Notes under the pieces: generated by a model | The model's database searches: none | What the model was told of the DNA's origin: nothing | Seen by the model: only the letters and a program-made list of their open reading frames with translations | NCBI GenBank assembly: GCA_902589185.1 | Contig: CACIRZ010000002.1 | Location: forward strand, 1 to 64,000 | Direction: 5' to 3' | Source: an uncultured SAR116 cluster alpha proteobacterium | GTDB taxonomy: Bacteria; Pseudomonadota; Alphaproteobacteria; Puniceispirillales; Marisalimonadaceae | Length of the DNA stretch: 64,000 nucleotides | Part shown: positions 1-64,000 of the stretch, piece after piece | Position numbering within the stretch: position 1 is the stretch's first letter | How the letters are laid out: each line of letters opens with the position of its first letter | Program-made: the position numbers and the translations under genes

Positions 1-1223
1 TAAATGAAAATTCTAAAATAAAAAAAATAGTTTTAGCTTATTCTGGAGGACTGGATACATCAGTTATTCTAAAATGGTTGCAAGATAATTATCAATGTGA
101 GGTGGTAACTTTCACAGCTGACATTGGTCAAGGTGAAGAAGTAGAGCCTGCAAGAAAAAAAGCTGAATTATTAGGTGTAAAAGAAATTTTCATTGATGAT
201 CTAAAAGAAGAATTTGTTAGAGATTTTGTTTTTCCTATGTTTAGAGCAAATGCTCTATATGAAGGTATTTATCTACTAGGTACATCTATAGCTAGACCTC
301 TCATAGCTAAAAGACAAATTGAAATTGCTAATTTAACGGGTTCTGATGCTGTATCACATGGAGCTACAGGTAAGGGGAATGATCAAGTAAGATTTGAATT
401 GGGTTACTATAGCTTACAACCAAATATTAAAGTAATTTCCCCATGGAGAGAATGGAATTTATCCAGCAGGACAAACCTGATTAAATACGCAGAAGAAAAT
501 CAAATAAAAGTTCCCAAAGATAAAAGAGGTGAAGCACCTTTTAGTGTTGACGCAAACTTATTACACATATCAGCTGAAGGAAAAATTCTTGAAGACCCTT
601 GGGTTGAACCCGAAGAGTTTATTTATTCCAGAACAAAGTCACCGTTTGACGCTCCAAACAAACCAACAGAAATCACATTAGAGTTTTTGAATGGTGATCC
701 AGTAAGTTTAAATGGGAAAGATTTATCTCCTGCCAAAATGTTACATCAGTTAAATATTTTGGGAGGCGAAAATGGCATAGGAAGAATAGATTTAGTTGAA
801 AATAGGTTTGTTGGCATGAAATCCAGAGGTGTTTATGAAACACCAGGTGGTACAATTCTCTTCTATATGCGAAGAGCAATTGAGTCTATAACTTTAGACA
901 GAGGTGCTGCACATCTTAAAGATGAGTTAATGCCAAAATATGCTTCTTTAATATATAATGGTTTCTGGTTTTCTCCTGAAAGAGAAATGTTGCAATCAGC
1001 AATTAATAAATCTCAGAAGAATGTGTCTGGTACTGTGCGAGCAAAACTTTACAAAGGTAATGTTATAATTACTGGGAGAAAATCACCATTTTCTTTATAT
1101 AGCGAGAGCTTAGTAACTTTTGAAGAAGGAACAGCTGATTATAATCATTCAGATGCAGAAGGTTTCATTAAATTGAATGCTCTTAGACTTAGAGTTAAAA
1201 AAATGATTGAGAACTCCAAATAA
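1..1223 (+). CDS. argG: argininosuccinate synthase, 5' end outside window
   Basis: Argininosuccinate synthase joins citrulline and aspartate with ATP to make argininosuccinate, the next-to-last step of arginine synthesis in the cytoplasm. The reading frame is open from base 3, and the first possible internal start (TTG at 78) would remove the ATP-pyrophosphatase motif SGGLDTS encoded at about 42-62. The true start therefore lies just before the window. The visible part is about 406 codons, close to the usual 400 or so. Later family signatures include [22 protein letters not shown] and [18 protein letters not shown]. argF and argD lie separately at 15-17 kb, so the arginine genes are dispersed. 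Identity is very secure; only the exact start is unseen. Confidence 0.97.
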
Positions 1224-1227
1224 ACGA

Positions 1228-1455
1228 TTATTTAATACAAACTGGACCTATTGATCCGTCCTTGGAAACTTGTTTTAAAACAACTTTACCATTTTGAGCT
1301 AATACGTAACTATCTTTTAATTTGCCAGATAAACATTCTTTTGGTTTTACAAAACTATATTTAATTGGGCCAGATTTAGAGGCCTCAACTAGGAATTCTT
1401 TAACGTGTGGTTGTTCAAGGGCTAGAACTGAATAAACTGCAATAAAAAATATCAT
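1228..1455 (-). CDS. small secreted protein of unknown function
   Basis: I do not recognise this 75-residue protein. The first 12 or so residues (MIFFIAVYSVLA) form a short hydrophobic segment that reads as an export signal, so the mature product would be about 60 residues and outside the inner membrane. Two cysteines, near residues 42 and 73, could form a disulfide. A strong ribosome binding site (GAGGAG) precedes the ATG, which supports a real gene. It is convergent with argG, with only four bases between their stops, and divergent from the quinone oxidoreductase gene. Function unknown. Confidence 0.6.
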   Translation of the reverse strand: MIFFIAVYSVLALEQPHVKEFLVEASKSGPIKYSFVKPKECLSGKLKDSYVLAQNGKVVLKQVSKDGSIGPVCIK

Positions 1456-1559
1456 TTTGTTTCTCCTCTTTTATATTATAGCTTATTTCATTATTAAATG
1501 GCTATAGTTTGACAAAATAAGACGGAATTTTGGCAATTAGATTAATTTAGGAGATAAAA

Positions 1560-2573
1560 GTGAAAAAAGAATTTTTAAACATACCAAAAAACATGCAAGC
1601 TATAGAAATAGAAGAATTTGGGGCAGCTGATAATTTAAAACTTTGCATTAGACCAATTCCTCAAATTTCCAATAATCAAATTTTAATTAAAGTATCGTTT
1701 GCTGGTGTTAATAGACCAGACATTTTGCAAAGACAAGGTAATTACAAAGTACCTGAAGATGCATCAGACTTACCCGGTTTAGAAGTTTCTGGAATAGTGG
1801 TTGAAAAAAAAGGTTCAAGTGTAAAATTTAATGTTGGCGATAAAGTTTGCGCTCTTTGTCATGGTGGTGGATATGCCGAATATGTTGCTGTAGAAGAAGG
1901 TCACTGTATGCCATTACCTAAGGGCTATTCGATGGCGCAAGCTGCATGTATACCAGAAACTTTTATAACAGTTTGGAGCAATTTATTTATGAGAGGGAAA
2001 TTACAAAAGAATGAAAAAGTCCTAATTCATGGTGGTGCAAGTGGTATAGGTACAACTGCAATTCAATTGGCTAAACACTTTGGTGCTAAAGTTTATGCAA
2101 CTGCTGGAAGTGATGAAAAATGTCAGGTCGTAGAAAAACTAGGAGCTATAAAATGTTTTAACTATAAAACAAAAGAATTTGAGAAAGAAATAAATCAGCT
2201 TACAAATAAACAGGGTGTAGATGTTATTTTGGATATGGTTGCAGGACCCTATATTTCAAGAAATTTAAAATGTTTAAGTATTAATGGAAGACTAGTTATT
2301 ATTGCCGTCCAAGGTGGTATTAAGGATGAAGTTAATTTTGCAAATATAATGATAAAAAGACAAACAATAACTGGATCAACATTGAGGCCTCAACCATCAA
2401 CAAAAAAAACAGAATATGTAAATAGTTTATTTAAAAATGTTTGGGAACATTTAGACAAAGGTAAAATTAAACCAATAATTCAAAGAGAATTTCTATTAAG
2501 CGATGCTAGTGAAGCACATAAGGCTCTTGAAAAAGGAGATCATGTTGGAAAATTTATTATGAAAGTTTCATAA
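1560..2573 (+). CDS. NAD(P)H quinone oxidoreductase, PIG3/Qor type
   Basis: A medium-chain dehydrogenase/reductase of the zinc-free quinone oxidoreductase group (PIG3-like), 337 residues, the usual size. The N-terminal GroES-like domain contains the family stretch AGVNRPDILQRQG (residues 48-60). The Rossmann fold carries GGASGIGTTAIQLA at about 158-171, the NADPH-binding glycine motif. It lacks the cysteine cluster of zinc alcohol dehydrogenases. Likely role: NADPH-dependent reduction of quinones or reactive enones in the cytoplasm; the true substrate is not shown. The GTG start is chosen because GGAG lies a few bases upstream; an ATG 11 codons in is possible. The stop is eight bases from that of convergent prpE. 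Confidence 0.85.
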   Translation: MKKEFLNIPKNMQAIEIEEFGAADNLKLCIRPIPQISNNQILIKVSFAGVNRPDILQRQGNYKVPEDASDLPGLEVSGIVVEKKGSSVKFNVGDKVCALCHGGGYAEYVAVEEGHCMPLPKGYSMAQAACIPETFITVWSNLFMRGKLQKNEKVLIHGGASGIGTTAIQLAKHFGAKVYATAGSDEKCQVVEKLGAIKCFNYKTKEFEKEINQLTNKQGVDVILDMVAGPYISRNLKCLSINGRLVIIAVQGGIKDEVNFANIMIKRQTITGSTLRPQPSTKKTEYVNSLFKNVWEHLDKGKIKPIIQREFLLSDASEAHKALEKGDHVGKFIMKVS

Positions 2574-2581
2574 AGTTAAAA

Positions 2582-4486
2582 TTAATAACCTAATGGTTTT
2601 AAAGCTTCTTCAATTTCTTTAAAAACTTGTGGATTGTCTACTGTGGCAGGCATTTCCCAATCAACTTTATCAGCTATTTTTCTTATAGTGGCTCTTAAAA
2701 TTTTTCCCGATCTAGTCTTTGGAAGTGCAGAAACAACAGCAACTGATTTAAATGCAGCAACTGGGCCTATTTCATTTCGAACTAAATCTACAACTTCTTT
2801 ACACACATCCTCATGAGTTTTATTACATCCTTTATTCAAGCATATCAATCCTAATGGTACTTGTCCTTTTAAATCATCTGAAACACCAACAACTGCACAT
2901 TCAGCTACATCTACATGATTAGATAAAGTTTCTTCCATTGCGCCTGTTGAAAGCCTATGACCTGCTACATTTATTACATCATCAGTTCTTGACATAATGT
3001 ATAAATAACCGTCCTCGTCTTGATAACCTGCGTCTCCTGTTTCATAAAAACCTTCAAAAGTTGATAAATAAGATTCTATAAATCTATCATCTGCATTCCA
3101 CAAACTAGGTAAAGATCCCGGTGGCAAAGGTAATTTTATTGAAATTGCTCCTAATGTTCCTTTTGGAACCTCATTGCCATCTTCTGATAAAACCCTAACA
3201 TCATATCCTGGCATAGCTAAAGTGGGGGAACCAATTTTAATTGGAAGCGATTCTATACCTAAAGGGTTTGCAGCAACAGGCCATCCAGTTTCTGTTTGCC
3301 ACCAATGATCAATTATAGGAATATTTAATTTTTTTTCCAGCCACAACACGGTATCAGGATCAGCTCTTTCTCCAGCAAGAAATAGAGACTGCAAGGATGT
3401 TAAATCAAATTTTTTAATAAACTTACCATTTGGATCATCTCTCTTGACAGCTCTTAGAGCTGTTGGAGCTGTAAATAATACCTTGACCTTATACTCAGAA
3501 ATAATTCTCCAAAATGTCCCAGAATCTGGTGTCCCAACAGGTTTCCCTTCAAATAAAATTGTCGTGCAACCATGAAGCAAAGGTGCATAAACGATATAAG
3601 AATGACCAACTACCCATCCAATATCCGAAGCAGCCCAATAAACATCCCCAGGTTCTACATTATATATATTTTTCATTGACCATTTTAGAGACACCGCATG
3701 TCCTCCATTATCCCTAACAACTCCTTTAGGTTTTCCAGTTGTTCCTGATGTATATAAAATATACAAAGGGTCGTTTGCTTGTACTTCAACAGGATCAGCC
3801 AATGAAACATCTTTAACAACCTCATTCCAATCTATATCTTGGCCTGGAATAAGCTCAACATTTAGGGCTTCACGTTGATAAATTATACATCTTTCTACTT
3901 GATGACTGGCAATTTTAATTGCGTTGTCAAGCAAGGGTTTATATTCAACAATTCTATTTGGCTCATGCCCACACGATGCAGACACTATTATTTTTGGCTT
4001 ACAATCATCAATTCTTACGGCTAGTTCATTTGAAGCAAAACCACCAAATACTACAGAGTGAATTGCTCCTAGTCTAGAACAAGCTAGCATGGCCACCAAC
4101 GCTTCAGGTATCATTGGCATATAAATGATTACACGATCCCCCTTTAGAACACCTAATTTTTTAAGCGCTCCAGCAAAAATGGAAACTTGATATTTAAGTT
4201 CTGAATAGGTAATTTTCTTTTTTGTATTTGTGACAGGACTGTCATACAATATTGCATCTTGTTCGCCTCTCCCATTTATAACGTGTCTGTCGATAGCATT
4301 GAAACATGTGTTTAAACTTCCATCTGGATACCATTTATAAAATGGCTTGTTGTCATCATCTAATATCTTTCCAGGATTTTTTTCCCAATCAATATTTTCA
4401 GATTGTTCTTTCCAAAATGTTTTTGGGTTTTTTTGCCAATTATCATAAATTTTTTTGTAATTTCCCAAATTTACCTTCCTCCCCAA
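2582..4486 (-). CDS. prpE: propionyl-CoA synthetase
   Basis: An AMP-forming acyl-CoA synthetase of 634 residues that activates propionate to propionyl-CoA. The ATP-binding P-loop YTSGTTGKPKGVVRDNGG (about 245-262) has the VVRDNGG continuation typical of PrpE rather than acetyl-CoA synthetase. The C-terminal KTRSGKILR carries the acylation-sensitive catalytic lysine. It shares the YMPMIPEA and SVVFGGFA stretches with Acs at 20-22 kb, showing common ancestry. It is the last gene of the minus-strand run pccB-pccA-mcm-prpE, 11 bases after mcm, so its product would feed the carboxylase encoded upstream. Activity on acetate or acrylate as well is possible. Confidence 0.92.
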   Translation of the reverse strand: MGRKVNLGNYKKIYDNWQKNPKTFWKEQSENIDWEKNPGKILDDDNKPFYKWYPDGSLNTCFNAIDRHVINGRGEQDAILYDSPVTNTKKKITYSELKYQVSIFAGALKKLGVLKGDRVIIYMPMIPEALVAMLACSRLGAIHSVVFGGFASNELAVRIDDCKPKIIVSASCGHEPNRIVEYKPLLDNAIKIASHQVERCIIYQREALNVELIPGQDIDWNEVVKDVSLADPVEVQANDPLYILYTSGTTGKPKGVVRDNGGHAVSLKWSMKNIYNVEPGDVYWAASDIGWVVGHSYIVYAPLLHGCTTILFEGKPVGTPDSGTFWRIISEYKVKVLFTAPTALRAVKRDDPNGKFIKKFDLTSLQSLFLAGERADPDTVLWLEKKLNIPIIDHWWQTETGWPVAANPLGIESLPIKIGSPTLAMPGYDVRVLSEDGNEVPKGTLGAISIKLPLPPGSLPSLWNADDRFIESYLSTFEGFYETGDAGYQDEDGYLYIMSRTDDVINVAGHRLSTGAMEETLSNHVDVAECAVVGVSDDLKGQVPLGLICLNKGCNKTHEDVCKEVVDLVRNEIGPVAAFKSVAVVSALPKTRSGKILRATIRKIADKVDWEMPATVDNPQVFKEIEEALKPLGY

Positions 4487-4497
4487 AAAAATAACAA

Positions 4498-6672
4498 TTA
4501 TTTTGTTCTGGCTTTTCTAAAATTATGCATTCTCATTAATTGTTCGGCTGCTTTATTTATAGTTGTTGATGCAGCATCAGGAATAGGTGTACCAGGTCCA
4601 AAGATAGCTGCAACACCGGCATCATATAAAAATTGATAATCTTGTGCAGGGATTACACCACCACAAACTACAAGAATATCATCAGCTTGTCTTTTTTTAA
4701 GTTCATCTATTAATTCAGGTATCAATGTTTTATGACCCGCTGCTAGAGAGGATATACCAATGACGTGCACTCCTAAATCTATAGCAAGATCAACAGCCTC
4801 CTTAGGAGTTTGAAACAAAGTACCAATCTCGACTGAGAAACCAATATCTGTAAAAGCAGAAGCAATTACTTTTGCTCCTCTGTCATGACCATCTTGTCCA
4901 AGTTTAGCCATAAAAATTTTTGGATTTTCACCTGCAATATTTTTAAAATTGGATAGAGCAATATCCACCTCTTTAAAGTCTTCTTCATTTTGATAAGAAC
5001 TTTTGTATACATCTTTAATTATATCTTGTTTTACTCCATAACGACCATAGACTTCTTCTAGAGCATAAGACACCTCTCCAACTGTTGCTCTTGCTTTAAT
5101 TGCAACAATTGTCAAATCTAATAAGTTACCTATATTTTCTTTTGCAGCTTGTTTTAAGTTTTGTAATGCTTTGTTGACTTCTTTAGAATTTCTAGCTTGT
5201 TTTATTTCATTTAATTTTTTAATTTGCTCTTCACGAACTGCTTTATTATCAATATCTAAAACGTCTACCTTTTCTTTTTCATCTGATTTATATTTGTTCA
5301 CTCCTACAATTACTTGTTCTCCAGAATCAATTTTTGCTTGACGTTTTGTCGCAGAAATTTCTATTTCAGATTTTGGAAAACCATTAATTACAGCTACAGT
5401 CATACCTCCCATTTCTTCGATTTTTTCAATTAATTCGTTAGATTTATCAATTAACTCTTTTGTCATACTCTCAACAAAATAACTACCTGCAAGTGGATCC
5501 ACTGTATCTGTAATACCGGTTTCATGTTGAAGGATTAATTGAGTGTTTCTGGCTATTTTAGCAGAAAATTCAGTGGGCAAACCTATTGCTTCATCAAATG
5601 AATTTGTATGTAAAGATTGTGTCCCCCCTAAAGTAGCCGCTAGAGCTTCAATAGTAGTTCTAATAATATTATTGTAAGGATCTTGCTCTTGTAAACTTGC
5701 CCCAGACGTTTGACAATGAGTCCTTAGCATTTGTGATTTTGGGTTTTGACAATTAAACAACTTTTTTGTCCATTGTGACCATAAATATCTTGCTGCTCTC
5801 AATTTAGCAGCTTCCATAAAAAAATTCATTCCTATAGCAAAGAAAAAGGATAATCTAGGTGCAAAATCATCAACCAATAACCCACTTTTTGTTGCTGCTC
5901 TTATGTATTCTAATCCATCTGCAATGGTAAAAGCTAATTCTTGAACGAGAGAGGCACCTGCCTCCTGCATATGATACCCTGAAATAGATATAGAATTAAA
6001 TTTTGGCATTTCTTTTGATGTAAAATTGATAATATCAGAGACAATTCTCATAGACGGTTCTGGGGGGTAAATATAAGTGTTCCTAACCATGAATTCTTTA
6101 AGTATGTCATTCTGTATAGTTCCGCTAAGTTCTCTTGTACTTACACCTTGTTCTTGTGCAGCAACTATATAACCTGCTAACACAGGAAGAACTGCTCCAT
6201 TCATTGTCATTGATACCGACATTTTATCAAGAGGAATACCATCAAAAAGAATTTTCATATCCTCTACACTATCTATAGCGACACCAGCTTTGCCTACATC
6301 TCCATATACCCTCTCATGATCTGAATCGTAGCCCCTGTGAGTTGCTAGATCAAAAGCGACTGACAAACCTTTTTGTCCAGAGGCCAGATTTTTTTTATAA
6401 AATTTATTCGATTCTGAAGCTGTTGAAAAACCAGCATATTGCCGAATTGTCCAAGGTCTACCTGTATACATTGTGGCTTTAGGGCCTCTTAAAAATGGAG
6501 GTTCACCAGGATAGCTATCAAGATGACTAATATTTTCATTGTCTTCTGAAGTGTATAATGGCTTTATATTAATTCCTTCTGGTGTGTTAATGAAGATATT
6601 ATCAACATTTGGAGTTTTTAACTCATTAATAGCGTTTTTCTTCCAGTTTTCTAAATTATCTTTTTTCTCCAT
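4498..6672 (-). CDS. mcm: methylmalonyl-CoA mutase
   Basis: A single-chain, adenosylcobalamin-dependent methylmalonyl-CoA mutase of 724 residues, converting methylmalonyl-CoA to succinyl-CoA. The substrate-binding TIM barrel is N-terminal ([19 protein letters not shown] from about residue 68). The C-terminal cobalamin domain carries DGHDRG, the DxHxxG motif whose histidine ligates cobalt, in the stretch starting [11 protein letters not shown]. It follows pccA with a 24-base gap in one operon. No MeaB/ArgK-type protecting GTPase and no B12-synthesis gene are visible in the window, so the cell needs cobalamin and the chaperone must be elsewhere if present. A run of six G in the plus-strand reading lies near 6061. 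Confidence 0.96.
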
Positions 6673-6696
6673 ACAAATCTCTTACTTTTATAATTT

Positions 6697-8766
6697 TTAT
6701 TTAAATGAAAACTCCATAATGACTTGATCAACAGATAACGTGTCACCTTCTTTATAATTGATTTTTTTAATAGTGCATTGTTTTGGAGCAACTAATGTAT
6801 TCTCCATTTTCATTGCCTCTACAACACATAAGGATTGCCCTTCTTCAATGATCTGATTTTCTTTCACTAGTATTTTAATTAATTTTCCTGGCATTGGGCA
6901 GATTAATAGATTTGATTTATCAAAGTTTTTTATTGGTTTCATATATTTATGATAATCAGCTACGTGTTTTGGAAACACATTTACCGACATTGTAATTCCT
7001 CTATATTGAAACTCGATATAAGTATTTTTGCTATTTAATCTACATTGAATATTTTGAGGGTCATTTGATGGATCTTGTGAGTTTATTTTGAATGTAACTA
7101 ATTTTTTTATAAAATCTTGGTGTACTTCAATTGTAAAAAAATCATCAATCAGACCCTTTGTTGTTTGATTTTGCAATGGCTTAATACAAACAAAAGGCAA
7201 ATTTAAATTATCTTTATTTATCATATATTTCAATTTTGATGGATTTTGTGGGGATTGCTTGTAATGAAGATAAACTTCCCACTCATCAGAAATCTGATCA
7301 TTTTCAAAAACTTCAAAATTTTTTGAAATTTCACATATATGATATGCTAAAATTAAAGATCCTAGGGTCCATTCCAATTTCTTGTTTGGAATTATTCCTT
7401 GAAATCCTTCTCTAAATTCCTCTTCTATAAATGCAGTGTTTATATCGCCAGATTTAAATCTTTTATTTGATAAAATAGCTGAAAGAAAGGATATATTATG
7501 ATCTATCCCTTCAAGTAAAAAGTTGTCTAAGTCAGATTCCATTCTATTAATAGATAAATCACGTGTTTTCCCCCAAGAACATAATTTTGCAATCATAGGA
7601 TCATAGAACATTGATATATCATCACCTTCTCTAACTCCAGTATCATTTCTAGTAATTGTGCCATCCAGATGTTGCGTTTCTTTAGGTGAATTATATTTAG
7701 TCAATCTTCCAATCGAGGGTAGAAAATTTTTATAGGGATTTTCTGCATATATTCTAGTTTCAATTGCTGAACCATTTAAATGAACGTCATTTTGGGTAAT
7801 TTCTAGTTTTTTTCCATATGCTATGTTAATCATCTGCTCTACTAAATCTATCCCTGTGATTAATTCAGTCACAGGGTGCTCAACTTGAAGACGTGTGTTC
7901 ATCTCTAAAAAATAAAAATTTTTATCTTTATCAACTATAAATTCAACTGTACCAGCGCTACTATAATTAACTTTTTTTGACAATTGAACGGCTTGATCAC
8001 CCATCTGTTTTCTTGTTTGTTTATCTAAAAAAGGTGAAGGGGCCTCTTCAATTACCTTTTGGTTTCTTCTTTGAATAGAACATTCTCTCTCACCTAAATA
8101 AATTACATTGCCAAAATTATCTGCTAATACTTGTATTTCAATATGTCTTGGTTCGGTGATAAATTTTTCTATAAAAATACGTTTGTCGCCAAAACTCTTA
8201 AGAGCCTCACTCGAAGCTCTTTCAAAATTATCTTCTACCTCATCACTTGAAAATGCAATTCGCATACCTTTGCCGCCGCCGCCCGCACTAGCCTTTATCA
8301 TTACCGGATAGCCTATTTCATCTGCAATCTTTATTGCTTCATTTTTATTCTTTATTATTCCAATATGACCGGGAACAGTATTAACATTTGCTGACTTAGC
8401 AATTTTTTTAGATTCAATCTTATCACCCATTGATGCTATTGCTGATTTTGAAGGGCCAATAAAAGTAATTCCAGCTTTACTTAAAGATTCTGGGAAACTA
8501 GAGTTTTCGGATAAAAATCCATACCCTGGATGTAAGGCATCACATTTTTTTTCTTTACACGCTTTTATTATCAAATCGGCTCTAAGATAACTCTCTGAAG
8601 CTGGAGATGGTCCTAGATAAACTGCTTCATCTGCTAAACGAACATGTTCTGCATACCTGTCAGAATCTGAAAAAACTGCGACAGTTTTAATCTTCATTTT
8701 TTTTGCAGTTTTGATTATTCTACAAGCTATTTCTCCACGATTTGCAATTAAAATTTTTTTAAACAT
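6697..8766 (-). CDS. pccA: propionyl-CoA carboxylase, biotin-carrying alpha subunit
   Basis: The biotin carboxylase/biotin carrier subunit of an acyl-CoA carboxylase, 689 residues. The N-terminus KILIANRGEIACRII and the ATP-grasp glycine loop GGGGKGMR mark the biotin carboxylase domain. The C-terminus has AMKMEN, whose central lysine is biotinylated. The stretch between about residues 450 and 610 is the subunit-interaction region and is poorly conserved. With pccB it carboxylates propionyl-CoA to methylmalonyl-CoA. Placement between pccB and mcm makes propionyl-CoA much the likeliest substrate; methylcrotonyl- or acetyl-CoA are less likely. A GCC/GC run at about 8273-8287 is simply the glycine loop codons. 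Confidence 0.94.
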   Translation of the reverse strand: MFKKILIANRGEIACRIIKTAKKMKIKTVAVFSDSDRYAEHVRLADEAVYLGPSPASESYLRADLIIKACKEKKCDALHPGYGFLSENSSFPESLSKAGITFIGPSKSAIASMGDKIESKKIAKSANVNTVPGHIGIIKNKNEAIKIADEIGYPVMIKASAGGGGKGMRIAFSSDEVEDNFERASSEALKSFGDKRIFIEKFITEPRHIEIQVLADNFGNVIYLGERECSIQRRNQKVIEEAPSPFLDKQTRKQMGDQAVQLSKKVNYSSAGTVEFIVDKDKNFYFLEMNTRLQVEHPVTELITGIDLVEQMINIAYGKKLEITQNDVHLNGSAIETRIYAENPYKNFLPSIGRLTKYNSPKETQHLDGTITRNDTGVREGDDISMFYDPMIAKLCSWGKTRDLSINRMESDLDNFLLEGIDHNISFLSAILSNKRFKSGDINTAFIEEEFREGFQGIIPNKKLEWTLGSLILAYHICEISKNFEVFENDQISDEWEVYLHYKQSPQNPSKLKYMINKDNLNLPFVCIKPLQNQTTKGLIDDFFTIEVHQDFIKKLVTFKINSQDPSNDPQNIQCRLNSKNTYIEFQYRGITMSVNVFPKHVADYHKYMKPIKNFDKSNLLICPMPGKLIKILVKENQIIEEGQSLCVVEAMKMENTLVAPKQCTIKKINYKEGDTLSVDQVIMEFSFK

Positions 8767-8784
8767 TTTATACTTCTATTATAA

Positions 8785-10329
8785 TTAAAGTGGAATATTT
8801 CCAAATTTTTTATCTGGATTCTTTTGTGTCTTATTTTTTAATTTAGAAAATGCTTGTATCAACCTAAATCTGGAATTACTAGGTATAATAACATCATCTA
8901 AGAAACCCCTTTCTGCAGCTATAAATGGATTTGCAAATCTTTCCTCATATTCTAATGTTCTAGCTTCTATTTTTTTTGAGTCATTTAGTTCATTTCGGAA
9001 AAGAATTTCTACTGCTCCTTTCGCTCCCATTACTGCAATTTCAGCAGTAGGCCAGGCATAGTTAGCATCTCCTCTTAAATGTTTTGAGCTCATGACATCA
9101 TATGCTCCACCATATGCTTTTCTAGTAATAAGAGTGACCTTTGGCGTTGTAGCTTCTGCATATGCAAATAAAAGTTTTGCTCCATGCTTAATTATACCAC
9201 CATACTCTTGAGCAGTTCCTGGCATAAAACCTGGTACATCTACTAATGTAAGTATGGGAATATTGAAAGCATCACAAAATCTTACAAATCTTGCTGCTTT
9301 TCTACTAGAATCATTGTCCAAACAACCTGCTAAAACCATAGGTTGATTTGCTACAACCCCAATAGTTTGTCCATCTAACCTTATAAAACCAATAAGAATA
9401 TTTTTTGCAAAATTTTCTTGCAACTCAAAGAAATCATATTCATCAGCTATTGATACAATAAGTTCTTTCATATCATACGGTAAGTTTGGATTTTCAGGTA
9501 TCAAAGTATCTAATGCTAAAGAAATTCTTTTTTTTGGGTCATCAGTTTTTCTTGTCATATATTTGTATTTATTACTAGATGGCAAAAAACTGAGAAATTT
9601 TCTTAATGCATTTAAAGCTTCAATATCATTATTAAATGATCCGTCTGCTACTGAAGAAATTGTTGTATGAGTTTCAGCTCCACCCAGTTCTTCTGCGGTA
9701 ACTTCTTCGGAGGTGACAGTTTTAACTACATCAGGGCCTGTGACAAACATATAACTTGTTTCTTTGACCATGAATGTGAAATCCGTCATAGCTGGAGAGT
9801 AAACAGCTCCTCCAGCACACGGTCCCATAATCATAGAAATTTGTGGGACTACACCAGAAGCTAAAGCATTCTGCAAAAAAACATCAGCGTAACCACCTAA
9901 AGATTCAACGCCTTCTTGAATCCTTGCTCCTCCACTATCATTCAAGCCAACGATAGGTGCTTTGTTTTGTATTGCTAGTTTCATTATTTTTACAATTTTT
10001 TTTGCGTGATCTGATGATAACGAACCACCAAAAACAGTAAAATCCTGAGCATAAATATAGACTAATTTGCCATTAACTTTTCCAGATCCTGTGATAACAC
10101 CATCACCTGGAATAGTATTCCCATCCATTCCAAAATCTCTTATTCGATGGATAACAAACATATCAGTTTCTTCAAATGAACCATCATCTAAAAGAGTATT
10201 TATTCTTTCTCTTGCAGTAAGTTTCCCAAGTGAATGTTGTTTTTCTGTTCTTTTTATTCCACCACCAAGCCGCGCTTTTTCTCTTCTTGACTGTAATTCA
10301 GAAATTATTTCTCTACTTGATTTCTTGAT
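8785..10329 (-). CDS. pccB: propionyl-CoA carboxylase beta subunit with a non-standard (ATC) start
   Basis: The carboxyltransferase subunit, about 514 residues, matching the family length of roughly 510. The first canonical start codon in frame (ATG at 10161) gives only 458 residues and deletes conserved sequence. Upstream of it the same frame encodes [14 protein letters not shown] and GKLTARERI, a hallmark N-terminus. Between the in-frame stop at 10342-10344 and 10161 there is no ATG, GTG or TTG. An ATC at 10327-10329 sits seven bases after the ribosome binding site AAGGAG (10337-10342) and would start the product as (M)[11 protein letters not shown]. An ATG at 10332-10334 is out of frame and only two bases from that site. 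It is first gene of the propionate operon. Identity is secure; the start is either a rare AUC or a sequence error. Confidence 0.9.
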
Positions 10330-10475
10330 AACATTTCTCCTTCAGAAGACACTAAAAAGTAATATTTAGCAAAATTTGATAAAATTAACTAGTAATAATC
10401 AAACTATGATAATTGAAAATTATTAAAATTAAATATAACTTGTTTAAGAAAATTTAGTTTGTTTTGGAGTAATCT

Positions 10476-10901
10476 ATGGAAGAATTCTATTCAAATATCG
10501 GGAGACTTAATCATATTGCTATTGCTGTTCCTAATATAACAAAAGCCTCTGATATGTGGCAAAAGGCCCTAGGTGCTAATGTTAGCAAACCTCAAATTTT
10601 ACCTGAACATGGAGTTAAAGTTGTATTTATAGAATCACCGAACACAAAAGTTGAACTTCTAGAACCGTTGAGTGAGAATAGTCCAATTAGTAAGTTTCTT
10701 ACAAAAAATCCCAATGGAGGTATGCATCATATTTGTTATGAGGTTAGTAATCTAAAATCTGCCTCAAAAAAACTTAAAGAAGTAGGAGCAACAATTTTAG
10801 GTGATGGTAGCCCAAAGATTGGAGCTCATGGAAACCCCGTAATTTTTTTGCAACCATCAGATTTTTCAGGAACTCTTATTGAATTAGAAGAAATTAAATA
10901 A
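10476..10901 (+). CDS. mce: methylmalonyl-CoA epimerase
   Basis: A vicinal-oxygen-chelate (glyoxalase-fold) protein of 141 residues that interconverts the two stereoisomers of methylmalonyl-CoA, linking the carboxylase to the mutase. It has two VOC halves. Metal-binding residues are suggested by the histidine in GRLNHIAIAVPN (about residue 12), by GGMHHICYEV near 84-93, and by the C-terminal GTLIELEE glutamate. GGAG lies close upstream of the ATG. It is transcribed away from pccB across 146 bases, so the whole pathway sits in one divergent locus. Lactoylglutathione lyase is an alternative by fold, but the context decides. Confidence 0.93.
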   Translation: MEEFYSNIGRLNHIAIAVPNITKASDMWQKALGANVSKPQILPEHGVKVVFIESPNTKVELLEPLSENSPISKFLTKNPNGGMHHICYEVSNLKSASKKLKEVGATILGDGSPKIGAHGNPVIFLQPSDFSGTLIELEEIK

Positions 10902-10904
10902 TTT

Positions 10905-11414
10905 CTAAATATTTTTCTTATAGCAAACAGAGGCTCCACATTTTCTACAAATTAAATTTAATTTTCGCCTATGTGTTTTTTGTTCCCAACAAAAATTTTC
11001 ACAATACCTTATCCATTTATAATCTGAAAATTCTAAAGTATGACACCTCTTTGCTGAGCACCCTAGCTTTTTAGCCATTTTTTTCCATACGATGTCATGA
11101 CCATGCTTAGGACCGACAAGGGCATGAGCTATTTCATGAAGAATTGTGTCATAAATTTCTGACTCATTTGAATTTCTAATGAAATTCCTTGAAAACGAGA
11201 TTTTTTTCTCTCTAAAAAAACATGCGCCTGCTCTTACTTTTGCATGATCTAGATCTAATTTCCAATCAAATAGTCCATTTTTGTCCATTTCAGTTCTAGC
11301 TAGATCCAAAAATTTTCTAAAAGACTCAAAATCTTTAGGCTGTTTGTTCTTAATAGAACTATTACTTTTACTGAAATTAAACGCATTTTTTATTTTTAAA
11401 ATTTCTTTTATCAT
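10905..11414 (-). CDS. SprT-like zinc metalloprotease family protein
   Basis: A 169-residue SprT-family protein. The gluzincin motif HEIAH lies at about 93-97 with a further histidine near 104 (GPKHGHD), giving the HExxH plus H zinc site. The C-terminal third has a zinc-ribbon-like set of cysteines (CENFC and CRKC). Eukaryotic Spartan relatives digest DNA-protein crosslinks, but the bacterial family has no settled role, so protease function is an inference. The gene is convergent with mce (three bases between stops). Its start lies 11 bases from that of the divergent ABC ATPase gene. Confidence 0.8.
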   Translation of the reverse strand: MIKEILKIKNAFNFSKSNSSIKNKQPKDFESFRKFLDLARTEMDKNGLFDWKLDLDHAKVRAGACFFREKKISFSRNFIRNSNESEIYDTILHEIAHALVGPKHGHDIVWKKMAKKLGCSAKRCHTLEFSDYKWIRYCENFCWEQKTHRRKLNLICRKCGASVCYKKNI

Positions 11415-11425
11415 TTATTTATTTT

Positions 11426-12100
11426 ATGGTTTTAACTTTAGGTTATTTGACTTTGCTTGAACTAATTAACATATCATTGAAATGGAATTCTCCAAAAGAA
11501 AAACCGTTTATCAAAAATCTTAATCTAAAGATAAATAATGGTAATATTTTATGCGTTTTTGGTAAAAGTGGAGTTGGAAAATCTTCTTTAATTAACGTTA
11601 TAGCAGGCACTACTGAAGATAACTTATCATTTGAAGGTGAAATAATTTTAAATGGGAAAATTTTGAATAATACTCCAATCGAAAAAAGAAAAATTGGACT
11701 TTTACTGCAAGACGGTGCTTTATTTCCTCATTTGACAGTCGAACAAAATATATATTTTGGAATGAATAGAAAGCTAAAATCAAAAGAAAAATTATTTTTA
11801 ATAGATGAAAATTTAAAAAAAGCTAATATGGAGGGCTTTCAAAAAAGATACCCATATACTCTTTCAGGAGGTCAAAAAGCTAGAATAGCTTGTCTTAGAG
11901 CAGTATTATCAGAACCAGAGGTGTTATTACTTGATGAACCTTTTTCGTCTTTAGACACTGAGCACAGAAATACATTCAGAAACTTTGTTATTGATAAAGT
12001 AAAGGAAAGTAAAATACCTTGTTTGATAGTTACTCATGATGAAACTGATAAAATGATAAGTAATGAAAAACCTATAGATCTAAATACATTTATGAGATAA
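11426..12100 (+). CDS. ABC transporter ATP-binding protein, YnjD-like
   Basis: An ABC ATPase of 224 residues. Walker A is GKSGVGKSS (about 46-54), the signature is LSGGQKAR (about 146-153) and Walker B is LLLDEP (about 167-172). The pattern around the signature and FSSLDTEHRNTFR resembles the YnjD family of E. coli, whose partners are the YnjC permease and YnjB binding protein; the substrate there is not firmly known. No permease or binding protein gene is adjacent, so this ATPase is an orphan in the window. ATG at 11426 is only 11 bases from the divergent start; a TTG at 11456 is an alternative that leaves more room. ThiQ-like thiamine transport is another possible reading. Confidence 0.75.
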   Translation: MVLTLGYLTLLELINISLKWNSPKEKPFIKNLNLKINNGNILCVFGKSGVGKSSLINVIAGTTEDNLSFEGEIILNGKILNNTPIEKRKIGLLLQDGALFPHLTVEQNIYFGMNRKLKSKEKLFLIDENLKKANMEGFQKRYPYTLSGGQKARIACLRAVLSEPEVLLLDEPFSSLDTEHRNTFRNFVIDKVKESKIPCLIVTHDETDKMISNEKPIDLNTFMR

Positions 12101-12191
12101 TTATAATCTAAACCTTTTAATAATTACTAATAATACGTTGCTTAAATAATATTATTCGTTAAGAATAAATTATAATAATAAAGGGTGCACT

Positions 12192-12806
12192 ATGAATTCG
12201 TCTATTAATGCTTCAAATATTATCATTGATAATCAAGATAATAAAATTATTTCAAAAGCGGAGGCCGAAGAGGCTGTTAAAACACTAATACGCTATATTG
12301 GTGAAGATCCTGAAAGAGAAGGCCTATTAGAAACCCCTAAAAGAGTAATAAAATCATTTAACGAATTTTATGCAGGTTATAGTCAAGATCCTGAAATATT
12401 TTTATCTAAAACTTTTGAAGATATAGAGGGGTATAACGATATTGTTTTGTTAAAAAATATAAATTTTGAAAGTCATTGTGAACATCATATGGTCCCAATA
12501 ATTGGAAGAGCATCTATAGGTTATTATCCAGACAAAAGAGTTGTTGGAATATCAAAACTAGCAAGAGTTTTAGATCTTTATGCTAAAAGACTTCAAACTC
12601 AAGAGACTATGACCGCACAAATATTAAATTGTATAGATAAAACTCTACTCCCTAAAGGAACTGCAGTATTTATTGATGCAGAACATCACTGTATGAGCAC
12701 TAGAGGTGTTTTGAAAAATGATGTTACAATGACAACTAATCTATTTAGTGGTTGTTTTTTAGAAGATTCAAATTTACAAGATAGATTTTTGAAAATGGCA
12801 TCTTAA
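12192..12806 (+). CDS. folE: GTP cyclohydrolase I
   Basis: Converts GTP to 7,8-dihydroneopterin triphosphate, the first step of folate or pterin synthesis, in the cytoplasm. The protein has 204 residues. The zinc-binding motif HCEHH is at about 95-99, and the second zinc/catalytic segment EHHCMSTRG is near 163-171. The extra N-terminal 25 residues are variable in the family. A TATAAT sequence at 12171-12176 could be the -10 element for this gene, about 15 bases before the ATG, but no good -35 is visible. It may also supply 7-deazaguanine synthesis. Confidence 0.96.
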   Translation: MNSSINASNIIIDNQDNKIISKAEAEEAVKTLIRYIGEDPEREGLLETPKRVIKSFNEFYAGYSQDPEIFLSKTFEDIEGYNDIVLLKNINFESHCEHHMVPIIGRASIGYYPDKRVVGISKLARVLDLYAKRLQTQETMTAQILNCIDKTLLPKGTAVFIDAEHHCMSTRGVLKNDVTMTTNLFSGCFLEDSNLQDRFLKMAS

Positions 12807-12852
12807 GGAAATTTTAATAAAATAATCTTTAAAAAAGCTTACAGAATAAATC

Positions 12853-14298
12853 ATGAAATTTGCACCCATAATCTATCTCATAGGAATGTTGTTATGCATA
12901 CTTTCTTTATTTATGTTAGTGCCTGCATTTGTAGATTGGTTCTATGGTAGTGAAAACTGGCCAGCATTTATAGGATCTTCAATATCTACATTATTTGTGG
13001 GATTAATACTTTTCTTTTCAAACAAAGGAAGTGCAACTGAACATTTAGAATTAAGGCAAGCATTTTTATTAACTAATAGTGCATGGATCTCAATCGCTTT
13101 ATTTGGATCATTGCCATTTTTACTATCAAATATTGAAATGAGCTTTGTTGACGCTTTTTTTGAATCAACATCTGGAATAACAACTACAGGTGCAACTGTA
13201 ATTGAAAAGTTAGAAGCAAAGTCTCATGGAATTTTAATTTGGCGAGCCCTTCTTCAATGGCTTGGTGGTGTAGGCATAATTGTTATGGCCTTAGCAGTTT
13301 TACCAATGTTATCAATTGGTGGTATGCAACTCTTTAAAACTGAGTCATATGAAACTCCTGATAAAGTAGTTCCAAAGGCAGCAAGCTTTGCTGCAGGTAT
13401 AAGTATTGTTTATATAACTTTAACTGTTATATGGGCATTAATGTTATGGGGAGCTGGAATGCCAATGTTTGATTCAATTGCACATGCAATGACAACTCTT
13501 GCAACTGGGGGATACTCAACAAAGTCTGAATCATTAGCAGCGTTTAATTCTTCAACCATTGAAATAATTATTATTTTTGGAATGTTAGTTGGATCTCTTC
13601 CATTTGTTCATTATTTAACTTTATCCAAAAATGGTTTAAAAAATCTTATTAAGGATGATCAAGTTAAACTATTTTTGACTATGGTTTTGTTTGTGGTTTT
13701 GATCATATCTTTGTATTTGAGTTTTAATAATATGCCATATCTTGATGCTTTGAGGCTAGCTTCCTTCAATGTTGTTTCAATAATTACTGGTACTGGTTTT
13801 GGGACGTCTAATTTTAGTAATTGGGGGGGGTTTCCTACAACTATTTTACTAATTCTTATGTTTGTAGGAGGTTGTGCTGGATCAACGACTTGTGGTTTAA
13901 GAATGGCAAGAATACAAGTTTTGATAGCAAACGCAAAAGCGCAAGTTTCTAAACTTATAAGGCCACATGCAATAGTAGTTTCTTATTACAACCAAAAACC
14001 AATCCCAGAAAATGTGGCTGAGTCTGTAATGGGTTTTTTCTTTTTATATATAATTTCTTTTGCAGTAATTGCTAGCTTGTTAGGCGGATTAGGACTTGAC
14101 TTTGTTACTGCAATTTCAGGCGCAGCTTCAGCTATTGGAAATGTTGGTCCTGGATTAGGAGATATAATTGGTCCATCAGGATCATATCAATCGATCCCAG
14201 ATCTAGGAAAATTGATTTTATGTGCAGGAATGATATTAGGTCGCCTAGAAATTTTTGCGATTTTAGTTATGTTCTCACCATTATTTTGGAAGAATTGA
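12853..14298 (+). CDS. trkH: Trk-type potassium uptake membrane subunit
   Basis: A TrkH/KtrB-family K+ channel-like subunit of 481 residues with about ten hydrophobic segments in the inner membrane. The four selectivity-filter loops with the conserved glycine can be seen: TTTGATV, TLATGGYST, ITGTGFGTS and GNVGPGLGD. No TrkA regulatory subunit gene is adjacent, so it must be supplied from elsewhere. At 13823-13830 the gene contains a run of eight G encoding the W-G-G next to the third filter, very unusual for such AT-rich DNA. The frame is intact through it. The ribosome binding site is weak. Confidence 0.93.
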   Translation: MKFAPIIYLIGMLLCILSLFMLVPAFVDWFYGSENWPAFIGSSISTLFVGLILFFSNKGSATEHLELRQAFLLTNSAWISIALFGSLPFLLSNIEMSFVDAFFESTSGITTTGATVIEKLEAKSHGILIWRALLQWLGGVGIIVMALAVLPMLSIGGMQLFKTESYETPDKVVPKAASFAAGISIVYITLTVIWALMLWGAGMPMFDSIAHAMTTLATGGYSTKSESLAAFNSSTIEIIIIFGMLVGSLPFVHYLTLSKNGLKNLIKDDQVKLFLTMVLFVVLIISLYLSFNNMPYLDALRLASFNVVSIITGTGFGTSNFSNWGGFPTTILLILMFVGGCAGSTTCGLRMARIQVLIANAKAQVSKLIRPHAIVVSYYNQKPIPENVAESVMGFFFLYIISFAVIASLLGGLGLDFVTAISGAASAIGNVGPGLGDIIGPSGSYQSIPDLGKLILCAGMILGRLEIFAILVMFSPLFWKN

Positions 14299-14306
14299 TT
14301 ATAAAT

Positions 14307-15176
14307 TTAACTAGGGAATATTCTTTCTGATTTACAAAACTCACAGACAACTTTCACATTTCCGTTTTCATCTGCAATATCTCTCAATTCTTTTTTGCTT
14401 AAATTTTTAATAGCAAATTTTATCTTTTCTTCAGAGCACCTACATTGGTCTTGGATAATGATTTCATCATATACTGTGATTTCTAGCTCATTGAATAATC
14501 TATAAAGTATTTCTTCTGAGGTAAGATTAGTTGATAAAAACTCTTCTTTACCTAATGTTGACAAAAAATTCAATGAATTTTGCCAAATCTCTTCATTGCT
14601 TTCCTCATCAAAGCTATTTTTAAAAGGCATTTTTTGCAGCATTATAAGTCCTGCAGAAAATAAGTTTTTTCTATTATTTTTTTCAATATCAAAATAATTA
14701 AAAGTAAGAAATTTTGTTTCTAACTGTTCAGAATTATTAAAGTAAAGTTCTGTTGTTTTAGATATGCTTGGTTCTTCAAGAGAAACAATACCTTGATATC
14801 TTTTAGTATGTTTCCCCTGATCTAAAGTGAATGAAATATGTCCTGAACCCATTAAAGAATTTAAGTTACTCTCTGTATTCGTAAAATCTGCATTTAGACC
14901 AACGTAACCCCTAAGGAATCCATCACTTGTTATGTCAGAAAATAAAGTGTGAACGTCTCCTATACCTTTAGCTTGAATAGTAAAAACACCATCATGCTTC
15001 ATTCTAGACCCTAAACATGCGGTAATAGTAAGTGTATCAGCAAATAAACTTTCCACATTTGTTGGATATTCATGGCGCTTTACTATTTCAGAAACAACAG
15101 TTTGAAGTCTTACTATATTGCCTCTGACAGAATTGTTACCTAATTGGAATGGAATTACGTTATTATTCAAAGTCAT
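14307..15176 (-). CDS. hslO: redox-activated chaperone Hsp33
   Basis: Hsp33, a cytoplasmic holdase that is switched on when its zinc-bound cysteines are oxidised. The protein has 289 residues. Near the C-terminus it has C-x-C (about 245 and 247) and CEFC (about 278-281), the four zinc ligands and redox switch. The N-terminal domain includes the family stretch GSGHISFTLDQG. It lies 14 bases downstream of argF in the same direction and is probably cotranscribed with argD-argF. It is convergent with trkH. Confidence 0.93.
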   Translation of the reverse strand: MTLNNNVIPFQLGNNSVRGNIVRLQTVVSEIVKRHEYPTNVESLFADTLTITACLGSRMKHDGVFTIQAKGIGDVHTLFSDITSDGFLRGYVGLNADFTNTESNLNSLMGSGHISFTLDQGKHTKRYQGIVSLEEPSISKTTELYFNNSEQLETKFLTFNYFDIEKNNRKNLFSAGLIMLQKMPFKNSFDEESNEEIWQNSLNFLSTLGKEEFLSTNLTSEEILYRLFNELEITVYDEIIIQDQCRCSEEKIKFAIKNLSKKELRDIADENGNVKVVCEFCKSERIFPS

Positions 15177-15190
15177 TTTAGTAATATAAG

Positions 15191-16090
15191 TTACTCAAAT
15201 TTATTATTAAAACAAAATTGCATGATTGCTTTATGTGCATGTAATCTATTCTCAGCTTCATCAAACACAACAGATTGACTTCCTTCTAGCACTTCAGAAC
15301 TTACCTCTTTATTTCGGTAAGCGGGTAGACAATGCATAAAGATGGCATTCTTATCTGCTAATTCCATTATTTTTTTATTTACTTGAAATGGTATGAATTG
15401 ATCTTCAGGAAATGGACTTTTGTCACCCATTGATCTCCATGTATCAGTAATAATACAGTTAGCACCTTCTGCGGCTTCTTGAGGATTATGTGTAATAGAA
15501 ATATTATGATTTCTTTCAAGAGCCCATGATATTGTTTTCGCATCTGGTTTTACACCCTTTGGACAAGCTATGATTAATTCAAAATTTAGTAAACCAGAAG
15601 CCTCTATCCAGCTTTGTAAAACGTTATTACAATCACCAAACCAGGTAATCTTTTTATTTTCAAAATCTTTTATATGTTCTTTTATAGTAATTAAATCTGC
15701 TACAACTTGGCAAGGATGACTAAAATCTGTAAGAGCATTAATTACAGGAACCTCAGAAATATTTGCATACTTTATTAACTGATCATGTCCAAAGCATCTT
15801 ATGATCACCATGTCTGCATATCGTTCTAACACTCTAGCAGCATCCTCAACAGTCTCTCTTTCACCTAATTGCATTTCTTTTTCATTCAAAAGATAGCTGT
15901 TTCCACCTAATTGATTTATTCCTACTTCAAAAGATATTCGAGTTCTTAAAGAAGGTTTTTCAAAGATAAGAACAACGTTTTTATCTTTCATAAATTGAGC
16001 ACAATTATTGTTTTTCCATTTTAAAGACAATGAAATTAAGTCAATAAGTTGATCTTTATTTAGATCCTTTAAATCAATAAAATTAGGCAT
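15191..16090 (-). CDS. argF: ornithine carbamoyltransferase
   Basis: Makes citrulline from ornithine and carbamoyl phosphate. The protein has 299 residues. The carbamoyl phosphate site is KPSLRTRISFE (near 50-60) and the ornithine-binding loop is MHCLPAYR (near 262-269). Arginine synthesis is preferred over catabolism because argD is directly upstream, with a six-base gap, and argG is also in the window. Confidence 0.96.
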   Translation of the reverse strand: MPNFIDLKDLNKDQLIDLISLSLKWKNNNCAQFMKDKNVVLIFEKPSLRTRISFEVGINQLGGNSYLLNEKEMQLGERETVEDAARVLERYADMVIIRCFGHDQLIKYANISEVPVINALTDFSHPCQVVADLITIKEHIKDFENKKITWFGDCNNVLQSWIEASGLLNFELIIACPKGVKPDAKTISWALERNHNISITHNPQEAAEGANCIITDTWRSMGDKSPFPEDQFIPFQVNKKIMELADKNAIFMHCLPAYRNKEVSSEVLEGSQSVVFDEAENRLHAHKAIMQFCFNNKFE

Positions 16091-16096
16091 AATATT

Positions 16097-17293
16097 TTAG
16101 TTTTTTTTAATTTCTTTAACAACTTCACTTAAAATTTCAAAAGCTTGGTCTATTTCTTCTTTAGAAGTATTAAGTGGTGGAAGTAATCTAATAGTATTTT
16201 CTGCAGCACCTACTAGCAATAAACCTTTATCTCTTGATATATTTCCAAAATCACCTGCAGCAATATTTTCTGTTAAATGAAAGCCCCTTAACATTCCTGA
16301 GCCTTTTTTAGATAATATTACTGGAGATACCCTATCGTCCTCATTTATTAAGGCATCCATTTTATTATCAAAGTAAGTAATATTTTTTCTTAAGGTTGTG
16401 AGAAAATCATCCTCTAATAAAAGATCCAAAACAGCATTGGCGGATCGCATAGCTAAAGGATTACCTCCAAATGTACTGCCATGAGTACCTGGTATCATTG
16501 CGTCACCTACTTTAGCTTTTGCCATAACAGCTCCTACTGGGAACCCCCCACCAAGACCCTTAGCTAACGCTATTATATCTGGTTCAATATTTTCTTGTTG
16601 ATAAGCAAAAAGAGTTCCTGACCTACCCATTCCAATTTGCACTTCATCTGAAATCAACAAAGATCCATTTTCATTGGCAATATCTTGCAGCAATTTAAGG
16701 TAGCCTTTAGGAGCTTTTCTGGCACCACCTTCTCCTTGAACTGGTTCTAGTAAAATAGCCGCAACATGTTTACCTATTTTATTTTTTAAACTTTCAATAT
16801 CTCCCCATTCAACATGTGTAAAGCCTTGGGCAGATGGTCCGAAACCTTCTCTAAATAATGGTCTATCATTTGCAGCCAACATTGCTAAAGTACGACCATG
16901 AAAAGCTCCAGTAGCACAAATAATTTCTGTCCTATCTTTTTCACCGTTTGCCCATGCAAACCTTCTAGCAACTTTAACAGCCCCTTCAGTTGCTTCAGCA
17001 CCAGAATTACAGAAGAAGACTCTATCTACACATGAATTTTTTACAAGTTTTTCTGCAACAATTTCTTGTTCTGGAATCCTGTAAAGATTAGATGTATGCC
17101 ATAATTTCGAAGCTTGATCTTTTAAAGCCTCCACCAACTTTGGATGACAATGTCCAAATGCATTAACAGCAATACCACTTGCGTAATCTAAATATTTTTT
17201 TCCATCTTCAGAGTATAAATAACTACCCTCACCATGCGTAAAGGCTATATCAATTCTTCCATATGTTGTCATTATAGATGGGCTTATTGTCAT
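16097..17293 (-). CDS. argD: acetylornithine aminotransferase
   Basis: A class III PLP-dependent aminotransferase of 398 residues that converts N-acetylglutamate semialdehyde to N-acetylornithine; it may also act in lysine synthesis. The PLP lysine lies in ALAKGLGGGFPVGA. Other signatures are FFCNSGAEATEGAVKVAR and DEVQIGMGRSGTLFAYQ. It is first gene of the argD-argF-hslO run and its promoter should lie in the very AT-rich 17294-17357. Paralogues of this fold are easily confused, but the argF neighbour supports argD. Confidence 0.94.
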   Translation of the reverse strand: MTISPSIMTTYGRIDIAFTHGEGSYLYSEDGKKYLDYASGIAVNAFGHCHPKLVEALKDQASKLWHTSNLYRIPEQEIVAEKLVKNSCVDRVFFCNSGAEATEGAVKVARRFAWANGEKDRTEIICATGAFHGRTLAMLAANDRPLFREGFGPSAQGFTHVEWGDIESLKNKIGKHVAAILLEPVQGEGGARKAPKGYLKLLQDIANENGSLLISDEVQIGMGRSGTLFAYQQENIEPDIIALAKGLGGGFPVGAVMAKAKVGDAMIPGTHGSTFGGNPLAMRSANAVLDLLLEDDFLTTLRKNITYFDNKMDALINEDDRVSPVILSKKGSGMLRGFHLTENIAAGDFGNISRDKGLLLVGAAENTIRLLPPLNTSKEEIDQAFEILSEVVKEIKKN

Positions 17294-17357
17294 ACTAAAA
17301 CTTCCATAAATTTATAAGAATATACAATAATAATTAAAAAGAAATAAATAAGAAATT

Positions 17358-18506
17358 TTAAATAAAATGCTTAGCTAATTTTAGTCCTTGAGCTTGATAA
17401 TTATTTGAGCTTCCAGCTTCACCATACAAGATGCTTGGCACACTTGCCATTGGTTCATAAACAAGTCTACAGACTGTCTGGTCTTGTTCTATTAAAAAAG
17501 GTACATCATGAGATCTTACCTCCAATACTGCTTTGGTTTTAGAAGCACCAAGTTCTGTCCAGCCAAATCCAGGGTCAAAAAAACCAGCATAATGAGCTCT
17601 AAATTCACCAACCTTGGTATCATAGGCTCTCATCTCTGCAGCATACTTTGACGGAACAGAAACGTATTCTTTACTAGCTAATATGTAGAATGCATCAGGG
17701 CTGAGTATTAAACTTCCTTGATTGTTTTTATTTTGAAAATCACCACCTTGGTATAAAAGATCTTCTACAGTTATTTTTTCCCAAAACAATTCACGTTTAT
17801 AATAATTTGGTTTATCGATGTCTATAAGCATAGAATGTTTTCTTGCTTTGTAGCCAATCAAGCCATTTTCACCAACTAAATCTACAGATAAAGGAACACC
17901 ATTTTGAATTTTATCAGGAAGATTAATATTATCTTGATTTCTAACCAATCCAACATGTTCTTGCAATATTTCCATTTCTTTATCTGAAGTAAATGCCTGT
18001 CCTCTTCTTAATCTTAATTGATTAAGTCGTGAACCAGTTCTTACTAAAACAGAAAATGTCCTAGGAGATATTTCTGCATATAAAGGTCCCTGATATCCAG
18101 CTGGAATTTGTTCAAATTCCAATGCACCATCAACAATTAACCTTGTGAAAACGTCAAGTCTTCCAGTAGAACTTTTTGGATTTGCAATCCCTGTTAAATT
18201 ATCACTAAGACTTACATTCTCTAACAACTTGACGATATACACGCATCCACATTCTAAAACAGCACCATCTATTAGACTGAATTCGTGCATAGCTAGATCT
18301 TTTAATCTACTAGATACTTTATTTCCCTTACCTGGAAGAAAGGAGGCTGGCACTCTCCATGCTTTTATACCTAATCTTAAATCAATAGAAGCCGGTTGTA
18401 TTAGATCTTTTTCAATGCCATTTTCACTGGTAATTACGTTTTTATTGATCAATTCTAAAATTTCTTGACTTGATAAAACACCAGCAATTTTTTGAATTTT
18501 ATTCAT
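17358..18506 (-). CDS. two-domain dCTP deaminase (2'-deoxycytidine 5'-triphosphate deaminase)
   Basis: A 382-residue protein of the long DCD form seen in many alphaproteobacteria, about twice the length of E. coli Dcd and apparently a tandem of two dUTPase-like folds. The first half has QPASIDLRLG and IANPKSSTGRLDVFTRLIVDGA, with the SSxGR-type motif. The second half contains HYAGFFDPGFGW, like the product-binding part of Dcd. It deaminates dCTP to dUTP for thymidylate synthesis. A 24-base gap separates it from the downstream ABC-2 permease gene. Confidence 0.85.
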   Translation of the reverse strand: MNKIQKIAGVLSSQEILELINKNVITSENGIEKDLIQPASIDLRLGIKAWRVPASFLPGKGNKVSSRLKDLAMHEFSLIDGAVLECGCVYIVKLLENVSLSDNLTGIANPKSSTGRLDVFTRLIVDGALEFEQIPAGYQGPLYAEISPRTFSVLVRTGSRLNQLRLRRGQAFTSDKEMEILQEHVGLVRNQDNINLPDKIQNGVPLSVDLVGENGLIGYKARKHSMLIDIDKPNYYKRELFWEKITVEDLLYQGGDFQNKNNQGSLILSPDAFYILASKEYVSVPSKYAAEMRAYDTKVGEFRAHYAGFFDPGFGWTELGASKTKAVLEVRSHDVPFLIEQDQTVCRLVYEPMASVPSILYGEAGSSNNYQAQGLKLAKHFI

Positions 18507-18530
18507 TTTAGATTTCCAAAATTATTTTAA

Positions 18531-19340
18531 CTAGGACCTAAGTCTATAACCTGTTTTTAGTATATACCAAGCAAATATACTTAGTGCAAAGTTACAACAA
18601 AGTAAAACTGAACTTCCCAATATAGGAGACGCATCACTTAATCCAATAAAACTAAACCTTAACCCATCAATAGCATAAAAAATAGGATTACTATAAGCTA
18701 AAATTTTTAGAGATTCAGGAAGTCTTTCTATTGAATAAAAAGTGCCAGATAAAAATGCTAGTGGTTGAATTACAAAATTTGAAATAATTGACAATTGATC
18801 AAATTTTTGAGCCCAAATCCCAGCAAGCATCCCTATTATTGCTAATGTTATGCCTCCTTGAATTAAGTATAACATCATCCAAATAAAATATTTCGGTAAA
18901 TCAATAATTCCTATAATCCATAATAATGAAAAAGAAGCTGTAAAAACACATAACCCTCTGGTAACACCAGCTAAAGTATGGGCAATTAAAATTTCTATGG
19001 GCCCTAAAGGAGACATTAATAGATCGACTATAGATCCTTGAACCTTTGCGGTCATAAAGGCTGAAGAAACATTAGCAAAAGAATTTTGGATAACACTCAT
19101 CATGATTAATCCTGGAACTAAGAAAGTTATGAATGGAACCTGATAAAAACCAGCATTTCTATCAATCGCAATTGAAAATACAATTACAAAGAGTAAAGTG
19201 GTTACCATTGGAGCTGTAATAGTTTGCAAGAAAACATTCGTAAACCTCTTTACTTCTTTAATGTATAAAGTGAATAAACCCGTCCAATTTACCTTTCCAA
19301 TTTCTCTTTTAACACCAAGTTTAAAATTTGTATTTTTCAA
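18531..19340 (-). CDS. ABC-2 type transporter permease
   Basis: An integral membrane subunit of an ABC-2 exporter, 269 residues, with six predicted hydrophobic segments. The C-terminal region includes SGTFYSIERLPESL and NPIFYAIDGLRFSFIG, typical of YadH/NodJ-type permeases. The substrate is not evident; drugs, polysaccharide and lipids are all exported by relatives. No cognate ATPase gene is next to it in the window, which is unusual. The only nearby ABC ATPase (11.4 kb) belongs to an importer family. Confidence 0.85.
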   Translation of the reverse strand: MKNTNFKLGVKREIGKVNWTGLFTLYIKEVKRFTNVFLQTITAPMVTTLLFVIVFSIAIDRNAGFYQVPFITFLVPGLIMMSVIQNSFANVSSAFMTAKVQGSIVDLLMSPLGPIEILIAHTLAGVTRGLCVFTASFSLLWIIGIIDLPKYFIWMMLYLIQGGITLAIIGMLAGIWAQKFDQLSIISNFVIQPLAFLSGTFYSIERLPESLKILAYSNPIFYAIDGLRFSFIGLSDASPILGSSVLLCCNFALSIFAWYILKTGYRLRS

Positions 19341-19421
19341 AAATTTTTCTCCATTAATATAAATATTTATAATTTTTATAATCTATATATATTAATTAGT
19401 AATTATATTTAATTAAGATAA

Positions 19422-19994
19422 ATGAATTTTCGCATGAATGAAGAAGAAAAAATAATGAAGAAAATGAGAAAATCTGCAATGTCTTATTTGGCTCGATATG
19501 AAGTTTCAGTGCACCAATTTGAAAACACAATGAAACGAAAACTATCTAATTTAAAAGTTGATGCAAATAACTTAGATAAGATTAAAATAATAAGAAATTT
19601 AAAAAATGAGATGATATTAGCCAAATTCATTGATGATAAGCGTTTTGCTGAAACAAAAATTCGTACAATAAGACGTCAAGGTGGATCAGAAAGATTTATT
19701 TATGCAAAATTAAGTGAAAAAGGAATATCAAACGATATAATTAAATTTGCTATTAATACAGTAGATGAGGACCATGAAAACGCAGAAATGATTGCAGCAA
19801 TAACTTTTATTAAGAAAAAGAATATAGGCATATATTATAAAAGGAACTTAGAACATAAAATTGATGAATTTGAATTAAAAAATAAATGGTATGGAGCACT
19901 CTCAAGAAGAGGTTTCTCATTAGATATTGTTAAAAAGGTTTTTGAAATTAAAGATATTGAAAAAGCTGATTTAATTTTAGAAAATAATCTATAA
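19422..19994 (+). CDS. recX: RecX family regulatory protein
   Basis: A 190-residue all-helical protein of the RecX family, which binds RecA filaments and modulates recombination. The recognisable pieces are SYLARYEVS with a VHQFENTMKRKL helix, FIDDKRFAETKIRTIRRQGGSE, and LSEKGISNDIIKFAI. The third repeat is shown by ALSRRGFSLDIVKKV. Alphaproteobacterial RecX proteins often sit away from recA, as here. The start has no strong ribosome binding site and could be a few codons further in. Assignment is by pattern, with moderate to good confidence. Confidence 0.8.
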   Translation: MNFRMNEEEKIMKKMRKSAMSYLARYEVSVHQFENTMKRKLSNLKVDANNLDKIKIIRNLKNEMILAKFIDDKRFAETKIRTIRRQGGSERFIYAKLSEKGISNDIIKFAINTVDEDHENAEMIAAITFIKKKNIGIYYKRNLEHKIDEFELKNKWYGALSRRGFSLDIVKKVFEIKDIEKADLILENNL

Positions 19995-20014
19995 AAATAT
20001 AAAAGGATTAGAAA

Positions 20015-21955
20015 ATGACTAATAAGGATTTATATGTACCATCCTCTGACATAATTAAAAATTCTCATGCAAATAAAGCTGAATATGAAAGAATGTATGA
20101 AGAATCTATTACTTCTCCTGAAAAATTTTGGGAAAAACATGGTAAAAGAATCGACTGGATGAAGCCCTACACAAAAATTAGGGATGTGTCCTATAATAAA
20201 GAAGATCTTCATATCAGATGGTATGAGGATGGAACACTAAACGCTAGTTATAATTGTTTAGACAGACATCTAAAAACCAAAGGTAATAATACAGCAATTA
20301 TTTGGGAAGGTGACGACCCAAATGAGTCCAAACATATTAGCTATAATGAACTCCATGAACAGGTATGTAAATTTTCTAATGTATTATTAAATGCTGGTGC
20401 AAAAAAAGGTGATCGAATAACAATCTACATGCCAATGATCCCAGAAGCAACGGTTGCAATGTTAGCATGTACTAGAATAGGAGCTATTCATTCAGTTGTC
20501 TTTGGTGGTTTTTCTCCAGACGCTCTAGCTGGAAGAATTGAGGATTGTAATTCAACAATAATTATTACTGCGGATGAGGGTATAAGAGGAGGAAAAACGA
20601 TACCTTTAAAATCTAATACTGATGAGGCTATATCAAAAGCTAAAATGTGTAAAACTACAATTGTAGTTAAAAGAACAGGAGCTAAAATTAATTGGATTGA
20701 GGGCCAAGATGTTTGGTATCATGAAGAAATGGAAAAGGCATCAGCTAATTGTCCACCTGCTGAAATAAATGCCGAAGATCCAATGTTTATATTATACACC
20801 TCAGGATCGACAGGTAAACCTAAAGGAGTTCTTCATACAACTGGAGGATATATGGTTTATGCTTCTATGACGCATCATTATGTTTTTGATTTTCAAGAAA
20901 ATGAAATTTATTGGTGTACTGCAGATGTAGGCTGGGTAACAGGACATTCTTATATAGTTTATGGGCCATTATCAAATGGCGCTACTACATTAATGTTTGA
21001 GGGTGTACCAAACTACCCTACTGTAAGTAGATTCTGGGAAATAGTGGATAAACATAAAGTTAATATATTCTACACTGCTCCTACAGCAATAAGAGCATTG
21101 ATGGCTGAAGGCAGTGAACCAGTAAAAAAAACAAAACGAGACAGCCTAAGAATTTTAGGTAGTGTTGGAGAACCAATTAATCCAGAAGCATGGAATTGGT
21201 ATAACAATGTTGTTGGTGATGGAAGGTGTCCAGTAGTGGACACTTGGTGGCAAACTGAAACTGGAGGGATATTAATCACTCCTTTACCAGGAGCCACTGA
21301 TACAAAACCAGGTTCTGCCACAAAACCTTTTTTTGGAATATTGCCAGTCATTGTTGACAGTGAGAACAAAGAATTAACTGGAGCCACTGAAGGAAATCTA
21401 TGTATTAACATGTCTTGGCCAGGTCAAATGAGGACAGTTTTTGGCGACCACCAACGTTTTATAGATACATATTTTTCAACTTTTCCCGGAAGATACTTTT
21501 CTGGTGATGGATGTAGAAGAGATGAAGACGGATATTATTGGATAACAGGAAGAGTTGATGATGTAATAAATGTATCTGGTCACAGGATGGGTACAGCAGA
21601 AGTAGAGTCTGCTCTAGTCGCTCACACAGATGTAGCTGAAGCAGCAGTTGTTGGTTACCCGCATGAAATTAAGGGTCAAGGCATTTATGCCTACGTTACT
21701 GTGAATATTGGCGTAAAAACATCAGAAGAATTATTGACAGAATTAAAACAATGGGTAAGAAAAGAAATAGGTCCAATTGCTACACCAGATTTAATTCAAT
21801 TTGCTCCAGGTCTTCCTAAAACAAGGTCAGGTAAAATAATGAGACGAATATTAAGGAAAATAGCTGCAAATGAACATGAAGAGTTAGGTGACGTATCGAC
21901 ACTGGCTGATCCACAAGTTGTTCAAAATTTAGTGCAAAACAGAAAAAACACTTAA
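20015..21955 (+). CDS. acs: acetyl-CoA synthetase
   Basis: An AMP-forming acetate-CoA ligase of 646 residues, the typical length. The ATP-binding motif is [29 protein letters not shown] contributes the acetate-pocket tryptophan, and [12 protein letters not shown] ends in the acetylatable catalytic lysine region. It activates free acetate for the TCA or glyoxylate cycle. A clear AGGA-type ribosome binding site precedes the ATG. Its 3' end overlaps the convergent membrane protein gene by four bases. Confidence 0.96.
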
Positions 21956-22632
21956 ACATTATTTAGCTTGATAAAATAATTTATTAAAAACTTTATCAAA
22001 ATTGGAAGAGTAGCTACTAATATAAAACTTACTATTAGTGTAAATGACATAATGTCATTAATGCTATTAACTTTCGAGATTTCTGAGCCAGCATTTACAT
22101 AAATTACTGTTGCAGGAAGCATTCCTAATTGACTTATATAGTAAAATCTAAAAAGCGAAATAGGTAACACTCCCATAATTAAATTTATTAATACAAAAGA
22201 AATAGTAGGTAATAATCTAAGACTTAGAAGATAATAAATACCATTTTTGCTAAATTTATAGTCTATAATTACTTTTGTTTTTTCAAACTTATTATTAATG
22301 AAATCTTTTAAAAGATACCTCGATAATAGAAAACAAATACATGCCCCAATTGTAGAGGCAAAGGAAACTATAATTACACCTTCAATAATTCCAAACAAGG
22401 CTCCAGCGGCAATGGTCAAGATAGTAGGAACAAAAGGGAAAGATAAACCTGAAAATATTACATATAAAGTAAAAAATGAAATTCTTGATATATAAATTTC
22501 TTCTTTAACCCACATTTTCAAAAAAGTAATATGTTCCTTTAATTTATCCAAATTGAAAATTTCTTGAAGATATATATAAGATAGTAAAAAAGTACTAATT
22601 AAAATAAATAATAATAATACAGGTCTTCTCAT
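21952..22632 (-). CDS. TVP38/TMEM64 (VTT domain) membrane protein
   Basis: A 226-residue inner-membrane protein of the TVP38/TMEM64 group, related to DedA. The VTT core is visible: [17 protein letters not shown], then [18 protein letters not shown] and [17 protein letters not shown]. The molecular role of this family in bacteria is unsettled; lipid scrambling or undecaprenyl phosphate recycling has been proposed for relatives. The start lies six bases after the end of the CoA-transferase beta gene, so it is probably the last gene of that operon. Confidence 0.85.
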
Positions 22633-22638
22633 TATGAG

Positions 22639-23376
22639 TTAGACACCCCAAATCCTATCTGCAAACTCAGGATAAAATTCTGAGACCATATAAGAAATCT
22701 TATTTCTTAATATATCTATACGAGTTTTATCTGGAATAGACATATTTGTTATTTTATCATCAACGTCAAATTTAAATCCTGTAAGTTTAATTATATTTTC
22801 TACGCTTTCATTATTATGAATTTTTAAAAGACAGAAACATTTCTTTTGTTTATCAAATTTGAATAGAGCTCTATTCGTTAATAGAAATTTTGGTCCTCCA
22901 GGTCTGTAGATATTCTCATCAGAAAATCCAGGTGCAGAAATAAAGTCTACTTTATCAACTAAAGTTCTTGGTGAATGTTCTTCTCTAAATAAAATAATTT
23001 GTGGAACTACAAAATACATCAACGCAGATCCAAATGAACCTGGAAATCTTTTTTGTATTTTTTCATAACTTCCAGTACCTACTAAATTTATATTAGCCGC
23101 ACCATCAATTTGAACACCTCCTAAAAAGAAAGTATCTATTCTACCCTGAGCAGCGCAATCAAAAAGTTCTCTAGCGCCATCAGTAAAATTGTTATATTTA
23201 TTTGAATGTAATATTGTAACTCTTATTCTATTGTTTAGAAGTTTAGCTTCTTCTTTTACTAACAAAGATGCTGCACCAGGAATTGGTGATGCCGCACCTA
23301 CAGCTATATGTTTATCATTAACAAGCAAATCTGCTAATTGACTAATTAATAACTCTTCTCTCTTAAGTTCAATCAA
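22639..23376 (-). CDS. CoA-transferase-fold protein, beta subunit (IpdB/GctB-like)
   Basis: The beta subunit of a heterodimeric class I CoA-transferase-type enzyme, 245 residues. Family features include the FLGGVQIDGAANINL stretch and the KVDFISAPGF segment. Where classical beta subunits have the catalytic glutamate in a YESG-like motif, this protein reads ILHSNK, so the usual nucleophile appears absent. IpdAB of steroid ring breakdown is a relative of this kind that acts as a hydrolase, so a ring- or C-C-cleaving hydrolase is possible. The substrate is unknown, and the adjacent genes do not name a pathway. Confidence 0.75.
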   Translation of the reverse strand: MIELKREELLISQLADLLVNDKHIAVGAASPIPGAASLLVKEEAKLLNNRIRVTILHSNKYNNFTDGARELFDCAAQGRIDTFFLGGVQIDGAANINLVGTGSYEKIQKRFPGSFGSALMYFVVPQIILFREEHSPRTLVDKVDFISAPGFSDENIYRPGGPKFLLTNRALFKFDKQKKCFCLLKIHNNESVENIIKLTGFKFDVDDKITNMSIPDKTRIDILRNKISYMVSEFYPEFADRIWGV

Positions 23377-23393
23377 AAAATTTAACCTTTAAG

Positions 23394-24215
23394 TCAATTA
23401 GATAAGTAACTTTTCATATAATCATCAAAGCCTTTTTGTGTCTTTGCAGCAATAGAGTACTTTTTGATTTCATCATTATCTGGACCATAAACTCCAGGTA
23501 AAGCGCATGGCCACGCTCCATTTTCAACAACCGATATTCCATCAACATATAACGCTGACAGGCAAGTCGCCGCAGATAATTCGTCATCAAAAAAATCAAT
23601 ATCTAGAATTTGTTCAGTTGTTACAAATACCTTTTTTGAGGCATGTACAAGAGTTGCCAATTCACGTCTTCTTCCAATTTGAATATTCCCATTTTTGTCC
23701 ACGCAAGGTGCATGAAATATTAATACATCTAACTGGACCGCAGGAAGTAACAAGATTGGCTCATTCTTGTTACCTGAAGATTTCATTGGATTTTCTATAA
23801 CTTGCCAATCGTTTCTGTATTTTTGTATATCAGAGCCAATTACGCCTCTTAGAGGCATAAATGGAACAGATTTTTCAGTTGCTTGAAGTTGAGCATGCAA
23901 TGCTGGGCATGTAGAATCTTTTATTAATATTTCACCTGATTCCACAGCTTCAGAAAATCTTGGTGCCAAGCCAAACTCTCCCAAGGTAACTGCAGCAGCT
24001 TCAATTTCAGAAACGCAACCACTCCCTATTAACATATCACCTTGAATAGTTGTTAATGGGAGGCAATATAATTTTAAATTTTTTACACCTCGTTTAATTA
24101 ATTCTTTAGTAAATTTCATTGGAACACCAGAATAATCAGCTGGAATACCAATTAAACTTCCGTCTTCTACTTTATTTACTAATTCTGGGAGGGATAACTC
24201 ATCAAATTGTCTCAT
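23394..24215 (-). CDS. CoA-transferase-fold protein, alpha subunit (IpdA/GctA-like)
   Basis: The alpha subunit partner, 273 residues. It has the glycine-containing segment IGSGCVSEIEAAAVTLGEFG and the PLRGVIGSD and HAPCVDKNGNIQIG stretches characteristic of the GctA/IpdA group. It lies 17 bases upstream of the beta subunit gene in the same direction, with TTTCTCCC-type upstream sequence complementary to a GGGAGAAA ribosome binding site. It would form a heterotetramer with the beta chain in the cytoplasm. CoA transferase, hydrolase and degraded paralogue remain open. Confidence 0.75.
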   Translation of the reverse strand: MRQFDELSLPELVNKVEDGSLIGIPADYSGVPMKFTKELIKRGVKNLKLYCLPLTTIQGDMLIGSGCVSEIEAAAVTLGEFGLAPRFSEAVESGEILIKDSTCPALHAQLQATEKSVPFMPLRGVIGSDIQKYRNDWQVIENPMKSSGNKNEPILLLPAVQLDVLIFHAPCVDKNGNIQIGRRRELATLVHASKKVFVTTEQILDIDFFDDELSAATCLSALYVDGISVVENGAWPCALPGVYGPDNDEIKKYSIAAKTQKGFDDYMKSYLSN

Positions 24216-24246
24216 TCTTTTTTCTCCCTTATCTTTTAGCTAAAGA

Positions 24247-24759
24247 CTAATAACTACTCTTTTGCCCTTTATTATACTTCATAATAGATTCTTTTAACAT
24301 TTTTTCCTCTTCGCAACCAAGAAAACAAATTTTTTGAAGTTTCTTTAAATTTTCTTGAGCTTTTTTCAAGTTTCCTTGGGTAAGAAACATTTCTCCTTGA
24401 TATTCAAGAGCGCCTTTATGTTTTGGTGAAATTTCAAGGGCTTTGTTATAGTATTGAGAAGCTTTTTCAAGGTTACCAGTTTTTCTATAAGAAAAGCCTA
24501 AATAATTATATATGTCAGCATCAGTTTTATTATTTTTTTCAGCCTTTAGGAGATTTTGAATTGCAGCGTCATATGATTTTTCTTTTATTAATTTTACAGC
24601 TTTATAATATTCACTTGATTTTACAGTAACTTTTTTTTTGTCATCACCACCTCCTCCAGCAGCTAATGAACTGTAGCTAAAAAATACACTAGTGATGAAT
24701 ATTGTCGTAAGATATAAAACTTTTGTTAATGAATTTTTATATTTCAAATTTCTCTCCAT
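24247..24759 (-). CDS. secreted tetratricopeptide-repeat protein
   Basis: A 170-residue exported protein. Residues 1-34 form a signal peptide ending in SSLAAG, followed by a glycine/lysine-rich linker. About two and a half TPR units follow; the best is DADIYNYLGFSYRKTGNLEKASQYYNKAL. The end is lysine-rich with a CFLGC pair that may be disulfide-bonded. TPR proteins of this sort are scaffolds; no enzyme activity is suggested. The gene diverges from the secreted protein gene at 24817 across about 57 bases. Confidence 0.75.
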   Translation of the reverse strand: MERNLKYKNSLTKVLYLTTIFITSVFFSYSSLAAGGGGDDKKKVTVKSSEYYKAVKLIKEKSYDAAIQNLLKAEKNNKTDADIYNYLGFSYRKTGNLEKASQYYNKALEISPKHKGALEYQGEMFLTQGNLKKAQENLKKLQKICFLGCEEEKMLKESIMKYNKGQKSSY

Positions 24760-24816
24760 TTAAAATTATTGAATAGAGATTATATATATACTCTATACAA
24801 CTTTTCTAGGTTAACC

Positions 24817-25275
24817 ATGAAGTATTTTATAATTACAACGTTGTTTTTGATATTAGTAAAAATTAATAAAGCTTATAGTGATGTTTTGCCGAATGATATT
24901 TTCTCGTCTGTAGAAGTTTTAGAACTTCAAATGAATTCTCTTCAGACAAATTCAAAAATCAATGATTCTGGTATATATCAATGTTGGCTATTTGCTCATC
25001 CAGAAAATAAAAAATATACTGGCCCTTTTGATAATTTTAAAAGAATGATTTCTGATACTTCCTACAAAATATTATTGAATTCAACTAAATTCAAAATAAG
25101 ATTACTAGATGAAAATCAAGAGATGGCAAAATATTCAGTTGATGTAGACGCATATGATAATAAACGATACAATTTAAGTTGGGTTTTAGAAAGAGCAAAG
25201 CTTGATCAAAATTGTAAAAATTGTTGGATGACTACATCCGTTACTCAGCCACAGTTTATAGGACTATTGAATTAA
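24817..25275 (+). CDS. secreted protein of unknown function
   Basis: I do not recognise this protein of about 152 residues. The start ATG at 24817 is chosen because it places a clear signal peptide (MKYFIITTLFLIL...NKAYS) at the N-terminus; an upstream in-frame TTG at 24769 would add 16 residues with no merit. The mature part has three cysteines, one in YQCWLF and two in a C-x-x-C (NCKNCW) near the end, possibly disulfide-linked or metal-binding. A distinctive piece is YTGPFDNFKRM. It precedes the rhodanese gene by 18 bases and may be cotranscribed. Confidence 0.65.
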   Translation: MKYFIITTLFLILVKINKAYSDVLPNDIFSSVEVLELQMNSLQTNSKINDSGIYQCWLFAHPENKKYTGPFDNFKRMISDTSYKILLNSTKFKIRLLDENQEMAKYSVDVDAYDNKRYNLSWVLERAKLDQNCKNCWMTTSVTQPQFIGLLN

Positions 25276-25293
25276 ATTACTTCGGAGATAAAA

Positions 25294-25668
25294 ATGAAAA
25301 CTGCAAAAGATTACTTACAAGAAGCTAATGAGGTTGTTAAGAAAATTGATGTAAAAGACGCAATAGAAAAACACAAATCAAAATCAGCAATTTTTATAGA
25401 TGTTAGGGATAGTTCAGATATAAAAAAAACTGGTACTATTCTTGATGGTCTAGAAATACCAAGAGGTTTAATTGAATTTGTGGCTGATGAAGCTACTCCT
25501 CTTTATAATAAAAGCTTGAAGAAAGATTCCGAAATAATACTTGTTTGTGGAGTTGGTGGTCAGGCAGCATTAGCTGGGAAAACACTTATTGAAATGGGAT
25601 ATAAGAATGTTCTTAATGTTGGTGGTATTCCAGATTGGGAAAAAAATGGTGGCCCGATGAAGAAGTAA
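25294..25668 (+). CDS. single-domain rhodanese-like protein
   Basis: A 124-residue rhodanese domain. The aspartate motif FIDVRD begins the fold and the active-site loop is CGVGGQAALAG, in which the cysteine would carry a persulfide. The C-terminal GGIPDWEKNGGP is the usual end of the family. It has no signal peptide, so it should act in the cytoplasm in sulfur transfer or thiol handling. A GGAG site precedes the ATG. It is followed 27 bases later by the dehydrogenase gene. Confidence 0.85.
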   Translation: MKTAKDYLQEANEVVKKIDVKDAIEKHKSKSAIFIDVRDSSDIKKTGTILDGLEIPRGLIEFVADEATPLYNKSLKKDSEIILVCGVGGQAALAGKTLIEMGYKNVLNVGGIPDWEKNGGPMKK

Positions 25669-25695
25669 TAAATTTTATTTAAATTTGGAGAGATT

Positions 25696-26580
25696 ATGTC
25701 AAAGAAAACTATTGGAATTTTAATGCCAGGAGATATGGGGCATGGTTGTGGCAAGGTTTTTTTAGATAATAATCTTTCCGTGATATCTGCTATTGATGGC
25801 AGAAGTAATAGGACAAAAAAACTCTCTGATTCAGCTGGAATAGAAAACGTAGGTTCAATCAAAAATATTGTAAATTATTCTGATATAATTTTATCTATTC
25901 TTCCACCAGAAGTTGCTTTGGAGCAAGCAGAGCAAGTTAATAAAGTAATCTTAGAAAATAAAAAAAAAGTTACTTACGTTGACTGCAATGCCATTTCACC
26001 TAAAACATCACAAAAAATAGATAAAGTAATCTCATCCAAATTTTGTAATTTTATTGATGCAGGAATTATAGGGTTAAACCCAATAGTTGAAAAAGGACAA
26101 ACAAGGTTGTACGTATCTGGGCCCAATACAGATCCTGTAAAAATCCTTGATAATAAAGGCTTTCAGATTAAAGATTTAGGTAAAGAAATTGGCAAAGCTT
26201 CTGCTATGAAAATGGTTTATGCTAGTGCAACAAAAGGTACTTTTGCCCTTCATGCAGCAGTTTTAACAACAGCTCATAAACTTGGTCTTACTTCTGAATA
26301 TTTTGCTGAATTAGAATATAGCAAACCTGATATATTATCAGCAATGGAACGAATGGTCCCGAGAATTCCTCTAGATGCAGCAAGATGGGAGGGAGAAATG
26401 TATGAAATCGCAACTACTTTTTCTGATTCAGGTATAACCTCAAAGTTTCACGAGGGTGCGGCAGATATAATGTTGTTAGCTAATAGAACACCAATTGCTA
26501 AAGAAACTAGAGAAACAGTTGATGAAAAAAGATCTTTGACTGATGTACTTGATATGTACGTAAATGCAATTAAAAAATAA
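25696..26580 (+). CDS. NAD(P)-dependent oxidoreductase, 3-hydroxyisobutyrate dehydrogenase-like with DUF1932
   Basis: A 294-residue beta-hydroxyacid dehydrogenase relative. The N-terminal Rossmann fold starts IGILMPGDMGHGCG, where a glycine-rich GxxGxG-like loop is expected. The C-terminal helical domain with KMVYASATKGTFALHAAVL matches the DUF1932 family, which replaces the usual C-terminal domain and catalytic lysine region. The substrate is unknown. A monocarboxylate-type MFS transporter follows, so a small hydroxy acid is plausible but unproven. GGAGAG precedes the ATG. Confidence 0.8.
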   Translation: MSKKTIGILMPGDMGHGCGKVFLDNNLSVISAIDGRSNRTKKLSDSAGIENVGSIKNIVNYSDIILSILPPEVALEQAEQVNKVILENKKKVTYVDCNAISPKTSQKIDKVISSKFCNFIDAGIIGLNPIVEKGQTRLYVSGPNTDPVKILDNKGFQIKDLGKEIGKASAMKMVYASATKGTFALHAAVLTTAHKLGLTSEYFAELEYSKPDILSAMERMVPRIPLDAARWEGEMYEIATTFSDSGITSKFHEGAADIMLLANRTPIAKETRETVDEKRSLTDVLDMYVNAIKK

Positions 26581-26628
26581 AATATAAATTCCTTGTAAAT
26601 TAGTTAACAAATGAAGTAAATCATTAAT

Positions 26629-27906
26629 ATGTTCTTTGTTAACAAAAAAGTTTTTGAAGCTACAAAAGATAAATTTTTCTACGGTTGGGTAATCGTTGGG
26701 ATCGGGAGTCTTGGTATTTTTACAAGCGGAGCTGGACAATCGCATACCTTTAGTCCTTTTTTACCAGTAATTTCTCAAGATCTTAAAATTTCTAGTACAT
26801 CAATTACTACTGCATATATGATAGCAACTCTATTTGCTGCTTTTCTACTTCCAAAAATGGGAAGATTAGTTGATAAACACGGGCCTAGAAAAATTTTAAT
26901 TTATACTGTCATCCTTCTTGGAGTTGGATGTATGATTTTTGGAGCTGCCTCAAACTTTCTAATGTTGGCCGTTGCATTTGGATTTTTAAGATTTTTTGGG
27001 CAAGGTTCTTTGATGCTTGGTTCTGCGAATATTATAACTCAATGGTTTGATAAGAAAAGAGGATTTGCACTAGGATTGATGGGTTTAGGGTTTGCTATTT
27101 CCATGGGTTTACATCCTTTTATTTCTGACTTTTTAATTACAAATTATGGATGGAGAATGGCATGGGTCATTATAGGCTTATCTACATGGTTAATAATGTT
27201 ACCAGCACTGATTTTCTTAGCAATAGATAAACCTGAAGATGTAAGCATTAAACCAGATGGAATTTTAGAAAATAATAAAAAAACTAAAAATAATAAAGAA
27301 ATTTTTGGTCTCAATCTAGAAGAAGCCCTAAAGGAAAAAAGCTTCTATATACTTGCATTCTCATTTTTTTCTATATCTTCATTAGTAACTGCGCTTCATT
27401 TTTTTCAAGTTACAATTTTAAGTCAATACTTTGGAATGGCAAGTAGTACAGCAGCTGCACTATTCATACCAACAATGGCTTCAATGATTTTCTTTATTCC
27501 TATTGCAGGCAAAATTTTAGATAGATTTGAAACTCATAATGTTATTGGAATTGCTTTACTAGTAACCACTGCCTCACTATTATCTATAACCTTTGCGAGT
27601 AACACTACTTTTTCTATGATTTATGCGATCATTTTTGGAATTAATAATGGTTTTAATCTATCATTATTTGGCTATATCTGGCCAAGGTATTTTGGACGAC
27701 TACATGTTGGAAGCATTCAAGGCACAGGTCAAATGATATTAGTTGTCGGGGCATCAATTGGTGCAATGCCATTCGCAATATCAATAGATCTTGGTTATGA
27801 CTTAATTACAACTATTAGAATTTCTGCATTATATCCTTTCTTCTCAGCATTTTTATGTTTTTTCTTTTTAAGAGAATGTCAAAAACTTACAGACATGAAG
27901 AAATAA
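26629..27906 (+). CDS. MFS transporter, monocarboxylate/oxalate-formate antiporter type
   Basis: A 12-segment major facilitator of 425 residues. The loop after segment 2 reads GRLVDKHGPRK, the MFS signature. The opening FYGWVIVGIGSLGIFTSGAGQS and QGSLMLGSANIITQWFDKKRGFALG resemble the OFA/monocarboxylate group. A small organic acid is the likeliest substrate. Together with the preceding dehydrogenase it could form an uptake and oxidation pair. The substrate cannot be read from sequence. Confidence 0.85.
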   Translation: MFFVNKKVFEATKDKFFYGWVIVGIGSLGIFTSGAGQSHTFSPFLPVISQDLKISSTSITTAYMIATLFAAFLLPKMGRLVDKHGPRKILIYTVILLGVGCMIFGAASNFLMLAVAFGFLRFFGQGSLMLGSANIITQWFDKKRGFALGLMGLGFAISMGLHPFISDFLITNYGWRMAWVIIGLSTWLIMLPALIFLAIDKPEDVSIKPDGILENNKKTKNNKEIFGLNLEEALKEKSFYILAFSFFSISSLVTALHFFQVTILSQYFGMASSTAAALFIPTMASMIFFIPIAGKILDRFETHNVIGIALLVTTASLLSITFASNTTFSMIYAIIFGINNGFNLSLFGYIWPRYFGRLHVGSIQGTGQMILVVGASIGAMPFAISIDLGYDLITTIRISALYPFFSAFLCFFFLRECQKLTDMKK

Positions 27907-27912
27907 ATTAAA

Positions 27913-28800
27913 TTGAATTTAGTAACCTTTTATAAAACTACTTCTAACAATTTTAAAGCAATCCTAGCAATGATAATGGCTGTTTTTTGCGTAACTATTA
28001 TGAGTGTTCAAGCTAAATTAGTAGGCATTGAATATCACGCTGTACAGATCACATTTGCCAGAGCCATGGTTGTAATAATTCTCTTATTACCTCTGATTTA
28101 CAAACTAGGAGGAATAAAATTTTTAAAGACAGATAAGCCTTATCTTCATTTTTTTAGAAGTCTAGCTGGACTTACAGGAAACATAATGTTTTTTTTAGCT
28201 TTTCAAAGATTACCCGTCGCAGATGTCACAGTAATATCTCAAGCTGTGCCAATCTTTTCATGTATTTTTGCAATAATCTTTCTCAACGAACTAATAGGCT
28301 GGCGTAGATGGTTGGCAATTTTAATTGGATTTGGTGGAGTAATTATTGCAATTAATCCTACCGGCACTATAGCTGTTGCTTCAATCTACGCTCTAATTGG
28401 AACTTTAATGTGGTCAACTACTATTATTTTCTTAAGATTACTGGGTACTACAGAACATCCAGTGAAAACAGTTTTTTACTTTATGTTGGTTAGTTTTGTT
28501 ATAACTTCTTTTTTCCAACCATTTTTGTGGAAGGAACCCTCATTAAGAGTTATTGCTTTATTTGTTGGGTTGGGTGTGTCAGCTTTTTTAACACAATTAT
28601 TAATGACTTACGCATTACAAAAAGCGCCAGCTTCGATTGTAAGCCCATTTAATTATACTGGTATTGTATGGGCTATTATATTTGATTATCTGATATGGAA
28701 TTCACATCCTGTATTTACTACAATTTTAGGTGGTTTAATAATAACTATTTCTGGTATTTATATTTTTAAAAGAGAAGCGAAGTTAAAGTCACTTAAATAA
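27913..28800 (+). CDS. EamA/DMT family transporter
   Basis: A drug/metabolite transporter superfamily protein of 295 residues with ten hydrophobic segments arranged as two EamA repeats. The first repeat includes SVQAKLVGIEYHAVQITFAR and the second TLMWSTTIIFLRLLG. The start shown is TTG without a good ribosome binding site; an ATG at 27969 is possible but would cut the first membrane segment. The substrate is unknown; relatives export amino acids or metabolites. The 3' end overlaps the convergent MFS gene by eight bases. Confidence 0.82.
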   Translation: MNLVTFYKTTSNNFKAILAMIMAVFCVTIMSVQAKLVGIEYHAVQITFARAMVVIILLLPLIYKLGGIKFLKTDKPYLHFFRSLAGLTGNIMFFLAFQRLPVADVTVISQAVPIFSCIFAIIFLNELIGWRRWLAILIGFGGVIIAINPTGTIAVASIYALIGTLMWSTTIIFLRLLGTTEHPVKTVFYFMLVSFVITSFFQPFLWKEPSLRVIALFVGLGVSAFLTQLLMTYALQKAPASIVSPFNYTGIVWAIIFDYLIWNSHPVFTTILGGLIITISGIYIFKREAKLKSLK

Positions 28801-29992
28801 ATTTATTTTTGAACTGATATAATAAAACTATTTTAAATAAAATATAGCCAACAATTGGCATTATTATAAGACCAATATTTAGCGGAATATACTCACCTGC
28901 AAATCCTAAAATTATACCGCCGATAGTTAATGATCCAAAAGAAACACTTGACCACCATGTTAAAACTCTTGCCCTATAAAATTCTTCAACTTCAAGTTGA
29001 ATAATTGTTTGCGTCCCAATACCAACAATAGTTGTCGTAAAACCAACAACAGTAAATGCAACAGCCATTATGTAAACATTTGAAATAAAACCTATAATGC
29101 AACTTACGAATAATCCAAGAAACAGAATTGGAACTAATTTAGTTTCAATTTTAATTTTGTCACTTTTTCTAACTCCTATCCAAATAGATGCAATTAAAGC
29201 CCCTATGCCAGCCGTGGTTGTTATTAAAGATAGCCCAAAACTACCTTGCTTTAAAATTTCTCCTGCAATTGTAGGTTGAATTTCAAGCATTCCCCTCACA
29301 AAAAAAGCACTAATCAAAACAATGAATAATCCTTTCGCGATTATTGGAGTTTTTAGAGCGAATTTCCCACCTTCTATTAGTCTTGAGAAAAAATTTCCTT
29401 CAGGTTTGTTATCTTTTATTCTTTTTCTGAGAGGCATATAACATAAAATTGGAATTAAGGGTATGTAAGAAATTGCAGCTAGAAGAAACGTTGTTTCGAG
29501 ATTGAAAAAGGCTATTGAGCCTCCTGCAAAAGCAGGACCAACAACTCGAGAACCATTAAAAGATGCAGAATTTAATCCAACTGCACTCGCAAGTAAATTT
29601 TTTGGAACAACAATAGAAACAAAAACCAACCTAACTGGATGATAGCATGCACTTAATAAGCCTTGTAAAATAGATAAAAAAGCAAGTGTAAACAAAGTAT
29701 GTTGATCTAAAAATTGTAAAAACCAAATAAGTATACCAACAAGCAACATTAAGGTTTTTAAAATAATACTCGCAATTCTCATGTTCCAATTTTCAGCAAA
29801 GACTGCAAAAAAAGGTCCCAATAATCCCGCGGGAGCCATAAGAGCTAAAGTAACGAAACTTGTCCAAAAAGTTGATTGTGTAATTTCCCAGGTTAGCCAA
29901 CCAACCCCAATTTTTTGTATCCAAAGTCCTAAAAGAGCAATAGTATTGCTATAAAAATATAAACTAAATGATTTATTTGATAATGCATTCAT
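28793..29992 (-). CDS. MFS transporter, MFS_3/EntS-like
   Basis: A 399-residue major facilitator of the MFS_3 type (related to siderophore and macrolide exporters such as EntS). Features are the N-terminal FSLYFYSNTIALLGLWIQKIGVGWL and the sequence VGLNSASFNGSRVVGPAFAGG. Its start codon overlaps the stop of the alpha/beta hydrolase gene by one base (TAATG), so the two are translationally coupled. Export of a small product is likely; the compound is unknown. Confidence 0.83.
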   Translation of the reverse strand: MNALSNKSFSLYFYSNTIALLGLWIQKIGVGWLTWEITQSTFWTSFVTLALMAPAGLLGPFFAVFAENWNMRIASIILKTLMLLVGILIWFLQFLDQHTLFTLAFLSILQGLLSACYHPVRLVFVSIVVPKNLLASAVGLNSASFNGSRVVGPAFAGGSIAFFNLETTFLLAAISYIPLIPILCYMPLRKRIKDNKPEGNFFSRLIEGGKFALKTPIIAKGLFIVLISAFFVRGMLEIQPTIAGEILKQGSFGLSLITTTAGIGALIASIWIGVRKSDKIKIETKLVPILFLGLFVSCIIGFISNVYIMAVAFTVVGFTTTIVGIGTQTIIQLEVEEFYRARVLTWWSSVSFGSLTIGGIILGFAGEYIPLNIGLIIMPIVGYILFKIVLLYQFKNKFI

Positions 29993-30816
29993 TAATTAAA
30001 AAAAACTTCTATAGCTTTATTAAAACTAGATGCATCCTCACAATATGGTGCATGACCTACATTTGATATTTCTATTACTTTTGCATGAGGTAAAGATTTT
30101 TCTAAATTATTGGAACGTTCACTAGAAACAACTATATCTTTTGAACCTTTTAAAATAAGACATGGTTGATTAAGTTTTAATAAATATTTTGAAGTATCAA
30201 GTTGCTGCATTGCCATACCACCACATTTAATTGAAGCTTCTGTTATTTCTTTACTTATAGCAGATAAAAAACTAAAGATTTCTCCATTCTCTAAATCAGG
30301 TAACATTTTTTTTATTCTTAATTGACCGAATGCTTCATCAGAAAGTTTTTTTCTATCTTCAAGTCTTTGACTATAAGCTTGCCTTAAAGGACTTAATGGT
30401 GGCAAAGCATAGCCTTTATGAGTACAAGATAAAACTACTCTATTTACAATCTCGCCAAACTCTGCTGAAATAATTTGAGCTAACATCCCGCCCATTGAAT
30501 GTCCAACAAGATCTAACTTTTTAATTCCGAGATTATTCAATAAATTGATAACTAGTTTAGCAATCATATACATTGTAAAATCTGCCGAATCTGATTTTCC
30601 AAAGCCAGGGGCATCAATTGCAATTACTGATCTTTTGTTCTTGAAATATAAAAATTGATAAGCCCAACTTTTACTATTTCCGTTGAAGCCATGAAGAAAC
30701 AAGATAGGTAATTCATCATCAAATTTTTGAAACCTATAAGATATATTCAGATTGTATTCTTTGTCTTTATAAACTTTTAATTTTGGAAGTTGATCCAAAA
30801 TTTCTAAATAATTCAA
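29992..30816 (-). CDS. alpha/beta hydrolase
   Basis: A 274-residue alpha/beta hydrolase. The oxyanion segment is FLHGFNGNSKSW, the nucleophile elbow is GHSMGG and the catalytic histidine is in NVGHAPYCEDA. The acid is probably the aspartate in GSKDIVVS. It has no signal peptide. Esterase and C-C bond hydrolase (MhpC-type) are both possible. It is coupled to the downstream MFS exporter gene and diverges from the peptide-type ABC importer over 134 bases. Confidence 0.82.
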   Translation of the reverse strand: MNYLEILDQLPKLKVYKDKEYNLNISYRFQKFDDELPILFLHGFNGNSKSWAYQFLYFKNKRSVIAIDAPGFGKSDSADFTMYMIAKLVINLLNNLGIKKLDLVGHSMGGMLAQIISAEFGEIVNRVVLSCTHKGYALPPLSPLRQAYSQRLEDRKKLSDEAFGQLRIKKMLPDLENGEIFSFLSAISKEITEASIKCGGMAMQQLDTSKYLLKLNQPCLILKGSKDIVVSSERSNNLEKSLPHAKVIEISNVGHAPYCEDASSFNKAIEVFFN

Positions 30817-30950
30817 TTTTCTTCTCCTGTAATTTTATTTTTGAGCTTATAAAAACAAAAAGAAATAATTATTAACTTAAACTTATTTTATCTTTTGACT
30901 CTATGTAATTTTTAATTCAATGTTTTTTTAGATTATTGTAGGAGAGTAAA

Positions 30951-32540
30951 ATGAAATTAATCAATAGACTTTTTATTATTTTAATAAGTTGTCTTTTATC
31001 AAGTGTAGCCTTGGCAAAAGATCTCACTGTTGGATTAAAATCAGAGCCTAGCTCTATTGATCCACATTATCATAATCTTGGTCCTAATAACGCTTTTGCA
31101 ACCCATATTTATGGAACATTAGTTGGGTCAGATGAAAATCAACAACATTATCCAGATTTGGCCACTTCATGGAAACCAATCAATGATACCACTTGGGAAT
31201 TTAAACTAAGAAAAGGTGTAAAGTTTCATGACGGAAGTGATTTTACTGCAGACGATGTTCTCTTTACGGCTCAAAGAGCACAAAATGTTCCTAAATCTCC
31301 ATCGGGTTTTGGCACTTATTTAAAGGGGAAAGAGTTTATTAAAATTGATAGTCATACAATTCACATAAAAACAAAGAAACCCTATCCATTAATGCCAAAT
31401 GATATTATGACAGTTAAGATTATATCAAAGAAAAATGGGGAAGGCGCAACCACAGCTGACTATAATAGTGGTAAAGCAGCAATTGGTACTGGTCCCTATA
31501 AGTTTGTAGAGTGGGTCCCAGGAGACAAAATAGTGTTAAAAGCTAACGAAAATTATCACGGAGCAGGTACTGGTATGCCTAAATATAAAAATGTATTATT
31601 TAAGCCAATCAAGTCAGGACCAGCAAGAATCGCAGCTTTGCTTGCTAAAGACGTAGATTTTATAGATAACGTGCCTCCATTAAATGTTGCTAAAATGAAA
31701 AAAAATCCAACTATTAAATTAAATAGTGGACCTTCAAATAGAGTAATCTATCTTCATATGGATCAATTCAGAGAAGATTCTCCACACATAAAAGCAATTG
31801 GTGGTGGTAAAATCAAAAATCCATTGATGGATGTTAGAGTTAGAAAAGCTCTATCTTTAGCAATAAACCGTGATGCAATGGTTTCAAAAGTGATGGAAGG
31901 TATTGCTGTCAAGGCAGGCCAATTATTACCAGCTGGGTTCCATGGTGTTTCTGATAAAATGAAACCTGATGCGTATGACCCTGCAGCTGCAAAAAAATTA
32001 TTAGCAGACGCTGGATATGGAGATGGTTTTGAGATGACTATTCACGGTCCAAATGACAGATATATCAATGATGCTAAGATTGCTGAAGCGTTAGCTCAAA
32101 TGTTTTCAAGAATTGGAATTAAAGCAAAAGTTGAAACAATGCCAAAAGCTGTTTACTTCAAAAGAGCATCAAGAGGTGGTCCAAATAAGAGCCCTGAATT
32201 TAGCTTTATGGTCCTTGGTTGGGGTGCTGGTTCAGGAGAAGCATCATCTCCATTAAGAGCTTTATTACACACTTATGATAAGTCTATTGGTATGGGGAGA
32301 GCAAATAGAGGAAGACATTCTGATCCAGTTGTTGATAAGCTAATTCAAAAAGCTCTTGGAACAGTGGACTCAGACGCCAGAGGCAAACTATTAGCTGAGG
32401 CTACTGAAATATCAGTAGGTAAAAACTACGGTGTTATTCCAGTTCATTATCAAATGAATACATGGGCCGCTAAATCTGGCTGCAGCTATACTCCAAGAAC
32501 AGATGAAAGAACAATAGCTACATATTTAAATTGTAAATAA
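30951..32540 (+). CDS. ABC importer substrate-binding protein, peptide/Dpp family (SBP_bac_5)
   Basis: A periplasmic binding protein of 529 residues with signal peptide MKLINRLFII...SSVALA. Family signatures are the LTVGLKSEPSSIDPH start and WEFKLRKGVKFHDGSDFTADDV. It belongs to cluster 5 (oligopeptide, dipeptide, nickel, opine). It captures the substrate for the permeases encoded next. GGAG lies a few bases before the ATG. The gene ends just before a 10-bp hairpin at 32553-32578 that probably keeps its transcript level above that of the permeases. Given the deacylase neighbours, an acylated amino acid or small peptide is the best guess. Confidence 0.9.
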   Translation: MKLINRLFIILISCLLSSVALAKDLTVGLKSEPSSIDPHYHNLGPNNAFATHIYGTLVGSDENQQHYPDLATSWKPINDTTWEFKLRKGVKFHDGSDFTADDVLFTAQRAQNVPKSPSGFGTYLKGKEFIKIDSHTIHIKTKKPYPLMPNDIMTVKIISKKNGEGATTADYNSGKAAIGTGPYKFVEWVPGDKIVLKANENYHGAGTGMPKYKNVLFKPIKSGPARIAALLAKDVDFIDNVPPLNVAKMKKNPTIKLNSGPSNRVIYLHMDQFREDSPHIKAIGGGKIKNPLMDVRVRKALSLAINRDAMVSKVMEGIAVKAGQLLPAGFHGVSDKMKPDAYDPAAAKKLLADAGYGDGFEMTIHGPNDRYINDAKIAEALAQMFSRIGIKAKVETMPKAVYFKRASRGGPNKSPEFSFMVLGWGAGSGEASSPLRALLHTYDKSIGMGRANRGRHSDPVVDKLIQKALGTVDSDARGKLLAEATEISVGKNYGVIPVHYQMNTWAAKSGCSYTPRTDERTIATYLNCK

Positions 32541-32552
32541 CTCAAAATTAGT

Positions 32553-32578
32553 GAACTAGAGCAAATTTGCTCTAGTTC
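32553..32578 (+). terminator. hairpin between binding-protein and permease genes
   Basis: The two arms GAACTAGAGC and GCTCTAGTTC pair perfectly over ten bases around the loop AAATTT, followed by TTCTTCTTTT. It lies 13 bases after the binding-protein stop and 20 before the permease start. This is the usual place for a partial terminator or mRNA 3' stabiliser that raises binding-protein output relative to permeases. The T-rich tail is interrupted by C, which fits leaky termination. Confidence 0.65.
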
Positions 32579-32598
32579 TTCTTTTAAAAGATTACAAA

Positions 32599-33576
32599 AT
32601 GACTGCATTTATTTTCACAAGATTTGCTCAAAGTGTGCTTGTATTATTTATTATGTCCCTATTGGTTTTTGGAGGAGTTAATCTTGTAGGCGACCCTGTG
32701 GAAATGCTTATTAATCCTGAAGCTGATCAAGCAGAGGTGGAAAGAGTAATAAGAGAACTTGGTCTTGATAGACCCGTGACAGAACAATATTGGTATTTTT
32801 TAATAAATGCATTTAAAGGGGATTTGGGAGACTCATTTATTTTTGGTGAACCCGCTCTAAAACTTATTATCCAAAGAATGCCTGCAACACTAGAACTTGC
32901 CTTGTTCTCATTATTTATATCTCTAATTATAGCAATCCCATTAGGTATATATGCTGGATATAATCCTGACAGCAAACCAAGTAAAGTTATTATGGCAGGA
33001 TCTATCTTAGGTTTTTCAATGCCAACATTTTGGGTTGGGATTATATTTATAATGATATTTGCGGTCCAACTTGGATGGCTTCCATCTACTGGCAGAGGGG
33101 AAATTGGAACCTTTATGGGTATAAATAGTTCTTTGTTTACTCTTAATGGATTATCTCATGTTTTCTTACCTGCATTAAATTTAGCATTATTTAAAATTTC
33201 TTCAGTCATACGTTTGACGCGAGCAGGAACAAGAGAAATAATTCTTCAAGATTATATTACATTTGCTAGATCAAAAGGAATCTCAGAAAAAAGAGTGGTA
33301 TTAATTCATGTTTTAAAAAATATTTTAATTCCAATCGTTACAGTTGTTGGTCTAGAATTCGGATCATTAATTGCTTTCTCAACAGTTACAGAAACTGTAT
33401 TTGCATGGCCTGGTATGGGAAAGTTAATAATTGACTCAATCTATAATCTTGATCGACCAGTTATTGTGGCATACTTAATGATCATTGTAACATTTTTTGT
33501 ATTTTTAAACTTAATTGTCGATATCCTTTATACATTTTTAGATCCTAGAGTAAGAATTAAGGGGAATCATCAATGA
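32599..33576 (+). CDS. ABC importer permease, DppB type
   Basis: A 325-residue inner-membrane permease with six segments. DppB/OppB features are the FGGVNLVGDPVEMLI start, the LGLDRPVTEQYWYFL loop, and the EAA motif region RAGTREIILQDYITFARSKGIS that contacts the ATPases. The end overlaps the start of the next permease gene by four bases (ATGA). Works with the binding protein at 30951 and the fused ATPase at 35452. Confidence 0.92.
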   Translation: MTAFIFTRFAQSVLVLFIMSLLVFGGVNLVGDPVEMLINPEADQAEVERVIRELGLDRPVTEQYWYFLINAFKGDLGDSFIFGEPALKLIIQRMPATLELALFSLFISLIIAIPLGIYAGYNPDSKPSKVIMAGSILGFSMPTFWVGIIFIMIFAVQLGWLPSTGRGEIGTFMGINSSLFTLNGLSHVFLPALNLALFKISSVIRLTRAGTREIILQDYITFARSKGISEKRVVLIHVLKNILIPIVTVVGLEFGSLIAFSTVTETVFAWPGMGKLIIDSIYNLDRPVIVAYLMIIVTFFVFLNLIVDILYTFLDPRVRIKGNHQ

Positions 33577-34451
33577 GTCCAAAATTAAGAAAATTTGTTG
33601 AATTCTGTAAGGATTTTTCTTCAAACAAAGTTGCTCTTGTAGCTTTTTTTATTTTTTTACTTATCCTATTTGTAGCTATATTTGCACCTTTAGTGTCGCC
33701 AACTGATCCTTACGATCTCAATACTGTCAGCATTATGAATAGTAGATTACCACCATTTTCTGAAGATTTTTCTGGTAATTATTTTTTACTTGGAACTGAT
33801 GGTGCTGGCAGGGATATGGTTTCAGCTATATTTTATGGATTGCGAGTAAGTTTAGGAGTTGGTGTTCTTTCAGGTATTTTTGCATTAATAATTGGTTCAT
33901 TTTTTGGAATTTCAGCTGCTTTTTTTGGAGGTAGGTACGAGTCAATTATTATGAGAATTGTTGACATTCAACTTAGTTTTCCATCTATTTTAGTTGCTTT
34001 AATTATTCTCGCAGCATTTGGTAAAGGCGTAGAAAAAACTATAATTGCACTGATTTTGGTTCAGTGGGCATATTATGCAAGAACAGCTCGATCGAGTGCT
34101 CTAGTTGAAATAAATAAAGAATATGTTGATGCTGCTAGATGTTTAGCATTTGGAAACACACGAATAATGTTTAAACATATATTACCTAACTGTATGGCTC
34201 CATTAATTGTTGTTGGTACTTTGCAAACAGCACACGCAATTTCTTTAGAAGCCACACTAAGTTTTTTAGGTTTAGGCCTTCCCATAACAGAACCATCTTT
34301 GGGTCTACTAATTGGAAATGGTTTTGAATATATGTATAGTGGTGACTTTTGGATTAGTATATTTCCTGGGGTTGCATTACTTATAACTGTCGCTTCTATA
34401 AATTTAGTTGGAGATCATCTGCGGGATATGTTTAACCCAAGGCTTCACTAA
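33573..34451 (+). CDS. ABC importer permease, DppC type
   Basis: The second permease, 292 residues. DppC hallmarks are FLLGTDGAGRDMVSAIFYGLR, close to the family GTDxxGRD motif, and the EAA loop YVDAARCLAFGNTRIMFKHILPN. Six membrane segments. Translationally coupled to the DppB-type gene by a four-base overlap. The gene ends five bases from the convergent aspartoacylase-like gene. Confidence 0.92.
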   Translation: MSPKLRKFVEFCKDFSSNKVALVAFFIFLLILFVAIFAPLVSPTDPYDLNTVSIMNSRLPPFSEDFSGNYFLLGTDGAGRDMVSAIFYGLRVSLGVGVLSGIFALIIGSFFGISAAFFGGRYESIIMRIVDIQLSFPSILVALIILAAFGKGVEKTIIALILVQWAYYARTARSSALVEINKEYVDAARCLAFGNTRIMFKHILPNCMAPLIVVGTLQTAHAISLEATLSFLGLGLPITEPSLGLLIGNGFEYMYSGDFWISIFPGVALLITVASINLVGDHLRDMFNPRLH

Positions 34452-34456
34452 AATTT

Positions 34457-35446
34457 CTAATAATAATCACTTAATTTATACGCAAGTCTTACTGCTGTTT
34501 TACCTGGAAATAATCGTTTGGAAGGCATAATTAAAATAGTCTCTTCGAAAGGAGCATATACTTCTTTATTATCATCTTTCCCAATCAATACTCCCTTTTT
34601 TAAGGTTTCAAAACCTTGCCAATCTTGATCAAATTTAAAATTTTTACTTTTGATAGTTATAATTTTCCCAACTTTATAAACATCGTTTTGAAAGTTTAAT
34701 GCTCTATTTTTATAGATAAAATCATCTGCAAAATTTTCATCCATTATTGAAGTGGTTCGTAAAAATCTTATCATAGTCTCAATTGCAACAATTTCAGACG
34801 ACTTGGCCCAATGTTGCCCACATTCAACTAGAAGTGCATTTTTTTGACTTTCTTTATTAGAAAAACCTAAATAGTCTCTCATTCTCATTCCTTCATTATG
34901 TCCGGAATCAGATATTATTGGCATTTGCATGCCTACATCGCGAGCGAAATCAATACCTTTATTTAACATTCCAGCCATCATAAGAGGTATGCAAGGTTTT
35001 TGCATTGAATGTATATCCAACAAATAATCGACTTGAGAGACAATGTTTTTAACTTCATTAGCTCTTAAAAATTCACTAGTTCTTTTTCTTTTGGGATCTT
35101 CTAGAACACCTTCTGCCCATAATCTATTAAAATCCTCTTCAACCCATCTTGTTCTATTTGGATTAAGAGGATCAAATGCTAAATAAGCCTCAATATTCAT
35201 AAAACCTAGAGTTAATTTTCCACTTAATGGCCTATAATTATTTTTAAGAAACCAATCTATAGCAAGTGCCCCACAAGGTTCATTACCATGTACAATTGAT
35301 GATATAAATACATGTGGACCACTTAAACCACTATCTAATGTAATAACATAGTCAATACCTGTGTTAGATCTTTTGTAAGGAGAAATGTCAGGATTAACTA
35401 ATTCAACAGGAAATTCATTTTTATAATCTAATTTAGGATCATTCAT
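34457..35446 (-). CDS. succinylglutamate desuccinylase/aspartoacylase family hydrolase
   Basis: A zinc carboxypeptidase-fold hydrolase of the AstE/AspA family, 329 residues. The zinc site is suggested by VHGNEPCG (HxxE, about 53-60) and LLDIHSM (histidine near 142). The catalytic glutamate is probably in LVECGQHW. The family removes acyl groups from N-acyl amino acids such as N-succinylglutamate, N-acetylaspartate or N-acetyldiaminobutyrate. It lies five bases after the fused ABC ATPase gene, in one operon with N-formylglutamate amidohydrolase. Exact substrate unknown. Confidence 0.85.
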   Translation of the reverse strand: MNDPKLDYKNEFPVELVNPDISPYKRSNTGIDYVITLDSGLSGPHVFISSIVHGNEPCGALAIDWFLKNNYRPLSGKLTLGFMNIEAYLAFDPLNPNRTRWVEEDFNRLWAEGVLEDPKRKRTSEFLRANEVKNIVSQVDYLLDIHSMQKPCIPLMMAGMLNKGIDFARDVGMQMPIISDSGHNEGMRMRDYLGFSNKESQKNALLVECGQHWAKSSEIVAIETMIRFLRTTSIMDENFADDFIYKNRALNFQNDVYKVGKIITIKSKNFKFDQDWQGFETLKKGVLIGKDDNKEVYAPFEETILIMPSKRLFPGKTAVRLAYKLSDYY

Positions 35447-35451
35447 AGTTT

Positions 35452-37356
35452 TTAGTTTCTAACCTTCATTTCATCAAATGGTTTAACGTAGTGATCCTCT
35501 CCTAATTTAATCATTTGAACATATTCAGGTTCATAGCCTATTGGTCTTAATAAACTAGGAATTTCGTCATTCATTAAGTTTAACTTCTTTTTTCTTTTGG
35601 TTGGATCTGCAATTGGAACTGCTGCCATCAATTTTTTTGTGTAAGGGTGTTGAGGATTTTCAAAAATTTGGCTTCTAAGTCCAATTTCGACTATTTCACC
35701 CAGATACATTACTCCTATTCTATGACTTACTCTCTCAATTACTGCCATATCGTGACTTATAAATAGATATGTTAAACCAAATTCTTCTTGTAGTTCCATC
35801 ATCAAGTTTACTACTTGAGCCTGAATAGAAACATCTAGCGCTGAAACTGCTTCATCAGCAATAATTAATTTAGGTTCTAATGCTAAAGCTCTAGCTATTC
35901 CAATTCTTTGTCTCTGTCCTCCAGAGAGTTCATGTGGATATCTAGAGTAGTATTGTTCATCAAGTCCAACACGATTTAAAAGTTTTATTACCCTGCTATT
36001 AGATCCTAGCTTAGATTCTAATCCATGAACTATAATTGGTTCAGCAATAATTTGACCTACAGTCATTCTTGGATTTAAAGAAGCAAAAGGATCTTGGAAA
36101 ATCATTTGCATCTTTTTTCTAAACTGTATCATGTCTTTGTTATTCAAATCAGTTAAGTCTACGCCTTCAAAAAAAACTTTTCCTCTTGTTGGTGAAGTTA
36201 ATCCTATTATGCTTCTTCCAGTTGTAGATTTTCCACAGCCACTCTCACCAACTAATCCAAGTGTTTCGCCTGGTTGCAAAGTAAAACTTATATTTTCAAC
36301 TGCATGAATATTTCCACCTGCTCTTCCAAAGTCTTGCTTGATCAAAAACCTTGTTGTTAATCCTTTAACTTCAAGCAGTGGAGAAGAAGTTCTATTAACA
36401 GTATCTTTCATTTCAACAACTTTTTTTGTCGAAATTTTCTCTTTGTTTTTGGGATCATCAGAAGATTTAACATCAAGGTTAATAAATTTTGCAGGCAGTT
36501 TTTTACCAACCATACTTCCAAGTTTTGGGACAGCTGCTAATAAAGACCTAGTGTATGGATGTTTAGGATTTTGAAATATTTCAACAGCTGTGCCTTCTTC
36601 AACTTTTTTACCTGCAAACATAACAACGACTTTGTCAGCCACCTCTGCAACAACTCCCATATCATGAGTTATGAACATTACTGACATACCTATGTCTCTT
36701 TGTAACATTTTTATCAAATCCAGTATTTGTGCTTGTATTGTTACGTCCAATGCTGTTGTTGGTTCATCTGCAATTAATAATGAGGGCTTACAACTTAATG
36801 CCATTGCAATCATAACTCTTTGTCTCATTCCACCTGAGAGTTCATGTGGATATTGATTTAACCTTTTTTCTGGTTCAGGTATTCTTACCAACTTGATCAT
36901 TTCAAGTGCAATTTCAAAAGCTTCTTTTTTTGTTTTACCTTGATGCTTAATTATTGTTTCAGTAATTTGCATACCAATAGTAAAAACTGGATTAAGTGAT
37001 GTCATAGGTTCTTGAAAAATCATTGAAATATCATTACCTCTGATATCTCTCATTTTTTCTTGATCAAGCTGGGTTAAATTTAGATTAAGATTGTTTTTTG
37101 ATTGAAGGTTTATTTCACCAGAAACTATTTTACCTCCAGAATAATCAGTAAGTCTCATTAAAGATAACGCCGTAACTGACTTACCTGAGCCTGATTCACC
37201 TACTATTGCAACAGTCTCACCTTTATTAATGTTAAAAGAAATGCCATCAACAGCTTTTACAACTTTATCTTTTAATTGAAATTGAACTTTGAGATCTTTT
37301 ACTTCAACTACTGATTTAGGAATTTTATTTTTAGTATTCAATTTACTTTTATTCAT
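35452..37356 (-). CDS. fused double ABC ATPase, DppD-DppF type
   Basis: A 634-residue fusion of two ABC ATPases that usually occur as DppD and DppF. The first has Walker A GESGSGKS (near 53-60) and LSGGMRQRV. The second has GESGCGKST and LSGGQRQRIGIARAL. A lysine-rich linker (about residues 285-320) joins them. The C-terminal halves carry the YTRSLLAAVP and YTKKLMAAVP ends typical of peptide importers. It should power the permeases at 32.6-34.5 kb, although it is on the opposite strand and cotranscribed with two deacylases. Its start overlaps the upstream amidohydrolase stop by four bases. Confidence 0.93.
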   Translation of the reverse strand: MNKSKLNTKNKIPKSVVEVKDLKVQFQLKDKVVKAVDGISFNINKGETVAIVGESGSGKSVTALSLMRLTDYSGGKIVSGEINLQSKNNLNLNLTQLDQEKMRDIRGNDISMIFQEPMTSLNPVFTIGMQITETIIKHQGKTKKEAFEIALEMIKLVRIPEPEKRLNQYPHELSGGMRQRVMIAMALSCKPSLLIADEPTTALDVTIQAQILDLIKMLQRDIGMSVMFITHDMGVVAEVADKVVVMFAGKKVEEGTAVEIFQNPKHPYTRSLLAAVPKLGSMVGKKLPAKFINLDVKSSDDPKNKEKISTKKVVEMKDTVNRTSSPLLEVKGLTTRFLIKQDFGRAGGNIHAVENISFTLQPGETLGLVGESGCGKSTTGRSIIGLTSPTRGKVFFEGVDLTDLNNKDMIQFRKKMQMIFQDPFASLNPRMTVGQIIAEPIIVHGLESKLGSNSRVIKLLNRVGLDEQYYSRYPHELSGGQRQRIGIARALALEPKLIIADEAVSALDVSIQAQVVNLMMELQEEFGLTYLFISHDMAVIERVSHRIGVMYLGEIVEIGLRSQIFENPQHPYTKKLMAAVPIADPTKRKKKLNLMNDEIPSLLRPIGYEPEYVQMIKLGEDHYVKPFDEMKVRN

Positions 37357-38219
37357 AAAACACCTTTATTGATTTGTGATTTAATCTCATTTAACAAACT
37401 TTCAATATTTGTTTTTAAAAGATAAAAATTGTCTGATTTTATTCTTGTTATTTCATTCATATATAATCTTCTATTAACTTCAATTTGGACTGAATTCTTA
37501 TTTGTTTTAGGATCACTATAAGCATCTGTAAGTTCCATACCTTTATATGGATCATTAATATCAACAGAGTAGTTTAAACTTCTTAAAAAATCTACAATAA
37601 GGTCAGTAAATTCTCTTTTACAAGATGTTCCATCTCTATCACCAATAACAAAATCTGGTCTCCTAGTACCTTTTTCTTGATCTGACATTGCTGTGGCTTT
37701 GTTTTGCATTGAATGAGCATTTATGTGATAAAACTTTCCAAAACTTTGATAAGTACTACTCATAATTTCTTTGAGTGTTTTATGATAAGGTCTATGATAA
37801 TTTTTAACCCTGTGAATGAATTCACTAAATTTTATTTTATTTGCATACATAGGCTCTCCATTTGGAGGAATGCGCAACCAAATCAGACCAATCCCTAATT
37901 CACTCTTAATTGTAGGGTTGAATAAAAATTTTTCTTTCTTGACGTCAAAATCAATAAGTTCTTCACTTGGAAAATCAGTTTCTGCTCTATTGAGATCTAT
38001 ATAAGATCTAGGAAAATTAGCATTTAGAATTACACCACCTATTTCAGAAACATAATTATATAATTCATCAACATATGAGTCTTCTGCTTGTCTCAATTTT
38101 GAAAATTCAGCTTGATGATTAAAATCAGATGGATAAATAACTCCACTGTGAGGAGAATCGACTATTAAAGGAATAGATTGACCTTCTTCTCCATCAACGT
38201 TTAAAATCGTATCTAGCAA
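37353..38219 (-). CDS. N-formylglutamate amidohydrolase family protein
   Basis: A 288-residue FGase-family hydrolase, which releases formate from N-formylglutamate or related N-formyl amino acids in histidine breakdown. Family signatures are VDSPHSGVIYP near residue 21, NFPRSYIDLNRAE, and HSMQNKATAMSDQEKGTRRPDFVIGD. No other hut gene is in the window, so a scavenging role coupled to the ABC importer is likelier than histidine catabolism. It is first gene of the minus-strand operon with the ABC ATPase and the aspartoacylase-like enzyme. Any formate released could be used by the formate dehydrogenase at 53-57 kb. Confidence 0.88.
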   Translation of the reverse strand: MLDTILNVDGEEGQSIPLIVDSPHSGVIYPSDFNHQAEFSKLRQAEDSYVDELYNYVSEIGGVILNANFPRSYIDLNRAETDFPSEELIDFDVKKEKFLFNPTIKSELGIGLIWLRIPPNGEPMYANKIKFSEFIHRVKNYHRPYHKTLKEIMSSTYQSFGKFYHINAHSMQNKATAMSDQEKGTRRPDFVIGDRDGTSCKREFTDLIVDFLRSLNYSVDINDPYKGMELTDAYSDPKTNKNSVQIEVNRRLYMNEITRIKSDNFYLLKTNIESLLNEIKSQINKGVL

Positions 38220-38269
38220 AATGAATTCCTTATTTTCAAAATGTATAAATATTATTGAGTGTAGTAAAA

Positions 38270-39442
38270 ATGAATATCAAGCAAAAAATTAAAGATATAG
38301 TTCCAGAAATGATTGAATGGAGACATCAAATACATGAGAAACCAGAAATAGCATATCAAGAAAAAGTTACATCTAAATTTATAGCCAATAAATTAAAAGA
38401 TTTTGGAATAGAAGTAATTGAAGAATTTGGCAAAACAGGTGTTGTAGGAATTATTCAAGGAAAAGAAAATAAAGGACAAGAAAAATCTATTGCGATTCGT
38501 GCAGATATGGATGCACTTCCAATGACTGAAAAGACTAATTTGCCATATTCTTCAAAAAATGAAGGAGCAATGCATGCTTGTGGACATGACGGACATTCTA
38601 CAATGTTATTAGGAGCTGCAAAATATTTGTCAGAAACAAAAAATTTTTATGGAAAAGTTTATTGTGTTTTTCAACCCGCTGAAGAAGGAGGTAATGCAGG
38701 GGCTAAAGCAATGATTAATGATGGTCTTTTTAAGAAGTTTAAAATCGATAGTGTTTGGGGAATTCATAACTGGCCAGGTATTCCAGTTGGTGAAGCAGTT
38801 ATCCATGAGGGTTTTGCTATGGCTGGAGGTGACATAATTGTAATAGAAGTAAAAGGTAAAGGTGGACATGCAGCACAACCTCAATATACAAATGATCCTA
38901 TGGTAGCTGCTGGATTAACTATCACTGCACTTCAAAGTTTAATATCAAGACAATTAGATCCTTTTAAAAGTGCTGTCTTATCTATAACAAAAATTGAAGG
39001 TGGATCTGCATTTAATGTTATTCCTGACACTGTAACTATTGGTGGAACACTTAGATCTACAGATCAAAAAAATAGAAATGAAATGCTAGATAAAATAAAA
39101 AAGGTTGCGTCTAATACTTGTGCAATTAGTAATTGTGAACTGAATATTGAAATTCGTCCAGGATATCCGCCGACTATAAACAACAAGGAATGTGCTAAAC
39201 TTGCTTCTAAAATTTTTAAAAAAACTTTTGGCGACAACTCAATTAATTTAAAAGAAACTCCAACAATGGGTTCAGAAGATTTTTCTTATATGCTTGAAGA
39301 AAAACCAGGAGCATATATATGGCTTGGCGCTGGAGCAAACTCAGAAAAGTTACATAGTCCCTTTTATGATTTTAATGACGAGCTTTTACCCATTGGCGCC
39401 CAATACTGGACAGATCTAGCTGAAAATATTCTGGGTGAATAA
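38270..39442 (+). CDS. M20 family amidohydrolase (N-acyl amino acid/hippurate hydrolase type)
   Basis: A metal-dependent aminoacylase of about 390 residues. The motifs RADMDALPMTE, MHACGHDGHS, FQPAEEGG and the late GSEDFSYM are those of the M20D group (hippurate hydrolase, IAA-amino acid hydrolase). The internal dimerisation domain begins near KGKGGHAAQP. The start is set at ATG 38270; an in-frame TTG at 38255 would add five residues. It diverges from the N-formylglutamate hydrolase gene and completes a trio of deacylases around one importer. Confidence 0.92.
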   Translation: MNIKQKIKDIVPEMIEWRHQIHEKPEIAYQEKVTSKFIANKLKDFGIEVIEEFGKTGVVGIIQGKENKGQEKSIAIRADMDALPMTEKTNLPYSSKNEGAMHACGHDGHSTMLLGAAKYLSETKNFYGKVYCVFQPAEEGGNAGAKAMINDGLFKKFKIDSVWGIHNWPGIPVGEAVIHEGFAMAGGDIIVIEVKGKGGHAAQPQYTNDPMVAAGLTITALQSLISRQLDPFKSAVLSITKIEGGSAFNVIPDTVTIGGTLRSTDQKNRNEMLDKIKKVASNTCAISNCELNIEIRPGYPPTINNKECAKLASKIFKKTFGDNSINLKETPTMGSEDFSYMLEEKPGAYIWLGAGANSEKLHSPFYDFNDELLPIGAQYWTDLAENILGE

Positions 39443-39445
39443 AGT

Positions 39446-40177
39446 TCATAAGAGAATTTTCCCATTTATATAACTTTGAGCTTCTTTAGTCTTTGGCTTT
39501 TTAAAGAAGTTTATGGCCTTTGTTTGTTCAAGAAGTTTACCTTTATTAAAAAAAAGTATTTCGTTGGCTAATCTTTTTGCTTGGCCCATATCATGTGTAG
39601 TTAAGATTATAGTCTTACCTTTTTTGTTTTCATCTAAAATTATTTCTTCAATTAAATTTAAACTATAAGGGTCTAAATTGGCGGTAGGCTCATCTAAAAG
39701 TAATAGAGATGGATTAATTAACAAAGCCCTTGCAAGAGATAATCTTTGTTGTTCTCCACCTGACAATAATCTAGCGGGTTTGTCCTTGAATGTACCTAAA
39801 CCTACTCTTTGTAAAAGTTTCATAATTTCAAGATTAGATAGCTGATTTTTTTTCTCTAAAACAAATTGCATATTCTCGAAAACAGACCTTCTTAAAAGTG
39901 TAGGCTTTTGAAATACCAATGCTATCTCTTTTCTAATGTGATCATTAATTTCTCTTGAATTAAAATTAATTTTTCCAGGCTTGACCCCAATTAATCCGTT
40001 TATACTTTTCAGAAACATACTCTTTCCGGCTCCATTAGGACCTAAAATTGCAAAAATTGATTTATTATTAATTTTACAATTAATCTTATCCAAAATTTTA
40101 GTTTTGCCTAATAAAATAGATAAATTAGAAATTACTATAGGAGTTAATGATTTTGATTTTTTTGGCTTGTCAAACAT
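39446..40177 (-). CDS. tupC: tungstate ABC transporter ATP-binding protein
   Basis: An ABC ATPase of 243 residues. Walker A is GPNGAGKS (near 44-51), the signature is LSGGEQQRLSLARAL and Walker B is LLLDEPTANLD. The specific assignment as TupC rests on the upstream TupB-like permease, overlapping by eight bases, and the divergent TupA-like binding protein. Molybdate cannot be fully excluded, but the ModABC-type binding protein and TOBE domain are absent. It would supply tungsten for the formate dehydrogenase in the same island. Confidence 0.85.
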   Translation of the reverse strand: MFDKPKKSKSLTPIVISNLSILLGKTKILDKINCKINNKSIFAILGPNGAGKSMFLKSINGLIGVKPGKINFNSREINDHIRKEIALVFQKPTLLRRSVFENMQFVLEKKNQLSNLEIMKLLQRVGLGTFKDKPARLLSGGEQQRLSLARALLINPSLLLLDEPTANLDPYSLNLIEEIILDENKKGKTIILTTHDMGQAKRLANEILFFNKGKLLEQTKAINFFKKPKTKEAQSYINGKILL

Positions 40178-40871
40178 ACATTCTCCTTTTTGCTCTGGTT
40201 TTTAAACTAATTAAAATTAAGTTTATGATTAAGGCAATCAATAAGAGGATAATACCTAAGGCTAAAGCCAAAGATAAATTTCCCTTAGACGTTTCCAAAG
40301 CAATTGTAGTCGTCATAACTCTTGTTAAGTGATCTATATTTCCACCTACAATTATTACAGCGCCAACTTCAGAGATAGCTCTACCAAACCCAGCTAAAAT
40401 TACTGTTAAAATTGAATATCTAGCATCATACAAACATGCGATAAGAGCTTTATGAGACGAAATGACTAGAGATTTAAAAAGGTCTTTATATTCTTCATTA
40501 ATTTCTTCGATTATTTGAGCTGTTAATGAGACAATAATAGGAATAATCAAAATCATTTGAGCAATAATCATAGCCGTAGGTGTGTATAAAATGCCTAACC
40601 AACCAAATGGACCAGATCGTGAAATTAACAAATATACAATTAATCCTACGACAACTGGAGGCAAACCCATCATGGCATTAAATATAATTAAAATGGTATC
40701 TCTACCCCAAAAATTTTTAATAGCCAAATATGTCCCCATTGGTAAACCGACTAAACAAGAGAAGAGTAATGAAAAACAACTAACTTTCATTGAAAGAAGA
40801 AGAATCTCAAAAAAGTCTTTGTCTAAAGTTAAAACCAAATCAAATGCATGTTTAAATGATTCTAATATCAT
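40170..40871 (-). CDS. tupB: tungstate ABC transporter permease
   Basis: A 233-residue permease with about five membrane segments. TupB/WtpB-like features are GLPPVVVGLIVYLLISRSGP, IIAQMILIIPIIVSLTAQII and the EAA-type loop ILAGFGRAISEVGAVIIVGGN. It starts 81 bases from the TupA gene on the other strand with a 19-base palindrome between them. It overlaps tupC by eight bases. Confidence 0.88.
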   Translation of the reverse strand: MILESFKHAFDLVLTLDKDFFEILLLSMKVSCFSLLFSCLVGLPMGTYLAIKNFWGRDTILIIFNAMMGLPPVVVGLIVYLLISRSGPFGWLGILYTPTAMIIAQMILIIPIIVSLTAQIIEEINEEYKDLFKSLVISSHKALIACLYDARYSILTVILAGFGRAISEVGAVIIVGGNIDHLTRVMTTTIALETSKGNLSLALALGIILLLIALIINLILISLKTRAKRRMYV

Positions 40872-40910
40872 ACATATTTACCTTGATTATTTATGTTTTA
40901 ATATGTTAAT

Positions 40911-40929
40911 TTATGTGAAATTTACATAA
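40911..40929. promoter_or_regulatory. palindromic operator candidate between tupB and tupA
   Basis: The 19-base sequence reads TTATGT-GAAATTT-ACATAA and is a near-perfect palindrome: outer arms of six bases match fully and inner bases mismatch only at one pair. It is about 40 bases from the tupB start and 24 from the tupA start, so one protein could control both. The architecture recalls the ModE operator type (TTATAT-spacer-ACATAA as I remember it from E. coli modA). A ModE-like regulator is encoded at 45354. Binding is an inference. Confidence 0.5.
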
Positions 40930-40952
40930 TATGCAATTAATTTAACTTTTTG

Positions 40953-41768
40953 ATGTTTGCCTTATCTAAAAATTTATTTTTATTAGTTTTACTTTTTATT
41001 CTTCCAAAGCTTGGCTTTGGTAAGGAGTCATTAATTATTCAATCAACAACTTCTACTTATAATTCTGGGTTTTATAATTATATACTTCCAATAGTAAAAT
41101 CAAAAATCAATGTGGACGCACATGTGGTATCTGTTGGAACTGGTGCAGCATTAAAAAATGCCAGTAATTGCGATGGTGATGTTGTCATAGTTCATGCAAA
41201 AGAAAGAGAATTAAATTTTGTTAAAAAAGGCTTTGGTATAAATAGAAAAGACCTTATGTACAATGATTTCATAATTATTGGACCTAAAGAAAACCCTGCG
41301 CAAATAAATGATAAAGACAGTCCATTAGAAGCATTTAAAAAAATATTTAAAACATCATCTATCTTTGTCTCACGTGGTGATGATTCAGGCACTCATTTTA
41401 AAGAAATGAGTATTTGGAAAAAAACTAAATTAAATCCATTAAAGTTTTCGGGTAGATGGTATAGAGAAGCTGGGTCTGGAATGGGGGCAACTCTAAATTT
41501 AGCAAATGGCATGAGGGCCTACACTATAACAGATAGAGCATCGTGGATAAATTTTAATAATAAAGATGAGTTGAAAATGTTTACCGAAAAAAGTGATGTT
41601 TTATTTAATCAGTATGGAATTACACTAGTAAACCCCGCTAGATGCCCAAATGTAAAATCTAATATTGCAAAAAAGTTTATTAAATGGCTTACCTCCCCTG
41701 AAGGACAAACCAAGATAAAGGCATTTAAAGTAAAAGGTGAGCAATTATTTTTCCCAAATGCTAACTAA
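40953..41768 (+). CDS. tupA: tungstate-binding periplasmic protein
   Basis: A periplasmic oxyanion-binding protein of about 271 residues. After a signal peptide (to about residue 23, LPKLGFG) comes IIQSTTSTYNSG, the TTST..SG motif typical of TupA. Later VSRGDDSGTHFKE and WYREAGSGMGATLNLANGM are also TupA-family. It should bind tungstate with high affinity. ATG at 40953 is chosen over the immediately preceding TTG at 40950. It ends with an eight-base overlap with the convergent Lrp-type gene. Confidence 0.9.
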   Translation: MFALSKNLFLLVLLFILPKLGFGKESLIIQSTTSTYNSGFYNYILPIVKSKINVDAHVVSVGTGAALKNASNCDGDVVIVHAKERELNFVKKGFGINRKDLMYNDFIIIGPKENPAQINDKDSPLEAFKKIFKTSSIFVSRGDDSGTHFKEMSIWKKTKLNPLKFSGRWYREAGSGMGATLNLANGMRAYTITDRASWINFNNKDELKMFTEKSDVLFNQYGITLVNPARCPNVKSNIAKKFIKWLTSPEGQTKIKAFKVKGEQLFFPNAN

Positions 41769-42234
41769 TTTTAAATTGATCAAGAGGTAAAATATGAGAG
41801 TTTTTCATTTCTTGAAGGGATATGCTTGAAGACATCTTAGTAAACTCAAGCTCTCCAATTAACTTCTGTTGAAAATTATCGTACTCCTCTATACTTGGAG
41901 CAACAATCTTTAGCATATAATCCGTATCTGAACCTGTAAGTCTATGAGTTTCAATTATTTCATCATACTTGTTTATTATATTTTGAAATCTATCAATCCA
42001 GTCTTTTGAGTGGTGACTTACTCTTATTGATAAAAAAACAACAATTGATAAGTTAATAGCTTTTCTATTAAGGACAATTGTTCTCGCAGAAATGACACCT
42101 ACTTCTTCCATTTTTTTTATTCTGTTCCAACACGGGGTTGGAGACACACCCACTCTCTTCGAGATTTCTGACAAGGGTAAACCAGCATTTTTTTGAACGA
42201 CGTTTAATATTTTGATATCAATATCATCTAACAT
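41761..42234 (-). CDS. Lrp/AsnC family transcriptional regulator
   Basis: A 157-residue regulator. The N-terminal winged helix contains LDDIDIKILNVVQKNAGLPLSEISKRVGVSPTPCWNRIKKME, here cited only as the opening LDDIDIKIL and the recognition helix SPTPCWNRI. The C-terminal ligand domain has the HRLTGSDTDYMLKIVA stretch of the RAM domain. It would sense an amino acid or related metabolite; which one is not shown. A 10-base inverted repeat in its upstream region is a candidate site for self-control. The nearby SDR and idonate genes or the acyl amino acid locus could be targets. Confidence 0.9.
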   Translation of the reverse strand: MLDDIDIKILNVVQKNAGLPLSEISKRVGVSPTPCWNRIKKMEEVGVISARTIVLNRKAINLSIVVFLSIRVSHHSKDWIDRFQNIINKYDEIIETHRLTGSDTDYMLKIVAPSIEEYDNFQQKLIGELEFTKMSSSISLQEMKNSHILPLDQFKIS

Positions 42235-42254
42235 AGTTGTCTCTCAAAGAAATA

Positions 42255-42324
42255 TTTTCTGTATTGAGTATAAATAATGGAATATAAAAAAATTTTCAAT
42301 GAAAAATGTTTTGTATACAGAAAA
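42255..42324. promoter_or_regulatory. inverted repeat upstream of the Lrp-type gene
   Basis: TTTTCTGTAT (42255-42264) and its exact reverse complement ATACAGAAAA (42315-42324) are spaced 60 bases centre to centre. They begin 21 bases upstream of the Lrp-type start codon. Lrp-family proteins commonly repress their own genes through helically phased sites, and 60 bases is close to six turns. The rest of the 167-base gap shows no gene. The interpretation is an inference from symmetry and position. Confidence 0.4.
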
Positions 42325-42401
42325 TTTATCTATTTCAAAAATCTTTGACCAAAAATGAGAAATTAAATTTTTAGAACAAAATTTATTTTTATAAATAAAA
42401 A

Positions 42402-43172
42402 CTACAATGATGCAGTTATACCACCATCAACATAAAGAGTATGACCGTTTACAAAATTTGAGGCTTCAGAACTTAAAAATATACTAGCACCAACTAATTC
42501 ATGAACCTCACCCCACCTACCTGCTGGAGTTCTTTTTTTCAACCATGCTGTGAAATCACTATCGGAAACAAGAGCTGCATTCAAAGGTGTATCAAAGTAA
42601 CCAGGAGCAATAGCATTGCATTGAATACCATATTTTGCCCAGTCTGTAGCCATACCTTTTGTAATGTTTCCTACGGCGCCCTTTGTGGCTGTATAAGGCG
42701 CAATTCCTGGTCTAGCTAGTGCAGTCTGCACACTTGCTATATTTATAATTTTACCTTCGCCTCTTTTAATCATATATTTTGCAACAACTTGACTTACATT
42801 AAAAACTGAAGAGATATTAGTCTTCAATAATTGCTCAAACATTTCAGGTGGGAAGTCTTCTAAAGGAGTTCTAAATTGCATTCCAGCGTTATTAATTAAA
42901 ATATCAATTGGCTGAATGTCTTTTTCAAATTTATCAATAGATCGCTTTGTCTGTTCATAATTAGTAACATCAAAGCATAATTGAAAGATTTTTTGTTTAG
43001 TATTAATTCCTTCAGCTGATTGTTTTAACTTTTCAATATTTCTACCATTCAATATTATATCAGAGCCGGCATCAGCCAAACCCCTAGCTAAAGCATAACC
43101 AATTCCTTGTGATGAGCCGGTTATAAGAGCTGTTTTACCATTTAGATCAAATAATTTTAATCCTGAAACCAT
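42402..43172 (-). CDS. SDR oxidoreductase, gluconate 5-dehydrogenase type
   Basis: A short-chain dehydrogenase of 256 residues. The cofactor motif is TGSSQGIG (near 17-24), followed by NNAG and the catalytic YTATK (tyrosine/lysine pair). The ending FVNGHTLYVDGGITASL and the whole pattern resemble IdnO, which reduces 5-keto-gluconate to gluconate. The divergent neighbour is IdnD-like, which supports this. Other polyol substrates are possible. GGAAAAG-type sequence precedes the ATG. Confidence 0.82.
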   Translation of the reverse strand: MVSGLKLFDLNGKTALITGSSQGIGYALARGLADAGSDIILNGRNIEKLKQSAEGINTKQKIFQLCFDVTNYEQTKRSIDKFEKDIQPIDILINNAGMQFRTPLEDFPPEMFEQLLKTNISSVFNVSQVVAKYMIKRGEGKIINIASVQTALARPGIAPYTATKGAVGNITKGMATDWAKYGIQCNAIAPGYFDTPLNAALVSDSDFTAWLKKRTPAGRWGEVHELVGASIFLSSEASNFVNGHTLYVDGGITASL

Positions 43173-43279
43173 TTCTTTTCCTTTTTGAATTTATGTAAAA
43201 GTACAGTAATAATAAAAAGATTGCTAATTATCTTTCTAGAATTTAAGTTTTAAACACAAATTAGATAAAGGCGTATTTA

Positions 43280-44311
43280 ATGAAATCTTTACGAATTCAT
43301 GGTCCATTAGACTTAAGGATAGAAAATTATCAAGTTGATAATTTAGGCGCCAATCAAGTTGAAATTCATATTGCCATTGGTGGTATTTGCGGAACAGATC
43401 TACATTATTATAAACACGGTGGATTTGGACAAATTAAATTAAGGGAGCCAATGATTTTAGGTCATGAAGTTTCTGGATTTATTTCAAAAATTGGCTCAAA
43501 TGTAGAAAATTTATCAATTGGACAATTAGTTTCTGTATCGCCATCAAGACCATGTAATAAATGTAATTTTTGCCTTAACGGAAATCAAATTCAATGCATG
43601 AATATGAAATTTTATGGCTCTGCAATGCCATTCCCACATATTCAAGGTGCATTTAGAGAAATATTAATAGCTGAAGATTTTCAATGTGTTCCCGCTGATG
43701 GTTTGTCTTCAGAAGAAGCTGCAATGGCAGAACCACTTGCAGTTTGTCTTCATGCTATAAAACAAGCAGGAAAGATTTTAGGAAAAAAAGTTTTAGTTAC
43801 TGGGTCAGGACCTATTGGGACATTATGCGTGGCAGCTGCCAGAAGAGCTGGAGCAGAAGAAATAATAGTCACAGATATTTCTACAAATGCTCTTTCGTTT
43901 TCAAATTCTGTGGGAGCAGATAAAGTTATAAATGTCCTAAAAGAACGTGATCAATTAAAAAACTATCAATTTAACAAAGGGTTTTTTGACATAGCTATTG
44001 AATGTTCGGGATCTGCGCAAGGTATTAGCGACTCAATAAATTGCCTCAAGCCTAAAGGCACCTTGATACAACTTGGTCTTGGAGGAGATGTCTTGATTCC
44101 TCTAGTATCAGTTACAACAAAAGAGTTAAATTTAAAAGGCTCATTCAGATTTCATTCAGAATTTGAATTAGCTATTAAAATGATGAAAAAAAAATTAATA
44201 GACGTAAATCCATTAATCACTCATAAAATAGAATTTAAAAACGCAATTGATGGTTTTGAACTTGCAATGAATAAGAATAAAAAAAGTATGAAAGTTCAAC
44301 TAGCTTTTTGA
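43280..44311 (+). CDS. L-idonate 5-dehydrogenase type zinc alcohol dehydrogenase
   Basis: A zinc-containing medium-chain dehydrogenase of 343 residues. The catalytic zinc cysteine is in GGICGTDLHYY with LGHEVSG following. The structural zinc cysteines are in PCNKCNFCLNGNQIQC. The Rossmann glycine motif is VTGSGPIGTL. The GGICGTDLHYYKHGGFG stretch is characteristic of IdnD, which oxidises L-idonate to 5-keto-gluconate. With the divergent SDR gene it could turn L-idonate into gluconate. No kinase or gluconate transporter gene is nearby. Confidence 0.85.
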   Translation: MKSLRIHGPLDLRIENYQVDNLGANQVEIHIAIGGICGTDLHYYKHGGFGQIKLREPMILGHEVSGFISKIGSNVENLSIGQLVSVSPSRPCNKCNFCLNGNQIQCMNMKFYGSAMPFPHIQGAFREILIAEDFQCVPADGLSSEEAAMAEPLAVCLHAIKQAGKILGKKVLVTGSGPIGTLCVAAARRAGAEEIIVTDISTNALSFSNSVGADKVINVLKERDQLKNYQFNKGFFDIAIECSGSAQGISDSINCLKPKGTLIQLGLGGDVLIPLVSVTTKELNLKGSFRFHSEFELAIKMMKKKLIDVNPLITHKIEFKNAIDGFELAMNKNKKSMKVQLAF

Positions 44312-44315
44312 AAAT

Positions 44316-44420
44316 CTAGTACGCAAGCGAAAACACAAAAGTCTTCAGGCCTAAAAAGAAAACAAACAGGGTTATAATTATTAGAATACCTAACAGTCCT
44401 TTACCTATTTCTTTGATCAT
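44316..44420 (-). CDS. 34-residue single-segment membrane peptide (candidate)
   Basis: A short reading frame starting MIKEIGKGLLGIL and ending in LAY. Residues 9-25 are strongly hydrophobic and would span the membrane, with two lysines before them. It begins nine bases after the stop of the oxyanion-sensing regulator gene and fills most of the 118-base gap before idnD. The upstream ribosome binding site is weak, so translation is uncertain. No function can be stated. Confidence 0.4.
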   Translation of the reverse strand: MIKEIGKGLLGILIIITLFVFFLGLKTFVFSLAY

Positions 44421-44429
44421 TGATTATGC

Positions 44430-45296
44430 CTATTTACTATTAAAGTGGATCATACCAAGATCTTTAATATTATAACCCTTTAATCTTGAAGCAATGTCAA
44501 TAAATTCTATCGTTTTAGAAAATTGAAAAAGTTTTTGAAAAGGATTTTCAAACCATGAAAATCTATCAATTACTAAATCAAATCTTTCTTCAACCACCGG
44601 AATAAATTTAAGTTTATACTTTTCTGCCTCTGATGCAAGACCAAGAGTTACATCAGCTTGCCCAGATAAAACTAATGATACTGCATCAATTTCAGAATAA
44701 ACAATTTCTGTTTTGAGAAAATCTGATAAATTCAAATTTTCACTTTTCAATAAATTTTTTAAATAATTATCTGCTCCTGAACCAGTTTGTCTTGAAACTA
44801 ATTTTTGACCTTTAAAATCTTTTATGCTCTTCTTAGGCCCATTATTTGATTTAAATATTAAACCTCTTTCTCTTTTTGCCCATTCCATAAGAACAAAATC
44901 TTTATCATTTAAATGCTCTTCAACACTTGTGATATTCCATTTTTTTGAAGTAAAATCATAAATGTGAAGTCCTGATGCAATTCCTTGGTTTAATTTAAAT
45001 CTTTCAAGCCCTTTATTACTTCCATCAAAAGATAAAGCTATACCTGATCCAGATTGTTTTATTGCATATTCGAGAAGAGGATCATGGCTTCCTAAAAAGA
45101 CTTCTGGTAAATATTTTTTATTATCAACTGAATTATTTTTACCAGCTATCCAATTAGCAACTTCTTCTTTTGAAAATAATAATTTGCCCATCACCCTTGA
45201 AAAGGGCACCTCTTCTTTAGCAACTAGATCATAAACTTTTCTTGGTTTAACTCTAAGAAACTCAGCTAATTCATCAGTTGTAAAATAATCGGACAA
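44430..45296 (-). CDS. transcriptional regulator: excisionase-type HTH plus molybdate/tungstate-binding-like domain
   Basis: A 288-residue two-domain protein. Residues 1-55 form an excisionase/MerR-like helix-turn-helix (FTTDELAEFLRVKPRKVYDL). Residues about 65-280 resemble the periplasmic-binding-protein-like domain of the COG1910 type, with RQTGSGADNYLKNLL and SGQADVTLGLASEAE. Such proteins are thought to sense molybdate or tungstate inside the cell. Position between tup and the fdhD/Moco genes, and divergence from the ModE-like gene, support control of metal supply or formate dehydrogenase. It has no signal peptide. Confidence 0.8.
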   Translation of the reverse strand: MSDYFTTDELAEFLRVKPRKVYDLVAKEEVPFSRVMGKLLFSKEEVANWIAGKNNSVDNKKYLPEVFLGSHDPLLEYAIKQSGSGIALSFDGSNKGLERFKLNQGIASGLHIYDFTSKKWNITSVEEHLNDKDFVLMEWAKRERGLIFKSNNGPKKSIKDFKGQKLVSRQTGSGADNYLKNLLKSENLNLSDFLKTEIVYSEIDAVSLVLSGQADVTLGLASEAEKYKLKFIPVVEERFDLVIDRFSWFENPFQKLFQFSKTIEFIDIASRLKGYNIKDLGMIHFNSK

Positions 45297-45341
45297 ATTT
45301 CTATACCATAAAAATATTTAGTTTATTTTAGCATTATATTC

Positions 45342-45347
45342 TATAAT
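45342..45347 (+). promoter_or_regulatory. -10 element for a possibly leaderless modE-like transcript
   Basis: A consensus TATAAT lies at 45342-45347, only six bases before the ATG at 45354. Transcription starting 6-7 bases after the -10 would begin at the start codon, giving a leaderless mRNA, and no ribosome binding site is visible. The same sequence is half of the palindrome ATTATA-TTC-TATAAT (45333-45347), so it could also be a repressor site. No good -35 is seen. Confidence 0.4.
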
Positions 45348-45353
45348 CAGTTA

Positions 45354-45740
45354 ATGAAAAGTAGATCAACAAACATAAAACGTTCTTCTCTACCTTCTAA
45401 TTTGGTAAAAGAGAATGATAATGGCATTCGTATAAAAGTATATATACAGGGGCATATGATTGGGGCTGGTAAAATGGAACTTTTCAATTTAGTGCATCAA
45501 AAGGGATCTGTAAGGGCTGCAGCAAACTTTATGGGCATGAGTACTAAGCGCGCAAGACTTTTGCTCAACACAATCGAAGAAGCTTTTCCTATTCCTATTT
45601 TAGAAAAGCAAAAAGGAAATAAAGGCACACTCTTAACACCTTTTGGTAAAGAATTATTAACAAAATATTTAAATTTGAATCAACATTTATCAGAAGAAGC
45701 TCAAGAATTTATTCAATGGGCAGCTTCTAAACAACGTTAA
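45354..45740 (+). CDS. ModE-like winged-helix regulator without TOBE domain
   Basis: A 128-residue LysR-type winged helix protein of the ModE N-terminal family. The segment MELFNLVHQKGSVRAAANFMGMS and KGTLLTPFGKELL match the family. The usual C-terminal molybdate-binding TOBE/Mop domains are missing, so it cannot sense the oxyanion in the usual way. It may work with the divergent oxyanion-sensing regulator gene. It precedes fdhD by nine bases and is probably cotranscribed with fdhD and mobAB. Confidence 0.85.
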   Translation: MKSRSTNIKRSSLPSNLVKENDNGIRIKVYIQGHMIGAGKMELFNLVHQKGSVRAAANFMGMSTKRARLLLNTIEEAFPIPILEKQKGNKGTLLTPFGKELLTKYLNLNQHLSEEAQEFIQWAASKQR

Positions 45741-45749
45741 AAATTAGGT

Positions 45750-46634
45750 TTGAAGATGAAAAATGATAAAGAATTTCTAATATCACCGAATTTAGAAAAT
45801 GATAATTTAACAAAAGAGATTGAAGGGTTTAACGAAGCAGGTGAATATGTAAAACTTCCTGTAGTTAAAGAGATACCTCTAACGATTTATCTAAATAAAC
45901 AAGAAATAGTTACTGCTATGACACTTGGTGATATGCCTGATCTTCTTGCAGTTGGATATTTATTAAACCAAAACATGCTCAAAAAAAATGATGTAATTTC
46001 TGAAGTTACTTATGATGAAGACTTACAAGTTGTAATAGTAAGAACAAAAAGAAAAACAAACTACGAAGAAAAAATGGAAAAGAAAATAAGGACAAGCGGT
46101 TGTGCTGTTGGAACTGTTTATGGCGATATAATGGATGATTTCTCATCAATAAATCTTGACAAAACTACCAAAATAAAAACTTCGTGGATTTATACAATTT
46201 CAAAAAAAGTTAATACTAAGCCAAGTCTCTATCTTAAAGCTGGCGCATTACATGGGTGTGTTTTATGTAAAAATGATAAACCTCTTGTTTATGTTGAAGA
46301 TGTTGGTAGGCATAATGCTGTTGATAAAATTGCAGGTTGGATTTTTTTAAATAATGAGAATACTAATGACAAAATTTTTTATACCACTGGAAGACTCACC
46401 TCAGAAATGGTAATTAAGACAGTCCAAATGGGTATTCCTATTTTGATTTCAAGATCAGGTTTCACAGAATCAGGTGTAACACTTGCAAAACAAGCTGGCC
46501 TTACATTAATAGGAAGAGCAAAAGGAAAAAGAATGATTATTGCTAACGGCATTGAAAGAGTTGTTTTCGATAGCGACATTACATCAGTTAAAAATGAAGA
46601 CGTAATATCAGCACAAAGATCTATAATTAGTTGA
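45750..46634 (+). CDS. fdhD: formate dehydrogenase accessory sulfurtransferase FdhD
   Basis: FdhD transfers sulfur to the bis-MGD metal centre of formate dehydrogenase; without it the enzyme is inactive. The protein has 294 residues. EDVGRHNAVDKIAGW and SRSGFTESGVTLA are family hallmarks. The expected active-site loop with a CGxCG-like pair reads SGCAVGTVYGD, with one cysteine (about 118). A second C-x-x-C occurs at HGCVLC (about 170-173). It is third in the plus-strand run ending in mobAB and the 2OG oxygenase. Confidence 0.93.
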   Translation: MKMKNDKEFLISPNLENDNLTKEIEGFNEAGEYVKLPVVKEIPLTIYLNKQEIVTAMTLGDMPDLLAVGYLLNQNMLKKNDVISEVTYDEDLQVVIVRTKRKTNYEEKMEKKIRTSGCAVGTVYGDIMDDFSSINLDKTTKIKTSWIYTISKKVNTKPSLYLKAGALHGCVLCKNDKPLVYVEDVGRHNAVDKIAGWIFLNNENTNDKIFYTTGRLTSEMVIKTVQMGIPILISRSGFTESGVTLAKQAGLTLIGRAKGKRMIIANGIERVVFDSDITSVKNEDVISAQRSIIS

Positions 46635-46646
46635 GGCAATTTAAAT

Positions 46647-47780
46647 TTGAAAACAAATAATGAAATTATTCCGTGTGTTATCCTAGCAGGAGGAAAAGGA
46701 AGAAGAATGGGTGGAAAAGAAAAAGCCCTTATCAACCTCCTGGATAGACCACTTATCTCTTATGTCTTAGAAAAAGTTTCTGGAAAAGCTGCACCTATTG
46801 CATTAAATATAAATACCAATTACGAAAAATTTCAAAACTTTGGTTACGAAATTCTTGAAGATCCACTAAAAGGACACTTAGGTCCATTAGTTGGCATTTT
46901 AGCTTCCCTAAATTGGGCAAAAAATATAAAGCAAAATTGGGTTCTAACTTTACCTTGTGACACACCTTTTCTCCCAAAAAATTTAATTGAATCTCTAGTA
47001 AAAGCTAAAAATGAAAATCCAAATGTAGATTTAGTTGTTGCAAAATCTAGAGGCTTTAACCATCCTGTAATAGCTTTATGGAAAACTGACAATAATTTAA
47101 TATTAAAAAAAGCAATTGAAGAAGGTATAAGAAAAATTGATATTTTCACATCTCAACTTAAGACTGCCTATGTAAATTTTGATAACATTGACACATCAAA
47201 ATTTGATCCTTTCACAAACCTAAACTCACCTAAGGATTTAATTACTGCAAAGCAAATACTTGGGAAACTTCCACCCATATTTGGTCTTGCTGGTTGGTCT
47301 GGCTCTGGGAAGACAACATTATGTACTAAATTAATAGAAAATTTTACAAAAATTGGAATTAACGTTGGAACTCTTAAACACGCACATCATAAATTTGATA
47401 TAGATAAACCTGGTAAAGATTCATATAACCTTAGAAAAGCTGGAGCTCGACCAATGGTGATTTCATCAAAAGAGAGATTTGCTCTTATTCAAGAAAATGA
47501 CAATGAAGAAGAAAAAAGTTTGTTTGAAATGTTGGAAATTTTTGCCAAAAGTCCATTAAATAAGTGTGATATAATAATAGTCGAAGGTTACAAAAACGAA
47601 AACATTCCAAAACTTGAAGTTTTTAGACGTGAAATTGGTAAAACATTTTTACATGAGGACGATAGTAATATTTTTGCAATAGCTTCAGATGAGAAGTTAA
47701 ATACAGATATTCCCTCATTAGATTTAAACAACATAAGCGCTATAACTGACTTATTAATTAAAAAATTTGAGATTGCTTAA
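46647..47780 (+). CDS. MobA-MobB fusion (molybdenum cofactor guanylyltransferase and GTPase)
   Basis: A 377-residue fusion. The first 205 or so residues are MobA: VILAGGKGRRMGGKEKALI, LPCDTPFLP. It attaches GMP to molybdopterin to make the bis-MGD cofactor. From about residue 208 the MobB domain starts, with Walker A GWSGSGKTT and LKHAHHKFDIDKPGKDS. The start is TTG with GAGG about ten bases upstream. It belongs to the fdhD run; MoeA is on the other strand nearby. Formate dehydrogenase requires exactly this cofactor. Confidence 0.93.
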   Translation: MKTNNEIIPCVILAGGKGRRMGGKEKALINLLDRPLISYVLEKVSGKAAPIALNINTNYEKFQNFGYEILEDPLKGHLGPLVGILASLNWAKNIKQNWVLTLPCDTPFLPKNLIESLVKAKNENPNVDLVVAKSRGFNHPVIALWKTDNNLILKKAIEEGIRKIDIFTSQLKTAYVNFDNIDTSKFDPFTNLNSPKDLITAKQILGKLPPIFGLAGWSGSGKTTLCTKLIENFTKIGINVGTLKHAHHKFDIDKPGKDSYNLRKAGARPMVISSKERFALIQENDNEEEKSLFEMLEIFAKSPLNKCDIIIVEGYKNENIPKLEVFRREIGKTFLHEDDSNIFAIASDEKLNTDIPSLDLNNISAITDLLIKKFEIA

Positions 47781-47798
47781 ATATAAGTGGAGCATAAC

Positions 47799-48452
47799 AT
47801 GCCTAAAACCCAAAATAACAATAATACTGCAAAGCCAAAATTTTTAAACCTTTGGCCTACTCAGTTTATGGAAATGTCATTACCTGGACATGAAAATGCA
47901 AATTCTGTGATTGCAGATATAGTATTATCAAACAATGCATCTCAAGAGAGTATGACAGAAAATTATATATCTCAAAATATTTTGGAAATGGATCATCCTG
48001 CTATGTTTTGGCTAAAACAATGTATTGATAGAGCTGTATATGATTATGCACAACAATCAGGGGTAAATTATGAACTAAACTGGTCAATCCAAGGCTGGGG
48101 GAATGTTAACATGAAAGGAGATTATCATAATCTTCATAACCATCCCCATTCTTGGTTATCAGGAACCTATTATATAAATGTTCCTGATCAATCAGACGCT
48201 GAAATATATAGATCAGACCTTAACCCAGCCTCAATTAGTTTTTTTGATCCACGCCCTCAAGCAAATATGAATTCAATCAGAGGTGATAACCAAGTAGATC
48301 CTGAACATAGAGTTTTACCTAAGTCTGGAGATTTACTTTTGTGGCCAGCATTTCTACATCACCTTGTACATCCAAATATGTCTGACTTTCCAAGGATATC
48401 AATTTCTTTTAATGTCATTGTTAAATGGGATAAAAACCTTATACCTAACTGA
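47799..48452 (+). CDS. putative 2-oxoglutarate/Fe(II) oxygenase (TIGR02466-like)
   Basis: A protein of about 217 residues resembling the putative 2OG-Fe(II) oxygenase family. The conserved beta-barrel stretch has HNHPHSWLSGTYYIN, SISFFDPRP and LLLWPAFLHHLVHPN. Histidine and aspartate ligands are plausible but I cannot fix the triad with certainty. The ATG at 47799 is chosen for GGAG nearby, over GTG at 47787. It follows mobAB by 18 bases, an unexpected partner for cofactor genes. The substrate is unknown. Confidence 0.75.
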   Translation: MPKTQNNNNTAKPKFLNLWPTQFMEMSLPGHENANSVIADIVLSNNASQESMTENYISQNILEMDHPAMFWLKQCIDRAVYDYAQQSGVNYELNWSIQGWGNVNMKGDYHNLHNHPHSWLSGTYYINVPDQSDAEIYRSDLNPASISFFDPRPQANMNSIRGDNQVDPEHRVLPKSGDLLLWPAFLHHLVHPNMSDFPRISISFNVIVKWDKNLIPN

Positions 48453-48458
48453 TATAAA

Positions 48459-49688
48459 TTATAAGCATCTATGTTCGAAAGGATAAAATTTAAGAAGCTG
48501 TCCTACGTTAACTGTTTCATAATCAATTGGTATTTCTACAATTCCGTCTGCACCAGTTAGTGAAGAAATCACACCCGCTCCTTTCCTTCCATGAATTGAC
48601 AAATAATCCCCATTCTTTTCACTGATTATTTTTGCTCTTAAATACTCTGCCCTACCTTTTCTTTTTTTGTGCTCAAAACCTGAAGGAATTTTGATAGCTA
48701 ATGGTTCTAAATCTACTCCGCCCGCTCGTTTAATTAATAGTGGTTTTATTAATAACTTTGAACAAACAAATGCGGCTACAGGATTTCCTGGTAGACAAAA
48801 AATAATTTTATTTTTCTTTCTTCCAATCGCCATTGGTTTCCCTGGCTTCATAGCTAATTGCCAGACTAAACATTCAGCTCCAACGTCTCTAATTGCATTT
48901 TGCGTGTGATCTTCAACGCCATCTGAAGCACCCCCAGATGAAATTACTACATCACTTTTTGATAAGGCATCATCAAATTTTTTTGCTAACTCATTTCTGT
49001 TGTCTTTTACTATTCCTAAATCATGTATTTTTAAAAATTTGTGATCTAATAATGAAAGTAGCATTGGTTTATTAGAATCATAAATTTGACCTTCTAATCT
49101 ATTTTCTGTTTCAGTTGAAATTAGTTCATCTCCAGTTGAAATTACTGAAACATTTAGTTTTTCATATATATCAATTTTATTATTTCCAGAAGCAGCGAGT
49201 TGCCCAATATCTGCAGCATTGATTAATTTTCCTTTTTTTACAACAACCTCACCCTTTCTTAAATTTTCGCCTATTGGTCTCATGTTTTGACTTTGTTTTA
49301 TTTTGTCATTAATAATCACTTTATTATTTAATCTCTTGCATTTTTCATGCATAACGATCGTATCAACTCCCTCAGGCATTATAGCACCAGTATAAATTTC
49401 AATAGCTTGATGAGGTAAAATATTCTTTTTAAAAGGGTGTCCTGCCTTAGCAACCCCAATAACTTCAAATTCTGTTTTAGGATTATTTATATATGTGTGG
49501 TGTAAAATTCCATAACCATCAACAGCTGAGTTTGCAGTTGAGGGTAAATTTAACCTACTTTTAATTGTTTTATAATTTATACGTTCTTGAGCTTTATGGA
49601 TAAGTGATTGTGTCTTTCCATCTTTTTCAAAAATTGATTCTTTTAAAAGATCTCTTGCAATTTCTAATTTGGTAGGTTTGATTGACAT
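48459..49688 (-). CDS. moeA: molybdopterin molybdenumtransferase MoeA
   Basis: MoeA inserts molybdate (or in some organisms tungstate) into adenylylated molybdopterin. The protein has 409 residues. Signatures are NSAVDGYG near residue 55, GDEL, SGGASDGVEDH and LPGNPVAAFV. It is the last gene of the formate dehydrogenase run and follows the protease gene by six bases. Its convergent neighbour is the oxygenase gene. Whether the metal is Mo or W cannot be read from sequence; a tungstate importer lies 8 kb away. Confidence 0.94.
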   Translation of the reverse strand: MSIKPTKLEIARDLLKESIFEKDGKTQSLIHKAQERINYKTIKSRLNLPSTANSAVDGYGILHHTYINNPKTEFEVIGVAKAGHPFKKNILPHQAIEIYTGAIMPEGVDTIVMHEKCKRLNNKVIINDKIKQSQNMRPIGENLRKGEVVVKKGKLINAADIGQLAASGNNKIDIYEKLNVSVISTGDELISTETENRLEGQIYDSNKPMLLSLLDHKFLKIHDLGIVKDNRNELAKKFDDALSKSDVVISSGGASDGVEDHTQNAIRDVGAECLVWQLAMKPGKPMAIGRKKNKIIFCLPGNPVAAFVCSKLLIKPLLIKRAGGVDLEPLAIKIPSGFEHKKRKGRAEYLRAKIISEKNGDYLSIHGRKGAGVISSLTGADGIVEIPIDYETVNVGQLLKFYPFEHRCL

Positions 49689-49694
49689 AGAATT

Positions 49695-50405
49695 CTATTT
49701 TATCTGACTAGCATATTTATTCAAAAACTTTTCTATTAATTTAATATCAATTGCAAAATTAACTCCAGCGTCAATGTCTGCTTCCTTAGTGTATATAGCG
49801 TCTACCATACCAACCAGTTCACCATCATTATTTAACAAAGGTGCCCCTGAAGCACCAGGATTTACAGCTGCATCTGTTTGAATAAAATCTTCAATTGGGT
49901 TGAATCCCAATCTTGTTCTATTAAGTCCAGATACTATTCCACATGATAAGCTTTGACCTAATCCAAAACTATTACCTATTAGACAAACTTCATTACCATA
50001 TTTTATTTTTTTCTTTGTAACTTTAACACTTTGACCTTTGTTTTTTGATTTTAAAATAGCTATATCAGTTTTAAAGTCAGTCAAAATTACATCAACTTTC
50101 TCTGATTTATTATCATAATTTCTAATTTCTACTACCTTTGCATTTTTAATTACATGCGCAGCTGTAAGTATATATTTTGTCATTTTTTCTTTTTTGTCCA
50201 ATGACAAATAAAATCCTGTACCAGCTGGTGCAGTACCAGGCGGAGCTCCAAAACCGGGTTTATTGTATCCAGGCCAAGTTGGCAAAACAACTACAGTTGA
50301 TTTGTAAACTTTTTCCCATACTTTAGAATAATCGTGAGCAAGGGTACTAAAATTTATTAAGAATATAGTTAAATATAAAACTGATTTAATAGTTTTATTA
50401 ACCAT
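49695..50405 (-). CDS. secreted trypsin-like serine protease
   Basis: A 236-residue exported protease of the S1 trypsin-like type, without a PDZ domain. The signal peptide runs to about residue 22. The triad can be placed at TAAHV (His), TDIAIL (Asp) and PGASGAP (Ser). It resembles the protease core of DegP. Cotranscription with formate dehydrogenase and moeA is odd; it may process or quality-control exported subunits, which is an inference. Confidence 0.82.
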   Translation of the reverse strand: MVNKTIKSVLYLTIFLINFSTLAHDYSKVWEKVYKSTVVVLPTWPGYNKPGFGAPPGTAPAGTGFYLSLDKKEKMTKYILTAAHVIKNAKVVEIRNYDNKSEKVDVILTDFKTDIAILKSKNKGQSVKVTKKKIKYGNEVCLIGNSFGLGQSLSCGIVSGLNRTRLGFNPIEDFIQTDAAVNPGASGAPLLNNDGELVGMVDAIYTKEADIDAGVNFAIDIKLIEKFLNKYASQIK

Positions 50406-50422
50406 ATAAAGATTTATTCAGT

Positions 50423-50545
50423 CTATAATCTTACATTTGAACTTGACATAACACTTGCAGTATCCATACCCGTACTTGTTAAAATCACGTATACACCTAC
50501 TCCAACTATTATCGCAAATACACTACTTGTAAAAAACATTTTCAT
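50423..50545 (-). CDS. 40-residue single-segment membrane peptide
   Basis: A short gene with a clear ribosome binding site (AAGGAG, about seven bases before the ATG). The peptide starts MKMFFTSSVFAIIVGVG, has one hydrophobic segment of about 20 residues, and ends STGMDTASVMSSSNVRL. It sits between the WD40-cytochrome gene and the protease gene with 15-17 base gaps, so it is clearly part of the operon. It is too short to recognise. A small subunit or assembly peptide of the membrane complex is plausible. Confidence 0.7.
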   Translation of the reverse strand: MKMFFTSSVFAIIVGVGVYVILTSTGMDTASVMSSSNVRL

Positions 50546-50560
50546 TTTAAACTCCTTTGT

Positions 50561-51910
50561 TTAGTTAGTAGCTTTTTTTAAAAACATTACAAGATCTTGT
50601 CTGTCTTGTATTTTTTTCATTCTTTGTATTGGCATCTTGGTACCTGGCGTTACCTTATCAGGTCCCTCATCAAATAGCCTATTAATACTTTCTTCATTCC
50701 ATATTATATCAGAATCTATTAGAGCTTGTGAATATTTATACCCTTCTAATGTACCAGCCTTACGCCCAAAAATTTTATAAAGTGTAGGACCTGCTCTTTT
50801 TTTTCCATTTTCTACAAGAGTATGACAAACACTGCATTTTCTGGCAAATTGTTTTTCACCATTACTAACCTCTTTTACAGGGTTAAATCTTCTAGCTGGC
50901 CCTGGTCTTTCTAAAAACTTTGGAGGAAAGTCAAATATCTGCCATCTTGTTAAAAAATCGTCAAGACCAGCAACAATTAATGAAGAATCATTAGGAAAAA
51001 GAATATTGTCCCATATTGGTCCATTGACTGCGTTGAAATCTCTGACTAATGACCAATTTTTAGTATCTAATATAATCATTCTACCTTTTGCATTGCCAAA
51101 ACTTAACATATTTTCTTTTTCTAAATAATACATAGATAATATTGGAACTCTATCTTCTTTTATGTTTAAAATAGTCTCATCTTCATCAAATTTATTTATT
51201 TTTATTTGTCCGTCTGTTGAACCAAAAGCTATAAAATTTTGTTTTTCATCTACTTCAAATTTTGAGATGCCCCATCCATTTTTTATTAATGGCCTTACAT
51301 ATTCCCCATTATTTACTTTCCAAAGTTTAATTTCGCCATCATACCCGGAACTATATATATACTTACCATCTTTTGAGTATTTAACTGAGTAAACTGGGCC
51401 TTTATGTCCAACAAGTGAGTGTATTTTTTTTCTTTCTTTTAAATCCCATACTCCTACGGTACCATCCCAACTAGCTGATAATAAAAATTTACCGTCACTT
51501 GAAAACTCCAAATCAGCTATTTTACCCCTATGATTTCCAAGTCTAATTGGTTCTATTTCCTCATTTATTTTATGGATGTCATTTAGTGACCATAGTAAAA
51601 TATTGTTGTCATCCCCACCTGATACTAAAAAATCATTTCTTGGTGAGAATTCAACTGCATTTACTGCAGCATCGTGACCAATCAAAGTAATTTTCTCCTT
51701 AATTGGATTTAAATCCCAAACAACAACAGAATAATCAAAACTGGCACTAGCCATTAGTTTATTATTTGTTGACACAGCTAAACCTTTAACTGGACCACCA
51801 TGGGCAGTGTATTGCTCAATGCTATGTGAGTTTTTCATTATAATTAAAAAAGATATCATAATTAATTTATAAATTACGATATCTTTAATAGAGATTGTCT
51901 TAAAAGGCAT
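50561..51910 (-). CDS. WD40-repeat protein fused to cytochrome c
   Basis: A 449-residue exported protein. After a signal-like N-terminus (hydrophobic to about residue 30) come WD40 repeats to about residue 340, several ending in VVWDL, LLWSL, GVWDL and KLWKV. The last 95 residues are a class I cytochrome c: heme site CSVCH (about 359-363), GPTLYKIFGRKAG, and methionine ligand in GTKMP (about 426). It lies 13 bases after the cytochrome b subunit gene of formate dehydrogenase. It could be a periplasmic electron acceptor or docking scaffold. The role is inferred from context. Confidence 0.88.
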   Translation of the reverse strand: MPFKTISIKDIVIYKLIMISFLIIMKNSHSIEQYTAHGGPVKGLAVSTNNKLMASASFDYSVVVWDLNPIKEKITLIGHDAAVNAVEFSPRNDFLVSGGDDNNILLWSLNDIHKINEEIEPIRLGNHRGKIADLEFSSDGKFLLSASWDGTVGVWDLKERKKIHSLVGHKGPVYSVKYSKDGKYIYSSGYDGEIKLWKVNNGEYVRPLIKNGWGISKFEVDEKQNFIAFGSTDGQIKINKFDEDETILNIKEDRVPILSMYYLEKENMLSFGNAKGRMIILDTKNWSLVRDFNAVNGPIWDNILFPNDSSLIVAGLDDFLTRWQIFDFPPKFLERPGPARRFNPVKEVSNGEKQFARKCSVCHTLVENGKKRAGPTLYKIFGRKAGTLEGYKYSQALIDSDIIWNEESINRLFDEGPDKVTPGTKMPIQRMKKIQDRQDLVMFLKKATN

Positions 51911-51923
51911 TTATTATAATTAT

Positions 51924-52985
51924 TTACTCAGCAGGTTCAGGCTTTGATTTTGACTCTTCTTCTACTTCCTTTGCCCATAAACCATGGTGTTCTTTTGCCC
52001 AATTCTTGTCAACTTCACCACTGTTCATGGCGTCAAGAGCACCTTCCATTCCTACGGAACCTATATAAATATGTGCAATAATCATAATCATTAGACCCAA
52101 GGATACAATTCCATGCCAAACCTGATTATATTGCTGTTCTTGTAAAAGCGTTAAATCAGTTGGCAAACCTAATCCAAGAACATTAAGTAAGGCGAATGTA
52201 TCAGCAAACATTGTAGTTTGAAATGGAAACATTAAGGCAATTCCTGACATGCTAACTGACAGACCCCCAATCATGGTAATCCAAAAAATCATTTTTTGCC
52301 CTGCATTAAATTTTTTTGCTGGTGGATGCACACCTGCTTTAAATATTCCTCCACCCATTTTCAACCATTCCCAATCAACTTTATTTGGTATGTTATGTCT
52401 TACCCACAATACAAATGCTAATGCTAGACCTAACATAAAAGCAAAAGCTAGGTAATTATGAATATATTTGCCACCTATAGTTATTGCTGTAAATATTTCT
52501 GGACCAAAAATAGGCAATAATACATATTTCCCATAAAGCAAATTTAAGCCCGTGAGAGCCAATAAAACAAAAGACCCAGCCATCAGCCAATGGGCAAATC
52601 TATCAATTGCAGCAAATCTTAAGATTGTTTGTCCAGACAGACCAGCATCCACTTTTATTTTACCTCTATACATATAAAAAGCAAAAAGGACACCAATAAT
52701 GGCTAGTAGCCCTAATCCACCATATAGCGTAACCGGACCATTTCTTATTGCTCTCCAATTATCACCTTCTGATTGGATCATCACAGCTGATAATTGATCT
52801 TTCATTTGTGTAGATCCAGCATTCCCTGTTCTAATATAGCGCCACAAGTCAGCATCAGATTTTAATCCCAATGTGTTACCTGGAACCTCGCCTTTAACTT
52901 GTGCAATTGATGAGTTTGGATTTGTTACAAACGTAAGACTAATGACAAATACCATAGTAAATGCAATAACCAGTTTCCTAACCAT
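51924..52985 (-). CDS. formate dehydrogenase cytochrome b (gamma) subunit
   Basis: A 353-residue membrane subunit. After a signal peptide and a periplasmic region (to about 85) come a transmembrane helix and then the four-helix di-heme b core found in FdoI/FdnI-type subunits. The core includes RFAHWLMAGSFVLLALTGLNL, GKYIHNYLAFAFMLGL and WHGIVSLGLMIMIIAHIYIG, with histidines available as heme ligands. It anchors the enzyme and passes electrons to quinone or to the cytochrome c partner. It is extended at the N-terminus relative to E. coli FdnI. The C-terminal tail is charged. Confidence 0.9.
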   Translation of the reverse strand: MVRKLVIAFTMVFVISLTFVTNPNSSIAQVKGEVPGNTLGLKSDADLWRYIRTGNAGSTQMKDQLSAVMIQSEGDNWRAIRNGPVTLYGGLGLLAIIGVLFAFYMYRGKIKVDAGLSGQTILRFAAIDRFAHWLMAGSFVLLALTGLNLLYGKYVLLPIFGPEIFTAITIGGKYIHNYLAFAFMLGLALAFVLWVRHNIPNKVDWEWLKMGGGIFKAGVHPPAKKFNAGQKMIFWITMIGGLSVSMSGIALMFPFQTTMFADTFALLNVLGLGLPTDLTLLQEQQYNQVWHGIVSLGLMIMIIAHIYIGSVGMEGALDAMNSGEVDKNWAKEHHGLWAKEVEEESKSKPEPAE

Positions 52986-52998
52986 TAATTCTCTCCTC

Positions 52999-53196
52999 TT
53001 AATTACTTCTTTGTCTTGAAGTATGCATCTTTAGTTTATTTACTTGTTCTTTAGTTAGACTAGCGTCTTTTTTACCTAAATACACACCTTTTTTATAATT
53101 TAATATTCTTCCTTGTTCCTCTTGGCATGAACTTAATACCAAAGATGCTAGAAAGATTGAGATAACTATAATTGTTTTATTAATTTTAATCATCAC
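52999..53196 (-). CDS. small lipoprotein of the formate dehydrogenase operon
   Basis: A 65-residue lipoprotein. The lipobox LVLSSC places the modified cysteine at residue 24, leaving a mature part of about 41 residues rich in lysine, with KKGVYLGKKDASL. It begins 13 bases before the cytochrome b gene and about 30 bases after an intrinsic terminator. Small proteins at this position occur in related formate dehydrogenase operons as far as I recall. Function unknown; membrane tethering of the complex is a guess. Confidence 0.7.
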   Translation of the reverse strand: MMIKINKTIIVISIFLASLVLSSCQEEQGRILNYKKGVYLGKKDASLTKEQVNKLKMHTSRQRSN

Positions 53197-53226
53197 ATAC
53201 CCCAGAATTGTAAGATTTTAAGAATC

Positions 53227-53254
53227 AAAAAAGGCGGATAAATCCGCCTTTTTT
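53227..53254 (-). terminator. intrinsic terminator inside the formate dehydrogenase operon
   Basis: AAAAAAGGCGGA pairs perfectly with TCCGCCTTTTTT around a TAAA loop, giving a 12-base stem with a GC-rich core and flanking A/T runs. It could act in both directions. It lies just after the ferredoxin subunit gene and before the small lipoprotein gene, so it should reduce transcription of the membrane and cytochrome genes relative to the catalytic ones. Confidence 0.85.
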
Positions 53255-53264
53255 GTGTACGTTT

Positions 53265-53855
53265 TTAACCTTTTAATTGGTATGCAGTTCCCCAACCCCA
53301 AGCACCAGATCCGAAGCCACGAGCAACCACTCTTTCTCTAAAGATATCAGCTACTTCATCTCCGTCTCCAGCAAGCAAGGCCTTAGTTGAACACATCTCT
53401 GCACATGAAGGTAATTTACCTTCTGCAAGTCTGTTGCGTCCATACTTTTGGAACTCTAACTCACCCATGTCTGTTTCAGGTCCCCCTGCACAGAATGTAC
53501 ATTTGTCCATCTTCCCTCTAGAACCATAATTTCCAGCTTGTGGAAATTGAGGAGCTCCAAAAGGACATGCATAGAAGCAGTAACCACAACCGATACATAG
53601 ATCTTTAGAGTGTAATACAACACCTTGGTCTGTCTGATAAAAACAGTCCACTGGGCATACCGCCATACATGGTGCATCTGAACAATGCATGCAAGCAACA
53701 GAGATTGATCTTTCTCCTGGCTTTCCATCTTGTATTGTTACAACTCTTCTTCTGTTTATTCCCCATGGTACCTCATGTTCATTCTTACATGCTGTTACAC
53801 AGGCGTTACACTCAATACATCTTTCTGCATCGCATAAGAATTTCATTCGTGCCAT
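53265..53855 (-). CDS. formate dehydrogenase iron-sulfur (beta) subunit
   Basis: A 196-residue electron-transfer subunit of the DMSO reductase family. Cysteine groups for four [4Fe-4S] clusters are visible: CIECNACVTAC, CMHCSDAPCMAVC, CIGCGYCFYAC and CTFC with CAEMC. It carries electrons from the catalytic subunit to the cytochrome b subunit on the periplasmic side. It has no own signal and would be exported bound to the Tat-targeted alpha subunit. It begins 13 bases after the alpha gene. GGAGGG precedes the ATG. Confidence 0.93.
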   Translation of the reverse strand: MARMKFLCDAERCIECNACVTACKNEHEVPWGINRRRVVTIQDGKPGERSISVACMHCSDAPCMAVCPVDCFYQTDQGVVLHSKDLCIGCGYCFYACPFGAPQFPQAGNYGSRGKMDKCTFCAGGPETDMGELEFQKYGRNRLAEGKLPSCAEMCSTKALLAGDGDEVADIFRERVVARGFGSGAWGWGTAYQLKG

Positions 53856-53868
53856 TTTTAAGCCCTCC

Positions 53869-56760
53869 TTAAGCTAGTTCAATTTGACACAATGAGCACT
53901 TTGTCTCTTGCATCTGCGTTACTGAGTCATATCCATAAGTCATAGCAGTGTTTGCTGCTTCACCTAATACATAAGGATCTGCACCTTCTGGATACTTAGA
54001 TCTAAGATCTTTTCCTTCCATATGACCTCCAAAGTGGAAAGGTAAGAAAGCTACGCCTTTGGCAACACGCTCTGTTACCATTGCCATAACTTTAATTCTT
54101 GCACCCTCTGGAGTTGCAACCCAAACCATTGCACCATTTCTAATTCCTTTTGAATTGGCATCAAATGGATTGATTTCTACAAACATATCCTGTTGTAGTT
54201 CAGCAAGCCATGGATTTGATCTTGTTTCATCTCCACCACCTTCGTACTCAACCAGTCTTCCGGAAGTAAGAATCATTGGGTATTTTACAGAATGATCTAC
54301 ATCCTGAATAGACTTATATAGAGTTGGAAGTCTATATGCCATTCTATCAGAATACGTAGGATAATCTGCTACAAGATCTCTTCTTGAAGTATAAAGCGGC
54401 TCTCTATGCAACGGAATTGGATCTGGGAATGTCCAAACAACAACCCTTGCTTTAGCATTTCCAAATGGGGCACAACCATGCTTAATAGCAACCCTTTGGA
54501 TACCACCAGATAAGTCAACTTTCCAGTTTGCCTTATCACCTCCAACTTTTGCAATTGCAGCTTTTTCCTTTGCTGTTAAATCTTTATCCCAACCAAGTTT
54601 TTTAAGCATAGCCATTGTAAATTGTGGATAACCATCTTTAATTTCAGAACCTACTGGATACGAACCTTCAGCTAATAAATTTTTACCTTTGTGTTCAACA
54701 CCAAATCTAGCTCTAAAACATAGTCCACCTTCTGCCACTGGCTTGGATGTATCATAAAGCAAAGGAGTACCTGGATGTTTCATCTCTGGATTACCCCAAC
54801 AAGGCCAAGGTAAACCATAGTAATCACCATCAACTTCTCCACCAACAGCTTGTAAGGTTGTTTTATCAAAGACATGTTGATTCTTCATGTGCGCTTTAAG
54901 TCTTTCTGGTGATTGACCAGTGTAACCTATAGTCCACATACCACTATTAAACTCTTTAGTGACGTCTTCAATATATGGTTCATCATTTGTTACTTTAATA
55001 TTTCTAAACATACGATCTGCAAAACCAAACTTTTTTGCAAACTTATATATAATTGTATGATCAGGAAGCGAATCAAATGATGGTTCAATTACCTTTTCTC
55101 TCCATTGAAGTGATCTGTTGGATGCTGTAACAGAACCATATGTTTCAAACTGAGTAGTTGATGGAAGTAAATAAACTCCATCTGTCCTATCAGATAAAAC
55201 AGCAGATACTGTTGGATATGGATCAATCACAACCATAAGGTCTAATTTCTCCATAGCAACCTTCATTTCTTTCATTCTTGTTTGAGAGTTTGGAGCATGT
55301 CCCCAAAATACCATTGCCTTAAGGTTGTCCGGCTGTTCAATATTTTCTTTCTTTTCAAGAACTCCATCAATCCACCTTGAGACAGGTATACCTTTCTGGT
55401 TCATCATACTCTTGGTTTTACCATCCTTACCTTTCATTGAAGAAAATCTGGCTTTTATCCAATTATAATCTTCACCCCATACTCTAGACCAATGCTTCCA
55501 AGCACCTGCTGAAAGTCCATAATATCCCGGTAATGAATGAGATAATATGCAAAAATCAGTTGCGCCCTGAACATTATCATGACCACGGAAGATATTTGCA
55601 CCACCACCAGCAGTACCCATGTTACCTAAAGCTAGCTGAAATGCGCAATATGCTCTTGTGTTATTATTTCCATTGGTATGCTGAGTTCCACCCATACACC
55701 AAATGAAAGTACCAGGTCTATTATTTGCCATAAGTTTAGCAACTCTCTTTAGCTGAGATCCAGGAACACCAGTAACTCTTTCAGTTTCTTCTGGATTCCA
55801 CTTCTTAACTTCAGCTCTAACTTCGTCCATTCCATAGACGCGTTGCCTTATGAATTCTTTATCTTCCCATTTATTTTCGAAGATATGCCACATAATTCCC
55901 CAGATTAGGGCCACGTCTGAACCTGGACGAAATCTTACAAATTCGTCAGCGTGCGCTGCGGTTCTTGTAAATCGAGGATCACAAACTATTAACGGAGCAT
56001 TATTCTGCTCTTTAGCTTTCATTAAATGCATTAGAGAAACTGGATGCGCTTCGGCTGGATTTCCACCAATAATAAACATAGCTTTTGAGTTATGAATATC
56101 ATTGTAAGAATTAGTCATTGCCCCGTAACCCCAGGTATTTGCAACACCTGCAACAGTTGTTGAGTGACAAATTCTTGCTTGGTGATCACCGTTGTTTGAA
56201 CCCCAATATGCATAAAATTTTCTAAATAAGTAGGATTGCTCATTATTAAATTTTGCGGAGCCTAGCCAATATACAGAATCTGGACCTGATGTTTTCCTGA
56301 TGGATTCCATCTTGTCTCCGATTTCATTAATGGCATCATCCCATGACATTCTTGTCCATTTACCACCAACAAGCTTCATGGGATATTTTAATCTTCTCTC
56401 TCCACTTGCTGTCTCTCTTACTGATGCACCTTTGGCACAATGCGCGCCTAGGTTTATTGGGCTATCCCAACCTGGCTCTTGACCTGTCCAAACACCATTT
56501 TGGACTTCTGCCATTACTGTACATCCAACTGAACAATGTGTACAAACTGTTTTTTTCATAGACACTGCAGAATTAGAATATGAAGCTTGTGCTGGCTTAA
56601 CATTAGAGCCTGCTAAAGCTGCAGCAGTAGCTAAACCACCTACTGCCAATCCTGAACCCTTCAAAAAAGTACGTCTGTCGACAACTTTTTCTGAAGTTTT
56701 ACCGATGAAAGATGAAGTTTGGGAGCCTATCGCCACCCCTTGCGTCTTCTTTCTAAGCAT
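53869..56760 (-). CDS. formate dehydrogenase catalytic (alpha) subunit, Tat-exported, cysteine type
   Basis: The bis-MGD catalytic subunit, 963 residues. A Tat signal with DRRTFLKGSG has its arginine pair at about 29-30. The [4Fe-4S] cysteines lie at about 73, 76, 80 and 108 (CTHCSVGC). The metal ligand is cysteine 198 in RICHS, where E. coli FdnG has selenocysteine; no in-frame TGA is used. GAMTNSYNDIHNSK and GGNPAEAHPVS follow, as in formate dehydrogenases. It oxidises formate in the periplasm. Tungsten or molybdenum could be the metal; a tungstate importer lies in the same island. AGGAGG precedes the ATG. Confidence 0.95.
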   Translation of the reverse strand: MLRKKTQGVAIGSQTSSFIGKTSEKVVDRRTFLKGSGLAVGGLATAAALAGSNVKPAQASYSNSAVSMKKTVCTHCSVGCTVMAEVQNGVWTGQEPGWDSPINLGAHCAKGASVRETASGERRLKYPMKLVGGKWTRMSWDDAINEIGDKMESIRKTSGPDSVYWLGSAKFNNEQSYLFRKFYAYWGSNNGDHQARICHSTTVAGVANTWGYGAMTNSYNDIHNSKAMFIIGGNPAEAHPVSLMHLMKAKEQNNAPLIVCDPRFTRTAAHADEFVRFRPGSDVALIWGIMWHIFENKWEDKEFIRQRVYGMDEVRAEVKKWNPEETERVTGVPGSQLKRVAKLMANNRPGTFIWCMGGTQHTNGNNNTRAYCAFQLALGNMGTAGGGANIFRGHDNVQGATDFCILSHSLPGYYGLSAGAWKHWSRVWGEDYNWIKARFSSMKGKDGKTKSMMNQKGIPVSRWIDGVLEKKENIEQPDNLKAMVFWGHAPNSQTRMKEMKVAMEKLDLMVVIDPYPTVSAVLSDRTDGVYLLPSTTQFETYGSVTASNRSLQWREKVIEPSFDSLPDHTIIYKFAKKFGFADRMFRNIKVTNDEPYIEDVTKEFNSGMWTIGYTGQSPERLKAHMKNQHVFDKTTLQAVGGEVDGDYYGLPWPCWGNPEMKHPGTPLLYDTSKPVAEGGLCFRARFGVEHKGKNLLAEGSYPVGSEIKDGYPQFTMAMLKKLGWDKDLTAKEKAAIAKVGGDKANWKVDLSGGIQRVAIKHGCAPFGNAKARVVVWTFPDPIPLHREPLYTSRRDLVADYPTYSDRMAYRLPTLYKSIQDVDHSVKYPMILTSGRLVEYEGGGDETRSNPWLAELQQDMFVEINPFDANSKGIRNGAMVWVATPEGARIKVMAMVTERVAKGVAFLPFHFGGHMEGKDLRSKYPEGADPYVLGEAANTAMTYGYDSVTQMQETKCSLCQIELA

Positions 56761-56791
56761 AGTTTTCCTCCTTAAAATAAATTAATTAATA

Positions 56792-56980
56792 TTAGAACCT
56801 AGCGGTTTCATAATAAGTTTTTACATGCTTTGTTTTCTGGTAGCGTGAACCAGTAGTATTTAAAGTCTCATTTGCAGAGGCTGTCTTATTAACAGTTGCA
56901 GCTACAGTTGCAGCAGCAGCTGTGATTGCAGCACCTTTCAAAAAGTCTCTTCTGCCTTTTTTAGATTTATCAATCTTCAT
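56792..56980 (-). CDS. formate dehydrogenase-region Tat-target peptide
   Basis: A protein of 62 residues with a twin-arginine motif GRRDFLKGAA near its start and an alanine-rich stretch, then a short tail containing KHVKTYYETARF. It matches the small 'formate dehydrogenase region TAT target' family found next to such enzymes. The ATG at 56980 is chosen because AAGGAG lies just upstream; a longer frame to 57019 has no support. It lies between the chaperone gene and the alpha subunit gene. Role unknown. Confidence 0.82.
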   Translation of the reverse strand: MKIDKSKKGRRDFLKGAAITAAAATVAATVNKTASANETLNTTGSRYQKTKHVKTYYETARF

Positions 56981-57037
56981 TTTACTCTCCTTAATATACA
57001 GCTCAATTATATGAGCCAATGAAACAGGGGCCTATCG

Positions 57038-57670
57038 CTACCCCGAGACATCCATTGAGAACGATGAACGTTCAATTTCCATAAACTCTTTACCAATAGT
57101 TCCAATTGGCGAATAAAATACCGCTATTTTAGAACTTTCTATATCTCTCATAAGCAGATCAACCCAAGGGGCTAAGTGCTTGTTAAAAAAATCTCTTTGT
57201 TCTGCAATTGAGAATTTCTTATTAAACTTACCTGTAATTAAACCAGCCATCATATCAAATATACTAGCTATGTGATCTTCTGGCTCTTTAACATTGTCTT
57301 CTAACTTAATACCAATGCTTTCCATGTCCTGCCTTAGCTTTGCAAGAGGTTTATCTTTTAAAAATCCAGTTAAATAGTAGGAAGCAAATGGGAGTATTTC
57401 TCCTCTACCAACACCCACAAAAATGCTAACGTACTCATCTCTAATGGTAGGGAGATCAAGAGATGAAGCTAATTTAGAGAGTGTTTTAATGGATTTTCCA
57501 ATGGGAGAATCATCTGATTCAAGAACTTTTAATTGATTGATTAATTCTAAATTAGGCTCTGATCTGAAAAGATTCGCTAAAAAAGAATACATATCAGCTC
57601 GCAACTGATCTTCTTCATTAATATTTTCAACGATTTTGGCGTTAATAGAACTCAAACTTATATCTCCCAA
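57038..57670 (-). CDS. TorD/DmsD-family chaperone
   Basis: A cytoplasmic helical chaperone of about 205-210 residues for a molybdo/tungsto-enzyme subunit carrying a Tat signal. Features are the RADMYSFLANLFRSEP start and EPEDHIASIFDMMAGL, then FFNKHLAPWVDLLMRDI. The likely client is the catalytic subunit. The start is uncertain: TTG at 57670 lacks a ribosome binding site, whereas TTG at 57655 has GGGAG eight bases upstream. It heads the main formate dehydrogenase run. Confidence 0.88.
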   Translation of the reverse strand: MGDISLSSINAKIVENINEEDQLRADMYSFLANLFRSEPNLELINQLKVLESDDSPIGKSIKTLSKLASSLDLPTIRDEYVSIFVGVGRGEILPFASYYLTGFLKDKPLAKLRQDMESIGIKLEDNVKEPEDHIASIFDMMAGLITGKFNKKFSIAEQRDFFNKHLAPWVDLLMRDIESSKIAVFYSPIGTIGKEFMEIERSSFSMDVSG

Positions 57671-57700
57671 GTTGACTATTGATCATAATTTGGAAAAAGG

Positions 57701-57737
57701 AAAGCTTTTTTTTGTGAATAAAAGCTTTTTTTGATTA
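57701..57737. repeat. 20-base-spaced direct repeat in the fdh upstream region
   Basis: AAAGCTTTTTTTT (from 57701) recurs as AAAGCTTTTTTT (from 57721), exactly 20 bases apart, i.e. about two helical turns. Each core AAAGCTTT is itself a palindrome. The repeats lie in the 110-base gap between the DUF3306 gene and the chaperone gene that heads the fdh operon. They could be regulatory or weak terminators for transcription arriving from DUF3306. Nothing else is recognisable in the gap. Confidence 0.4.
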
Positions 57738-57780
57738 ATGTGTTAAGTATAAATTCAAAACTGATATAGTTTTGTTTTAT

Positions 57781-58563
57781 TTATTGATCATCGGTATCAA
57801 TTTTTTTTGGCTTAAACACCATATTTTGGGGCTTTGGTTTACGTTCAACATGTTCCAAAGAAGCTTGTTTTTCCTTATTTTCGTCAGTTGATTGTTCTTT
57901 AAAATTTTCTGCCTCAATTATTTTTTTTCCATTTTGAGAAGTTTCTTTATTTTCTTTATTAAAAATTTGTTTTGGTTCTTCATTTTTAATTTTTTCTATA
58001 TTTTTTTTCTCAGATATTTTTTTAATTTTCTTCGTATTTTTTTTATCTAAAGAAGCATTTTTAGAAATCAAGGATACGTTCTCTTTGTTTTCTTCTTTCT
58101 CATTACTTTCATTTTTATCTTCAATCAAATCTGATAAATAACCCTTACCAACCTTATAAGCTGTCTCCATACCCTCAATTACAGTAGCTGCATCCGTAAA
58201 ATCTTCGTGATAATCATTAATTTCAGCATCAGCAAATCTTATTATTGGATTTAATCTCCACACTCTACGTAAAGCTATTTGACGCAACCTATCAGGCACG
58301 CCCTTTTTAAAAAATACATCTAGTGACTTTTCTGTTTTTATTTTTTCAGGATTTGGAAGATTATATTTTTTTAATAACTCTTCATCGTTTAGCTTATCAT
58401 TTTCTTCATCCAAAGATGATTGATTTTCTCTTTCTGTTGAGCTTTCTGGGTCTATCTGTTTAGAATTAGAGTTTTCTATTTGAGTTTTTTGTTTAGACTT
58501 TTTCTTAGACCATCTAGATAAGAAATTTTCCTCTAATTCTTTCTTTTCTTCTTCCATTTTCAA
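57781..58563 (-). CDS. DUF3306 family protein
   Basis: A 260-residue protein of a family linked to formate dehydrogenase in proteobacteria. The N-terminal FLSRWSKKK and the conserved VPDRLRQIALRRVWRLNP followed by INDYHEDFTD are the family core (to about residue 135). The remainder is a low-complexity lysine/glutamate/asparagine region of more than 100 residues, probably disordered. Function unknown. It is downstream of DUF3305 in one operon. A TTG start is used, with ATG two codons further on. Confidence 0.82.
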   Translation of the reverse strand: MKMEEEKKELEENFLSRWSKKKSKQKTQIENSNSKQIDPESSTERENQSSLDEENDKLNDEELLKKYNLPNPEKIKTEKSLDVFFKKGVPDRLRQIALRRVWRLNPIIRFADAEINDYHEDFTDAATVIEGMETAYKVGKGYLSDLIEDKNESNEKEENKENVSLISKNASLDKKNTKKIKKISEKKNIEKIKNEEPKQIFNKENKETSQNGKKIIEAENFKEQSTDENKEKQASLEHVERKPKPQNMVFKPKKIDTDDQ

Positions 58564-58583
58564 TTTTACCTATCAATAAATCA

Positions 58584-59195
58584 TTAATTATAATAATTTT
58601 TCTTGAGTCTTTGGTCTCCACCTCTACGGATATTCTCATCAATATTTTTTTTATCCCTTTTTCTTTTTTTAAATTCTTCAGGATGAAAATGCACACCTAC
58701 AAACTTGTTTAATAATTCAGCTATGGGGCCATATAATGGAACCTTTTCAACTTTATCCTCACCACAATCTTCATAATCTTGAATGTTGTAGGGAGAAAGT
58801 GACACTTCAGCCAAATGAATATCTATACCGTTATTTTCATTATCTACTTCTTCGTTATCGTCTAATAAGTCTCCATCTCTTAAAACTATGTATATTGAAG
58901 GATCTGAAGACTGAAGGTTTTCAGCATAACCTTCTGCTTCTGCACGATGTAAATCAATTGAAGCATCTGCAACATATAAGTTTTTGTTCTCATCACCTTT
59001 AGATATAGTATCATTTACTAAGGGACGAATCCTTACGTCATTAATTGGTGGATGACCTTCTCCACTAGTTACATTAAGTGGAATCAAATCATTCACCACC
59101 CATTGATGGTTTTCCCATAAATTATCGATCTCTTTTTTTTCAAAAATAATTCTTACTGCATATAAAAGATGTTTGTTATCTTCTAAATTTATCAT
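58584..59195 (-). CDS. DUF3305 family protein
   Basis: A 203-residue protein of the DUF3305 family, commonly beside DUF3306 and formate dehydrogenase. The N-terminal VRIIFEKKEIDNLWENHQW resembles the family opening. The middle has acidic stretches (DDNEEVDNENN) and a VSLSPYNIQDYEDCG segment. The C-terminus is basic. A GAGGG site precedes the ATG. It diverges from the poly-ferredoxin gene over about 150 bases. Function unknown; an assembly role is inferred. Confidence 0.8.
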   Translation of the reverse strand: MINLEDNKHLLYAVRIIFEKKEIDNLWENHQWVVNDLIPLNVTSGEGHPPINDVRIRPLVNDTISKGDENKNLYVADASIDLHRAEAEGYAENLQSSDPSIYIVLRDGDLLDDNEEVDNENNGIDIHLAEVSLSPYNIQDYEDCGEDKVEKVPLYGPIAELLNKFVGVHFHPEEFKKRKRDKKNIDENIRRGGDQRLKKNYYN

Positions 59196-59344
59196 ATTCC
59201 CTCAATTATATAATCAATAAATAAGTGAGTTAGATAACAACATTAAAGGCAAAAAAACAAACTAATTTTTTTTGGTTTTAAGAAATTAATTGACATTATT
59301 GAACATTTAAATAAGTTCGGGTGTCATTCTTGGGAGATTGCTTT

Positions 59345-61375
59345 TTGGAAATAGTTAATAATAATATTCTTGTTTGTAATTGTGAAAACACGATGAAAAT
59401 AGATGAAGACGCATTGTCAAAATCTTGCAAATTGGAAAAAAAATGTAAAGTGTACAGTAATCTTTGTGGTTCTGAATTAGATACTGTTTCAGAACAAATG
59501 ACCTTAAGCAATGAAGAAAATAAAGAATTATTAATTGCATGCACTCAACAAGAAGAAGTTTTTGAAAAACTTGCAGAAGAAAATAATTTTCAAGCACCTA
59601 AAACTTTTAACATTAGAGAATACGCAGGATGGTCTAAAGAAGGTGAAAAAACTATTCCTAAGATGGCTGCGTTAATAAATTCATCTGTGAAAAAAATTGT
59701 TAAAACACCCAGTTTAACGCTAAATTCTACAGGAAGGTGTTTTGTCTACGCTAATTATAAAAACGGTGATAACTCACTTGAAGTTGCCTACGACTTTTGT
59801 AAAAAGTTAAATCAACATTTAGGCGTTACCCTAATGATAACTAACTGTGAAGAAGAAGTTATATTAGAGCCTCAAAATTTTAAAATAACGAAAGGAAATA
59901 TAAGTAAAGCTCAAGGATATTTTTCTCAATTTAAACTTGAAATAAACGACTTTTCAGAAGCTCTTCCTAACAGTAAATCAAATATTGAATTTGGGGAATA
60001 TTTTAAATCTGTAGATACTGAATGTGATATTATAATAGACCTCAGTGAAAACACACCTATGTTTACGGGTGACCATAAACGTGATGGTTATTTTAGAGCA
60101 AGTACAAACAGCCCAAAAGATTTACTAGAAATTTTTGCAAAATCAATTGATATGATTGGTGAGTTTGAAAAACCAATTTACGTAAATTTTAATGATAGCT
60201 TATGTGCACATTCTAGAAATGAAAAATCTGGATGTTCAAAATGTTTAGACGTTTGTCCTGCAAGTGCAATTCAGACCTCCGGTGATGTTGTTTCTGTTGA
60301 TCCAGGTATATGTGGAGGCTGTGGTTTTTGTGGCTCTGTTTGTCCCTCTGGGGCAATTCAAACGGATTATCCTAGTCTTGAAATTATGCTAGGTGATTTA
60401 TCAAATCTACATGATGACTTTATTAAAGCGGGAGGCAAGAACCCTGCCTTGCTCTTATTTGACAATAATTTTGGTAACGAAATGATTAACCTTCTTTCTA
60501 GATATGGCAGCGGATTACCTGCAAATCTTATTCCATACTCAATGCATTCAGTTGGTAGAGCTGGACATGATCTTATGGTATCAGCGATTGCAATTGGATT
60601 TAAAAAAATATTTATATTTGTAGATCCAAAAAATATTGAAGAATTTGATTTTTTGCCAAAACAAATTGAGTTAGCCAATGCTTTACTTTCTGGAATTGCA
60701 AAAAATGAAAATAACTCAATTATAATGATTGAAGAAAATGATCCTGAAAAAATAGAAGAAATTATTTATGAAAAAAATGGTTATACTAAGATAAAATCAT
60801 CTTCTTTTATTGCGGTTGGCGCACCTAGAGGGATTTTAAGAACAGGAATACAAGGTTTATCTAAAAGTAATAAAAATAAACAAGAAATTATACCTTTACC
60901 TGATAATTCCCCCTACGGGATTGTTAATGTAAATACCGAGAGTTGTACAATTTGTCTATCTTGTGTAAGTGCATGTCCAGCTGGTGCTCTACAAGACAAC
61001 CCAGAATCACCACAGTTACTATTCAGAGAAGATGCTTGTTTGCAATGTGGTATATGCGTTGCAACATGTCCTGAAAAAGCAATATCTCTTACATCACAAT
61101 TTAACTTAAGTGATGACGCAATGTCCGCAAAAGTAATTATTGAAGACCAACCCTTCGACTGTACAGTTTGCGGAAAAACTTTTGGATCTAAAAAATCAAT
61201 AGAAAGAATAATTGAAAAACTATCTGCACACACAATGTTTGAAAAAGAAGGCAGAACCGATATGCTTAAAATGTGTGAGGACTGCCGTGTGGGAGCAATG
61301 TTTAAAGAAAATGATAAATTGCTTGATACAAAAGACAGACCTAAACCAAGAACAACTGATGATTATTTAAACTAG
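59345..61375 (+). CDS. large poly-ferredoxin (4Fe-4S) protein of the fdh cluster
   Basis: A protein of about 676 residues with at least four ferredoxin-type motifs: CSKCLDVCP, CGGCGFCGSVCP, CTICLSCVSACP and CLQCGICVATCP. Between the second and third lies an alpha/beta domain (NPALLLFDNNFG to LLSGI) resembling hydrogenase iron-sulfur/HdrA-like modules. At the end a CTVCGKTF with CEDC may bind zinc. N-terminally ILVCNCENTM is a family signature. Start TTG 59345 has GGGAG eight bases upstream; GTG 59321 is the alternative. Probably cytoplasmic, role unproven. Confidence 0.82.
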   Translation: MEIVNNNILVCNCENTMKIDEDALSKSCKLEKKCKVYSNLCGSELDTVSEQMTLSNEENKELLIACTQQEEVFEKLAEENNFQAPKTFNIREYAGWSKEGEKTIPKMAALINSSVKKIVKTPSLTLNSTGRCFVYANYKNGDNSLEVAYDFCKKLNQHLGVTLMITNCEEEVILEPQNFKITKGNISKAQGYFSQFKLEINDFSEALPNSKSNIEFGEYFKSVDTECDIIIDLSENTPMFTGDHKRDGYFRASTNSPKDLLEIFAKSIDMIGEFEKPIYVNFNDSLCAHSRNEKSGCSKCLDVCPASAIQTSGDVVSVDPGICGGCGFCGSVCPSGAIQTDYPSLEIMLGDLSNLHDDFIKAGGKNPALLLFDNNFGNEMINLLSRYGSGLPANLIPYSMHSVGRAGHDLMVSAIAIGFKKIFIFVDPKNIEEFDFLPKQIELANALLSGIAKNENNSIIMIEENDPEKIEEIIYEKNGYTKIKSSSFIAVGAPRGILRTGIQGLSKSNKNKQEIIPLPDNSPYGIVNVNTESCTICLSCVSACPAGALQDNPESPQLLFREDACLQCGICVATCPEKAISLTSQFNLSDDAMSAKVIIEDQPFDCTVCGKTFGSKKSIERIIEKLSAHTMFEKEGRTDMLKMCEDCRVGAMFKENDKLLDTKDRPKPRTTDDYLN

Positions 61376-62364
61376 GAAGAATTAGATAAAGGTAAATTAG
61401 TTAAAATATTTTGAGGTTTAAATTGGATTTTTGAATTTTCATTCATTGCCAAACCTACATATACAGGCTTATCAATCATCTCCTTTACAAATCCCTGATC
61501 AGAATCAAGTTGAAACAAACATAAAATCTGTTTTAATCTTTCTTCGTCAACCTCCAATCCATGATAGAGATCATTTAATATTTTATTAGAATTGCTGTCT
61601 AACCCAAGATGCCAAGACCATTTTTCATCTTCAATTTTTTGCATTGGTTTTATTGAAACATCGATAGAAAGAAAATGATTAATCCATTTTTCAATTACTC
61701 GAGCCAACGCATCTAAGCCTGGTTTAGTGTAAGCAAGATCAATGGATGTATCAAATTTATCTGATCTACCCCAATAATTGTCAGCAGAGCTTTCTCTTAA
61801 AATATCTATGTCAACCTCAAATTGTTTTGGATCATTTACTTTAGTGATTTTTTTCTCAGCTTGAAGTTGAACTGTCGCTTCATCTGCGACCATTATTTCA
61901 TCCTCAGCAATAGTAACAACTTGGGTTCTAAAGAATATTTCTGAAGCTCTAACTTGCATAGGATAAGATGTTTCATTAAGTATATTTCTTAAAATGATTT
62001 GTACCATTTGGTCCACAAAAAGAGGTGGAAAATTTACAGACTGACCTCTAGCTATTGCTAAATATGCAGCATCTAATGTTGAATAATTAGATAAAAAATC
62101 TCTAAATTTTAATATTACTTCATAATTAAAAATTACGTCTTTGTCTTTAATTGAGTTAAGTTCTTTTTTTTCAACTAGAGCAAAAGGTTTATCAACCAAT
62201 TTTTTATGCAGGTTAGTTTCAGCCTCACATGATTCTTCAATTGGTATAACCTCAGGTCTATAGAAATATGCTCGCATAAAGTCTTCAGTAGGAACTAGAT
62301 GACCCTCATCATTTTGATCTAACAAATGCCAACCAGAAGTTAACCAAAAATCGTTTTTAACCAT
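61372..62364 (-). CDS. DUF6352 family protein
   Basis: A 330-residue protein of a family seen beside formate dehydrogenase in proteobacteria. The opening DFWLTSGWHLL and FMRAYFYRPEV are characteristic. No catalytic motif or signal peptide is visible. It ends overlapping the convergent poly-ferredoxin gene by four bases. It is the last gene of a tightly packed run with DUF6505, the lipoate-ligase-like gene and mrp. Function unknown. Confidence 0.8.
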   Translation of the reverse strand: MVKNDFWLTSGWHLLDQNDEGHLVPTEDFMRAYFYRPEVIPIEESCEAETNLHKKLVDKPFALVEKKELNSIKDKDVIFNYEVILKFRDFLSNYSTLDAAYLAIARGQSVNFPPLFVDQMVQIILRNILNETSYPMQVRASEIFFRTQVVTIAEDEIMVADEATVQLQAEKKITKVNDPKQFEVDIDILRESSADNYWGRSDKFDTSIDLAYTKPGLDALARVIEKWINHFLSIDVSIKPMQKIEDEKWSWHLGLDSNSNKILNDLYHGLEVDEERLKQILCLFQLDSDQGFVKEMIDKPVYVGLAMNENSKIQFKPQNILTNLPLSNSS

Positions 62365-62380
62365 TAATTAATTCCCCGAT

Positions 62381-62860
62381 TTAACTCTCATCAACAAAAG
62401 TCCATATTTTTTGTTCTGCACATGAATCAGCTTTAGGGAGATTTCTAAATTTTTCCTTAATTCCGTCAGTTTCCCAAGTTCTTGACAGACTCAAAAGACT
62501 TCCTGTTTCATGATTTTTACACAAATCTAACATGAAATTAATTTCTTCATTAGCAGCTTCTTCAGCCATCTCTTGGGATGGAGCTCCAAAATTATCTATT
62601 AAGAATTTACCTAAATTTGTTTTTAATTGCTGTAATTCTTTTTCCTTTATATTTACTAAACTAACTAATGTACTATACCCAAAAGTTGTACAACCCATAA
62701 ATCCATTTGAAAAAGCTTGCTTTACCTTACCCTTTAAGTCGTCTTGCTTTAAATTATAAAAGTTAAATGTGCCAACTATAGCTAACTCACCTTCTTCAGA
62801 AGCCAAGGGGAAAATATTTAAATCAGATTTGTCGAAACGAATTGTTTTTGCAAACTTCAT
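62381..62860 (-). CDS. DUF6505 family protein
   Basis: A 159-residue protein of the DUF6505 family. The N-terminal KTIRFDKSDLNIFPLASEEG is the family hallmark, followed by GELAIVGTFNFY. Two cysteines (about 56 and 115) are not in a recognisable motif. Its start overlaps the stop of the lipoate-ligase-like gene by four bases, so the two are translationally coupled. Function unknown; always found, as I recall, near formate dehydrogenase genes. Confidence 0.8.
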   Translation of the reverse strand: MKFAKTIRFDKSDLNIFPLASEEGELAIVGTFNFYNLKQDDLKGKVKQAFSNGFMGCTTFGYSTLVSLVNIKEKELQQLKTNLGKFLIDNFGAPSQEMAEEAANEEINFMLDLCKNHETGSLLSLSRTWETDGIKEKFRNLPKADSCAEQKIWTFVDES

Positions 62861-63621
62861 CTTAAATTTATATCTCCAATTTCTTTTGTTATTTCAATTG
62901 GTGATAAGAATATTTCTTTATTCTTAAATTTGACAATAGCTAATCCATTTTCGTCTAACCCAACCCATGATACTGTTTCTTTATTTTTTAATGTCAGCTC
63001 TTTATTTTGTTCTCTTCTGGAATTCCACATATCTACAACTGGTTTAAACCCTTCATCCTCCCATTGACTAATCCAAGCTAGAAAATGCCTTGATAAAGAT
63101 TCAACAGCTCTTGTTCTAGAAACAAAACCAGCACCTTCATCTGCAAGAGATGTTATGTCTGGTTGAATATTGTTTTCATCCATCTGAAGCTGGTTATTTA
63201 GTCTCAATTTTAATCCAACCACCATCCAGTCAGGAACAGTATCTTCATTGGCTGAGGAAGAAACTTCAATTTTTACTAAACCAGCCTCACCTTGATTCAA
63301 AAAAATCAACCCTGGATAAGAATAAGAAACCACTACTTCAGGAGGAGCGAGTGATCCAATTGAGTCACCAGCTGCAACCATCATTACATACAAAATTTGA
63401 TTACATTTAATCTTTTTAACTTCTGGATTTAAAACTACAGCTAATTCTACAAATTCTGTACTCTCTGAATAAAATACTGTCCCTGCTTCACTGTTTGTAG
63501 CTGCAGAAATAGCCTTATTAAAGACTTCGATTTTATCTGGTACCGCAACCGGAGTTAAAATTGGTGGTAAAAGCGGTGGGTCATTATCGTCTGCTGGATC
63601 AAGTTCATAATATAAACTCAT
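62857..63621 (-). CDS. biotin/lipoate protein ligase-like protein with DUF4444
   Basis: A 254-residue member of the biotin/lipoate A/B ligase superfamily, with a C-terminal DUF4444-type domain (WVGLDENGLAIVKF). The lipoate-ligase motif RRxxGGGxVxH is not present; the corresponding region reads GTVFYSESTEFVELAVVL. It may therefore bind an acyl or other cofactor without the normal ligase chemistry. It overlaps both neighbours by four bases. The product attached, if any, is unknown. Confidence 0.75.
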   Translation of the reverse strand: MSLYYELDPADDNDPPLLPPILTPVAVPDKIEVFNKAISAATNSEAGTVFYSESTEFVELAVVLNPEVKKIKCNQILYVMMVAAGDSIGSLAPPEVVVSYSYPGLIFLNQGEAGLVKIEVSSSANEDTVPDWMVVGLKLRLNNQLQMDENNIQPDITSLADEGAGFVSRTRAVESLSRHFLAWISQWEDEGFKPVVDMWNSRREQNKELTLKNKETVSWVGLDENGLAIVKFKNKEIFLSPIEITKEIGDINLR

Positions 63622-64000
63622 ACTAACTCCTCTTCATCTATTTTAACAGACTTGATAATAGCCTTTGCAATATTTCTATAATTTTTAGATTGAACTGATT
63701 TTGGCTCAGAAATTATTATAGGAATACCTGAATCGGAACTCTTTCTTACCTGAGAACTTATTGGTATTTCACCTAACATTTCAATCCCTCTTTTTTTTGC
63801 CTCAGCTTTTACGCCACCTTCACCAAAAATATGATCTATTCTACCACAATCTGGACAAGACCAATATGACATATTTTCAATCATTCCTAACACTGGAACA
63901 TTCGCTTTTTGAAACATTGTTAAAGCTTTAACAACATCTAGCAATGCTATATCTTGAGGAGTGGATACTATGACAGCGCCTGCTAGATTTACTTGCTGAG
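63618..64000 (-). CDS. mrp: Mrp/NBP35-type Fe-S carrier ATPase, 5' end outside window
   Basis: The C-terminal 128 or so residues of an Mrp/ApbC P-loop ATPase that carries iron-sulfur clusters. Visible are PQDIALLDVVKAL, VLGMIENMSYWSCPDCG with the cluster-binding C-x-x-C, and FGEGG followed by LGEIPI. The frame stays open to the window edge, so the start is beyond 64000. Heading the run with DUF6505 and DUF6352, it could serve cluster assembly for formate dehydrogenase, although Mrp is often a general factor. Confidence 0.9.
   Translation of the reverse strand, partial: QQVNLAGAVIVSTPQDIALLDVVKALTMFQKANVPVLGMIENMSYWSCPDCGRIDHIFGEGGVKAEAKKRGIEMLGEIPISSQVRKSSDSGIPIIISEPKSVQSKNYRNIAKAIIKSVKIDEEELV

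Follow-up and report, generated by a model that had tools for sequence, protein, structure and literature searches.

The DNA analysed here, a stretch of 64,000 nucleotides that we refer to as the window, raises the question of why the genes for a formate dehydrogenase are accompanied by a set of satellite genes encoding DUF3305, DUF3306, a poly-ferredoxin, DUF6352, DUF6505, a lipoate-ligase-like protein and an Mrp-type carrier. The initial annotation proposed that these satellites form a dedicated, undescribed maturation or electron-transfer system. We followed up this proposal by examining the gene content of the locus, the distribution of the satellites among genomes, and the families to which their products belong.

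Gene content of the FDH3 locus

All the genes named in the initial annotation were recovered where it placed them, with strong Pfam matches (Table 1), and they are part of a larger island spanning 39.4-64.9 kb that also encodes Tup-like, FdhD, MobAB, MoeA, TorD-type and small Tat proteins together with FDH3-type fdhABC. The four-base overlaps described for the set hold at the Mrp/ligase-like and ligase-like/DUF6505 junctions, whereas gaps of 16 and 20 bases separate DUF6505 from DUF6352 and DUF3305 from DUF3306, respectively. The poly-ferredoxin gene lies on the plus strand, in a tail-to-tail overlap of 4 bases with the DUF6352 gene; the satellite set is therefore not a single operon, and a one-operon reading was rejected. 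The Mrp gene is cut by the end of the window, and its whole frame in the contig encodes 361 aa. A trypsin-like protease gene also adjoins the locus in the window; it was not found to be a conserved member.

Table 1. Features of the formate dehydrogenase island
Feature	Position	Strand	Evidence or remark
TupC-like ABC transporter ATPase	39446..40177	-	ABC_tran; adjoins TupB-like permease; homologue beside cluster in several relatives
TupB-like tungstate permease	40170..40871	-	NF041773 TupB 193.7 bits, cut-off 320 (below); NF038017 permease above cut-off
TupA-like tungstate-binding protein, signal peptide	40950..41768	+	NF041772 TupA 219.6 bits, cut-off 400 (below); sole NCBIfam match
HTH + PBP-like domain protein, possible metal-responsive regulator	44430..45296	-	PF12728 + PF12727
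FdhD, cofactor sulfurtransferase/chaperone, single-Cys loop TSGCAVG	45750..46634	+	PF02634 E 1.6e-72; loop alignment
MobA-MobB fusion (bis-MGD synthesis)	46647..47780	+	TIGR02665 + TIGR00176, both above cut-off
MoeA (metal insertion into molybdopterin)	48459..49688	-	MoeA_N, MoCF_biosynth, MoeA_C
WD40 propeller-class I cytochrome c fusion, exported; recurrent at locus	50561..51910	-	
FdhC, cytochrome b gamma subunit	51924..52985	-	TIGR01583 above cut-off
Small putative lipoprotein between fdhB and fdhC	52999..53196	-	Hydrophobic N terminus; homologues in several relatives
FdhB, FDH3 beta subunit (4Fe-4S)	53265..53855	-	NF038355 FDH3_beta 339.4 bits, cut-off 240
FdhA, Cys-type catalytic subunit, Tat signal (RRTFL)	53869..56760	-	Closest solved structure 9VAP
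Small Tat-signal protein, 'formate dehydrogenase region TAT target'	56792..57019	-	TIGR02811 52.1 bits, cut-off 48.45
TorD/NarJ-family chaperone	57038..57670	-	PF02613; present at all 20 loci
DUF3306	57781..58563	-	PF11748 E 4.5e-17; alignment
DUF3305	58584..59195	-	PF11749 E 8.5e-25; model pLDDT 82
Poly-ferredoxin, 684 aa	59321..61375	+	HdrA-like N terminus, two double 4Fe-4S modules, C-terminal CxxC...CxxC site
DUF6352	61372..62364	-	PF19879 E 9e-113; model pLDDT 88
DUF6505	62381..62860	-	PF20115 E 2.6e-50
BirA/LplA-like protein without catalytic lysines (3bfm family)	62857..63621	-	BPL_LplA_LipB_2 PF16917 E 3.4e-58
Mrp/NBP35-type Fe-S carrier	63618..64000, on to contig base 64703	-	ParA/Mrp PF10609 E 2.3e-36

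FdhB falls within the FDH3 beta family, and the FdhA frame runs without an in-frame stop in the window and in high-identity relatives, which identifies a Cys rather than a Sec active site. Window FdhA is of the same enzyme type as Shewanella oneidensis FdhAB (PDB 9VAP; phmmer 1398.6 bits), for which the available sections of a review report a Cys-W site, O2 tolerance and four clusters in FdhB and are silent on accessory proteins (PMC13397495). The metal of window FdhA is probably tungsten as well, judging from kinship to 9VAP and the Tup-like genes; the Tup-like proteins, for which TupA and TupB are the best or sole named matches, do not reach the NCBIfam equivalog cut-offs. A Tat signal is present in FdhA; the satellites have no predicted Tat motif, signal or TM segment, and all are predicted to be cytoplasmic.

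Co-occurrence of satellites and enzyme

The initial annotation built on a repeated association of the satellites with this enzyme class, and phylogenetic profiling in two samples, 170 genomes of the phylum and 190 of the class, bears this out. DUF3306 is present in 20/20 phylum genomes with this FdhA type and in 0/150 others (p = 2e-26), and in 29/29 such genomes of the class versus 1/161 others (p = 2e-33), both by Fisher tests that ignore relatedness among genomes; there is one exception in ~350 sampled genomes. Shuffling within families gives p = 2e-4, and DUF3306 and FdhA are also concordant within five families having both states. The association is far beyond chance, and satellites occurring frequently without formate dehydrogenase were not seen in these samples. 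Its scope is narrower than formate dehydrogenases at large, being restricted to the FDH3 or Shewanella FdhA type, whereas genomes with Sec-type FDH-N carry FdhE (11/11). FdhE was found in 0/20 FDH3 genomes of the phylum sample (the window genome is 62% complete); this exclusion taken alone is not significant (p 0.23), whereas the paired association is.

Occurrences of DUF6352 (25/26) and DUF6505 (18/19) are concentrated in FDH3 genomes, including three (G016, G019 and G315) where one or the other lies far from fdh. The ligase-like family as a whole, PF16917, was rejected as a marker, being present in 105/170 genomes; its subfamily scoring >165 bits tracks FDH3 (13/13 occurrences), with the next genome, also an FDH3 genome, at 96 bits and the one after it at 58. 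DUF6352, DUF6505, Mrp and the ligase-like protein are missing from many FDH3 genomes and therefore are not universally required. At the level of the locus, all 20 fdh neighbourhoods of the phylum sample hold DUF3305, DUF3306 and TorD, and 19 of them the poly-ferredoxin, which in G016 lies 33 kb away from fdh. In G339 and G315 the second copies of fdh lack a satellite set of their own, and 37 kb separate satellites from fdh in G234; the satellites therefore act in trans. One genome (L137) retains FdhD-MobA-DUF3305-DUF3306/polyFd, and no fdh was found in it.

Cofactor genes and satellite protein families

In the window and in relatives the satellites are linked to FdhD, MobA, MobB, MoeA and Tup-like genes, and NCBIfam includes a MobA-DUF3305 model, NF011058. 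The Tup-like, FdhD, MobAB and MoeA genes at 39.4-49.7 kb had not been connected to the satellites in the initial annotation. FdhD is a member of its family (TIGR00129 149.6 bits, cut-off 140.9) with a single Cys in a TSGCxxG or TTGCxxG loop (15/15), in contrast to the CxxC sulfur-transfer loop of E. coli FdhD; single-Cys forms are already known (PMC10609526).

DUF3306 combines a conserved N-terminal FLSRWSRRK-type motif with a charged, low-complexity C-terminal half. Confident AlphaFold models of DUF3305 and DUF6352 yielded no usable PDB match by Foldseek or VIA-align, none reaching E 0.001 (best VIA Z 2.5 for DUF6352 and 2.2 for DUF3305, the latter a weak match to 2we7 that was set aside), and sequence searches of the PDB with DUF6352, DUF3305 and DUF6505 returned noise only. 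The TorD/NarJ fold is assigned by PF02613 to the product of the TorD-type gene, which adjoins fdhA at every FDH3 locus and ties the locus to the NarJ/TorD/DmsD chaperones (REMPs) and C. jejuni FdhM. Unlike these, the poly-ferredoxin and the DUF proteins lie outside the NarJ family, a Pfam search finding no PF02613 match in the latter, and a chaperone role for them is putative. The system is not wholly undescribed: Bay et al. 2015 recorded DUF3305, DUF3306, fer4 and fdh-Tat genes beside those fdh operons that are linked to NarJ-family chaperones, and gave no function (PMC4464133). Literature searches found no genetic or biochemical work on the DUFs, no mention of DUF6352 or DUF6505 among the papers listed for these terms, and nothing on DUF4444 or DUF6494.

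The ligase-like protein shares the fold of the BirA/LplA/LipB ligases but not their nucleotide-loop region or catalytic lysines (12/12), and PDB 3bfm, deposited as of unknown function, is a clear member of this pseudo-ligase family (E 2e-91). The Mrp-type protein has the PF10609 domain of Mrp/NBP35 carriers. The poly-ferredoxin is a distant relative of HdrA, as judged by alignment of its N-terminal domain with HdrA of methanogens (E 1e-4); no other PDB family was recovered. The two have a ferredoxin module in common, whereas the FAD-binding GxGxxG motif of HdrA is replaced in the aligned segment and the poly-ferredoxin has an additional ferredoxin module and a C-terminal CxxC site. Four [4Fe-4S] clusters are predicted, and the HdrA-like N terminus, where C19, C21, C49 and C74 are invariant in full-length aligned members, probably binds a fifth. 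A putative FlpD/MvhD (PF02662) match of the region between the modules scores E 0.06-0.09 in a single member, too weak to establish that identity, and no such match was found in PDB.

A cytoplasmic redox branch, also raised initially, would have the poly-ferredoxin and its partners couple formate oxidation to ferredoxin or NAD in either direction. HdrA does function together with formate dehydrogenase in complexes of methanogens, and the cluster content and CxxC pair of the poly-ferredoxin would suit such a role. However, FdhA is exported and the satellites lack export or membrane signals, so that they could not contact the mature enzyme. Moreover, conserved partners that bind NAD or flavin are absent, the glycine motif for FAD is lost, gamma-type poly-ferredoxins have no HdrA-like N terminus at all, and the linkage to FdhD and MobA fits poorly. 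We consider this account unlikely, and of the two roles first suggested maturation is the better supported.

A proposed route of maturation

The satellites most likely build and load the FDH3 metal enzyme before export. That they constitute a biogenesis system dedicated to a Cys-type, probably tungsten, periplasmic FDH3, acting in trans and in the cytoplasm, is a reading we hold with reasonable confidence, and we infer both this function and every individual step that follows. The oxyanion would be imported by the Tup-like proteins and the bis-MGD cofactor made by MoeA and MobAB, with single-Cys FdhD as the putative cofactor carrier. Apo-FdhA(B) would be held by DUF3305, DUF3306 and TorD, which would receive the cofactor, while the HdrA-like poly-ferredoxin may provide the low-potential electrons and/or Fe-S clusters required for occupying five [4Fe-4S] sites and for reduction of the metal centre. 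In many lineages Mrp, the pseudo-ligase, DUF6505 and DUF6352 would assist the poly-ferredoxin. Finished FdhAB would then undergo Tat export and dock on FdhC. Two published observations serve as counterpoints. FDH3-type Shewanella FdhAB has been expressed and its structure solved as a dimer; the host is unstated in the available sections of the report, and the enzyme may therefore have been produced without satellites (PMC13397495). In C. necator, mutants of the membrane enzymes (fdh, fdo) have no fitness effect on formate, where the soluble enzyme masks their loss (PMC11540253).

The E. coli-type pair of FdhD and FdhE serves FDH-N/O, which are likewise Tat-exported, bis-MGD, Fe-S formate dehydrogenases, and consists of cytoplasmic proteins working ahead of export, as we propose for the FDH3 satellites. 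FdhD is common to both, and FDH3 loci have DUF3305, DUF3306, TorD and the poly-ferredoxin instead of FdhE. More tentatively, and with somewhat less than even confidence, periplasmic formate dehydrogenases may be served by two alternative, interchangeable kits, FdhD with FdhE for Sec enzymes and a previously unrecognised one for Cys-W FDH3. The latter would comprise single-Cys FdhD, TorD, DUF3305 and DUF3306, together with a poly-ferredoxin that derives from HdrA and has no flavin, and would have a module of pseudo-ligase, DUF6505, DUF6352 and Mrp as an extension, with the cytoplasmic poly-ferredoxin reductively activating the metal cofactor or loading it before Tat export. Such a kit suggests a reason why FDH3 bacteria manage without FdhE, and offers a strict, testable role for the widespread families DUF3305, DUF3306, DUF6352, DUF6505 and 3bfm. 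CO2 reduction calls for O2-tolerant Cys-W formate dehydrogenases, and producing the metal-loaded enzyme in foreign hosts is a bottleneck; if the kit does load FDH3, its genes are the ones to transfer along with the enzyme.

The satellites could instead protect, reactivate or degrade precursors, or sense metal, while assembly proceeds independently. Such a stress, repair or quality-control module would be in keeping with the O2 tolerance reported for this enzyme type (PMC13397495) and with the neighbouring protease gene, but the strict one-to-one match between satellites and enzyme suggests need over optional benefit, the protease was not found to be conserved at the locus, and the linkage is to cofactor synthesis, which makes this reading very unlikely compared with the biogenesis system proposed here. 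Passive hitchhiking of unrelated genes with fdh on one mobile island, which is plasmid-borne in Rhodobacterales and rhizobia, is extremely improbable, given that unlinked satellites (G016, G019, G315 and G234) still track FDH3 and that this tracking is seen in several of the phylum's classes or lineages.

Co-occurrence with FDH3 and separation from FdhE

Profiling the satellite set against fdh types, as the initial annotation had proposed, revealed a near-perfect correspondence between DUF3306 and FDH3, the Cys-type periplasmic formate dehydrogenase. In the phylum sample (n = 170; FdhA type scored as present at at least 60% identity) FDH3-type FdhA occurs in 20 genomes and DUF3306 in exactly the same 20, and in the class sample (n = 190, overlapping the first by a few genomes) DUF3306 is present in 29/29 FDH3 genomes and in one further genome, G283, that has no FDH3-type FdhA. 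Fisher values for these co-occurrences take no account of relatedness; inside each of five families with both states the match is exact, and shuffling within families gives p = 2e-4. FDH3 accompanies DUF6352 in 25 of 26 genomes and DUF6505 above cut-off in 18 of 19, the exceptions being G176, a fragmented genome in which no FDH3 was found, and G277, a weak, divergent match. On a small contig of G176 (L138, 1899-3813) a TupA-like gene directly adjoins DUF6352.

The periplasmic formate dehydrogenase of E. coli requires FdhE (PMC10609526). FdhE was found in 17 of the 170 phylum genomes, in 0/20 with FDH3 and in 11/11 with a TGA-containing match resembling the Sec-type FDH-N, and members of each kind occur inside four families. 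FdhD is present in 20/20 FDH3 genomes, which, in contrast to the E. coli pathway, have FdhD without FdhE. The FDH3-linked FdhD loop reads TSGCxxG or TTGCxxG, with one Cys and no CxxC, in 15/15 sequences examined. FdhDs with a single Cys or none have been described, and for the Cys-free ones an alternative sulfuration route has been proposed (PMC10609526). The single-Cys FdhD of FDH3 loci possibly uses a different sulfur donor.

Core and extension layers of the satellite set

All seven genes initially named at 57781-64000 are present with clear family matches, with Mrp reaching beyond the window as far as contig base 64703. The four-base overlaps ascribed to them hold at Mrp/ligase-like and ligase-like/DUF6505; the remaining junctions show gaps of 16 to 20 bases and poly-ferredoxin lies on the opposite strand, so the genes form at least two transcription units. 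Among 20 fdh neighbourhoods (FDH3 loci, phylum set), DUF3305, DUF3306 and TorD are found in 20/20 and poly-ferredoxin in 19/20 (33 kb distant in the remaining one), the ligase-like gene with DUF6505 in 13/20 and DUF6352 in 9/20; Mrp adjoins the ligase-like gene in the window and six other loci. Because the first four are near-universal, the others patchy, and five loci (L102, L103, L107, L108, L110) core-only, the set has two layers, a core of TorD, DUF3305, DUF3306 and poly-ferredoxin plus an extension module.

Service in trans and a probable role before export

Satellites serve fdh copies in trans. Second FDH3-like fdhABC copies have no satellites alongside (L142 in G339, L143 in G315), 37 kb of a single contig separate the satellites of G234 from fdh, and DUF6352 is sited elsewhere in the genome in G016, G019 and G315. 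G283, a 98% complete genome in which no fdh or FDH3 enzyme was found, keeps FdhD-MobA-DUF3305-DUF3306 facing poly-ferredoxin (L137). On an Azospirillum oryzae plasmid (L153) a DUF3305-DUF3306 pair has no fdh nearby and Tn7-like transposition genes about 5 kb off.

Since the satellites are predicted to be cytoplasmic, the enzyme is exported, and the genes are linked to cofactor synthesis and serve fdh in trans, the best reading is that they act in maturation before Tat export of FDH3. Cofactor insertion, the supply of electrons or clusters and the holding of FdhA are assigned to individual proteins by inference. The initial annotation had offered maturation or a cytoplasmic redox branch; the latter is less likely and does not fit an exported enzyme with cytoplasmic satellites. 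The trans arrangement argues against fixed-stoichiometry subunits. Simple hitchhiking with fdh is opposed by the satellite-less second copies, the distant satellites, the remote DUF6352 and the fdh-less set of G283.

Genes for DUF3305, DUF3306, fer4 and fdh-Tat were noted close to fdh operons linked with NarJ-family chaperones by Bay et al. 2015 (PMC4464133), and our literature search found no paper giving a function to any DUF of the set. New here are the near-perfect specificity for enzyme type, the separation from FdhE, the trans arrangement, the kinship of poly-ferredoxin to HdrA and the pseudo-ligase assignment.

Satellite proteins and the wider island

HdrA is the sole PDB match (E 1e-4) to the N-terminal 160 residues of poly-ferredoxin, where four Cys are invariant among full-length members; unlike HdrA, the protein lacks the FAD glycine motif. 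Beyond this region come two double-cluster ferredoxin modules and, at the C terminus, a CxxC...CxxC site, their Cys invariant in 16/16 bar one first-module Cys in short versions. These versions, about 550-575 aa long (L102, L103, L107 and their relatives), have no HdrA-like part. It is speculation that the C-terminal site stands in for the FdhE iron sites. The ligase-like protein shares a family with 3bfm, a structure of unknown function, and is probably not a ligase, because the active-site lysines are missing in 12/12. Confident models of DUF6352 and DUF3305 gave no strong match in PDB comparison; an NCBIfam model represents a MobA-DUF3305 fusion. DUF3306, whose N terminus holds a conserved motif and whose C-terminal half is charged and of low complexity, has an architecture that would fit an adaptor. 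A simple hydropathy and motif scan found no export signal in these proteins.

Downstream of the satellites lie a TorD-type chaperone, the TIGR02811 protein, FdhA with its Tat signal, an FdhB of the FDH3 type, a small putative lipoprotein, FdhC and a WD40-cytochrome c. At all FDH3 loci sampled in the phylum set, the TIGR02811 protein adjoins the enzyme.

Features of the wider island
Feature	Position	Remarks
Tup-like transporter genes, HTH-PBP protein, FdhD, MobA-MobB fusion, MoeA	39446-49688	farther on from fdh
HTH + PBP-like protein	44430-45296	between Tup-like genes and FdhD
FdhD	45750-46634	loop TSGCAVG, single Cys
Trypsin-like (Deg-type) protease	49695-50405	adjoins MoeA
WD40 propeller + class I cytochrome c fusion	50561-51910	adjoins fdhC
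Small Tat-signal protein, TIGR02811	56792-57019	75 aa, no cofactor domain
DUF6494	contig base 64696-64935	next after Mrp

The WD40-cytochrome c fusion occurs in many FDH3 loci, and L104, L106, L109 and L111 carry another, 250-aa cytochrome c between poly-ferredoxin and Mrp; this suggests a periplasmic cytochrome c as electron partner. The HTH + PBP-like protein is a possible metal-responsive regulator, and the protease was not found as a conserved locus member. The same groupings are plasmid-borne in Sulfitobacter, Bradyrhizobium, Sinorhizobium meliloti, Microvirga, Pseudosulfitobacter and Tateyamaria, where NCBI annotates the enzyme in most loci as FDH3. The nearest solved enzyme to the window FdhA is Shewanella oneidensis FdhAB (9VAP), a Cys-W, O2-tolerant enzyme according to PMC13397495.
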